A DNA stretch of 44,738 nt from Pseudodesulfovibrio sp. (GTDB lineage Bacteria; Desulfobacterota; Desulfovibrionia; Desulfovibrionales; Desulfovibrionaceae), in contig NZ_JAQUWN010000027.1 of the NCBI RefSeq assembly GCF_028692895.1, forward strand, positions 1-44,738. Direction: 5' to 3'. Within the stretch, counting starts at the first letter, position 1, and every line of letters starts with the position of its first letter. The position numbers were made by a program, and so were the translations under genes. The notes under the pieces were generated by a model that saw nothing but the letters and a program-made list of their open reading frames with translations, did not search any database and was not told the origin of the DNA. This document shows, one piece after another, positions 1-44,738 of the stretch.

Positions 1-1
1 C

Positions 2-3000
2 GGCGGCGACGGCGCGGATACCCTGGCCTTCGACGGCGCGTCCGACACCCTGGCGCTGAACAACGTCACCTCGGTGGAATACCTTCAGCTCGGCACGACG
101 TCCGTGGACATCGAGTCCACGCCGGACGCGCTGGTGGGCGCGGGCGGCACCCTGACCCTGGACGGATCCCAGACCGCCAGCGTGACCTTCTGGGCCTACA
201 ACGACACGGACAGCCACTTCTACCTGCTCGGCGGCGGCGGCAAGGACTACCTCAAGGGCGCGGACCTCGCCGACACCATCTTCGGCGGCGACGGCGACGA
301 CACCCTGCGCGGACTGGGCGGCGACGACAGCATCTTCGCCTACGGAGACGGCAACGACTCCATCGACGGCGGCGATGGCGACGACAGGATTTACATGGGC
401 GTCCGGCTCGACGGCAACGACACCATCGACGGCGGCGCGGGCGACGACTCCCTCTACTACACCGACGCCGGGGGGACCTCCGAGCTCGACAACGTAAGCT
501 TCGTGGAGCACGTCTACCTGGACGACGTGGACAACGTCATCGTCTATTCCGGCTCCGGCCTGGATGACGAGGAGACCATCACCATCATGGGCGACGACGT
601 GGGCGCGTCGCACACCATTTCCTATGACGGCTCCTCGGCGGCCAAGTACCAGAACGTCATCGGCGGCCACGGCGACGACGCGCTGACAACCGGCGCTTAC
701 GACGACACCATCGAAGGCGGCGACGGCGCGGACGTCCTGACCGGCGGCGACGGCGACGACGCCTTCGTCTTCAACACCGGCGACGTGGACGCGGGCGAGG
801 AAATCCACGGCGGGGCCGGCAACGACCGCATCCTGGTCCAGACCTCCACCTCCTTCGCCGACGCCGGGACCGTGGACGGCATCGAGGAACTGGCCGTCTC
901 CGCCTCGCAGACCGCCACCCTCGATTTCGGCATGGAGAACGTCCTGACGGGCCTGACCGCCATCTACGGCGACGGCCAGGGCAGCTCCACCGGCGAGACC
1001 GTCCTGGTCCGTGACGTCGGCGGGGTCGACATCCTCAACCTCGGCGGCGACACCATCGCGATGAACGAATGGGACGCGAACGACCTCTTCAAGATCGAAG
1101 GGCTCGCGGGCGACGACGTCATCACCACCTGGAACGCCGCCACCTACATCGACGGCGGCGAAGGGGACGACTCGCTGACCGGCGGCGCGGGCGACGACAC
1201 CCTGAAGGGCGGCGCGGGCGCGGACACCCTGGTCGGCGGGGCCGGGTTCGACATCCTCTCCTACGAGGGCGACACCACCGGCGTCACCATCGACCTGAAC
1301 AACCTCACGGCCACGGGCGGCGACGCCACGGGCGACGTCATCTCCGCAGGCGACTTCGAGGGCGTCCGGGGCGGCGACGGCGACGACCAGTTGACGGGCA
1401 CCTCGTCCGACGAATTCTTCGCGGGCGGCGCGGGCGACGACACCTTCCATGGCGGCGGGGGCGAGGACACCATCCTCGGCGGCTCCGGCACCGACTGGGT
1501 CTACTTCGAAAACGGCACCCCCTCGACCCTGGACAACATCGAGGGCGTCGAACACATCGTCCTCTCCGACGACACCGACCTCACGGCCCACGACGGTCTG
1601 GCGGACGCCGGATCGACCCTGACCGTGGACGGCATGGCCCTGACCGACGGCCAGGCCCTGCTCTGGGACGGCTCCACGGTCGGAAGCTTCGACCAGATCA
1701 TCATCGGGGCCGAAGCGGACGACGCGCTCGTCGGGGGCGCGGGCGACGACAACCTGGTCGGCGGCGACGGGGCCGACTCCCTGGACGGCGGCGACGGGGC
1801 CGACTCCCTGGACGGCGGCGCGGGCCAGGACTGCCTGATCGGCGGCGCGGGCTCGGACTCCCTGGCCGGCGGCGACAACGACGAGGAGCGGCGCGAGCTC
1901 GACCTGGCCTCCTACGAGACGGCGGACCAGGCCATCAACGCCAACCTGACGACCGGCATCGTCACCTGCGGATCGGACACCGACACCCTGACCGGCATCG
2001 AGGCCGTGCGGGGCACCGCCCACGACGACACCTACACCGGCGACGACGGCTGGGCCAACGTCTTCTTCGACGGCGGCGGGTCCGACTCCATCAACGGCGG
2101 CTCGGTCCACGACTCCGATGCCGGGACGGGCTTCGACATCGTCTCCTACGAGTACGCCACGGGCGGAATCTCCGCGAGCATGACCGGCGCCAACGGCACG
2201 GTCGACGCCAGCGGCGAGACCGATACCCTGACCAACATCGACATGGTCTGGGGCTCGCACTTCGACGACACCTTCTCCGGCGACGGCGGCGACCAGGAGT
2301 TCATGCCCGGCGAGGGCGACGACATCGTGGACGGCGGCAGCGACCCCCTGAACGGCGGCGACTGGGACAAGGTCACCTACTGGGCCCTGAACAACGGCGT
2401 CACCTTCACCTGGGACGCGGGCGACAGCCGGTGGATCGTTGAAGGCGGGGACGCCATGTGGAGCGACACCCTGACCAACGTCGAGGAGCTTGAGGGCACG
2501 GCCGGGGACGACACCTTCACGGGCGGCGGCGGCAACGACTATTTCGGCGGCTGGGACGGCGCCAACACGTTCGACGGCGGCGCGGGCGTCGACACCGTCA
2601 CCTACGAAGAAGACCCCGACGCCATCCAGGTCTGGCTGGGCGACGGCTACGTCGTCAACGGCTGGGGAGAGACCGACAGCGTGAACAATGTCGAGGTCAT
2701 CGTCGGCTCCGACTACGGCGACACCCTGCACGGCAATTACGACAACAACACCTTCTACGGCGGCGACGGCGGGGATTCGTTCGGCAACATCGTGGGCGCG
2801 GACTCCCTCTACGGCGAGGATGGCGACGACACCTTCACCATCGGAGGCCAGGTCGGCGACGGCACGGTCATCGACGGCGGCGACGGCTCGGACACCGTCG
2901 AGATAAACGGCTCCGACACCCTCGACCTGACCAACCTCGCCACCCTCGACAACATCGAGAACCTGAGCATCTCCGGCGGCACCGTGGCCCAGCTTTCCGG

Positions 3001-4864
3001 CAACCTGCTCGACGGGCGCGACTGGAAGCTGAAGGGCCTGTCCGATTCCGGCAGCATCGCCACCCTTTCCGTGATCCTGGCTGCGGGCGACGTGGTGGAC
3101 CTGACCCATCTCGACCTCACCGACTGGAACTACTTCGACGCCCTCTCGGTCCTCGGCTCCTCGGGCGACGAATCCGTCACCGGCACCGGCCATGGCGAGA
3201 CCATGGCGGGCGACGAGGGCAACGACACCCTGTTCGGCAACGGCGGCCGCGACACCCTGATCGGCGGCCTGGGCAACGACAGCCTCTCGGGCGGCGACGG
3301 CGACGACCTGCTCATGGCCTACGGCGGGCAGGACACCAGCACGGGCGTCCACAGCTCGGACACCATCGACGGCGGCGCGGGCAACGACACCCTGACCGAC
3401 ACGGCCAGCGTGGACTTCTCGAACATGACCCTGTCGAACATCGAGGTCATCGAAATCCCGGACTACCAGGCCTTCACCTTCGGCGCGAGCCAGGTCTGCG
3501 GGTCGGGGTACGAGTTCGACGGCTCGGCCGACGCCACCCTGCTCATCCAGGGCACGGCGGGCAACGACGTCCTCTACCTGGACAGCATGGACTTTTCGAA
3601 CATGCTCGGCGAATGGACCGTGCACATGGGCGACGGCAACGACGCGGTCTACGGCAGCAGCGAGGACGACTTCATCTACGGCGACGCGGGCAACGACACC
3701 CTCCAGGGCCTGGCGGGCGACGACTGGCTCGACGGCGGCGACGGCGCGGACCGATTCGTCTACCAGTATGCGGCGAACGTCATCCAGAGCACGAACGGCG
3801 ACACCATCGAAAACTTCGAGGGCGGGACGGACATGATCCTGCTCACCGGCGACATGGCCGACACGCCCCTGCGCTGGTACGTGGACGACTCCATCCCCTA
3901 CGACGGCGTCATCGACGGCGAAAGCACCGACCAGCCTTACCTGCACTTCGCCACGGACGGCAACGTCCTGACCTACGACGAACACCCGACGGACGCCGAC
4001 GGCGCATATCAGGGCGTGGTGGCCAACATCTTCGGCGACTCGTTCAGCTTCAACGACGTCTTCGCCCGGGGCTCCACCATCACCAACCCCGGCGGCGACA
4101 TCAACTGGGCGGGCGACACCACCGACGACACTTACGAGGGCACCACGGCCAACGAGCGGCTCTTCGGCGACGACGGCAACGACACCCTGCACGGCAACGA
4201 CGGCAACGACGCGCTGATCGGCGGCAAGGGCGCTGACGTCCTGGACGGCGGCGTCGGCGAGGACACCATCTGCCACTCCTACGACCCGCAGGGCGTGACC
4301 GTGAACCTGTCCACCGGCCAGGCCACGGACGGATGGGGCTACACCGACACCTTCTCGAACATCGAACACGCCGTGGGCTCCGCCTACAACGACGTGCTCA
4401 TCGGCAATTCCAGCGGCAACACGCTCTTCGGCGCGGGCGGCGACGACCTGCTCTCGGGCGGGGACAGCGCGGACAACCTGAGCGGCGGCCTGGGCAGCGA
4501 CACATTCTCCATCCAGACCATCCCGGCCGCAGACTACGACGAAATCATGGACTTCAACGCCAACGTGGACAAGATCGGACTCAACGCCACGGCCTTCGAC
4601 TTCTTCGACGGCGACACCTTCAACACCGACAACTTCTGCGCCCTCACCAGCTACGACGGCACCAACGCCACCTTCGGAGCCGGCGAGACCTCGGGCCTCG
4701 TATACCTCAGCAATGGCGACACCGGCCTGCTCTGGTACGAGTCGGACACATCCAACGACAGCACCCCGGACTACCTGGTTGCCCTCATCCACGAGGTGGA
4801 CGACAACATGCAGCCGACCGACAACAACATCGACGCCGCCAGCTTCGTGGCGACCGCGATCTAG
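2..4864 (+). CDS. RTX-type calcium-binding repeat protein, 5'-partial
   Basis: The frame is open from the first base, so the start lies outside the window; 1,620 residues are visible. The protein is built almost wholly from glycine- and aspartate-rich nonapeptides of the form GGxGxDxLx, in blocks separated by 60-100 residue spacers that often contain NIE(G/E)hE strings (DNIEGVEHIV, NIEHAVGSAY). This is the hallmark of RTX proteins, which fold into Ca2+-binding parallel beta-rolls outside the cell. The C-terminus has no sorting motif and ends in a hydrophobic, acidic stretch (ASFVATAI), as expected for an uncleaved type I secretion signal; no secretion genes are visible here. No enzymatic domain is seen, so an adhesin or surface-layer role is likely but inferred. 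The stop at 4862-4864 is followed by a terminator. An internal ATG-free start near 74 (GTG) is an artefact, because repeats continue upstream of it. Confidence 0.9.
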   Translation, partial: GGDGADTLAFDGASDTLALNNVTSVEYLQLGTTSVDIESTPDALVGAGGTLTLDGSQTASVTFWAYNDTDSHFYLLGGGGKDYLKGADLADTIFGGDGDDTLRGLGGDDSIFAYGDGNDSIDGGDGDDRIYMGVRLDGNDTIDGGAGDDSLYYTDAGGTSELDNVSFVEHVYLDDVDNVIVYSGSGLDDEETITIMGDDVGASHTISYDGSSAAKYQNVIGGHGDDALTTGAYDDTIEGGDGADVLTGGDGDDAFVFNTGDVDAGEEIHGGAGNDRILVQTSTSFADAGTVDGIEELAVSASQTATLDFGMENVLTGLTAIYGDGQGSSTGETVLVRDVGGVDILNLGGDTIAMNEWDANDLFKIEGLAGDDVITTWNAATYIDGGEGDDSLTGGAGDDTLKGGAGADTLVGGAGFDILSYEGDTTGVTIDLNNLTATGGDATGDVISAGDFEGVRGGDGDDQLTGTSSDEFFAGGAGDDTFHGGGGEDTILGGSGTDWVYFENGTPSTLDNIEGVEHIVLSDDTDLTAHDGLADAGSTLTVDGMALTDGQALLWDGSTVGSFDQIIIGAEADDALVGGAGDDNLVGGDGADSLDGGDGADSLDGGAGQDCLIGGAGSDSLAGGDNDEERRELDLASYETADQAINANLTTGIVTCGSDTDTLTGIEAVRGTAHDDTYTGDDGWANVFFDGGGSDSINGGSVHDSDAGTGFDIVSYEYATGGISASMTGANGTVDASGETDTLTNIDMVWGSHFDDTFSGDGGDQEFMPGEGDDIVDGGSDPLNGGDWDKVTYWALNNGVTFTWDAGDSRWIVEGGDAMWSDTLTNVEELEGTAGDDTFTGGGGNDYFGGWDGANTFDGGAGVDTVTYEEDPDAIQVWLGDGYVVNGWGETDSVNNVEVIVGSDYGDTLHGNYDNNTFYGGDGGDSFGNIVGADSLYGEDGDDTFTIGGQVGDGTVIDGGDGSDTVEINGSDTLDLTNLATLDNIENLSISGGTVAQLSGNLLDGRDWKLKGLSDSGSIATLSVILAAGDVVDLTHLDLTDWNYFDALSVLGSSGDESVTGTGHGETMAGDEGNDTLFGNGGRDTLIGGLGNDSLSGGDGDDLLMAYGGQDTSTGVHSSDTIDGGAGNDTLTDTASVDFSNMTLSNIEVIEIPDYQAFTFGASQVCGSGYEFDGSADATLLIQGTAGNDVLYLDSMDFSNMLGEWTVHMGDGNDAVYGSSEDDFIYGDAGNDTLQGLAGDDWLDGGDGADRFVYQYAANVIQSTNGDTIENFEGGTDMILLTGDMADTPLRWYVDDSIPYDGVIDGESTDQPYLHFATDGNVLTYDEHPTDADGAYQGVVANIFGDSFSFNDVFARGSTITNPGGDINWAGDTTDDTYEGTTANERLFGDDGNDTLHGNDGNDALIGGKGADVLDGGVGEDTICHSYDPQGVTVNLSTGQATDGWGYTDTFSNIEHAVGSAYNDVLIGNSSGNTLFGAGGDDLLSGGDSADNLSGGLGSDTFSIQTIPAADYDEIMDFNANVDKIGLNATAFDFFDGDTFNTDNFCALTSYDGTNATFGAGETSGLVYLSNGDTGLLWYESDTSNDSTPDYLVALIHEVDDNMQPTDNNIDAASFVATAI
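1760..1813 (+). repeat. Exact 27-bp tandem duplication inside the RTX gene
   Basis: Two identical 27-bp units (1760-1786 and 1787-1813) each encode one RTX nonapeptide, GGDGADSLD. Most other repeats in this gene have diverged at the DNA level, so this pair looks like a recent duplication by slippage or recombination. Confidence 0.85.
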
Positions 4865-4890
4865 CCCCTGCTCCGCACGGATCACGACAA

Positions 4891-4927
4891 GGGCGGGCCC
4901 GCCTCCAAGGACGGGCCCGCCCTTTTT
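4891..4927 (+). terminator. Rho-independent terminator after the RTX gene
   Basis: An 11-bp perfect GC stem (4891-4901 with 4912-4922) and a 10-nt loop are followed by TTTTT. It separates the RTX gene from the glycosyltransferase group. Confidence 0.9.
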
Positions 4928-4990
4928 GCCGCCCCTCCGGAAACGCCCGCCGCCTTGACCCGCAACCCGCTTCCCTTTATCAACCTGGTA

Positions 4991-6016
4991 ATGAATGAAA
5001 CGGTGGTCATACTGATCCCGGCCTACCAGCCCCAAAACGCCCTCGTGACGCTCGTGGACGCGCTCCGGGCCAACGGCCCGCACCCCGTGGTCGTGGTCAA
5101 CGACGGCAGCGCAGCCGGAACGGCCCCGGTCTTCGCCGAACTGAAAAAACGGAACGGCGTCACCGTCCTCATCCATGAAAAGAACATGGGCAAGGGCCAG
5201 GCCCTCAAGACCGGCCTCAACCACATCCTGCACGGCTTTCCGGAAGCGGTCGGCATCGTCACCGCCGACGCCGACGGCCAGCACCGCCCCGAGGACATCC
5301 TGGCCGTGGCCGACGCCCTGGTCCGATCGCCCGGCTCCCTGGTGCTCGGCACGCGGGACTTCGGCGGCGGGACCCCGCTGCGCAGCCGCATCGGCAACCT
5401 GCTGACCTCGAAGCTCTTCCGCTTCTTCCTGCGCTGTCCGCTGACCGACACCCAGACCGGCCTGCGCGGGCTCCCCCGCGAGTTCGCCCGCGACATCCTC
5501 TCCCTGCCCTCCTCGGGCTACGATTTCGAATTCGAGGCCCTGGCCAGGGCGTGCCGCCAGTCCGTCCCCCTGATCCAGGTGCCCATCGCCACGGTCTACC
5601 TCGACGGCAACCGGGGGTCGCATTTCAATCCGGTCCTGGATTCGATGAAAATATACTTCGTCTTCTTCCGGTTCATCACCTCCTCGCTGTTCGTCAGCCT
5701 CATCGACACCCTGGTCTTCTCGGCCTTTTTCTTCGCCTCGGGCACGCTGCTGTCGAGCATCCTGGCGGGCAGGATCGTGGCCGGGCTCTCCCAGTTCATC
5801 CTGTCCAAGAAATTCGTCTTCAACTCCGACCGGAGCATCCTCTGGGAGCTGCTCAAATACGCGATGCTCGTCACCGCCCTGACCACCGTCGCCTACCAGG
5901 GCATCAGCCTGCTCGTGGCAGCCGGATGCAACCCCTACCTCGCCAAGATCCTTGTCGACACGCTCCTGTTCTTCACCAGCTTCGCCCTCCAGAAGATCCT
6001 CGTCTTCATCCACTGA
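4991..6016 (+). CDS. GT2 glycosyltransferase fused to a GtrA-like membrane domain
   Basis: The N-terminal half is a family 2 glycosyltransferase of the polyprenyl-phosphate sugar synthase type: VVILIPAYQP at the start, VVVVNDGS, a GKGQALKTGL motif, and the metal-binding DADGQH at residues 93-98. The second half (about residues 215-341) has four hydrophobic segments and FILSKKFVF, typical of the GtrA family, which is thought to move or present polyprenyl-linked sugars across the inner membrane. The fusion probably charges a lipid carrier with a hexose and handles its flipping. I chose ATG 4991 (341 aa) because homologues begin close to the VVILIPAY strand; an in-frame TTG at 4955 would add 12 residues. 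Neither has a strong Shine-Dalgarno sequence. It is followed after 13 nt by the methyltransferase, so they are probably co-transcribed. The substrate is unknown. Confidence 0.85.
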   Translation: MNETVVILIPAYQPQNALVTLVDALRANGPHPVVVVNDGSAAGTAPVFAELKKRNGVTVLIHEKNMGKGQALKTGLNHILHGFPEAVGIVTADADGQHRPEDILAVADALVRSPGSLVLGTRDFGGGTPLRSRIGNLLTSKLFRFFLRCPLTDTQTGLRGLPREFARDILSLPSSGYDFEFEALARACRQSVPLIQVPIATVYLDGNRGSHFNPVLDSMKIYFVFFRFITSSLFVSLIDTLVFSAFFFASGTLLSSILAGRIVAGLSQFILSKKFVFNSDRSILWELLKYAMLVTALTTVAYQGISLLVAAGCNPYLAKILVDTLLFFTSFALQKILVFIH

Positions 6017-6029
6017 CAGGACCGCGCAC

Positions 6030-6650
6030 ATGCAGACAGACTGGGACAAATACTACGAAACGCCCTTCTGGGCCTCCCGCTTCACCCGCGCCTACACCAC
6101 CGGGCGGCTCGTCCGCCTGATGAGGCTCCACGGCCCGGCCCGGCCCTCGATCCTCGAATACGGCGGCGGCAACAGTTGCTTCTTCCGGGCCCTGCGCGAC
6201 GCCCTCTCCCCGGCCGCCTACACCGTGATGGACAGCAACGCGAAGGCGGTCCGGATGTTCGCCGACGCCACGCGCGACGACCCGGCCGTCCGCGCCGTGC
6301 AGGGCAGCGTGCTGGACGCCCCGGACTCGACGATGCGGGCCGACATCGTGTTCAGCGCCGGGCTCATCGAGCATTTCGACCCGGCGGGCACCCGGCGGGC
6401 CGTCGAGACCCATTTCGCCGCCGCCCGGCCCGGCGGGCTGGTCATCCTGACCTTCCCCACCCCCACCCAGCTCTACCGGGCCATCCGCCGGGGAGCGGAG
6501 CGGCTCGGGCGCTGGGCGTTCCCCGACGAGCGCCCCCTGTCCGCCAGCGAGGTGGCCGACGCCCTCCCGCCCGGCGCGTCCGTCCTGGCGACCGGCATCC
6601 TGTGGCCCCTCCTGCTGACCCAAGGGATCATCGCCGCCCGCAACCCTTAA
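6030..6650 (+). CDS. SAM-dependent class I methyltransferase
   Basis: The 206-residue protein has a methyltransferase fold: SAM-binding motif I is ILEYGGGNS, an acidic residue follows beta-2 (TVMDSNAKAV), the motif near VQGSVLDAP fits the adenine-binding position, and IVFSAGLIEHF resembles motif IV of UbiE/Methyltransf_11 proteins. It is cytoplasmic, with no signal peptide. The start at ATG 6030 is preceded by CAGG and gives a normal-length product; the longer open frame from 5952 overlaps the glycosyltransferase and reads as low-complexity Ser/Arg. Its position between a GT2-GtrA gene and a TMTC-like gene suggests modification of a glycan or lipid-linked sugar. The real acceptor cannot be told from sequence. 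Confidence 0.8.
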   Translation: MQTDWDKYYETPFWASRFTRAYTTGRLVRLMRLHGPARPSILEYGGGNSCFFRALRDALSPAAYTVMDSNAKAVRMFADATRDDPAVRAVQGSVLDAPDSTMRADIVFSAGLIEHFDPAGTRRAVETHFAAARPGGLVILTFPTPTQLYRAIRRGAERLGRWAFPDERPLSASEVADALPPGASVLATGILWPLLLTQGIIAARNP

Positions 6651-6656
6651 CCACCC

Positions 6657-8363
6657 ATGCCCATGCAGCCGAGACAAAACGACCTTTTCACCCGCTGGTT
6701 GCCCCTTGGCGTCATCGCCCTGGCGACCGTCGCCGCCTATGCGAACAGCCTCCAGGGAGGCTTCCTCCTCGACGACGGCAACTGCATCTACCAGAACCCG
6801 TCCATCACCCGTTTCTGGGACTCCTTCACTCCCCCGAGCTCGGTCAACATCTTCCGGCGGCAACTGGTCAACGTCTCCCTGGCCGTCAACTACGCCATCA
6901 GCGGCCTCGACGTCTGGAGTTACCACCTGCTCAACATGCTCATCCACCTGGGAGCGGCCCTGGCCCTCTTCGCCATCCTCCGGCGCATGCTGGCAGGGGA
7001 ACGGACCGGCCGGTACGCGGCGGCGGCTCCCTGGCTGGCCATGGCCAGCGCCACCCTGTGGGCCGTCCATCCCCTCCAGACCCAGGCCGTCACCTATATC
7101 ATCCAGCGGTGCGAATCACTGCTGGGGCTCTGCCTCCTGGCCAGCGTGCTCCTGGCCATGATCTCCATGGACCGGGCCAGGCCCCGCCCCTGGCAGGCGG
7201 GCTCCGTCGCCTGCTGCCTCCTGGGCGTCTTCGTCAAGGAGGCGATCGTCCTGGCCCCGGCGCTCATCCTGTTCTATGACCGCTGGTTCGTCAGCGACTC
7301 CCTCAAGGAGGGGCTGCGCCGACACCGGCTCCTCTACGCCGGGCACCTGGCCTGCCTGGCCGTCCTGGCCTTCAACCTCGGCCAGTACGTGTCGAGCGAC
7401 ACCACCGCGCAAAACTTTTCCGTGCTGGACTACGCCCTCTCCCAGCCCGAGGTCATCCTGCACTATCTGCGGCTGGCCGTCTGGCCGGTGGGGCTCTGCC
7501 TCGACTACCAATGGCCCGTCTCCCCCGTGGCGCGGGCCCTGCCCTTCGCGGCCGTGATCCTGCTGTGCCTCGCGGGCACGGTCCTGCTGATCCGTCGGCG
7601 CAGCGTCTACGGCTTCTTCCTGGGCTGGTTCTGGATCTGCCTGGCCCCGTCGTCCAGCTTCCTGCCCATCAACGACCTGGCCTTCGAGCACCGCATGTAC
7701 CTGCCCCTGGCGGGGCTGACGACCCTGGCGTGCCTGGCCGTCCACGACCTGGCGCGCCTGGCCCGCCAACGGACCGGCGTCAACCTGACCATCGCGGCCC
7801 TGGCCCTCTGGGCGACGGCCGTCGCCGCCTGCGCCATGCTGACCTTCGCCCGCAACATGGACTACGCCCAGGGCGAGCTGTTCATGTGGCGGGACGTCAT
7901 CGCCAAGCGGCCGGAGAACGCCAAGGCCCAGTCCCTGGTGGGCAAGGGGCTGGCCCAGTTGAACCGGATGGACGAGGCCATTCCCTATTACCTCACGGCC
8001 ATCGGGCTGGAGCCGGACAACTTCTTCTTCCGCAACGACCTGGCCCTGATCTACGAAGCCGGAGGCGACCTGGACAAGGCCGAGGAGCAACTGCGGGCCA
8101 TGATCCGGCTGCGCCCGGAAGTCCCCCTGCCCTACATCCGGCTCAGCCGTATGCTCTTCGCCCAGCGCCGCCAGGCCGAGGGCGTGGCCCTGCTTGAAGA
8201 GGCGGTACGGGCCAACCCGAAGCTGATCTCCATCCGGGCGAACCTCGCCCAATACTATTATCAGACCGGCCAGTACGCCAAGGCGGTCCCCCACCTGGAG
8301 GCCTACCTGGAGGCGACCCCGGACAACGCCGCCGCCCGGCGAATGTTGGAACAGATTCGCTGA
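6657..8363 (+). CDS. Polytopic membrane protein with C-terminal TPR repeats (TMTC-like)
   Basis: This 568-residue protein has about ten hydrophobic segments in the first 400 residues, then TPR repeats (about 415-568) such as AKAQSLVGKGLAQLNRMDEA and AEEQLRAMIRLRPEVPLPY. The first lumenal or periplasmic loop has LLDDGNCIYQNPSI, and a later loop has VHPLQTQAVTYIIQRCESL; the DD motif and the HPxxTQxVxYxxQR pattern are shared with bacterial relatives of the eukaryotic TMTC O-mannosyltransferases (GT-C fold). A role as a lipid-sugar-dependent glycosyltransferase acting outside the membrane is therefore plausible. It starts 6 nt after the methyltransferase stop, so it ends a three-gene operon with the polyprenyl-sugar synthase-like protein, which could provide the donor. 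A second ATG lies two codons further on, at 6663. Confidence 0.8.
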   Translation: MPMQPRQNDLFTRWLPLGVIALATVAAYANSLQGGFLLDDGNCIYQNPSITRFWDSFTPPSSVNIFRRQLVNVSLAVNYAISGLDVWSYHLLNMLIHLGAALALFAILRRMLAGERTGRYAAAAPWLAMASATLWAVHPLQTQAVTYIIQRCESLLGLCLLASVLLAMISMDRARPRPWQAGSVACCLLGVFVKEAIVLAPALILFYDRWFVSDSLKEGLRRHRLLYAGHLACLAVLAFNLGQYVSSDTTAQNFSVLDYALSQPEVILHYLRLAVWPVGLCLDYQWPVSPVARALPFAAVILLCLAGTVLLIRRRSVYGFFLGWFWICLAPSSSFLPINDLAFEHRMYLPLAGLTTLACLAVHDLARLARQRTGVNLTIAALALWATAVAACAMLTFARNMDYAQGELFMWRDVIAKRPENAKAQSLVGKGLAQLNRMDEAIPYYLTAIGLEPDNFFFRNDLALIYEAGGDLDKAEEQLRAMIRLRPEVPLPYIRLSRMLFAQRRQAEGVALLEEAVRANPKLISIRANLAQYYYQTGQYAKAVPHLEAYLEATPDNAAARRMLEQIR

Positions 8364-8390
8364 TCCGGCCCGCATCCTGAAAAAAACTGG

Positions 8391-8425
8391 AGGGTTGCGA
8401 CGTCATGCCGCAACCCTTTCGTTTT
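8391..8425 (+). terminator. Probable terminator after the glycan gene group
   Basis: A 9-bp stem (8391-8399 with 8409-8417) with a 9-nt loop is followed by the T-rich run TTCGTTTTT. The first stem pair is A-T and the T-run is interrupted, so it is moderate in strength. Confidence 0.7.
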
Positions 8426-8815
8426 TCTTTGCTTGCCGCCGACAGACGGCGGGCCTCCCCCCGAGCCCCCCGGACTCGTGTGCCGCACAGGTCGATTTCT
8501 CCTGTTTACCGGACTGCCCCACGGTTTGGCATAGCTATTTTCTTCTTTTTTCTCGCTCCCGTAACAATTTAATAACACGCTGAATCCACTGACTATATTC
8601 AGAAGAACATTCGTTTTTGCATTTCACCGTCATCGGGGAGCAAGCCTATAACCATCCTGTTATACACACAAAAAAATATCCGGTGCCAAAGCACGAGCAA
8701 GTGGTGAGCCATTGTGACGCGTCACGTCTTTTCCTAGGAATGCATTATGTCAAACGGAGCAGAATGCGCCCTTGCCCGAAAGTCGCCGGGCTCTCGCAGC
8801 CGCAAGGAGGCCGCC
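8426..8815. other. Non-coding region upstream of the ModE-like gene
   Basis: No convincing gene is present in these 390 bases, which are noticeably more AT-rich than their surroundings between 8520 and 8760. I see two small symmetric elements: TATAAC-N6-GTTATA (8647-8664) and the perfect 12-bp palindrome GTGACGCGTCAC (8714-8725). Either could be an operator for the following regulator. No riboswitch that I can recognise is present. Confidence 0.5.
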
Positions 8816-9208
8816 ATGCATGAACTCGAAACCGTGCCCACCGGTCCCGAATGTCCTGAGCGCCCCGTCATGCGCCTGCACCTGTGGCTGGAGACGGGCG
8901 ACGGCGTCCTCTTCGGCCTCGGTCGGTTGCAGCTATTGCGCAAGGTGGAGCAATGCGGCTCGCTGAAAGCCGCCGCCGAGTCCCTGGGCATGTCCTACCG
9001 GGGCGCCTGGGGCAAGATCAAGGCCACGGAAAAACTCTTCGGCGAAAAGCTCATCGAACGGGCCGGGAGCCGACGCGAGGGCTACCACCTGACCCTCTTC
9101 GGCAGCGGCCTGGCCCACGACTTTGACGAGTGGTTCCGGGAAGTGGAACGCTTCGCCCTGGAGAAAAGCGGCCAGTATCTTCCCTTCGCCCCGGTCAAAT
9201 ACCGCTGA
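8816..9208 (+). CDS. Stand-alone ModE-type winged-helix DNA-binding protein
   Basis: The 130-residue protein matches the N-terminal DNA-binding domain of the molybdate regulator ModE: LQLLRKVEQCGSLKAAAESL, then SYRGAWGKIKATEKLFGEKL, then a wing ending HLTLFG. It has no Mop/TOBE ligand domain, so it cannot bind molybdate in the known way. ATG 8816 is chosen because AAGGAGG (8804-8810) lies 5 nt upstream; a 23-codon longer frame from 8747 has no ribosome site and adds low-complexity sequence. It sits 147 bp upstream of fdhA on the same strand, with a 20-bp palindrome in between, which suggests that it controls the formate dehydrogenase operon. How it would sense anything is not evident from the sequence. 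Confidence 0.85.
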   Translation: MHELETVPTGPECPERPVMRLHLWLETGDGVLFGLGRLQLLRKVEQCGSLKAAAESLGMSYRGAWGKIKATEKLFGEKLIERAGSRREGYHLTLFGSGLAHDFDEWFREVERFALEKSGQYLPFAPVKYR

Positions 9209-9229
9209 AATGTTTTCGCCGTTTTTGCT

Positions 9230-9249
9230 ATGTGTTAAATTTAACACAT
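9230..9249. promoter_or_regulatory. 20-bp perfect palindrome upstream of fdhA
   Basis: ATGTGTTAAATTTAACACAT is an exact palindrome, 107 bp before the fdhA start. It touches TTGATA (9249-9254), a reasonable -35 hexamer, so a protein bound here would probably affect fdh transcription. The half-site has GTTA/TAAC, reminiscent of ModE boxes, and TGTG/CACA, reminiscent of CRP/FNR sites; the spacing fits neither exactly. Confidence 0.65.
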
Positions 9250-9355
9250 TGATATAATTTACTTTTATGCTATCGTGGCAATACCTGGGCGGCGTGCCCG
9301 GGACGAACGCTGCCGCGCCGCCCTGGCGGGGCACAAATTCAGGAGGCCACTGTTT

Positions 9356-12300
9356 ATGCAACTCGACCGCCGAAGCTTCATGAAGCTCGCGGGCGTGGGT
9401 GCGGCGTCTCTCACCCTCGGCCAGCTCGGAGTCAGCCTGACTCCGGTCAAGGCCTATGCCGGTCAGCTCAAGATCACCGGCGCCAAAGAGGTTGTGACCG
9501 TCTGCCCCTTCTGCTCCGTAAGCTGCCACGTCATCGGCTACGTGAAGGACGGGAAGCTCGTCAGCACCGAAGGCGACCCGGACTACCCCATCAACGAGGG
9601 CGCGCTGTGCGCCAAGGGTGCGGCCATGTTCTCCATGACCACCGAGCACAACCGGCTGCACAAGCCCCTGTACCGCGCCCCCTACAGCGACAAGTGGGAA
9701 GAGAAGCCCTGGGACTGGATGCTCGACAAGATCGCCCGGCGCATCAAGGACACCCGCGACAAGGACATCATCCTCAAGGACAAGTCCGGCAAAACCGTCA
9801 ACCGTCTCGAATCCATGTTCCTGCTGGGCACCTCCCACGCGGGCAACGAGGAATGCGCCATCGCACATCAGGCGATGCGCGGCCTGGGTGTCGTCCACAT
9901 GGACCACCAGGCGCGTATCTGACACAGCGCCACAGTTGCGGCTCTGGGAGAGTCGTTCGGACGCGGTGCGATGACCAATCACTGGATCGACATCAAGAAT
10001 GCCGATTCCATCCTCATAATGGGCAGCAATGCTGCCGAACATCATCCGATTTCCTTCAAGTGGGTGTTGCAGGCCAAGGACAAGGGAGCCACCGTCATGC
10101 ACGTGGACCCGAAGTTCTCGCGCACGTCCGCCAGATCGGATTTCCATGTCCCCCTCAGGTCCGGCACGGACATCGCCTTCCTGGGAGGCATGATAAAGTA
10201 CATCGTCGACAACGAGAAATACTTCAAGGAATACATCGTTGAATACACGAACGCCTCGCTCGTGGTGGGCAAGGACTTCGGATTCAAGGACGGCATTTTC
10301 ACCGGCTACGACCCCAAGACCAGGACCTACGACAAGTCCAAGTGGGGCTTCGAGCTCGATGAAAACGGCGTGCCCAAGAGGGACAAGACCCTCAAGGACC
10401 CCCGCTGCGTCTTCCAACTGCTGAAGGAACACTACAGCCGCTACGACCTGGACACCGTCTCCACCACCACGGGCGTGACCAAGGAGAACCTGCTCAAGGT
10501 CTACAAGGCCTTCGCCGCCACCGGCAAGCCGGACAAGGCGGGCACCGTCATGTACGCCCTGGGCTGGACCCAGCACACCGTGGGCGTCCAGAACATCCGC
10601 TCGGCGGGCATCATCCAGCTCCTGCTGGGCAACATCGGCGTGGCGGGCGGCGGCATCAACGCCCTGCGCGGCGAACCCAACGTCCAGGGCTCCACCGACC
10701 ACACCCTGCTGTACCACATCATCCCGGGTTACATGGCCATGCCGCACAACGGCTGGCAGACCTACGACGAGTATATCAAGGGCAACACCCCGGTGAGCAA
10801 CGATCCCATGTCCGCCAACTGGTGGCAGCACAAGCCCAAGTACTTCGCCAGCCTGCTCAAGGCCTGGTACGGCGAGCACGCCACCAAGGAAAACGGCTTC
10901 TGCTACGAACTGCTGCCCAAGATCGAAAAGGGCGAGGACTATTCCTACCTCTTCCTGTTCGACCGCATGTACCGGGGCGAAATTCGCGGCGGCATCATCA
11001 TCGGCCTCAACCCGATGAACTCCGTGCCCAACACCAACAAGCTGCGCAAGGCGCTGGACAACCTGGAGTGGCTGGTCACCTCCGAACTGCACAACACCGA
11101 GACCACGGACAACTGGCACCGCCCCGGCATCGACCCCAAGAAGGTCAAGACCGAGGTGTTCCTGCTCCCGTCCGCCCACCGTCTGGAGAAGGAAGGCTCG
11201 GTGACCAACTCCGGCCGCTGGCACCTCTGGCACTACAAGGCCGTGGAGCCCGCATACGAGGCCAAGCCCTTCGGCGACATGTTCTGCGGCTTCATGAAGC
11301 GCGTGCAGAAACTGTACGCGAAGGAGGGCGGCAAGCTCCCCGAGGCCGTGACCTGGCTGGACTACCCGGACAAGTACGACCCGGACGACCTGTGCGCCCG
11401 CATCAACGGCCGCTTCACCAAGGACACCGAGGTCAAGGGCAAGCTGTACAAGGCGGGCCAGCAGGTTCCGTCCTTCACCGCGCTGGCGGACGACGGCTCC
11501 ACGTCCAGCCTGAACTGGCTGTACGCGGGCAGCTACACCGAGGAGGACGGCAACAAGTCCAAGCGCCGCAGCACCAAGCAGACCGAGATGCAGAAGAACA
11601 TCGGCCTGTACCCGAACTGGGCCTGGTGCTGGCCGGTCAACCGCCGCATCCTCTACAACCGCGCCTCCGTGGACCTGAACGGCAAGCCGTACAACCCGGC
11701 CAAGGCCGTCATCGAGTGGAAGGACGGCAAGTGGATCGGCGACGTGCCCGACGGCGGCTGGCCGCCCATGGCCACCGGCAAGGGCAAGCACCCGTTCATC
11801 ATGTCCAAGCACGGCTTCGGCCAGCTCTACGGCCCCGGCCGTCAGGACGGCCCGTTCTCCGAGCACTACGAGCCGGTGGAGACTCCCGTTGACAGCAACA
11901 AGTTCTCCAAGCAGCTCAACAGCCCGGTCTACAAGTTCGTGGCGAGCGAGATGGACAAGCTGGCCAAGCCCGCGGACCCGAACTACCCCATCGTCCTGAC
12001 CACCTACAGCCTGACCGAGCATTGGTGCGGCGGCGGCGAGACCCGCAACGTGCCCAACCTGCTCGAAGCCGAGCCGCAGCTCTACGTCGAGATGAGCCCG
12101 GAACTGGCCAAGGAGAAGGGGATCAAGAACGGCGACGGCGTCATCATCGAGTCCATTCGCGGACGGGTCGAGGCCATCGCCATGGTGACCATCCGCATAC
12201 GGCCGTTCCAGGTGCACGGCCGCACCATCCACGAAATCGGCATGCCGTTCTGCTTCGGCTGGACGACCCCCGGGACCGGCGACTCCACCAACCGGCTCAC

Positions 12301-12397
12301 GCCGTCGGTGGGCGACCCGAACACCACCATCCCGGAGTTCAAGGCCTGCTGCGTCAACGTCCGCAAGGCCGACAAGCTCACCGAGCTCGCAACCTAG
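9356..12397 (+). CDS. fdhA: Formate dehydrogenase catalytic subunit, selenocysteine-containing
   Basis: This is the Mo/W-bisPGD catalytic subunit of a periplasmic formate dehydrogenase, which oxidises formate to CO2 (or the reverse). The first 30 residues hold a Tat signal (DRRSFMKLAG). Cys50, Cys53, Cys57 and Cys85 form the [4Fe-4S] site next to the cofactor. An in-frame TGA at 9920-9922 (residue 189) lies in HQARI-Sec-HSATVAALGES, exactly where FdhA proteins of this family carry the active-site selenocysteine. The frame continues unbroken to 12397, giving 1,013 residues, the usual length of Desulfovibrio FdhA. Start ATG 9356 follows AGGAGG (9341-9346); the earlier in-frame start at 9275 would spoil the Tat signal. 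The C-terminal domain (from about 840) is the usual molybdopterin dinucleotide-binding barrel. It is followed after 15 nt by fdhB. Standard gene callers would split it in two. Confidence 0.95.
9920..9947 (+). promoter_or_regulatory. Selenocysteine UGA codon and candidate SECIS hairpin
   Basis: Immediately after the UGA (9920-9922) a short hairpin can form: CCACAG (9930-9935) with CTCTGG (9942-9947), with one C-C mismatch and the six-base loop TTGCGG. Bacterial SelB-binding elements lie within the coding sequence just behind the UGA, as here. The UGA-to-loop distance (13 nt) is a few bases shorter than in E. coli fdhF. Confidence 0.6.
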
Positions 12398-12412
12398 CGA
12401 AAGGAGAACGCC

Positions 12413-13147
12413 ATGCCCAAGACCATACTCGTAGACACCTCCCGCTGCACCGCGTGCCGCGGATGTCAGATCGCCTGCAAGGAATGGCATGAGCTGCCGG
12501 CCAACAAGACCACCCAGTACCACTGGGGCAGCCACCAGAATCCGCAGGACCTCAACGCCTACAACTACAAACTCGTCCGGTTCAGCGAGCACCTCGACAA
12601 CGGGACGGTCCGGTGGAACTTCTTCCCCGACCAGTGCCGCCACTGTGAGATCGCTCCCTGCAAGGAGACCGGCGACCTGTACATCGAGAACGCCATCGTC
12701 CAGGACGAAAAGACCGGGGCCATCCTCTACACGGAGAAGACCCGGAAGTTCAGCGACGAGCAGTTCAAGGAGATCAAGGAAGCCTGCCCGTACGACATCC
12801 CCCGCCGCGACGCCAAGACCGGCCTCCTGGCCAAGTGCACCATGTGCAACGAGCGCGTCCACGCCGGGATGCTCCCCGCCTGCGTGAAGGTCTGCCCCAC
12901 CGGGGCCATGAACTTCGGCGAGCGCGAGGAGATGCTGAAGCTCGGGCAGGAACGGCTGGCCAAGCTCAAGGAGAAGTGGCCCGACGCCATGCTGGCCGAC
13001 CCCGACTCGGTCAACGTCATCTACCTGCTCATCGACAAGCCGGAGAACTACCATAAGCACTCCGTGGCCGACGCGGGCCTCGGCCCGATGTCCAAGCAGC
13101 AGTTCCTCGCCACCCTGGCGAGGCCCTTCAAGGCCATGAAGGCCTAA
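12413..13147 (+). CDS. fdhB: Formate dehydrogenase iron-sulfur subunit
   Basis: The 244-residue electron-transfer subunit has four ferredoxin-type cysteine groups: CTACRGCQIAC near the N-terminus, CRHCEIAPC at about residue 77, CPYDI, and CTMCNERV followed by CVKVCPTGA. Four [4Fe-4S] clusters are expected, passing electrons from FdhA to periplasmic cytochrome c3. It has no signal peptide and would be exported bound to FdhA through the Tat pathway, as in related enzymes. AAGGAG at 12401-12406 fits the ATG at 12413. There is no C-terminal membrane anchor, so the complex is soluble in the periplasm. A long hairpin follows the stop. Confidence 0.95.
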   Translation: MPKTILVDTSRCTACRGCQIACKEWHELPANKTTQYHWGSHQNPQDLNAYNYKLVRFSEHLDNGTVRWNFFPDQCRHCEIAPCKETGDLYIENAIVQDEKTGAILYTEKTRKFSDEQFKEIKEACPYDIPRRDAKTGLLAKCTMCNERVHAGMLPACVKVCPTGAMNFGEREEMLKLGQERLAKLKEKWPDAMLADPDSVNVIYLLIDKPENYHKHSVADAGLGPMSKQQFLATLARPFKAMKA

Positions 13148-13157
13148 CGACAACCCG

Positions 13158-13199
13158 CCCTTCCGGCCGGGACGCGTCGCGCGTCCCGGCCCGGAAGGG
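13158..13199 (+). other. Long GC-rich hairpin between fdhB and fdhE
   Basis: Nineteen bases (13158-13176) pair with 13180-13199, with a single bulged base and a 3-nt loop. No U-run follows, so it is not a classical terminator. It may protect the 3' end of the fdhAB transcript or lower expression of the maturation genes behind it. Confidence 0.7.
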
Positions 13200-13213
13200 T
13201 CCAAAGGACGCAC

Positions 13214-14128
13214 ATGCGCACGCAATCCGCCCTCGCCCGGGTCAACGACACCCTCACCCTCCTCACCGAACGCACCCCCGCCTACCGGGAGCTGACCGAA
13301 CGGTTCGGCCCCCTGCTCCGCGCGGTGGCGCAAATGGCCGACGAGCTCGCCGACACCATGCCGAAACTCCCGGCCCCGGACCCGTCTCGGCTGGCCGCCG
13401 GGGTCTCCCTGCTGGTGGACGCGGACCTCGCCCCCTGCGGCGAGGCGCTCAAGCGTTCGGCCGCGGCGCTCCTGCCTGTCCTGGCGGACGCCCTGCGGCT
13501 GAACGGGGAGACGGCGGACCGGATCGCCGCGCATTTCGCGGCCTCGGACAACCTCGTGGGGCTTGCCCAGGCCAGGATTGAGGGCAACGCAAAACGCTTC
13601 GAGAACACCTCCGCGGAGCTGGGCGTCCAACCGGCGGCCACGCTCCTGTTCCTTTCGGAGACCATTTTCGCTCCCGTCCTCCGTGCTATAATCTCGGGCC
13701 TGGACAAGCCCCTGACCGACTCGGACTGGGATCAGGCCTACTGCCCGGTCTGCGGCTCCTCGCCGTCCATCTCCTACCTCTCGCCCAAGGAGGTCACGGG
13801 CCTCGACCAACTGGTGGGCGGCGGCGGCAAGAAGTATCTTCACTGCTCCCTGTGCGGCCAGAACTGGCGATACAAGCGCAACGCCTGCGCCGCCTGCGGC
13901 AACGACGAGAATCAGTCGCGCGAGGTGTTCACCTCGGACAAGACCCGCTTCGAACGGGTGGAGGCCTGCCACAAATGCGGGCACTACTGCCTGAGCATCG
14001 ACCTGCGCGAGTGCGAGCCGCACCCGGACCTGGACGCCATCCAGGTGGGCCTGATCCACCTGGATATCTTCGCCCGCAAGAGCGGCCTCGTCCCCGTCAC
14101 CGCCACGCTGTGGAACAGCGCGGAATAA
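13214..14128 (+). CDS. fdhE: FdhE-like formate dehydrogenase accessory protein
   Basis: The C-terminal half carries four CxxC pairs of rubredoxin type: CPVCG, CSLCG, CAACG and CHKCG, the signature of FdhE, an iron-binding chaperone needed for active formate dehydrogenase. The motif YCPVCGSSP followed by YLHCSLCGQNW is typical of the family. The N-terminal half (about residues 1-165) is alpha-helical and poorly conserved. At 304 residues it has family length. It is cytoplasmic, where the Tat substrate FdhA is matured before export. AAAGGA lies before ATG 13214, and fdhD starts 7 nt after its stop, so fdhE and fdhD are clearly co-transcribed. Confidence 0.9.
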   Translation: MRTQSALARVNDTLTLLTERTPAYRELTERFGPLLRAVAQMADELADTMPKLPAPDPSRLAAGVSLLVDADLAPCGEALKRSAAALLPVLADALRLNGETADRIAAHFAASDNLVGLAQARIEGNAKRFENTSAELGVQPAATLLFLSETIFAPVLRAIISGLDKPLTDSDWDQAYCPVCGSSPSISYLSPKEVTGLDQLVGGGGKKYLHCSLCGQNWRYKRNACAACGNDENQSREVFTSDKTRFERVEACHKCGHYCLSIDLRECEPHPDLDAIQVGLIHLDIFARKSGLVPVTATLWNSAE

Positions 14129-14135
14129 AGGCCCC

Positions 14136-14963
14136 ATGGGCACGCCGCACCTGAAACCCGTCCCCGCCCCTCCCCGGCAGCCCCGCGCCGGGGAAGGCGG
14201 GCTCTCGCGCCTGCATCCGACTACCCTGCAACGGTACGAGAACGGCCGACTCGTCTTCCGTGACGACGCCATCGCCGAGGAATCGACCCTGCGGCTGCTC
14301 ATCAACGGGCAACAGGAGGCCCTGCTCTCCCGGACGCCTGGCGACGACCTGAACCTGGTGGCGGGCTACCTCTTCTGCACCTCCCGCATCCGCGAGGCCG
14401 GGGACTTGGCGTCCGTCGGCTTCAGCTACCGGGGCGTGGCCAGGGCCGAGGTCGGGCTCGACGCCCCGGCGGACATCCGGCGCATCTTTCCCTCGCCCCG
14501 GCCCGTGCGCATCGGGGCCCACCGGCTCTTCGAGTTCAAGGCGGCTTTCGAGCGCCGCCAGAACCTCTACCGCGACACCGGCTCCACCCACGCGGCCGCC
14601 CTGTTCACGGCCGACGGCCAGCTCATCGCCTTCGGCGAGGACGTCGGGCGACACAACGCCTTCGACAAGGCCATCGGCCGCGCCCTGCTGGAGGGGACCC
14701 TCGGGCAGGCGGCCATCGCCATGCTCTCCTCCCGCCTGGCCCTGGAGCTGGCGGTCAAGGCGGCCACGGCCAACATCCCGGTCCTCTGCGGCTTTTCCGC
14801 CGCCACCAGTTCGGGCGTCCGCTATGCCGAGGAGAACAACCTGACCCTGGTGGGCAGGCTGCGCAAGGAATCGTTCAACATATACGCCAACGGCTGGCGC
14901 ATCCTCACCGGCGAGTCCGACAAGACAGAAAGGGCCGGCATCTTTCCCGCGCCCGCCCCTTGA
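14136..14963 (+). CDS. fdhD: FdhD-like formate dehydrogenase maturation protein lacking the CxxC pair
   Basis: FdhD passes sulfur from the cysteine desulfurase to the Mo/W cofactor so that formate dehydrogenase becomes active. The 275-residue protein has the family core: LLINGQQEALLSRTPGDDLN, AGYLFCTSRI, then GSTHAAALF and GEDVGRHNAFDKAIG, and a C-terminal SRLALELAVKAA and CGFSAATSS. What is missing is the flexible loop with CxxC (Cys121/Cys124 in E. coli). The matching place, before FERRQNLYRDTG, reads FPSPRPVRIGAHRLFEF and has no cysteine. The only cysteines are in AGYLFC and VLCGFS. It is the last gene of the fdh group. It either uses another residue or partner for sulfur transfer or acts only in cofactor binding. 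Confidence 0.88.
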   Translation: MGTPHLKPVPAPPRQPRAGEGGLSRLHPTTLQRYENGRLVFRDDAIAEESTLRLLINGQQEALLSRTPGDDLNLVAGYLFCTSRIREAGDLASVGFSYRGVARAEVGLDAPADIRRIFPSPRPVRIGAHRLFEFKAAFERRQNLYRDTGSTHAAALFTADGQLIAFGEDVGRHNAFDKAIGRALLEGTLGQAAIAMLSSRLALELAVKAATANIPVLCGFSAATSSGVRYAEENNLTLVGRLRKESFNIYANGWRILTGESDKTERAGIFPAPAP

Positions 14964-15024
14964 ATCCGGCAGGCGATTCGGGGTATCGTGGGGGCCATCA
15001 CTCCCCGAAACCAAGGATGCGCCC

Positions 15025-15705
15025 ATGCGACTTCCACGCCTGCTGCCCTTCCTCCTGGCTCTTTTCTGCCTCGCGGCGCCGGTCCGCGCCGCCGAACTGC
15101 CCGAAGGCTTCGTCCACGTCGGGGACCTCGTGCCCGGCGCGGTCCTCGACGTCCGCTACTGCACCGCCCACAACTTCGTGGGTGCGCCCGTAGACGGCTA
15201 CCTGGCCCCGCAGGTCATCCTCAGCCGACCGGCGGCCGAAGCCCTGGCCGGGGTCCAGGAGGACCTCAAGGCCTTCGGGCTCGGGCTCAAGATTTACGAC
15301 GGCTATCGGCCGCAACGGGCCGTGGACCACTTCGTGCGCTGGGGCCGGAACCTCAAGGACACCAAGATGAAGGCGGAATTCTATCCGGACGTGGACAAGA
15401 AGAACCTGTTCCGCGATGGGTACATCGCCACCCGGTCGGGCCACACGCGCGGCTCCACCGTGGACCTGACCGTCATCGACCTGCGGACGGGCCTTGACCT
15501 GGACATGGGCGGCCCCTTCGACTTCTTCGGCCGCCTCTCCTGGCCCGGCAACCTCGACCTGCCGCCGCAGGCCAGGGCCAACCGCGCCCTGCTGCGCGAG
15601 GCCATGGCCCGCCACGGGTTCAAGCCTCTCAGCGAGGAATGGTGGCACTTCACCCTGATCGACGAGCCCTTCCCGGACACCTACTTCGACTTCCCGGTGG
15701 AGTAG
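15025..15705 (+). CDS. Exported VanX-like D-Ala-D-Ala dipeptidase (peptidase M15D)
   Basis: The first 22 residues form a signal peptide ending at VRAA, so the enzyme acts in the periplasm. The zinc site of VanX enzymes is complete: SGHTRGSTVDLT supplies SxHxxGxxxD, EEWWHF supplies the catalytic Glu and third ligand, and YDGYRPQRAV contains the conserved arginine that binds the substrate. It should split D-alanyl-D-alanine, in Gram-negatives usually for turnover of peptidoglycan precursors or fragments, not for vancomycin resistance. At 226 residues it has the usual size plus the signal peptide. It begins 61 nt after fdhD and has no evident link with it. It converges on the TSUP gene. Confidence 0.87.
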   Translation: MRLPRLLPFLLALFCLAAPVRAAELPEGFVHVGDLVPGAVLDVRYCTAHNFVGAPVDGYLAPQVILSRPAAEALAGVQEDLKAFGLGLKIYDGYRPQRAVDHFVRWGRNLKDTKMKAEFYPDVDKKNLFRDGYIATRSGHTRGSTVDLTVIDLRTGLDLDMGGPFDFFGRLSWPGNLDLPPQARANRALLREAMARHGFKPLSEEWWHFTLIDEPFPDTYFDFPVE

Positions 15706-15723
15706 GGCCCGCCGCGACAGGCA

Positions 15724-15749
15724 GGCCCTACAGTCCGGCCCTACAGTCC
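15724..15749. repeat. 13-bp exact tandem repeat at the TSUP stop codon
   Basis: Two copies of GGCCCTACAGTCC (15724-15736, 15737-15749) cover the last codons and stop of the TSUP gene, so AGL-stop is present twice in tandem. It looks like replication slippage. Confidence 0.8.
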
Positions 15750-16682
15750 GGCGATGAAGGCCCGCAGGTACTTGAAGGCGGTGAACAGGATGATGGCCAC
15801 CAGCATCCACTTGATGACCCTGGCCGGAACGTGCTTCTGGCAGCGGGCCCCGAAGTACATGCCCGCCATGCCGCCCAGGCCGAAGAGGATGCCGAGCAGC
15901 CAGTCCGGCGAGACCGACATCTCGGGATAGATGGGGGCGATGGCCTGGAAGAAGACCACTCCGGCGATGGACGTGACGAAGGTGCCCATCAGGGCCGCCC
16001 CGGCCACGATGTAGACCGGCAGCCCGTACACGGCCACAAAGAACGGGGCGATGATCGAGCCGCCGCCGATGCCGTAGATGCCGCCCACGATGCCCACCCC
16101 GAAGCTCAGGGCGAAAATGCCCGGCGTGTGGATGACGAATTCCTCGCCATGGAAGCAGAAGGCGATCTCGCGCAGGTTCATTCTGCGGACCGACACGGCG
16201 GCCCCGGCGCCGCACGCGTCCCCCCGGTTGCGCACCAGGTCCTGGAACCGGCGCTCGGCCGCGGCCCGGTCCTGCCTGCCGTTGCGCCCCCTCGCCAGGT
16301 CCCAGACCATCCGGCCGCCGATGTAGAGCATGACCAGGGCCGCGAACCCCTTGAAGTTTGCCGGATCGGGCAGATACGCCACGCGCACCACCGCCCCGAC
16401 GATCACACCCGGCAGGGTGCCGAGGATGACGACCCAGGCCAGGGGCCAGACCATCCGCCCTTCCTTCAGGTAGCGGTACACCCCGCTGGGAATGGCCACG
16501 ATGTTGAAGAGATGGTTGGTCGCGCTCACCGACGGGGACGTGAACCCGAGAAAGCTCATCTGGAAGGGAAGAAGCAGGAATGCGCCGGAAACCCCGGCCA
16601 TGGAGGTGAAAAAGGAGATGCCGAACGCCACCAGCGGCGGAATCCAGGGATCAACGGTAATGCCTGCGGTCGGGAAAAACAT
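15741..16682 (-). CDS. TSUP (TauE/SafE) family membrane permease
   Basis: The 313-residue protein has eight or so hydrophobic segments in two homologous halves. Family motifs are GVSGAFLLLPFQMSFLGF and ATNHLFNIVAIPSGVYRY in the first half and GIGGGSIIAPFFVAVYGLP in the second. A 60-residue hydrophilic loop (about 135-195) separates the halves. TSUP proteins move sulfur oxyanions and other small anions across the inner membrane. Here the gene is divergent from tunR, with one inverted repeat between them, so I infer that it is controlled by tungstate and may move tungstate, molybdate or a related anion; this is not proven by sequence. GGAGG precedes ATG 16682. Confidence 0.85.
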   Translation of the reverse strand: MFFPTAGITVDPWIPPLVAFGISFFTSMAGVSGAFLLLPFQMSFLGFTSPSVSATNHLFNIVAIPSGVYRYLKEGRMVWPLAWVVILGTLPGVIVGAVVRVAYLPDPANFKGFAALVMLYIGGRMVWDLARGRNGRQDRAAAERRFQDLVRNRGDACGAGAAVSVRRMNLREIAFCFHGEEFVIHTPGIFALSFGVGIVGGIYGIGGGSIIAPFFVAVYGLPVYIVAGAALMGTFVTSIAGVVFFQAIAPIYPEMSVSPDWLLGILFGLGGMAGMYFGARCQKHVPARVIKWMLVAIILFTAFKYLRAFIAGL

Positions 16683-16693
16683 GGCTGCCTCCG

Positions 16694-16730
16694 ATCATTG
16701 ACACGATTATATAATATTCGTGTCAATGAT
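16694..16730. promoter_or_regulatory. Perfect inverted repeat with divergent -10 boxes between TSUP and tunR
   Basis: The arms ATCATTGACACGA (16694-16706) and TCGTGTCAATGAT (16718-16730) are exact inverted copies around an 11-nt AT-rich spacer. A TATAAT is present in both directions: 16710-16715 on the + strand and 16711-16706 on the - strand. Each arm also contains TTGACA, though not at normal spacing to these -10 boxes. A dimer bound here would cover both promoters, fitting autoregulation by TunR and control of the permease. Confidence 0.8.
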
Positions 16731-16826
16731 AGATGTCTCGCGCTGGAAGTCAAGGGGAAAATCGTGTATGCAATTCCGGTTGGCGGGACTGGCCCGCCCG
16801 ACGCAACGGAAAACACGGAGTGTTCC

Positions 16827-17849
16827 ATGGCCGGAACAGGGACGGGCGGCGAAATCTATCTGGATTCGGTGCAGATGCAGACCCTGGAGCGGGCGTTCCG
16901 GGAGTGGGCCGAGGCGTCCCCCCGGCAGGACGTCCGCCTGTCGCGGCGGCGCATCCTGCTCCTCTTCCTGCTCATCCGCTACACCGGGGCCAAGCTGAAC
17001 GAGACCCTCTCCCTGGACCTGCGGCGGGACATCGACACCGCCGGGTGCCGCGTCCACCTGCGCGGCGGGGACGAGGACGGCGCGTCGCGGGACATCCAGC
17101 TCTCGGAGAGCCTGGCCGGGGAGCTGCGCCGCGCCATGTCCGACCCGGACTTCATGGACTCCATCGACCACAGCTTCGACGTGGACCCGGCCTTTGTACG
17201 GCGCAAGTTCTACGAACGGGCCGAGGCGTGCGGGTTCGACAAGCGGCTGGGCAGCCCGGAGATGCTGCGCAAGGCCAGGGCCGTGGAACTGATGCAGGGC
17301 AACCTGCCCCTGCCCGCCGTGCAGCTCATGCTCGGCCAGTCCGTGGTTAGCCAGGCGGCGTCCAGCGGCTCCTTCTCCGAGTCCGACCTGCGCGAGGTGA
17401 CGCGGCTCTACATGGACCGCGAGTCCGACCGCCGCACCAGCGCGCGCAACGCCTTCTACGGCAAGGTCACGGCCATCGCCAGGGGGGACATTCAGGCGCG
17501 CGTGGAGCTGGCCACGGCCGACGGCCACGCCGTGGCCACGCTCATCACCCTCAACAGCCTGGAGCGGCTCTGCCTGACCCCCGGCAAGCTGGTCACGGCC
17601 GAGGTCAAGGCCCCCTACGTCATGCTCGAACGCGGCGGGACAGCGTCCTCCAGCGCGGACAACGTCTTCGAGGGCGCCGTGGTCCGCATCGCCTCCGGAA
17701 AGATCAGCACCGAATACATCGTCCGCATCTCCGAGGCGGCCGAGCTCTGCTCCGTGGTCTCCACGGCCAGCGCAAACCGGCTCGACCTGCGCGTCGGCGA
17801 TCCGGTCCGCGCCCTGTTCAACGGCTATTCCGTGGTCCTGCACGCCTAG
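16827..17849 (+). CDS. tunR: TunR-type tungstate/molybdate-responsive regulator
   Basis: The first 190 residues resemble the catalytic domain of tyrosine recombinases (RYTGAKLNETLSLDL, then SPEMLRKARAVELM and AVQLMLGQS), but the active site is dismantled: the box I Arg is Lys (TGAK for TGLR), the first His of HxxR is Glu, GHS is GQS, and no tyrosine nucleophile follows. Two TOBE/Mop oxyanion-binding domains follow (about 207-270, starting NAFYGKVTAI, and 278-338, starting NVFEGAVVRI). This architecture matches the TunR regulators I remember from Desulfovibrio, in which a dead recombinase fold serves as DNA-binding domain and tungstate as ligand. Start ATG 16827 follows CGGAG; longer open frames upstream have no support. 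The 105-nt leader begins at the inverted repeat it shares with the TSUP permease. Confidence 0.88.
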   Translation: MAGTGTGGEIYLDSVQMQTLERAFREWAEASPRQDVRLSRRRILLLFLLIRYTGAKLNETLSLDLRRDIDTAGCRVHLRGGDEDGASRDIQLSESLAGELRRAMSDPDFMDSIDHSFDVDPAFVRRKFYERAEACGFDKRLGSPEMLRKARAVELMQGNLPLPAVQLMLGQSVVSQAASSGSFSESDLREVTRLYMDRESDRRTSARNAFYGKVTAIARGDIQARVELATADGHAVATLITLNSLERLCLTPGKLVTAEVKAPYVMLERGGTASSSADNVFEGAVVRIASGKISTEYIVRISEAAELCSVVSTASANRLDLRVGDPVRALFNGYSVVLHA

Positions 17850-17958
17850 CCGCCCGACGGCAGCAGACGCTCCCCACGGGAACCGCTTGCCACGGCGGCG
17901 ACGTTTCATTACGGTTCACGTTGCATCGAAATACGACAGTGAACAGGAGCGGCCCCCC

Positions 17959-19359
<1,401 letters not shown>

Positions 19360-19366
19360 GGCGGCC

Positions 19367-19705
19367 ATGGAAAAGATACTCATCCCCCTGCTGGACAGCG
19401 ACGTGGCCCCCCGGTTCGACCTGGCCACCGACGTGCTCGTGGTCTCCTTCTCCCGCGAGACCCTGACCATGGGCACCATCAAGGAAAAGGTCGTGGTCCT
19501 GAACAACGCCTCGTCCGAGGCCGCCTGCCGCCTCGCCCTGAGCGAAAACGTCCGCACGGTCATCTGCGCGGGCATCGAGGCGGAATACCACGACTTCCTG
19601 ACCTGGAAAGGAATCAAGGTCCTGGACGACGTCTGCGGACCCGTGGACCTGGTACTCGAATCCTACCTGACCGACGCCCTGGAAAAGGGCATGTGCTTCT
19701 ACTGA
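19367..19705 (+). CDS. NifX/NafY-like iron-molybdenum cofactor-binding family protein
   Basis: The 112-residue protein is a single domain of the dinitrogenase iron-molybdenum cofactor family (RNase H-like fold): KILIPLLDSDVAPRFDLATD at the start, a central CRLALSENVRTVICAGIEAE and a helical end. Family members bind metal-sulfur clusters in nitrogenase assembly, but in sulfate reducers many copies occur without nitrogenase genes, as here, with unknown roles. The cysteines are few (positions about 53, 66, 86 and 110). It is coupled to the activator gene (7 nt gap, GAGGCGG ribosome site overlapping the end). With the cysteine-rich PAS sensor next door, a metal- or redox-related signal for the activator is possible, but this is inference. 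Confidence 0.82.
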   Translation: MEKILIPLLDSDVAPRFDLATDVLVVSFSRETLTMGTIKEKVVVLNNASSEAACRLALSENVRTVICAGIEAEYHDFLTWKGIKVLDDVCGPVDLVLESYLTDALEKGMCFY

Positions 19706-19722
19706 GCCGACACCGTTTCTAT

Positions 19723-19779
19723 ACGTTTCAAAATGACACTTGGCCAAAAACGCGTTTTGGACCAAAACGTTTCATTTTG
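19723..19779. promoter_or_regulatory. Dyad-symmetric element, probable activator binding region
   Basis: Nested inverted repeats share a centre near 19753: CAAAATGA (19729-19736) with TCATTTTG (19772-19779), and CCAAAA (19744-19749) with TTTTGG (19755-19760). TTTTGGACCAAAA (19755-19767) is itself symmetric. The word ACGTTTCA occurs at 19723 and 19767. The centre is about 100 bp upstream of the -24 element, a normal distance for an enhancer site. ACGTTTCATT is also found at 17901-17910, upstream of the activator gene. Confidence 0.65.
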
Positions 19780-19849
19780 CTTCTAAGCGTTTCCGCACCC
19801 CATTCTCATTTTTCATTCAACATCCGGCAACAACTGAAAAACTTCATAT

Positions 19850-19864
19850 TGGCATAGCCATTGC
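19850..19864 (+). promoter_or_regulatory. Sigma-54 (-24/-12) promoter
   Basis: TGGCAT-N5-TTGC has the invariant GG and GC with exactly ten bases between them. Transcription should begin around 19876, giving a leader of about 43 nt before the pseudo-receiver gene. An activator gene lies immediately upstream. Confidence 0.85.
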
Positions 19865-19918
19865 CTATAAGGGGCCAGTCGCGTGAGGAACGACAACCGC
19901 TTTTCAGGCAAGGGTATC

Positions 19919-20290
19919 ATGCACGTATTGCTCATCGACGCCGACGACGACTTTCGCCGCAACCTGGCGGACAGACTGTCCAAACGCGGACTGACGGTTC
20001 TGGACACCGGGGACGCCGAAGAGGCCGCCCGACTGGCGCGCGGGGAAAACGCCGAGGCGATTCTGGCCGGGCTCTCCAGCCCCAAGGAACCGCTGCTCTA
20101 TTTCCTGTCCGAACTCCGGCAGGAACGCCCGGAAAGCACCGTCATCCTCATCAACCACTCCGGCGAGGTGTCGCTCTCCATCGAGGCCATGAAACTTGGC
20201 GTCGTTGACGAGGCGGGCGTCCCCGTGGACCTGGAGGACCTGCTCGGGAAGCTCCGGGCGGCGGTTGCATCGAGGAAAAGCGGCCATTAG
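19919..20290 (+). CDS. Degenerate response-regulator receiver domain (pseudo-receiver)
   Basis: The 123-residue protein is a lone receiver fold: HVLLIDADDDF keeps the acidic metal-binding residues (Asp9-Asp11), but the phosphate-accepting Asp is Gly51 (ILAGLSSP, where VLLDxxMP is expected), the Thr/Ser of strand 4 is replaced in VILINHSG, and the conserved Lys of strand 5 is absent (VVDEAGVPVDL). It therefore cannot be phosphorylated normally and probably works through protein contacts or ligand binding. ATG 19919 is preceded by AAGGG and matches the family start; an upstream GTG at 19883 would add 12 residues. It is the first gene behind the sigma-54 promoter, with the CBS gene 42 nt downstream, suggesting a regulatory role for the transporters of the operon. 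Confidence 0.82.
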   Translation: MHVLLIDADDDFRRNLADRLSKRGLTVLDTGDAEEAARLARGENAEAILAGLSSPKEPLLYFLSELRQERPESTVILINHSGEVSLSIEAMKLGVVDEAGVPVDLEDLLGKLRAAVASRKSGH

Positions 20291-20332
20291 GGGTTTGTGA
20301 AGTTGTTACCGTTTGTTGGGAGGAAGGAAGAT

Positions 20333-20851
20333 ATGAAAGTCAAAGACCTGATGATCCCCGTGGGCGAGTACCGCACCGTCGGCGTGGACGCCATCTTCGG
20401 CGAAGTGGCCGCCGCGCTGGCGGACAGCGGCCACCGCGACGTCATCGTCGTGGACGGGGACGGCAATCTGGCGGGCGTGCTGACCATGATCGACATCATG
20501 CTCGCCCTGGAGCCCAATTACAAAAAGCTTGGCAAGAAGGACCTGGGGTCCGACACACTGTCCAACCGCTACGTGGCGGACATCTTCAAGGAGTTCGGCC
20601 TCTGGTCCGACACCCTGACCAAGGTCTGCCAGAACGGATATGGCACCAAGGTCTCCGAGGCCATGCACGTGCCCGCAGAGACCGACTACCTGGACGAGGA
20701 AGACGCGCTGGAGCACGCCATCCACCGCTTCATCATCGGGACGCACCAGCCCCTCATCGTCCGCAGGGACGGCGCCATCACCGGCGTGCTGCGCATGGGC
20801 GACGTCTTTGGCGAAATCACCAGGCGCATGCTCGCCTGCCACGTCAAGTAG
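20333..20851 (+). CDS. Tandem CBS-domain protein
   Basis: The 172 residues are two CBS motifs: KVKDLMIPVGEYRTVGVD to VLTMIDIMLAL (about 1-60) and KVSEAMHVPAET to VLRMGDVFGEI (about 105-165), joined by a helical linker (YKKLGKKDLGSDTLSNRY). Such pairs bind adenine nucleotides (AMP, ATP or similar) and report energy state, often to a transporter. No other domain is attached. ATG 20333 lies behind GGGAGGAAGGAAG, a strong ribosome site; the open frame continues 12 codons upstream without one. It is 14 nt before the DASS transporter gene, so nucleotide control of transport is a fair guess. Confidence 0.88.
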   Translation: MKVKDLMIPVGEYRTVGVDAIFGEVAAALADSGHRDVIVVDGDGNLAGVLTMIDIMLALEPNYKKLGKKDLGSDTLSNRYVADIFKEFGLWSDTLTKVCQNGYGTKVSEAMHVPAETDYLDEEDALEHAIHRFIIGTHQPLIVRRDGAITGVLRMGDVFGEITRRMLACHVK

Positions 20852-20865
20852 GGGAGGAGGAAACC

Positions 20866-22341
20866 ATGGAAGCAGCTCCCGCCATCAAACCCGCCTTTGA
20901 CTGGAAGCGCCTGGTCTTCATGCTCATCGGCGCGACCCTGTTCACCGTCGTCTATTTCTCTCCCTCCTGGCCCGACGCCATCGACCCGATGGGCCAGCAC
21001 TTCATCCTGTCCAAGGAGGCCAAGGGCGCCATCGCCGTCTTCCTCCTGGCCGGAACATGGTGGGTCTTCGAGGTCGTGCCCATCGGCGTCACCTCGCTGA
21101 TGATCGGCATCCTCCAGGTCATGTTCCTGATCCGGCCCGCCAAGGTCGCCTTCAAGGACTTCATGGACCCGTCCGTGCTCTTCATCTTCGCCTCCATCAT
21201 GATCGGCCTGGTCTTCACCAAGACCGGCCTGACCAAGCGGCTGGCATACAAGATGCTCGACATCGTGGGCGAGCGGACCTCCATGATCTATCTCGGCGTC
21301 TTCGTGGTCACGGCCGCGCTGACCCACATCATGGCCCACACCGCCGTGGCAGCCACCATCTATCCCCTGCTCCTCGCCATCTACGCCCTCTACGGCGAGG
21401 GCGACCGGCCCACCAAGTTCGGCAAGGGACTGTTCATCGGCATGGCCTATGTGGCCGGCGCGGGCTCCATCATCACCCTGCTCGGCGCGGCGCGCGGCGC
21501 GGTGGCCCTCGGCTTCTTCAAGGAAATCGTCCACGTCGAGGTCGGATTCTTCGAGCTCACCTACTACATGGCCCCCATCGGATGGGGCATGACCTTCCTG
21601 CTCTGGCTGTTCTTCATGATCTTCCTCAAGCCCGAAAAGGACCGCATCCCCGGCCTGCGCGAAAAGGCCCGCGAGCTCAACGCCAAGATGGGCAGCCTGA
21701 CCCGCAACGAAATCATGGCCGCCGTCATCGTGGCCACCGTCATCATCATCATGTCCCTGCGCGCCTTCGTCCCCGCCCTCAAGGCCGTGGACAAGACCGC
21801 CATCATCCTCTGTTCCTCGGTCCTGTTCTTCGTCTTCAAGATCCTGGACCTCAAGGACCTGGAAGACATCCCCTGGAACATCATCCTGCTCTTCGCGGGC
21901 GCCATGTCCATCGGCTTCTGCCTGTGGGAGACCGGCGCGGCCAAGTGGATGGCCGTCAACTGGCTGGTCATGTTCCAGGAGGCCAACTGGTTCGTCTTCA
22001 TCATGTCCATCGCCTTCTTCGTGATGATCATGACGAACTTCATCATGAACGTGGCGGCGATAGCCATATCGCTCCCGGTCGCACTCGTCATCGCGCCCTA
22101 CCTGGGCGTGGCTCCTGAGGTCATCCTCTACGCCTCGCTGGTCATGGCGGGCATGCCGTTCCTGCTCCTGGTGGGCGCGGCTCCCAACGCCATCGCCTAC
22201 GACTCCGGCCAGTTCACCCCCGGCGAGTTCTTCAAGTGGGGCGTCCCCGCCTCGCTGCTGCTCATGGTTATGGTGGGCCTCGCCGTGCTGGTCATCTGGC
22301 CCCTCATGGGTATGCCTATCACCCTGCCCGCAGGGGGGTAG
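20866..22341 (+). CDS. DASS/SLC13-family sodium:anion transporter
   Basis: The 491-residue inner membrane protein has 11-13 hydrophobic segments and the DASS pattern: WWVFEVVPIGVTSLM, the first re-entrant region near residue 157, a large middle loop (KPEKDRIPGLREKAREL), IPWNIILLFAGAMSIG, and GAAPNAIAYDSGQF near the end. Classic members import dicarboxylates or citrate with Na+. The two SNT motifs that bind Na+ and substrate are changed, to AHT (157-159) and MNV (394-396), so the substrate or coupling ion could differ; sulfonates, sulfate or other organic anions remain possible. GGGAGGAGG precedes ATG 20866. The operon also has a NhaB antiporter, which would remove co-imported Na+. Confidence 0.88.
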   Translation: MEAAPAIKPAFDWKRLVFMLIGATLFTVVYFSPSWPDAIDPMGQHFILSKEAKGAIAVFLLAGTWWVFEVVPIGVTSLMIGILQVMFLIRPAKVAFKDFMDPSVLFIFASIMIGLVFTKTGLTKRLAYKMLDIVGERTSMIYLGVFVVTAALTHIMAHTAVAATIYPLLLAIYALYGEGDRPTKFGKGLFIGMAYVAGAGSIITLLGAARGAVALGFFKEIVHVEVGFFELTYYMAPIGWGMTFLLWLFFMIFLKPEKDRIPGLREKARELNAKMGSLTRNEIMAAVIVATVIIIMSLRAFVPALKAVDKTAIILCSSVLFFVFKILDLKDLEDIPWNIILLFAGAMSIGFCLWETGAAKWMAVNWLVMFQEANWFVFIMSIAFFVMIMTNFIMNVAAIAISLPVALVIAPYLGVAPEVILYASLVMAGMPFLLLVGAAPNAIAYDSGQFTPGEFFKWGVPASLLLMVMVGLAVLVIWPLMGMPITLPAGG

Positions 22342-22364
22342 CCAAGCAAACCAAGATATGGAAT

Positions 22365-22401
22365 AACTACGGTTGCCGTGTTGAACACGGCAACCGTAGT
22401 T
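22365..22401 (+). other. Perfect 18-bp inverted repeat between the DASS and beta-helix genes
   Basis: Bases 22365-22382 and 22384-22401 are exact inverted copies around one base. No U-run follows, and the ATG of the next gene is 21 nt away. It may act as an attenuator or an RNA-processing site that sets transporter level relative to downstream genes. Confidence 0.75.
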
Positions 22402-22422
22402 CTCCACAACCCCCGGAAAGCC

Positions 22423-23844
22423 ATGGAAAAATTAGAAGCCTTATTCGACCATATCGCCTCCAGGGTCAACGTGAACCTCAAGCCGCTCGGCATCGACGTC
22501 CGCCCCCTGCTGCAGAATTCCATCCCCAGGGAACGCCACCTGCTCTACTACGCGTTCTACGCCCTGACGCAGGACCACCCCCTCAGCTTCAAATTCCTGA
22601 ACTCCAATCTGGCCGGGAGCTATTTCCTGGGCAAAACCATGGTCGACCGATCGGTCCTCTACAAGAGCGACATCCGCGGCGACGAGCTTAAGCGCAAGGG
22701 CGACGTGGTGGAGTTCAACGGCGTGAAGACCAGGCTCTTCTATGACGAGGTCATCCGCATCATCAATTCGTTCCTGGTCAAGACCCTTGTCCACAACAAC
22801 TCGAAAAACGCCGAGATGCCCGAGGTGTTCCGCATCCTGAACACGGTCGCCATGCACTTCTCCAACATCCACGGCACCACCTGCGAAGGCGTCTACCTCG
22901 GCCCCTTCGCCACCGCCGACTTCTCGGTCATGCACAACTGCGTGGTCGGGGACTTCTCCTACGTCCAGGCGGGCGACCTGGCCAACAAGATCATCGAGCC
23001 CGGCAGGGTCTGGATCCGGGCGCGGGGACTCTATGAATTCAACTACGTCTTCCCGGAAGGCGTGGTGGAAAAATACGTCAAACTGAACGAGCACGGACAG
23101 CTCTCCGGCAAGTTCATCGAATACGTGGACGAAACCAAGGAGGACTTCGTTCCCGTCTACTCCACCCTCGCCCCCGAGCCGCTGGAGAACATTCCCGAGT
23201 CCACTTATGTAAGCCCCTATGCCGTCATCAAGGGACAATGCGAGATAGGGGAGAACTGCCTGATCGTGCAACGCGCCCACGTGGAGAACTCCGTCGTGGG
23301 CAAGGGCTCCAACGCCCAGGAAAACTGTTTCATCAAGAACTCCGTCTACGAGGGCAACGACGTCACGGCCCACGGCGGAAAGGTCATCCACGCCCACATA
23401 GGCAAAAACGTTTTCGTGGGCTTCAATTCCTTCGTTCATGGAACCAAGGACGCGGCCATCACCATCGGCCGCGACTCCATCGTCATGCCGCACACCATCA
23501 TCGACGCCGAGGAGCCCATCGAGGTTCCCGAGAACTCGGCCATCTGGGGTTACGTGACACGGCAGGCGGACCTGGCCAACCAGTGCGTGGATTTGGAGCA
23601 ATTCTCGAAGACTACCGATCTCACGCTCGGAAACGCCACCTTCAAGGGGGATGGCGACGCCTTCGTCAAGGCGTTCCGGCACCGCATCGAGCACATCCGC
23701 GAGGAAAACGGCGCCTACTACAACGGCACGGAAAAGACTCGCGGTCACGCACAAAAGACGCAGGATGCCTGCTTCAACATCCTCCAGCCGTTCCAATCCG
23801 GTCCGGGGATGGGCATGTATCCGACAATGACCATCGGCGAATAG
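22423..23844 (+). CDS. Left-handed beta-helix (hexapeptide repeat) protein of unknown function
   Basis: The 473-residue protein has hexapeptide repeats in two places: a short set at about 150-210 ([20 protein letters not shown]) and a long one at about 263-376 ([48 protein letters not shown]). Such left-handed beta-helices occur in acyltransferases, nucleotidyltransferases and gamma carbonic anhydrases. The His pattern of gamma carbonic anhydrase is not obvious to me. The N-terminal 140 residues (starting [15 protein letters not shown]) are helical and match no family I know. No signal peptide. ATG 22423 follows GGAAAG; the upstream GTG at 22378 lies inside the hairpin. It sits between two Na+-linked transporters in one operon, but how it relates to them cannot be told. 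Confidence 0.75.
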
Positions 23845-23893
23845 GTTGCCGGCGGATCAGCGACAACCAGTCACACGAGTTAGGAGAACCACC

Positions 23894-25513
23894 ATGTCCC
23901 AGTCACTAGCGGCTGCCTTCGGCAAGAACTTTCTCGGCAATGCGCCGGGATGGTACAAGACGGCGATTCTTGCCTTTCTCATCATCAACCCCATCCTCAT
24001 CTACACGGCGGGCCCCTTCGTCGCCGGATGGGTGCTCATCGGCGAATTCATCTTTACCCTGGCCATGGCGCTCAAATGCTACCCGCTCCCCGCGGGCGGC
24101 CTGCTGGCCATAGAGGCCGTCATCTTCAAGCTGACGACCCCGTTGACGGTCTATCATGAAGCGAAGAACAACTTCGCCGTCATCCTGCTGCTGATTTTCA
24201 TGGTGGCGGGCATCTACTTCATGAAGGACTTCCTGCAATACACCTTCACCCGCATCCTCACCAGGGTGCGCTCCAAGATCGCCATCTCCCTGATGTTCTG
24301 CTTCGCGGGCGCGTTCCTCTCCGCCTTCCTGGACGCCCTGACCGTCACCGCCGTCATCATCGCGGTGGCCTTCGGCTTCTACAACGTCTACCACCGCTTC
24401 GCCTCCGGCAAGAACATGCAGTGCGAGCACGACCTGTGCTCCGACAGCACGGTCAAGGAGACGCAGCGCGAGGAGCTGGCCCAGTTCCGCGCCTTCCTGC
24501 GCAACCTGATGATGCACGGCGCGGTGGGCACCGCCCTGGGCGGCGTGTGCACCCTGGTCGGCGAGCCCCAGAACCTGCTCATCGGCGAGGAAATGGGCTG
24601 GCATTTCATACCGTTCTTCCTCCAGGTGGCCCCGGTCTCCATGCCGGTCCTGGCCGTTGGCCTCCTGACCTGCATCTTCGTGGAGCGGTTCCACATCTTC
24701 GGCTACGGCGCGGTCATGCCGGGCAACATCCGCTCCCACCTGCTGGAGACCGCCATCCAGATGGAGGAAAAGCGCGGCGCCGAGGGCAAGGCCAAGCTGA
24801 TCGTCCAGGGGCTTATCGGCGTCTGGCTGATCGTGGCCCTGGCCCTGCACCTGGCCGAGGTCGGCATCATCGGCCTCTCGGTCATCGTCCTGCTGACCTC
24901 GCTCAACGGCTACACCGACGAGCACCAGTTCGGCCCGGCCTTCGAGGAAGCTTTGCCCTTCACCGCCCTGCTGGTGGTCTTCTTCTCCATCGTGGGCGTC
25001 ATCCATGACCAGCACCTGTTCGCCCCGGTCATGCATCTGGTCCTCTCCATGCACGGCCACATGCAGATGGCGGCCTACTACATCGCCAACGGCCTGCTTT
25101 CCATGATCTCCGACAACGTGTTCGTGGCCACGGTCTACATCTCCGAGACCAAGATGCACTTTGTCCAGTTGCTCGGCACCGTCCCCGGCGTCACCGACTC
25201 CGTGGCCCTCATGGACAAGCTGACCGACCCGCACCTGAACCGCCCCGATGTCATCGCCTCGCTGCCCCAGGCCATCCAGGGCCAGGTCGGCGACATGATG
25301 CGCCACTTCGACAAGCTGGCGGTGGCCATCAACACCGGCACCAACATCCCGTCGGTGGCCACGCCCAACGGGCAGGCGGCCTTCCTCTTCCTGCTGACCT
25401 CGGCCCTGGCCCCGGTCATCCGGCTCTCCTACGGCCGCATGGTCATCCTGGCCCTGCCCTATACCATCACCATGTCCATCACGGGCCTAGCCGCCACCTA
25501 CTACTTCCTGTAG
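23894..25513 (+). CDS. nhaB: NhaB-type Na+/H+ antiporter
   Basis: The 539-residue protein follows E. coli NhaB closely in pattern: [20 protein letters not shown] at the start, [60 protein letters not shown] and a C-terminal [15 protein letters not shown]. About twelve transmembrane segments are visible. NhaB exchanges internal Na+ for external H+ and shares the ion transporter fold of the DASS protein in the same operon. TAGGAGA lies before ATG 23894; the frame open from 23846 overlaps sequence with no coding character. As the last gene before the terminator, it probably balances Na+ brought in by the DASS transporter. Confidence 0.93.
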
Positions 25514-25533
25514 CCCCGGCGGAAACACGCAAT

Positions 25534-25570
25534 AAAAAAGGGCTCCGCACGAATGCGGAGCCCTTTTTTT
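25534..25570. terminator. Strong bidirectional rho-independent terminator
   Basis: A stem of 16 pairs (25534-25549 with 25554-25569) with the loop CGAA is flanked by A6 and T7, so it can stop transcription from both sides. It ends the sigma-54 operon and the convergent binding-protein gene. Confidence 0.95.
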
Positions 25571-25589
25571 CACGTCCTCGGTCCGACCG

Positions 25590-26366
25590 CTACCGGCCGG
25601 GGAAAATCATCTCCAAATACCGCGCCTGGACGTCCCCGGCCGATATCCGCCGCAGCCCCTCGTTGAAGACCCGGAGCAGCTCCCGGCCCCGCGCCCCCCT
25701 CTTGAAGCAGACGTGCAGGGAGTTGATCCCGAGCAGCCGGTCGTTGAGCTTGAGCAGGTGCGCCCGCGACCGGAGCGACTCGTCCGTCAGGCACAGGTAG
25801 CGGAAGACATTGACATCCACCGCGGCCATATCCACACGGCCGCCCAGGACCTTGCGCAGGTTGAACAGGTCGTTGACCGACGTGTCGACCTCCAGCTTGC
25901 CGTCGGCCACCATCCGGTCGAACGGCTCCGTGTTCACATAGCCCTTGACCGTGCCGATGCGCAGCCCGATCAGGTCCTCCAGCCGCTTCCACGCGAAATC
26001 GTGGCCGGCATACTCGGCAAAGCCCAACGAACTGGAGCCCATGGCCTCGGAATAAAGGAAAAGCCCACTGCGGAGGCTCGATGCGTATTCGGGATAGAAC
26101 CCGTCCACGTCGGGGTCGTGCAGGGCGAGGTCGACGGCGCGCTTCCAGGGGAAATACCGGACCTCGACGACGTAGCCCATGCTCTCGAAGGCGGTGCGGA
26201 CCACCTCGCCGCTGGCTCCGCCGCGCGTCAGGGCCGCGCCCGTATAGGGCGGCCACTCCAGGGAAGTGAGGACCACGGTCCGCTCGGCGCACCAGCCGGA
26301 CGTCGCGAATCCGATGGCGAGGGAAAGGAGAAGGAGGAACAGGCGACGACTCATCCAGCTCCGCAT
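25590..26366 (-). CDS. Orphan periplasmic solute-binding protein (SBP_bac_3 family)
   Basis: A signal peptide (about 27 residues, ending GWCA) leads into a two-lobed amino acid-type binding domain: VVLTSLEWPPYTG, then FPWKRAVDLAL, DGFYPEYASS, IGLRIGTVKGYVNTEPF and a final LRRISAGDVQARYLEMIF. The 258 residues are normal for the family. There are no ABC permease or ATPase genes next to it, and many such solitary proteins in Desulfovibrio are not true transport subunits but may feed chemoreceptors or be of unknown use. GGAGG stands before ATG 26366. A chemotaxis receptor gene lies 1.1 kb upstream on the same strand, but no link is shown. Confidence 0.85.
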   Translation of the reverse strand: MRSWMSRRLFLLLLSLAIGFATSGWCAERTVVLTSLEWPPYTGAALTRGGASGEVVRTAFESMGYVVEVRYFPWKRAVDLALHDPDVDGFYPEYASSLRSGLFLYSEAMGSSSLGFAEYAGHDFAWKRLEDLIGLRIGTVKGYVNTEPFDRMVADGKLEVDTSVNDLFNLRKVLGGRVDMAAVDVNVFRYLCLTDESLRSRAHLLKLNDRLLGINSLHVCFKRGARGRELLRVFNEGLRRISAGDVQARYLEMIFPGR

Positions 26367-26535
26367 ACTTCCTCCATGGCGACGGTCATGCGTGCACTGC
26401 CCGACCCGTGGCGCACAGGGGGGACGGAAGGATCGAAAACGAGGCTACCGGCCTGCGCCAATGCCGACCAACTGCGACGCCGATTCGGCGGACGCTTCGG
26501 ACAACAGCTACCGCCTGCAATGAATCATATCACAA

Positions 26536-26577
26536 CTCCACCGGGGATGCCCGAAAAAAATCCGGGCGCCGGTGGAG
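26536..26577. other. Inverted repeat downstream of the small zinc-site gene
   Basis: CTCCACCGG (26536-26544) pairs with CCGGTGGAG (26569-26577), and GCCCG (26549-26553) with CGGGC (26563-26567), around an A-rich loop. It lies just behind the stop of the - strand gene at 26583 and could end its transcription, although the T-run on that strand falls in the loop. The rest of 26367-26582 shows no gene. Confidence 0.5.
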
Positions 26578-26582
26578 CCGCG

Positions 26583-26951
26583 TCAGGCGTTCACCTTGGG
26601 CGATTCGGTCAGATGTTCGCGGCACAGCCAGATGATGGACTGACGATTAACGTCGAAATGCGGACTGACGTCGCCGGTCGCCCCGCAGATGGCGCACTGG
26701 TGCCCCTCCTCGCACTGCGGGAAGCAGTCGATGGAATTGAGCATCTTGTTGAAGCGATCGATGTAGCGAAACATCGGATGCTTGCGATGGCGGCGGATAT
26801 CCTTGCTGTTCAGCTTGCCGTTGTCGTTGACCTTGACCGTGATCATGCGGGAGCGGTTGATGAGCCCCTCCTTCTTGTTCATGACCACCTTGGTCGGTTC
26901 TTCCCAGCGGCAGATGATCCGCTTTCGTTCCTGATCATAACGCATGGACAT
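26583..26951 (-). CDS. Small hypothetical protein with a putative zinc site
   Basis: I do not recognise this 122-residue protein. The N-terminal 70 residues are rich in Arg, Lys and Asn (ERKRIICRWEEPTKVVMNKK). The C-terminal half has CFPQCEEGHQCAICG and, 20 residues later, WLCREH, an arrangement of C/H residues that could bind one zinc ion. No signal peptide or membrane segment is seen. A good ribosome site (AAAGGAGA) 6 nt upstream of ATG 26951 supports it as a real gene; a second ATG follows two codons later. It stands alone between convergent features, with no operon partner. Confidence 0.7.
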   Translation of the reverse strand: MSMRYDQERKRIICRWEEPTKVVMNKKEGLINRSRMITVKVNDNGKLNSKDIRRHRKHPMFRYIDRFNKMLNSIDCFPQCEEGHQCAICGATGDVSPHFDVNRQSIIWLCREHLTESPKVNA

Positions 26952-27052
26952 GGCGTTCTCCTTTGGTTGACCCTTTTCAAGCCTTCCCTGTCAGCCATCG
27001 GGAATAGTTGCTCGTATCCACACCCCCGGACCGGGCCCCAACCGGTCCTTGA

Positions 27053-27355
27053 CTACATCACGAAATCGACGGCCTTGCGGCTGTTCACCACACCCTTGAT
27101 GAAGGCGACGCACGCCTGGTGCTCGGGGTGGCTCTGGTAATGATCCAGGGCGGCCGCGTCGTCGTGATCCGAACACAGCAGGATATCGCAGCACGGCTCT
27201 CCCCCCAGGATCTCCATGCTCACGGCGATGTCACGCAGCCCCTCGATACGCCCTTTCAGCGCTTCGAGCATACCCTTCATTTTTACGGCGTTTTCCTTGG
27301 CGGTGACGCCGTCCACTTCCTCTTTCAACGTCCACATGACGATGTGTCTGACCAT
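27053..27355 (-). CDS. Dabb (stress-responsive alpha/beta barrel) domain protein
   Basis: The 100-residue protein is a complete dimeric alpha/beta barrel (Dabb) domain: MVRHIVMWTLKEEVDG, the helix ENAVKMKGMLEALKGRIEG, CDILLCSDHDDAAALDHYQS, HPEHQACVAFIK and VVNSRKAVDFVM. The first-strand His and the HPEH turn are conserved in the family. Functions are diverse and mostly unknown; in bacteria such proteins are often small cytoplasmic stress proteins. It stands alone. A weak hairpin (27028-27034 with 27042-27048) lies just behind its stop. Confidence 0.87.
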   Translation of the reverse strand: MVRHIVMWTLKEEVDGVTAKENAVKMKGMLEALKGRIEGLRDIAVSMEILGGEPCCDILLCSDHDDAAALDHYQSHPEHQACVAFIKGVVNSRKAVDFVM

Positions 27356-27485
27356 TTGTCTCTCTCTTACCTGTGCAATTCCAGAATGTTGCGAGCCACC
27401 AGGGCCAATGCGCAGTTTTCCTTAATAGGAACTGTAAGCATTAACCGACCACTTGTCAGCATTTCCGATCAATTTATAAAGGCTC

Positions 27486-29063
27486 TCATTGCATTTCGCG
27501 GATGATGCGGCCGAGATCACCCGAAAGCTGGGCCAGCCGCTCGATGGCCTGTGAGGCGTCCTGCATCAGCAGGCCGGTCTCGCCGCAAAGCTGGTTCATG
27601 TCTATGGTGGCCCGGTTGATTTCGTCGCTGGTGGCGGACTGCTGCTCCGCCGCCGTGGCGATGGAGCGGACCCGGTCGGACGTGGCCTGGGCCACCACGA
27701 CGATGTCGGCCAGGGCGTCGCCGGACTTGCCCGCCATCTCGGTGCTCCGTCCCACGGCGCGCACGGCGGCCCCGGTGGCCTCCACATTGGCCCGCGCGCC
27801 CTCCTGGATGCCGGTGATGGCGGCGTGCACCTCGTTGGTGGCCTGCATGGTCTTCTCGGCCAGCTTGCGGACCTCGTCCGCGACCACGGCGAATCCCCGG
27901 CCCGCCTCGCCCGCCCGGGCCGCCTCGATGGCGGCGTTGAGGGCCAGCAGGTTGGTCTGGTCGGCGATGTCCTCGATGACCCCGAGCACCTTGCCGATCC
28001 CGTCGGCCCGCTCGTCGAGCTCCTCCATGGACTGGCGCAACTCCTCCGCACGGCCCGCCACTTCGTTGATCGCCGTGACCGCGTCGGCCACGATGTGCGA
28101 GCCGTCCTCGGCGCTGGCGCGGGCCTTTTCGGCGTCCTCGGCCGCCTCCTGGGCATGGCGGGCCACTTCGAGGACCGTGGCGTTCATTTCCTCCATGGCC
28201 GTGGCGGTCTCGCCGGTGCGGGCCGTCTGGAGTGCGGCCCCCTCGTGCGCCCTGCTCACCAGCGTGCGCAGTTGGGTCGCGGCGTCGGCCAGCTCCTCGG
28301 ACACCTCGGTGGCCTCGGCGGCGGCCTTCCCGATGCGCTCGTTCTGCTGGGTGATCGCCCGCTCGTGGCGCTTCAGCTCCGTGGTGTTCAGGTACAGGCA
28401 GCAGCCTCCGGTAACCTCGCCCTCCACGTCGGTCAGGGGGAAAAGGTTGATGAGCACGTGAATGTCGCTGCCGTCCTCGTGGATGAACTTGGCCTCCACG
28501 TTCATGCCCCGGCTGTTGTGCTCCATGCAGTCGGCGATCTTGGAGCGCCTGTCGTCCTTGTAGAATATCCGGGAAATCTGCTTGCCGTAGAAAAACTCCG
28601 GCTCCCTGGGGGAACCGAGCATATCCAGGCACTCGCGGTTCAGGAAGGCCACGTTCGAGTCCGTATCCACAATGCAGATGGGAATGGGCAGCCCCTTGAG
28701 AAAGCTCTCGGAAAAGCCCAGGCGCTCCTTGAACCGCTCCGACAGCTCGCGGATGCCCGCGCCCAGGACGGGCAGCGCGCGGGCCAGCCCGTCCCCGTCC
28801 GTCTCGGCATAGCGGGCGTCGAGAATGCGCCGTACATATTCCGAGGCCAGGGTCAGGGGGAGGCCGACGCTGCGCCCAAGCAGCAACGCCAGCGCGACGC
28901 CGTACAGGCAGAAGACGGCAAGCAGGATGCCGAGGGCCCCGCCCGAGCCCAGGCTGTCGCCCAGCCAGGCAACCGCCCCGAACGAGAGCGCCGCGCCCAG
29001 GGCGAGCACGCCAAGATAAGTAATGAAAACAGTACGAATCGGGGAATCTGTCTTTACCGACAT
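27486..29063 (-). CDS. Methyl-accepting chemotaxis protein with cytoplasmic PAS domain
   Basis: The 525-residue receptor has two adjacent membrane segments (about 13-32 and 40-62) with only a short loop between, so it has no periplasmic sensor. A HAMP-like stretch follows, then a PAS domain (about 120-235: [31 protein letters not shown]), and the long coiled-coil signalling domain (about 240-525) whose hairpin tip is intact ([20 protein letters not shown], then [18 protein letters not shown]). It therefore senses an internal signal, perhaps redox or energy state. Glutamine/glutamate pairs suitable for methylation occur on the helices. GGGAGGG precedes ATG 29063. It is transcribed alone, and no other chemotaxis gene is nearby. 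Confidence 0.92.
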
Positions 29064-29128
29064 CAGCTTTCCCTCCCGGATCGGTTCAATGAACTCTCGT
29101 TATCTGGATACACGTCCGGCCTATGGAG

Positions 29129-29167
29129 AAAAAATGGACTCCCCGCCCCGCAGCGGGCGGGGAGTCC
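29129..29167 (-). terminator. Terminator of the lactate operon
   Basis: A 13-bp perfect GC-rich stem (29136-29148 with 29155-29167) is followed on the - strand by TTTTTT (29134-29129). It lies behind the last gene of the operon and in front of the chemoreceptor. Confidence 0.9.
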
Positions 29168-29252
29168 GACATGAAGGCTCGGTCCGGAGGAAGCGGTTTT
29201 GCTTCGAGGAATTGCGGTCCAACCGTCAATAAGCCTCATGCCAAATATGGCG

Positions 29253-29275
29253 CGGCGGCCGCATAGCGGCCGCCG
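29253..29275 (-). other. GC hairpin just after the lutB-lutA stop
   Basis: A perfect 10-bp stem (29253-29262 with 29266-29275) and a 3-nt loop begin 6 nt past the stop codon. There is no T-run; with the terminator behind it, it may stabilise the 3' end. Confidence 0.6.
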
Positions 29276-29280
29276 ACGGG

Positions 29281-31434
29281 TTATTTCTTCTTGCTGTCGT
29301 CCAGGAGCTCGGCCACGTGGCGTACCTTGATGCTGGAGCCGCGCCGCTTGAGGCCGCCGCGCAACTGCATGATGCAGCCCGGACAGTCGGTATACAGCTC
29401 GGAAGCGCCGGTGGCCTCCACGTTGTCCAGCTTCTTGCGCAGCAGCTCGGCCGAGAGTTCCGGGAACTTCATGGAGAAGGTGCCGCCGAAACCGCAGCAG
29501 ACCTCTTCCTCGGCGCAGGGCACGTACTCCTTGCCCGCCTTGGCCAGCAGCTCGCGCGGGGCCTCATGCACGTCCAGCCCCCGGCAAAGGTGGCACGGCG
29601 CGTGGTAGGTGGCCTTGCCGCCGCTGCCCTTGAACTCGTCCGCCTTCACCTTGAGCACGTCGTTGACGAAGGAGGAATAGTCCATGATCTTGGCCGAGAA
29701 GTCGTCTGCGCGCAGCTTGAGGCTCGGCTTGCCCATGACCAGCTTGGGGTAGTTGTGCTTGAGGTGCGCGGCGCAGGAGGCGCAGAGCGTGATGATGTAG
29801 TCGTACTTCGAGGGATCGAAGGCCGCCAGGTTCTGGGCCGCCACGTCGTGGGAGGCCTTCATCTCGCCCATCATCTGCACGGGCAGGCCGCAGCAGGTCT
29901 GGCCCATGGGATAGTCCATGGACACGCCCTCGGCCTCGAAGAGGCGGACGGCGGACTGCATCTGCTCGGGATAGACGAAGTCCTGCACGCAGCCCGAGAA
30001 CAGGGCCACGCGGTACTTCGGGTTCTCCACGCGCGGCGCATTCTGCTGCCACCAGTCGCGGAACGGCTTTTCCGCGATGGTCGGCAGGGCCCGGAAGGAG
30101 TGCTCCTTGGAGAAGATCATGGGCAGGTGGCGGATGAAGCCGTCTTTCTCCGCCACGGGGCGCTGCCCCCACTTGGCGGCGCGCAGCAGGCCGTGGAAGA
30201 GCTTGCGGTTGCGCAGCACCTGGCCGAGCAGCACCGAGGGCAGCGGATGCCCGTCCTCCTCCATGATCCGGGCATGGATGGTCTTTATCAGGCGGGGCAG
30301 GTCGATGCCGCCCGCGCAGACGTCCTTGCACGCCTCGCAGTTGATGCAGTTCTGGACCAGGTTCTTGGCCTTTTCCTTGCCGTGGAAGAAGTAGGTCAGG
30401 ATCAGGCCGATGGCGCCGATGTAGATGTGGCCCATCTTGTGCCCGCCCACCAGCCGGTAGACCGGGCAGACGTTGGCGCAGGCGCCGCAACGCACGCAAC
30501 GGTTGACCTGGGAGAAGAGCGGGTCCTTGACCAGCTCGCTGCGCCCGTTGTCCAGAAACACGTAGTGGATTTCCTTCTTGCCGTCCTCGGCCGCCAGGCA
30601 CTCGTTGGCCCCGGTGATCCAGGTCACGTAGGACGTGATCTGCTGGCCGGTGGCGTTGCGCGGCAGGACCTTGAGGATGCGCAGTGCGTCGTGCAGGGTG
30701 GGCAGCAGCTTGTCGATGCCCATGAGCGCGACGTGGACCCGGGGCAGCGTGGTGACCAGGCGGGCGTTGCCCTCGTTGGTCACGATGCCGATGCCGCCGG
30801 TCTCGGCGATGGCGAAGTTGGCGCCGGAGATGCCCATGTCCGCTTCGATGTACTTGCTGCGCAGCTCGCGGCGGGCGACCTTGACCAGCTTTTCGATCTC
30901 GGTGTCCTGCTTCTTGCCGGTGACCTCGGTGAAAAGGTCGCCCACCTGGAAGCGGGAGAGGTGGATGGCGGGCATGACCATGTGGGACGGGCCCTCGTGG
31001 CGGAGCTGGATGATCCACTCGCCCAGGTCGGTCTCGGTCACTTCGATGCCCGCGGCCTCCAGGTCGTGGTTGAGGAGAATCTCCTCGGCGGTCATGGACT
31101 TGGATTTGACGATCTTCTTGCACTCGGCGTCGCGGGCGATCTTGGTGATGATCTTGTTGGCCTCGTCGGCATCGTGGGCGAAATGGACGTGCACGCCCGC
31201 CGCCTCGGCGTTGGCCTTGAACTCGGCGTAGAGGCGATCGAAATCGGCGGCCGCGGCGTCCTTGGAGGCGGCGATCTCGCCGATCAGCCCCTTGACGTCT
31301 ATTCCCTTGAAGGCGTTGGCCCGGCCGGCGCGGTAGGCGACGGCGAAATTGTCCAGGGTGGTGCGCAGGAAGTCGTTGTCCAGGGACTCGCGCAGTTCCT
31401 CGCGGTATTCCTTGAGATCGTGAGCTTTCTGCAT
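29281..31434 (-). CDS. Fused LutB-LutA-type lactate oxidation iron-sulfur protein
   Basis: In one 717-residue chain this joins two subunits that are separate in Bacillus. The first part (about 1-400) is LutB-like: a LUD domain (KSMTAEEILLNHDLEAAGIE, SGANFAIAETGGIGIVTNEG) and two ferredoxin sites, CVRCGACANVC (near 311) and CINCEACKDVC (near 363). The rest is LutA-like, with the two cysteine-rich CCG domains: FSGCVQDFVYP and CCGLPVQMMG (near 481 and 515), then CHLCR, CCGFGGTFSMKF (near 648) and CPGC. With LutC it forms an L-lactate dehydrogenase that passes electrons to the quinone or redox pool. It starts 2 nt after lutC and is the last gene of the operon. In D. vulgaris a protein of the same fused form is, as I recall, part of lactate oxidation. 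Confidence 0.92.
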   Translation of the reverse strand: MQKAHDLKEYREELRESLDNDFLRTTLDNFAVAYRAGRANAFKGIDVKGLIGEIAASKDAAAADFDRLYAEFKANAEAAGVHVHFAHDADEANKIITKIARDAECKKIVKSKSMTAEEILLNHDLEAAGIEVTETDLGEWIIQLRHEGPSHMVMPAIHLSRFQVGDLFTEVTGKKQDTEIEKLVKVARRELRSKYIEADMGISGANFAIAETGGIGIVTNEGNARLVTTLPRVHVALMGIDKLLPTLHDALRILKVLPRNATGQQITSYVTWITGANECLAAEDGKKEIHYVFLDNGRSELVKDPLFSQVNRCVRCGACANVCPVYRLVGGHKMGHIYIGAIGLILTYFFHGKEKAKNLVQNCINCEACKDVCAGGIDLPRLIKTIHARIMEEDGHPLPSVLLGQVLRNRKLFHGLLRAAKWGQRPVAEKDGFIRHLPMIFSKEHSFRALPTIAEKPFRDWWQQNAPRVENPKYRVALFSGCVQDFVYPEQMQSAVRLFEAEGVSMDYPMGQTCCGLPVQMMGEMKASHDVAAQNLAAFDPSKYDYIITLCASCAAHLKHNYPKLVMGKPSLKLRADDFSAKIMDYSSFVNDVLKVKADEFKGSGGKATYHAPCHLCRGLDVHEAPRELLAKAGKEYVPCAEEEVCCGFGGTFSMKFPELSAELLRKKLDNVEATGASELYTDCPGCIMQLRGGLKRRGSSIKVRHVAELLDDSKKK

Positions 31435-31436
31435 GG

Positions 31437-32063
31437 CTAGTCCTCCAGGAGCAGGATGTGCAGTTCAAGGGGGCCGTGCACGCCCAGGGCGAGCACGCGC
31501 TCGATATCCGCAGTACGGCTCGCGCCGGTGACGAAGGCCAGGTAGTCCGGCGTGTTCTTCATGCGGGTGAGCATCATCTTTTCCACGGCGTAGGTGTTGG
31601 CTCGTATCTTGGACGCGGACAGCATGCAGACGTGAAATTCGCTGACCATGGTCGCCAGTCGCAGGTCCTCGCTCGGGCAGTCGATCATCAGCGTGCCGGT
31701 GTCGGCAATGCCGTACTCGGCAACGGTGAACCCGATGTCCAGACCGGCCAGCTTGTCGCGCAGGCCGCTGTTGATGCACTCGAAACCGGCCTTCTTGGCC
31801 TTGGTGGCGAGCTTTTTGTAGAGCTCGGGCTTCAGGCCGGGCGCGGCGATGACCTTCCGCTGCTTCTCGTCGCAAAGGTCGCCCGCCTTGTCGGAGACCG
31901 CCAGGTCGCAGCCGCTGACCAAAAGCTGGCAGGCCTCTTTCCGGTCACACAGGTCGACGACGTAGGCGATGGCCTCGTCCTCGTTCGCTATGGCGACCAC
32001 GGTGGCGGAAACGAGCTCCGCCTTTTCCTTGAATCGCTGGGAAATGGATTCCTGCGAAGACAT
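31437..32063 (-). CDS. lutC: LutC-type LUD-domain subunit of lactate dehydrogenase
   Basis: The 208-residue protein is a single LUD domain like LutC/LldG: GFTVAEYGIADTGTLMIDCP and LATMVSEFHVCMLSASKI are the family core, and GASRTADIERVLALGVHGPL closes it, the usual C-terminal signature. It is the third component of the LutABC lactate-oxidising complex, whose A and B parts are fused in the next gene. I chose ATG 32063 because GGAGGAGG lies upstream; the frame is open 19 codons further but with no ribosome site. It is separated by 75 nt from ackA and by 2 nt from the fused lutB-lutA gene. Confidence 0.92.
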   Translation of the reverse strand: MSSQESISQRFKEKAELVSATVVAIANEDEAIAYVVDLCDRKEACQLLVSGCDLAVSDKAGDLCDEKQRKVIAAPGLKPELYKKLATKAKKAGFECINSGLRDKLAGLDIGFTVAEYGIADTGTLMIDCPSEDLRLATMVSEFHVCMLSASKIRANTYAVEKMMLTRMKNTPDYLAFVTGASRTADIERVLALGVHGPLELHILLLED

Positions 32064-32138
32064 TGATATTGACCTCCTCCGTATGCCCCAAGCCCCCTCC
32101 CTCCGGAGGGGGCTCCGCAACGGGCTTGTAGTTATACC

Positions 32139-33341
32139 CTAACCAGCGACAAGCGCCAGGGTCTCACGGGCAATGGCCAGCTCCTCGTTGGTCGGGATGA
32201 CCCATATGGAGACGGGGCTGTCGTCCGTGCTTATCTTGCGCGGGTCCTTGGAGCGGACCGCGTTGGCCTCTTGGTTGATCTTCATGCCGAAGGGCTCCAG
32301 CCCCTCGATGGTCTTGGCGCGCACGACGTCGTCGTTCTCGCCGATGCCCGCAGTGAAGACCACGCCGTCCACACGGCCGAGAACGGCCATGTAGGCGCCG
32401 ATGTATTTGCGGCTCCGGTAGGTCTGGACGGCCAGGGCCAGTTTGGCGCGCTCGTCGCCCTTCCCGATGGCCGCGTGGATGTCGCGCATGTCGTTCATGC
32501 CGCACAGCCCCTTGAGGCCGGACTCCTTGTGCAGGATGTTGTCGATGGCGGCCACGTCCAGGCCGCGGTTCACGGCCAGGTAGTTGTGCACAGCCGGGTC
32601 CACGTCGCCGGAGCGGGTGCCCATGACCAGCCCCTCCAGCGGGGTCAGGCCCATGGAGGTGTCCACGCACAGGCCGTTCTTGACGGCGGCCATGGAGGCG
32701 CCGTTGCCCATGTGGATGGTGATGAGGTTGGTCTCCTCCAGGGGCTTGCCCAGGAGACGGGCGCACTCGCCGGCCACGTACTTGTGGGAGGTGCCGTGCG
32801 CGCCGTAGCGGCGGATGCGGTCCTTCTCGTAGTACTCGTAGGGAATGGCGTACATGTAAGCGTGCGACGGCATGGTCTGGTGGAACGCGGTGTCGAACAC
32901 CAGGATCTGGGGCACGCCGGGGAACAGTCTGGTGGCGTCCTTGGCCCCGCCCAGGTTGGCCGGGTTGTGCAGGGGCGCCAGCCGCTCGGTTTCGGTCAGG
33001 GCGGGCCACAGGTCGTCGGTGATGATGAGCGAGGCGTTGAACGGGCCGCCCGCCACCACGCGGTGGCCCACGGCGCTGATCTCGTCCTTGGAGCAGACCG
33101 CGCTTTCGCCCTGGGTAATGAGGTCGATGACCATCTGGAGGCCCACCCCGTGGTCGGGGATGGGCTGCTCCAGGTTGACGACCATCTGCCTTTCGGTGCC
33201 GGGGTGCGCCTTGTTGATCAGGCTGCCCTGCTCCTCGCCGATGCGCTCCACCAGTCCGGAGACCAGGACGGACTCGTCTTCCATGTCCAGCAGTTGATAC
33301 TTGATGGAGGAACTGCCGGAGTTGATAACCAGAATCTTCAT
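32139..33341 (-). CDS. ackA: Acetate kinase
   Basis: The 400-residue protein has all acetate kinase landmarks: KILVINSGSSSIKYQLL at the start, AVGHRVVAGG, the catalytic PLHNPANL region, FDTAFHQTMP, RRYGAHGTSHKYV, ITIHMGNGASMAAV and VFTAGIGENDD. It makes ATP from acetyl phosphate, releasing acetate, and is the substrate-level ATP step of lactate oxidation in sulfate reducers. A complete active site is visible (Asn7, Arg in HRVVAG, the Asp in FDTAFH, Arg in RRYGAHG). It is 30 nt downstream of pta, with which it works. Confidence 0.98.
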   Translation of the reverse strand: MKILVINSGSSSIKYQLLDMEDESVLVSGLVERIGEEQGSLINKAHPGTERQMVVNLEQPIPDHGVGLQMVIDLITQGESAVCSKDEISAVGHRVVAGGPFNASLIITDDLWPALTETERLAPLHNPANLGGAKDATRLFPGVPQILVFDTAFHQTMPSHAYMYAIPYEYYEKDRIRRYGAHGTSHKYVAGECARLLGKPLEETNLITIHMGNGASMAAVKNGLCVDTSMGLTPLEGLVMGTRSGDVDPAVHNYLAVNRGLDVAAIDNILHKESGLKGLCGMNDMRDIHAAIGKGDERAKLALAVQTYRSRKYIGAYMAVLGRVDGVVFTAGIGENDDVVRAKTIEGLEPFGMKINQEANAVRSKDPRKISTDDSPVSIWVIPTNEELAIARETLALVAG

Positions 33342-33371
33342 TATGCTGACGCCCTTTCTCGGTTGCTTAAA

Positions 33372-35489
33372 CTACTTGCCCTTTTCAGCCTGGGCCTGGA
33401 TGGCCGTGATGGCCACGGTGTTGACGATATCCGGGACGAGGCAGCCGCGCGACAGGTCGTTGACGGGCTTGTTCAGTCCCTGCAGCACCGGGCCGATGGC
33501 CACGGCGTTGGCGGCGCGCTGCACCGCCTTGTAGGTGTTGTTGCCGGTGTTCAGGTCCGGGAAGATGAAGACCGTGGCGTGTCCCGCCACGTCGGAATCG
33601 GGCATCTTGACGGCCGCCACGTCCGGGTCCACGGCCGCGTCGTACTGGAGCGGCCCCTCGATGGGGAAGTCCAGGCCGCGCTCCCGGCACAACTGCTTGG
33701 CGATGGCCGCGGCCTCGGTGACCTTCTCGACGTCCTCGCCCTTGCCGGAGGAGCCGGTGGAGTAGCTGAGCAGGGCCACGCGCGGCTCGATGCCGAAGAC
33801 CTTGGCGGTCTCGGCCGAACCGATGGCGATCTCGGCCAACTGGCGGGCGTCCGGATTCGGGTTGACCGCGCAGTCGCCGTAGACCAGGACCCGGTCCTTG
33901 AGGCACATCAGGAACACGGACGAGACGATGGAGCATCCCGGCTTGGTCTTGATGAACTCGAAGGCGGGCCGGATGGTCTGGGCCGTGGTGGTCACCGAGC
34001 CGGAGACCATGCCGTCGGCAAGGCCCTTGTACACCATCATGGTGCCGAAGTAGGTCGGATCGGACATGCGGTCCCAGGCCATTTCGGCGATGACGCCCTT
34101 CTTCTTTCGCAGCTCCAGGTATTCCTCGGCGAAGCTGTCGAGCAGCGGCGACTCGGCCGGGTCGATGATCTGCGCCTGGGAGATGTCCAGGCCGAACTTG
34201 GAGGCGTTGTCGCGAATGACCTGTTCGCGGCCGAGCAGGATGATTTCGGCCACGCCGCGCCGCAGCAGGATGTCGGCCGCGCGCAGGATGCGCTCGCCGG
34301 AGCCCTCGGGCAGGACGATGCGCTGCTTGTCGCGGGACGCCTTGTCCACCAGGAAGTACTCGAACATCTTCGGGGTGATCCGGGTGTCCCGCTCCTCGAC
34401 CACGCGCTCGCGCAGCTCGGTGGCGTCGACGTGGCTGGCGAAGTCGCCCAGCGCGGTGGCGATGCGCTGGTAGTCGTCCTTCTCGATGCGTCCGTAAAGC
34501 CGGTTGAGCTCCTGGACGTTGTAATAGGTGTGGCCCTTGACCGAGAGCACGGGCACGGGCACGCCGGTCCAGCCCTCGATGAGCCGGTGCACCGACTCGG
34601 ACACGGGCAGTCCTCCGGTAAGGACGATGCCCGCAATGTCCGGGTAGGCGCTGGAGAGCCGGGAAGTCAGGCAGGCCAGGATGATATCCGACCGGTCGCC
34701 GGGGGTGATGACCAGGCTCCCCTTCTTGATGTACTGGAGGAAGTTGCCGATCTGCATGGCCGCGACGAGGTAGTTGTCCACCAGCCCGGACATGCCGCTG
34801 TGCCCGTAGAGGACGTCGGCGTCCAGCCAGCGCTTGACGTCGCCCATGGAGGGCTTGCCCAGCGCTTCGTTCTCGGGAATGACGTAGACCGGCATGGGCT
34901 CCTTGCAATGGACCTTGCATTGGATGTCCTTGGCCATGTCCCGGGTCATGCCCGCCGGGGCGCGGTTGATGATGCAGCCCACCAGGTCCACGCCCTTTTC
35001 CTCAAGGGTGTCCACCGTGGTCTGGGAGAGTGAGACCACCTCCTCGGGCGTCTTTTCACGGCCCGAGGAGATGATCAGCACCGGTGCGCCGATATTGGCC
35101 GCGATCTCCGCGTTCAGGTCGAACTCGAAGGCCGGGTCCTTGCCCTTGAAATCCGTGCCCTCGCAAAGCACGAAGTCGTACTCGCCTTCCAACACCTTAT
35201 ACTTGTTGAGGATGTTCTCAAGCATCAGTGCGTGCTGGCCGGAGTTGGTCAGCTCGCGCGCCTGCTTGAGGGTGTAGGCATAAGTGTCGCGATAGGGGAT
35301 GGAGAGCTTGAAGTGCTCGATCAGCAGCGAGATGTCGTGGTCTTCCCGCCCCTCGCCGGGGTCGTTGATGATGGGACGGAAGATGGCGACGTTATCCACT
35401 TCCTTCAACAACATCTGCATCACGCCGAGGATGACGGCGGACTTGCCGCTACGCTCCTCGGTTGCACTCACATACAGATTCTTGGACAT
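33372..35489 (-). CDS. pta: Phosphate acetyltransferase, long three-domain form
   Basis: The 705-residue enzyme has the N-terminal BioD-like P-loop domain (ATEERSGKSAVILGVMQMLL), a central DRTGG regulatory domain (about 215-330; GSLVITPGDRSDIILACL), and the C-terminal catalytic PTA domain (from about 375; IVLPEGSGERILRAADILL, then GAVNP-type sequence DCAVNPNPDARQLAEIAIGS and SYSTGSSGKGEDVEKV). It converts acetyl-CoA and phosphate to acetyl phosphate for AckA. Length and layout equal those of other long bacterial Pta enzymes, in which the N-terminal part is thought to modulate activity. AAGGAAAG precedes ATG 35489. Confidence 0.97.
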   Translation of the reverse strand: MSKNLYVSATEERSGKSAVILGVMQMLLKEVDNVAIFRPIINDPGEGREDHDISLLIEHFKLSIPYRDTYAYTLKQARELTNSGQHALMLENILNKYKVLEGEYDFVLCEGTDFKGKDPAFEFDLNAEIAANIGAPVLIISSGREKTPEEVVSLSQTTVDTLEEKGVDLVGCIINRAPAGMTRDMAKDIQCKVHCKEPMPVYVIPENEALGKPSMGDVKRWLDADVLYGHSGMSGLVDNYLVAAMQIGNFLQYIKKGSLVITPGDRSDIILACLTSRLSSAYPDIAGIVLTGGLPVSESVHRLIEGWTGVPVPVLSVKGHTYYNVQELNRLYGRIEKDDYQRIATALGDFASHVDATELRERVVEERDTRITPKMFEYFLVDKASRDKQRIVLPEGSGERILRAADILLRRGVAEIILLGREQVIRDNASKFGLDISQAQIIDPAESPLLDSFAEEYLELRKKKGVIAEMAWDRMSDPTYFGTMMVYKGLADGMVSGSVTTTAQTIRPAFEFIKTKPGCSIVSSVFLMCLKDRVLVYGDCAVNPNPDARQLAEIAIGSAETAKVFGIEPRVALLSYSTGSSGKGEDVEKVTEAAAIAKQLCRERGLDFPIEGPLQYDAAVDPDVAAVKMPDSDVAGHATVFIFPDLNTGNNTYKAVQRAANAVAIGPVLQGLNKPVNDLSRGCLVPDIVNTVAITAIQAQAEKGK

Positions 35490-35516
35490 TTTTCTTCTTT
35501 CCTTAGGTTGACCGTT

Positions 35517-36797
35517 TTATCGGCACCCGTCCGCGTACAGTTCGATGACATGCTTGACGCCGATTCCGGCCTTCTTTCTGGAAAGCATGTCGGTGAGCTG
35601 CATCATGCAGGCGGGACAGCTCGTGGCCACGATGTCGGCTCCCGACGCCACGACGTTGTCCGCCTTGCGGCCGCCGATCTTCTTCGACAGCTCGTAGTGG
35701 GCGAGGTTGAAGCTGCCGCCGCATCCGCAGCAGGTGCCGGCTTCATTCATTTCCTTGAACTCGCACCCGGCCGCACGGATCAGATTCCGGGGCTGGGCGG
35801 TGATGCCGAGTCCGTTCTTCAAGTGGCAGGGATCGTGATAGGTCACAGTCCTGCCGCCTCCTTCACGAGGAGCCACTTTGAGAACATCAACCAGGAATTG
35901 GCTGATGTCCATGGTTTTCCGCGCGATGTTCGCGATGTCGAACTGCCGCGCGGAGGCGCCCTTGTACATGGTGGGCCACAGTTCCTTGATGGTCGAGGTG
36001 CAGGAGGCGCACCCGGTCACAAGGTAGTCGTACTCGCCGGAGCGGAGCACGTCGACGTTCATGCCCACCAGGGTGTTGAAGGTGTCGGTGTCGCCGCTGG
36101 ACAGGACCGGAATGCCGCAGCAGGCCTGGCCCTTGGGCATGTAGACGCCCACGCCGTGGCGCTCCAGCACTTCGAGAATCGCCTGCCCCACGTGGGGGAA
36201 GATCTTGTCGATGACGCAGCCGACGTAGAAGGCGACCTTGATGCCGCTCTTGCCCGCCGGAGTGTTCAGCTCCGGCACGATCTTGTGCAGGGGCTTGTCG
36301 GCCAGGGCGGTGAAGTGGCGGTCGCCGATGACAGGGGCGTTGAACCGGGCGCAGGAGGAACCGAGCAGGTCGTCCTGCTTCTTGGTGAACACGCCCTGGA
36401 ACTTGGAGCCCATGTCGATGAGCATGTTGAACAGCCGGGGGTTCTTCAACATGCCCCGGAAGATGGCCTTCTTGACCGGGGACAGGCCGAAGTAGCCGGT
36501 CATGATCGCCCTCGCCTTGAGGAAGATGTCCATGACCTTGACGCCGCTCGGGCAGTTGGCCTGGCAGGTGCCGCAAAGCAGGCACCGGTTGAGTTTGTCG
36601 TTGACGCCCTCGGGGTCGGTCAGCATCTCGTTGGCCAGCCCCTCCAGCAACGCGATCTTGCCGCGCGTGACGTCGGCCTCGCGCCCGGACTGGGCGAACA
36701 CCGGACAAACCGCCTGGCACATGCCGCAGCGCATGCAGCCGACCAGCTGGTCGTCCAGCTCCTTGAACATTTGCGCAAGCTGATGAATGTCTGCCAT
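35517..36797 (-). CDS. GlcF/LldE-like iron-sulfur subunit paired with the FAD-linked lactate dehydrogenase
   Basis: The 426-residue protein has two N-terminal ferredoxin motifs (CMRCGMCQAVC, CLLCGTCQANC) and two CCG cysteine-rich domains (VGCVIDKIFP with CCGIPVL, then CHLKN, CCGCGGSFNLAHYEL and CPACMMQL). This is the arrangement of glycolate oxidase subunit GlcF and heterodisulfide reductase subunit D. It takes electrons from the FAD subunit encoded just before it and passes them to the membrane pool. ATG 36797 is preferred because AGGTGG is 6 nt upstream; a GTG three codons earlier (36806) is the alternative. The start lies 10 nt after the stop of the FAD subunit gene. Confidence 0.92.
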   Translation of the reverse strand: MADIHQLAQMFKELDDQLVGCMRCGMCQAVCPVFAQSGREADVTRGKIALLEGLANEMLTDPEGVNDKLNRCLLCGTCQANCPSGVKVMDIFLKARAIMTGYFGLSPVKKAIFRGMLKNPRLFNMLIDMGSKFQGVFTKKQDDLLGSSCARFNAPVIGDRHFTALADKPLHKIVPELNTPAGKSGIKVAFYVGCVIDKIFPHVGQAILEVLERHGVGVYMPKGQACCGIPVLSSGDTDTFNTLVGMNVDVLRSGEYDYLVTGCASCTSTIKELWPTMYKGASARQFDIANIARKTMDISQFLVDVLKVAPREGGGRTVTYHDPCHLKNGLGITAQPRNLIRAAGCEFKEMNEAGTCCGCGGSFNLAHYELSKKIGGRKADNVVASGADIVATSCPACMMQLTDMLSRKKAGIGVKHVIELYADGCR

Positions 36798-36806
36798 GGG
36801 AACCAC

Positions 36807-38186
36807 CTACCCTATGATCTTGCCGGGGTTGAGGATGCCCTTGGGATCGAGCACGGACTTCATGCGACGGGCGTAGGCCAGGGTGCCCTTGGAGGTTTCC
36901 ATCTCCATGTACTTGGACTTGGCCAGGCCGATGCCGTGCTCGCCGGAGAGCGTGCCGCCCATGGACAGGGCCTTGTCGAAGATCATGTCGATGGCCTTTT
37001 CCACGCGCGCCCATTCCTCCTTGTTCCGCCGGTCGGTCAGGATGGTGGGATGCAGGTTGCCGTCGCCCGCGTGGCCGAAGGTGCCGATGGTCAGGTCGAA
37101 CTTCTTGGCGATCTCGTCCAGGACCTCGATCATGGCCGGAATCTTGGAGCGGGGCACCGTGGCGTCCTCAAGCACGCAGGTGGGCTTGAGGTTGGCCAAG
37201 GCGGGCAGTGCGTCGCGGCGGGCCTGCCACACGGCGTTGCGCTGGGCGGCGTCCTTGGCGACGTTGATGGCGGTGGCGCCGTTCTCCTTGCAGATGCGCT
37301 CCACCACGGCGGCCTCGTCCTCGACCTGGGCGGGGTGGCCGTCCACCTCGATGAGCAGCATGGCGGCCGCGTCGACGGGCAACCCGGCCCCGCGGAAGTT
37401 CTCCACGGTGCGGATGGTGAAGTTGTCCATCATCTCCAGGGTGGCGGGCACGATCTTGTTGGCGATGATCGCGGCCACGGTCTCGGAGGCGGCCTTCATG
37501 GACGGGAAGATGGCCATCATGGACTTGGCGGCCTGCGCCGGAGGCACGAGCTTGAGGATGATCTTGTCGAACACGCCGAGCGTGCCCTCGGAGGCGACCA
37601 TGAGGCCGGACAGGTTATAGCCGGTGACGCACTTGACGGTGCGCGAGCCGGACTTGACCAACTCGCCGTTCACGTCCCAGAACTCGATGCCCATGACGTA
37701 GTCCTTGGTCACGCCGTACTTGAGGCCGCGCAGGCCACCGGCGTTCTCGGCCACGTTGCCGCCCAGGGTGGAGACGGCCTGGCTGCCCGGGTCCGGGGGA
37801 TAAAACAGACCGCGAGCGGCCACTTCGGCAGCGAACTTGGCCGTGACGACGCCGGGCTCGACCACGGCGTACATGTCCTCCTCGTTGATTTCGAGGATGC
37901 GGTTCAACCCGTTGGTCAGGACGACCACTCCGCCGGGATGCGGGATGGTGCCGCCCGACAGGTTGGTGCCCGCGCCGCGCACGGTGAGATGAGTGCCGTT
38001 GTCGTTGCACAGCTTCACGCACTTGCCCAGCTCCTCGCTGGTGGACGGACGGACGACCAGGGCGGGCATGACGGAATCCAGAACCGCCGCATCGTAGGAA
38101 TAGGAATGGCGGTCCGTTTCGCTGGTCATGACGTTTTCGGCGCCGACGATCGCTTCGAATTCCTTGGTGATGGCGTCTTTGCTCAT
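36807..38186 (-). CDS. FAD-linked D-lactate/glycolate dehydrogenase (GlcD family)
   Basis: The 459-residue flavoprotein has the PCMH FAD-binding domain in the first 215 residues (TVRGAGTNLSGGTIPHPGGV, AVVEPGVVTAKFAAEVAARG, GNVAENAGGLRGLKYGVTKD) and the C-terminal FAD-oxidase domain with GTFGHAGDGNLHPTIL and GTLSGEHGIGLAKSKYM, where the His residues of the active site sit. It oxidises D-lactate (or glycolate) to pyruvate (or glyoxylate). In an operon with lactate permease and PFOR, D-lactate is the likely substrate. AAGGAG precedes the ATG. The Fe-S partner starts 10 nt past its stop, so the two form a complex. Confidence 0.94.
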   Translation of the reverse strand: MSKDAITKEFEAIVGAENVMTSETDRHSYSYDAAVLDSVMPALVVRPSTSEELGKCVKLCNDNGTHLTVRGAGTNLSGGTIPHPGGVVVLTNGLNRILEINEEDMYAVVEPGVVTAKFAAEVAARGLFYPPDPGSQAVSTLGGNVAENAGGLRGLKYGVTKDYVMGIEFWDVNGELVKSGSRTVKCVTGYNLSGLMVASEGTLGVFDKIILKLVPPAQAAKSMMAIFPSMKAASETVAAIIANKIVPATLEMMDNFTIRTVENFRGAGLPVDAAAMLLIEVDGHPAQVEDEAAVVERICKENGATAINVAKDAAQRNAVWQARRDALPALANLKPTCVLEDATVPRSKIPAMIEVLDEIAKKFDLTIGTFGHAGDGNLHPTILTDRRNKEEWARVEKAIDMIFDKALSMGGTLSGEHGIGLAKSKYMEMETSKGTLAYARRMKSVLDPKGILNPGKIIG

Positions 38187-38215
38187 TGCTAGCTCCTTGA
38201 CATGAAATTTGTTTT

Positions 38216-38316
38216 GCCGGGCACCACGCCCGGCTTCCTGACATTATTCGGCTAAAGTGCCCATTGACTCAACACAATCCGACCGGATCGGGAGAGGCGG
38301 TCGCCCGCCCCTCCCG
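38216..38316 (-). other. Two GC hairpins between the lactate permease and dehydrogenase genes
   Basis: The first is a 7-bp stem (38216-38222 with 38228-38234); the second is CGGGAG and GGCGG pairing with CCGCC and CTCCCG (38289-38300 with 38305-38316), with one mismatch and a 4-nt loop. Neither is followed by a T-run on the - strand. They probably cause mRNA processing or partial attenuation within the operon. Confidence 0.55.
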
Positions 38317-38325
38317 AAGGATCGA

Positions 38326-40035
38326 CTAGAACAGGCCGGGCATGAACACGAAGCTCATCAGCGAGGCCACGACGCCCACGACCAGGCCGTAGAGCAGGAA
38401 GGGCCACACGGTGCGCTTCAGGATCGCGCCTTCCATGCCGGAGAGGCCGACCACCGCGCAGGCGGCGACGATGTTGTGGATGCAGATCATGTTGCCCATG
38501 GCGCCGCCGGTGGCCTGAGCGGCCACGATGATCTGGCGCGGCAGATCCAGGTTGGCGGCGACGCCCCACTGGAACTCGGCGAACAGAAGGTCGGAGACCG
38601 TGTTGGAACCGGTGATGAACGCGCCGAGACCGCCCACGTAGGAGGCCACCATGGGCCAGGCGTTACCCGCGATGGCGGCGACGGCCTTGGCCATGGCCAG
38701 CGGCATGGACGGGTAGGAGTTCGGGTTCAGGGCCGCGTCGGCGATGCCGGAGCCGCGGAAGATGGAGACCAGGGCCACCGCCGCAAACAGGGCGATGGTG
38801 GGGTTCTTCATGGTCTTGAAGGCCTGCTTCCAGGCGAGCGAGACCTTGGGACCGGGCATGCCGTGGATAAGGACGGTCAGCAGGGCCACCAGGACGAACG
38901 GGATGGTGCCGGGCAGGTAGAGGTAGGCGATGGACGCGTTGACGCTCTTGAAGCCCAGGATGTTGTTGAACTTGATGGCCTGGGCGGCGAGGATGCCCTT
39001 GAGGCCCAGTTCGGGGATGCGGGTCACGACCAGGATCAGGCCGATCAGGATGTACGGCAGCCAGGCCTTGAACTGGCTCATGTGGGCCTTGAACTCGGAG
39101 GCGTCGGCGGAAACGGAGCCGGTCCATTCCGGGTCCCACTTGTCGGAGGGGCCGAAGTCCCAGCTCTTCGCGGGCATACAGAAACCGGCCTTGGCGCCGG
39201 CGATGATGACGCCCAGGCCGACCAGGCCACCGATCAGGGCCGGGAACTCGGGACCGACGAACCAGGCGAAGATCATGTAGGGAATGGTGAAGGAAACGGC
39301 GGCGAAGACACAGAACTTCCAGGCGGCCAGGCCGGGCTTCCAGCTACGCTCGGGGCCGAAGAAACGGGTGATGAAGCCGAGCATGAAGACGGGCAGGATG
39401 AAGATCATGCCCAGGTGCATGAGGGTGGCCCACTGGCCGACCAGGCCGATGAAGCCGCCCATGCTGGTGAAGTTGACGCCGGCCGCGCCGGAGGCGATGG
39501 CCTGGTCAACGCCCGGAGCCAGGAACTTCAGGCCCAGGACGACCGGGGTGCCCACCGCGCCGAAGGTGACCGGGAAGGAGTTGAAGACCAGGCAGATGAT
39601 GGCTGCGGCGAGGGGCGGGAAGCCCAGGGAGAGCAGCAGCGGGGCGGCCAGGGCGGCGGGGGTGCCGAAGCCGGCCGCGCCTTCGATGAAGGCGGCGAAC
39701 ATGTACCCGATGATGATGGCCTGGATGCGCCGGTCGGGCGTGATGTTCTGCATCCCGTGCTGGATGGTCTCCATGCCGCCGGAATGCTGCAGGGTGCGCA
39801 GGATCAGGATTGCGCCGAAAACGATGATCAGAATGCCGATGGCGGTAACGAAGCCCTGCAGGGTGAGGGCGGCCACGTACTTGACGGGAAGGCCCCAGAC
39901 GGCCACGGCGCCGGCCGCGGCGGTAAGCCACGCGAGCGGCATGGCTTTGGTGGCGGGCCAACGCATGCCCACCATGAGAACGAGCGCCACCAGAATCGGC
40001 AGCAACGCCACGAGAGCGAGAACCTCAATAGACAT
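38326..40035 (-). CDS. lctP: L-lactate permease (LctP family)
   Basis: The 569-residue protein has about 12-14 membrane segments and the LctP family features: [80 protein letters not shown] and the C-terminal [20 protein letters not shown]. It imports lactate with H+. The length matches the family. It lies between por and the FAD-linked lactate dehydrogenase gene, which handles the imported lactate. GGAGGT stands before ATG 40035. A long hairpin separates it from por. Confidence 0.95.
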
Positions 40036-40085
40036 TACAACACCTCCATTCGGAAAACACGGAATCCACAGTTTGACACATTTAT

Positions 40086-40133
40086 GTGCGGGGCGGAGCC
40101 AGACAAGGCCTCCGCAAGGGCTCCGCCCCGCAC
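40086..40133 (-). other. Large hairpin between por and lctP
   Basis: A perfect 15-bp GC-rich stem (40086-40100 with 40119-40133) encloses an 18-nt loop. On the - strand it is followed by ATAAATGTG, not a T-run, so read-through is expected. It may set the level of por relative to the downstream genes. Confidence 0.7.
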
Positions 40134-40146
40134 GAACATCAGACGA

Positions 40147-43830
<3,684 letters not shown>

Positions 43831-43831
43831 C

Positions 43832-43863
43832 TATAACTCAATATTCGTGCCAATTCAGTTATA
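43832..43863 (-). promoter_or_regulatory. Inverted repeat and sigma-54-like promoter upstream of por
   Basis: TATAACTCAAT (43832-43842) and ATTCAGTTATA (43853-43863) are inverted copies with one mismatch and a 10-nt spacer. On the - strand TGGCAC (43852-43847), N5, TTGA (43841-43838) has a perfect -24 element; the -12 element has GA instead of GC. D. vulgaris por operon expression is, from memory, sigma-54 dependent, which fits. A protein bound to the repeat would cover the promoter. Confidence 0.55.
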
Positions 43864-44602
43864 ATCCAATTTTCCCTGCAATGACGGTGAATTGTAACAA
43901 AGCGCGTATTTTAGGAACCAGCCCAAAACACCTGCCGCAGTCCGAAAAAAAGGACTCACTCAAGCCGCTTGTATTGAAATGGAACAAGGAAAGCCCCCGG
44001 CTCGGGTCTGCCGTGCAGGGAACAGCCCGCCGCAACGGGAAAAACCGACAAGTCCGGAATTCCGGACTCGCCCGTCTTCAAGCGGTGAGCGGGCGGGACA
44101 CCACCGCATGTCCTCCGCTGCCTCAGAAGTTCCGGGCCGCGTGGGGATAAACGCGGGAAACGATTCCTTCCCCGCCCCGGCCGGAAGCGCTCATAGTATT
44201 GTAGTAATGGTACGCCCCCCTCGCGGGACGGCTCCGCGAGCGGGACGGGAAATCGGTTGGAGCCGCCAGGACGCGGCGGCGCTGACAGGACAATCCCGCA
44301 CGCGGCCGCAGCACCGCCCTTCCAACATGCAAGCGGAAGGAACCGGCATGATCGACGACGCGACTCCCTGCGGCGCTCCGGAAAGGCGCGCGGGGAGCCC
44401 CCCTCGTCCACGACGCACTGAACGGATGGAAACACCGCAGCCGGCCGGGAGGCGACCGCTGCAAGGGACTTGATCCCGCTTGGCAAGACGCCGTCCGGGA
44501 AAACGGACGTATCCGGCATCGTCTCCCGCGCGCGGGACCATGTCCGATTTGCCGGACAGGCGGGCGCAGGCTGCGTCGGCCCCAGGGCAACCGCGATTTC
44601 CC
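43864..44602. other. Long intergenic region upstream of por
   Basis: No gene is supported in these roughly 740 bases: the open frames on both strands are rich in Arg, Pro and Ser and lack ribosome sites in the right place. Structures seen are the 18-bp palindrome AGTCCGGAATTCCGGACT (44051-44068) and a 7-bp hairpin (44220-44226 with 44234-44240). A small RNA or binding sites for the por operon could lie here. Confidence 0.45.
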
Positions 44603-44639
44603 AAAAAAAGAAAGGCCCTCCTGGAACCAGGAGGGCCTT
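44603..44639 (-). terminator. Terminator of the HU gene
   Basis: A 13-bp perfect stem (44612-44624 with 44627-44639) with a 2-nt formal loop is followed on the - strand by TTTCTTTTTTT. It lies 25 nt beyond the HU stop. Confidence 0.93.
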
Positions 44640-44663
44640 CAAGACCTATTTCTGAAAACCAAT

Positions 44664-44738
44664 CTATTTGATGGCGTCTTTCAGAACCTTGCCGGGCTTG
44701 AACTGGGCAACCTTGCAGGCCGGGATCTTGATCTCGGC
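44664..44738 (-). CDS. HU-family DNA-binding protein, 3' end only
   Basis: Only the last 24 residues are in the window: AEIKIPACKVAQFKPGKVLK then DAIK and stop. The pattern KIPA-x-K-V-x-x-F-K-P-G-K-x-L-K-D-x-(V/I) is the C-terminal end of HU/IHF-type nucleoid proteins, where the preceding arm binds the DNA minor groove. The start and most of the body are outside. Its terminator is strong, so it should be independent of por. Confidence 0.88.
   Translation of the reverse strand, partial: AEIKIPACKVAQFKPGKVLKDAIK

Follow-up and report, generated by a model that had tools for sequence, protein, structure and literature searches.

An operon of a Pseudodesulfovibrio sp. was read, with a probability of roughly 0.7, as a module that takes up sulfate for dissimilatory reduction. 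It lies within a window of 44,738 nucleotides, the whole stretch of DNA that was analysed, and comprises, in this order, a PAS-type enhancer-binding activator (EBP), a PF02579 protein, a sigma-54 promoter, a pseudo-receiver, a CBS protein, a DASS symporter, a left-handed beta-helix protein (LbH) and NhaB (Table 1). In the proposed mechanism, sulfate would be imported by DASS together with Na+, and the Na+ would be exported by NhaB (by Mrp in some relatives) at the cost of protons, which would close a sodium cycle. The CBS protein would gate the transporter by the cytoplasmic nucleotide or energy state, a gating that is proposed because uptake must match the ATP used in sulfate activation. LbH would work alongside the transporters as a partner in the cytoplasm, most likely either as a regulator that binds a ligand or as a modifying enzyme, and transcription would start from the sigma-54 promoter under the action of the EBP encoded next to it. 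A wider reading is offered tentatively: LbH may represent a novel class of cytoplasmic proteins that partner ion transporters in sulfate reducers and, with nucleotide-type sensors (CBS, Usp, pseudo-receiver), make the entry of sulfate depend on energy state and on the export of sodium. In the same reading, the operon may have passed from sigma-54 to sigma-70 in one genus, with activator loop, promoter and accessory receiver changing in concert. It has long been asked whether sulfate uptake is paid for in Na+ or H+. According to Marietou et al. (PMC5840216), the proteins by which dissimilatory sulfate reducers take up sulfate had not been identified in any study by 2018; the present unit brings a putative sulfate symporter together with a sodium exporter and regulators and so opens the uptake question to single-gene testing.

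All five genes named in an earlier note (receiver, CBS, DASS, beta-helix and NhaB) were found on one strand, and its claim that two Na+-linked membrane proteins, a non-phosphorylatable receiver and a CBS protein form one unit behind a sigma-54 promoter was borne out by gene identities and promoter conservation. The start of that unit at position 19919 did not hold; it was moved upstream because the EBP and PF02579 genes occupy that place in many relatives, and these regulator genes belong to the system. The EBP start was taken as the TTG listed in the open reading frame calls. For the CBS protein, the ATG at 20334 is preceded by a GGAGG-type sequence resembling a ribosome-binding site; a longer option begins with GTG at 20297. 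The hairpin behind NhaB probably closes the operon, whose genes are likely to be cotranscribed. The stem-loop between the DASS and LbH genes had a z-score of −6.9 (0/200 shuffles as good), and a stem of at least 10 bp was present at this gap in 45/61 loci versus 1.4% of plain shuffles; the window contained no Rfam match at gathering thresholds.

Table 1. Features of the proposed sulfate-entry operon (positions in the window)
Feature	Position	Strand	Evidence
EBP: PAS with C-x5-C-x2-C-x3-CP motif, AAA+ sigma-54 domain, Fis-type HTH	17887..19359	+	PF00158, PF02954, PF08448
Small PF02579-type protein	19367..19705	+	PF02579, 25.5 bits
Presumed EBP binding region, GTTTCA-type repeats	19706..19815	+	Repeat enrichment
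Sigma-54 (−24/−12) promoter TGGCATAGCCATTGC	19850..19864	+	Pattern match, conserved in loci with GAFTGA-type EBP
Pseudo-receiver	19919..20290	+	PF00072, E 2.6e-8; alignment of 32
CBS-domain protein	20334..20851	+	PF00571
DASS-family symporter, proposed sulfate/Na+	20866..22341	+	PF00939, E 9e-41
Stem-loop in the gap between the DASS and LbH genes; stem of 17 bp, without T run	22365..22401	+	
LbH, left-handed beta-helix (hexapeptide) protein; conserved start ATG 22423	22423..23844	+	3c8v match
NhaB-type Na+/H+ antiporter, start ATG 23894	23894..25513	+	PF06450, E 1e-220
Intrinsic-terminator-like hairpin with T run	25540..25570	+	Read from sequence

Relatives were searched for the same gene set, as the earlier note had set out beforehand, and the order EBP-PF02579-(REC)-CBS-DASS-LbH-(NhaB) recurred in the genus and family and partly in the phylum. 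The loci compared were most of the order- and phylum-sample matches. Among 114 non-redundant LbH loci this DASS lay within 6 kb in 60 and a CBS gene in 70; some of these loci are short or end with their contig, and absences there are not firm. In the order sample (199 genomes, counted by hand), 52 genomes carried both DASS and LbH, 10 LbH only, 7 DASS only and 130 neither (odds ratio 97). From the order-sample match list (n = 66), the weak matches G011, G056, G169 and G192 were set aside and the fragments G066 and G079 kept.

The DASS protein matched PF00939 with 140.7 bits (cut-off 27) and TIGR00785 with 192 bits, slightly below the cut-off of 198.6, and is thus DASS-like by domain rather than a certified member of the latter model. 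At the positions of the two SNT motifs of VcINDY, to which it was aligned, it carries MAHTAVAAT and FIMNVAAIA; among 99 DASS relatives, MTNFIMNVAAIAIS was found in 88 and MAHTAVAAT in at least 83 (ten commonest forms). Given the missed TIGR00785 cut-off and the changes in the two SNT motifs, even the coupling to Na+ is uncertain. In a phylum sample of 395 genomes, aprA (called at E ≤ 1e-100) was found in 70/72 genomes with DASS and 36/36 with LbH, compared with 163 overall; the two DASS genomes where it was not seen were G273 and G485. Four of the 163 aprA matches were below the family cut-off, the weakest of those listed being in a DASS genome (G285, E 9e-108). This association could be an effect of shared lineage. 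Conversely, 93 aprA genomes were without this DASS, which makes it one of several sulfate routes. DASS matches in the phylum sample, the window itself excluded, were 48–79% identical to the window DASS and may differ among themselves in substrate.

This occurrence in sulfate reducers agrees with membership of DASS group Ci, to which the window protein is likely to belong. A GAARG sequence is present in the window DASS and its relatives at what we take to be the G258–N262 region in the numbering of Marietou et al. It would fit the traits of group Ci, in which G258 is conserved, an alanine stands at 260 and N262 is not conserved (PMC5840216). The group is described as highly conserved in sulfate reducers and as putative sulfate transporters, with two members near sat/aprAB; DASS phylogeny by itself does not fix the substrate (PMC5840216). 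Desulfobacula has one Ci and one distant Cii protein, 27% identical (PMC5840216), a pair that is resembled by the second DASS (25%) in L042 and L048. The text of that article gave no matches for CBS, hexapeptide or NhaB.

Calling the operon 'undescribed', as the earlier note did, was too strong, as clusters of DASS sulfate transporters with CBS proteins have been published for Desulfosarcina variabilis and relatives in the Desulfobacteraceae (PMC11887813), and the D. variabilis cluster resembles the present one in combining a DASS symporter with CBS proteins. Term searches of that article yielded neither the EBP/PF02579 pair nor the beta-helix and NhaB parts. Within its main text there was no mention of NhaB, acetyltransferase, acyltransferase, hexapeptide or antiporter, and the single mention of sigma-54 concerns other pathways (PMC11887813). 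Its authors speculate on control of the DASS cluster by APS, ATP or energy state; they propose regulation by a cache-domain kinase and WalR-type regulators, whereas a sigma-54 EBP and a PF02579 protein are found here. In four loci (L039, L130, L144 and L145) this DASS and LbH are accompanied by an L039-like kinase, receivers and CBS, an arrangement that fits the published cluster (PMC11887813).

Because DASS relatives occur in kinase/CBS clusters like the published ones, and because of the aprA association, sulfate is the likely substrate and our best guess; the 'organic or sulfur anion' first suggested is narrowed to this extent. The DASS may instead carry a dicarboxylate, thiosulfate, sulfite, sulfonate or an oxyanion such as molybdate, its link to sulfate reducers being their metabolism of that anion. 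The two altered SNT motifs would suit such a transporter, as would a MOT1-type (molybdate transporter) gene that adjoins a solitary LbH copy in L090 and the PF02579 partner, which we take to be reminiscent of Mo proteins, but the 70/72 association with aprA and the likeness of the kinase/CBS clusters with the same DASS to sulfate clusters make this alternative unlikely.

The antiporter scored 821 bits against the NF007093 equivalog (cut-off 640) and 718 bits against TIGR00774 (cut-off 826). Three loci with DASS and without an adjoining NhaB (L074, L098, L099) have an Mrp/Mnh antiporter operon near the LbH gene, which renders the suggested sodium cycle plausible; Mrp was also found near LbH in L033 and L075, which have no DASS (identification by Pfam for L098, by similarity for the other four). 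NhaB was within 6 kb in just 31/114 LbH loci, and the queries used detected NhaB or Mnh in 0/36 phylum loci. The last result, together with the strong aprA association, makes it improbable that the operon responds to salt or osmotic conditions, with Na+ extrusion as its main task and anion uptake as a secondary one. Such a reading would draw on the NhaB or Mrp genes that lie close to the operon in the family and on other LbH copies accompanied by NhaB or MgtE.

LbH is a full-length homologue of PDB entry 3c8v (E 4.7e-144), a structural genomics entry labelled putative acetyltransferase, presumably from Desulfovibrio G20. No function assigned to 3c8v was found; one paper containing the code concerns peptide design. 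At least 97% conservation was seen at 69/473 positions of LbH. As other copies stand after NhaB, MgtE or TauE, LbH seems to partner ion transporters generally. The label of the PDB entry suggests an acetyl- or acyltransferase whose substrate would be the transporter or a small molecule, and LbH does have hexapeptide repeats and strongly conserved polar residues (R85, D87, E88, K90, H124, H150, Q283, R284, N297, Q299, E300, H317 and H357). Matches to named acyltransferase models were, however, far below their cut-offs, and among the identified neighbours transporters, CBS, Usp and receiver proteins predominate; we regard this enzyme as a possible but less favoured identity. A gamma-carbonic-anhydrase-like enzyme is very improbable: residues 256–361 weakly matched gamma-carbonic-anhydrase chains (E ~5e-5) and R284, N297, Q299 and H317 are conserved at similar places, but by eye only one of the three Zn-binding histidines, at what we take to be their positions in the template, seems to be conserved (H317), the other two falling on K305 and I322.

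Both the acceptor Asp and the conserved Lys of the receiver are replaced. In an alignment of 32 receivers, the window included, Lys was absent from 32/32 and Asp, read by eye, from 29/32, in agreement with the view that this receiver is incapable of phosphorylation. It is dispensable in part, 21 genus genomes carrying the operon without its gene. The CBS protein may sense nucleotides. The window EBP has an intact GAFTGA loop and the Walker A sequence GETGTGKD. GAFTGA and the Cys motif of the PAS domain were aligned across EBP relatives; the latter is largely conserved and is possibly a metal or Fe-S sensor. PF02579, which we take to be a NifX/ORP-like family, was just missed by the small protein (gathering cut-off 26.3 bits), over nearly the whole profile.

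For the promoter, 56 loci were compared that had been chosen for a PF02579 gene in the same place. TGGCAY-N5-TTGC has one exact match in the window (both strands; 0.19 expected), and 16/100 shuffled windows hold at least one; a single match by itself is not significant. The promoter was taken as significant because a site scoring at least 17/19 lies behind the PF02579 gene in 34/34 loci with a GAFTGA-type EBP and in 0/22 with a degenerate EBP (best score 15). EBP and promoter vary together, which ties the one to the other. GTTTCA occurs in the window at 19725–19730 and 19769–19774; its density in the presumed binding region is 18/kb with an intact and 27/kb with a degenerate EBP, versus ~0.8/kb across loci. 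At least two copies were found in 22/22 degenerate-EBP loci, 13/13 intact-EBP loci of the same genus and 23/34 of all intact-EBP loci, and these repeats are presumed to be EBP sites.

The window has the sigma-54 form. In 21 of the 34 DASS-carrying genus genomes the GAFTGA loop was lost, a sigma-70-like promoter had taken the place of the −24/−12 one and the receiver gene was absent, while the presumed upstream EBP sites were retained. The 22 degenerate-EBP rows represent these 21 genomes (L032 and L161 are one record). CTTGAC, counted by itself in these 22 loci, lies 92–105 nt behind the PF02579 stop in 22/22, and a stricter pattern of CTTGAC with a −10 was found in 19/22 versus 0/34 intact-EBP loci; these counts contradict a chance match, which had been considered. 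Loss of sigma-54 itself was also rejected: rpoN was present in 34/36 genus genomes and missing only from G583 and G584, which are 81–82% complete and both in the intact-EBP group. The degenerate EBPs (loop NALPGA in L157) form one clade in the EBP tree, which indicates one event, not 22. The rpoB tree with checked reading frames covered 30/36 genus genomes; PFOR as species marker gave no resolution. As judged from these sequences, the operon is a natural sigma-54 to sigma-70 switch within a genus. Among EBPs that have left sigma-54, TyrR/PhhR, DhaR and HupR likewise lost GAFTGA and moved to sigma-70 promoters, and at position 4 a change from Thr to Pro is reported to be preferred (PMC3162934, PMC1173090); unlike in those cases, both states and the matching promoter change are here found in one operon of one genus, which provides a natural before-and-after set for an activator's change of sigma factor.

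The operon is real, conserved and larger than first described. The earlier note's five genes and sigma-54 promoter were recovered; its start was not, as the unit opens two genes further upstream, with an enhancer-binding protein (EBP) and a small PF02579-type protein. In the window a terminator-like hairpin lies downstream of NhaB. Among named loci, the nearest to the window's are from Pseudodesulfovibrio.

Features of the operon in the window (nucleotide positions)
Feature	Position	Strand
Enhancer-binding protein (EBP)	17887-19359	+
Small PF02579-type protein	19367-19705	+
Sigma-54 promoter	19850-19864	+
Pseudo-receiver	19919-20290	+
CBS protein	20334-20851	+
DASS symporter	20866-22341	+
Stem-loop	22365-22401	
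LbH, left-handed beta-helix protein	22423-23844	+
NhaB	23894-25513	+

Among 199 genomes of the order, 66 gave an LbH match (62 without four weak ones). Its surroundings were compiled from most copies, a phylum sample and named records, giving 126 loci, reduced to 114 by removal of near-copies. Within 6 kb of LbH, a CBS gene was present in 70 of these loci, a DASS gene (putative anion/Na+ symporter) of the window type in 60, an EBP in 44, a PF02579 gene in 35 and NhaB in 31; the same-strand gene immediately 5' of LbH was DASS in 48 loci and CBS in 18. In the order sample, DASS and LbH occurred together in 52 genomes, LbH alone in 10, DASS alone in 7 and neither in 130; with these neighbourhoods, the search for the gene set in other Desulfovibrionales showed it to be conserved. 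Four loci from other families of the order (L175, L176, L177, L179) hold two consecutive CBS-DASS pairs and no beta-helix gene, and in L065 (G194:C1:2089084-2090558) the DASS gene lies in two overlapping frames, a possible frameshift.

In LbH-bearing Desulfobacterales loci, most DASS copies share 71-79% identity with the DASS of the window, and matches in the phylum sample ranged from 48 to 79%. The sequence MTNFIMNVAAIAIS (88 of 99 DASS relatives) and MAHTAVAAT (at least 83 of 99) stand in place of the VcINDY SNT motifs. Among 395 phylum genomes, DASS was found in 72, of which 70 carried aprA (sulfate-reduction marker), and LbH in 36, all with aprA; aprA itself was found in 163, with 159 above the family's cut-off. 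In four loci (L039, L130, L144, L145) DASS is grouped with kinase, receiver and CBS genes, fitting the DASS sulfate-transporter clusters described in PMC11887813; the L039 kinase has a dCache match slightly below the Pfam cut-off. A second DASS at 25% identity in L042 and L048 resembles the two-DASS situation that PMC5840216 reports for Desulfobacula. Because of the co-occurrence with aprA and the likeness to published clusters, sulfate appears to be the best candidate substrate, which narrows the 'organic or sulfur anion' proposed earlier; against it stand the altered SNT motifs, a DASS score slightly below the TIGR00785 cut-off and the two DASS genomes without aprA. Most likely, the genes form a sodium-coupled sulfate uptake operon. 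It belongs with the DASS/CBS sulfate clusters published recently, as a new variant that adds an unassigned partner protein family (LbH) and a natural sigma-factor switch; its full composition was not found by paper searches and by term searches within the running text of papers, in a mainly non-subscription literature.

The switch was compared over 56 loci with EBP, PF02579 and DASS. The EBP loop GAFTGA was kept in 34 (one as GAYTGA). In each of these a -24/-12 site follows the PF02579 gene, scoring 17-19 of 19, and in 32 the receiver gene is present (missing from L108 and L109). In the remaining 22 (L031, L032, L056, L060-L072, L157, L161, L164, L165, L167, L168) the loop was degenerate (NAFPGA, NALPGA, NALPGS, HALPGA or HSLPGA), neither the -24/-12 site (best score 15) nor the receiver gene was found in any, and CTTGAC stood at a nearly constant position in all, as in a sigma-70-like promoter; CTTGAC followed by a [TC]TATA element occurred in 19 of 22 degenerate versus 0 of 34 intact loci. 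Walker A was unaltered in all 16 degenerate EBPs aligned, the HTH was similar in the forms listed, upstream GTTTCA repeats were retained, and rpoN was found in all 21 degenerate-EBP genomes; the 34 genus genomes with DASS comprise these 21 and 13 intact ones. As the degenerate rows form a single clade in the EBP tree (support 100/100), the switch is, on sequence grounds, one event with three linked changes (EBP loop, promoter, receiver). The in-step change of activator and promoter is also the strongest evidence that the EBP controls the neighbouring promoter, as it probably does. According to PMC3162934, defective GAFTGA motifs prefer Pro at position 4, and TyrR, DhaR and HupR act with sigma-70; the step from PhhR to TyrR is an established precedent (PMC1173090).

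Trees for the window's species were discordant. With the transport genes it falls within the degenerate group, and its separation from that group was not rejected (AU p 0.15); with EBP and PF02579, two placements among the degenerate group were rejected (p < 1e-40). The rpoB tree (30 of 36 genomes) sets the window's species and genome G147 among degenerate species, with moderate supports around the two, and rejects the degenerate rows as a single clade (p 0.0004). Interspecies exchange of the regulator module may possibly lie behind this conflict.

Of 31 genus rows, 23 had NhaB in the locus, and no NhaB was seen in any of the 36 phylum loci searched. At locus level, L074, L098 and L099 have DASS without adjoining NhaB and an Mrp/Mnh operon near LbH; L033 and L075 have LbH with Mrp and without DASS. 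That Na+/H+ antiporters of two unrelated kinds occur close to one and the same gene argues for a putative role in returning Na+, in keeping with a sodium cycle. In 7-8 of 114 loci LbH has a complex-I-like module with antiporter-type subunits in its neighbourhood. Such complex-I-like/Ech-type modules with Mrp-type subunits were seen in L047, L051, L054, L055, L058, L127 and L136, with a CBS gene upstream of LbH in L047, L051, L054, L058 and L127.

LbH has one solved homologue, 3c8v, labelled putative acetyltransferase; the only match to that code in the literature text searched was a peptide-design paper. Over 81 sequences, 69 of 473 positions were at least 97% conserved, and since many of these are polar, a ligand site is suggested. 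Other copies of LbH lie behind NhaB in four cases (L077, L083, L085, L092), behind MgtE in four (L081, L086, L088, L116) and directly behind TauE in one, with an intervening gene or the opposite strand in more (TauE loci L110, L112, L113); LbH accompanies universal stress proteins in L120, L122 and L132 (Pfam) and L123 (by place and length). NhaB- and MgtE-linked LbH form a branch separate from the DASS-linked LbH of the family (quick tree, 100 SH-aLRT), and 19 of 114 loci fall outside all partner classes used. LbH may be read as a partner protein that serves ion transporters in general. In L090 a MOT1-type molybdate transporter gene (7579-8769, minus strand) adjoins a solitary beta-helix gene.

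The stem-loop between DASS and LbH in the window has a 17 bp stem (z -6.9). Of 61 distinct stretches between the two genes, many of them from related species, 45 had a stem of at least 10 bp, against 1.4% of plain shuffles; a T run was missing in 44 of the 45, and a processing or stability element seems more likely than a terminator.

Elsewhere in the window, positions 29281-43737 (minus strand) hold genes for a LUD/Fe-S protein, acetate kinase, phosphate acetyltransferase, FAD-linked oxidase, lactate permease and pyruvate:ferredoxin oxidoreductase (PFOR), a gene set for lactate/pyruvate oxidation; several relatives likewise have PFOR close to the operon. At 9971-14963 (plus strand) are molybdopterin oxidoreductase and FdhD-family genes.
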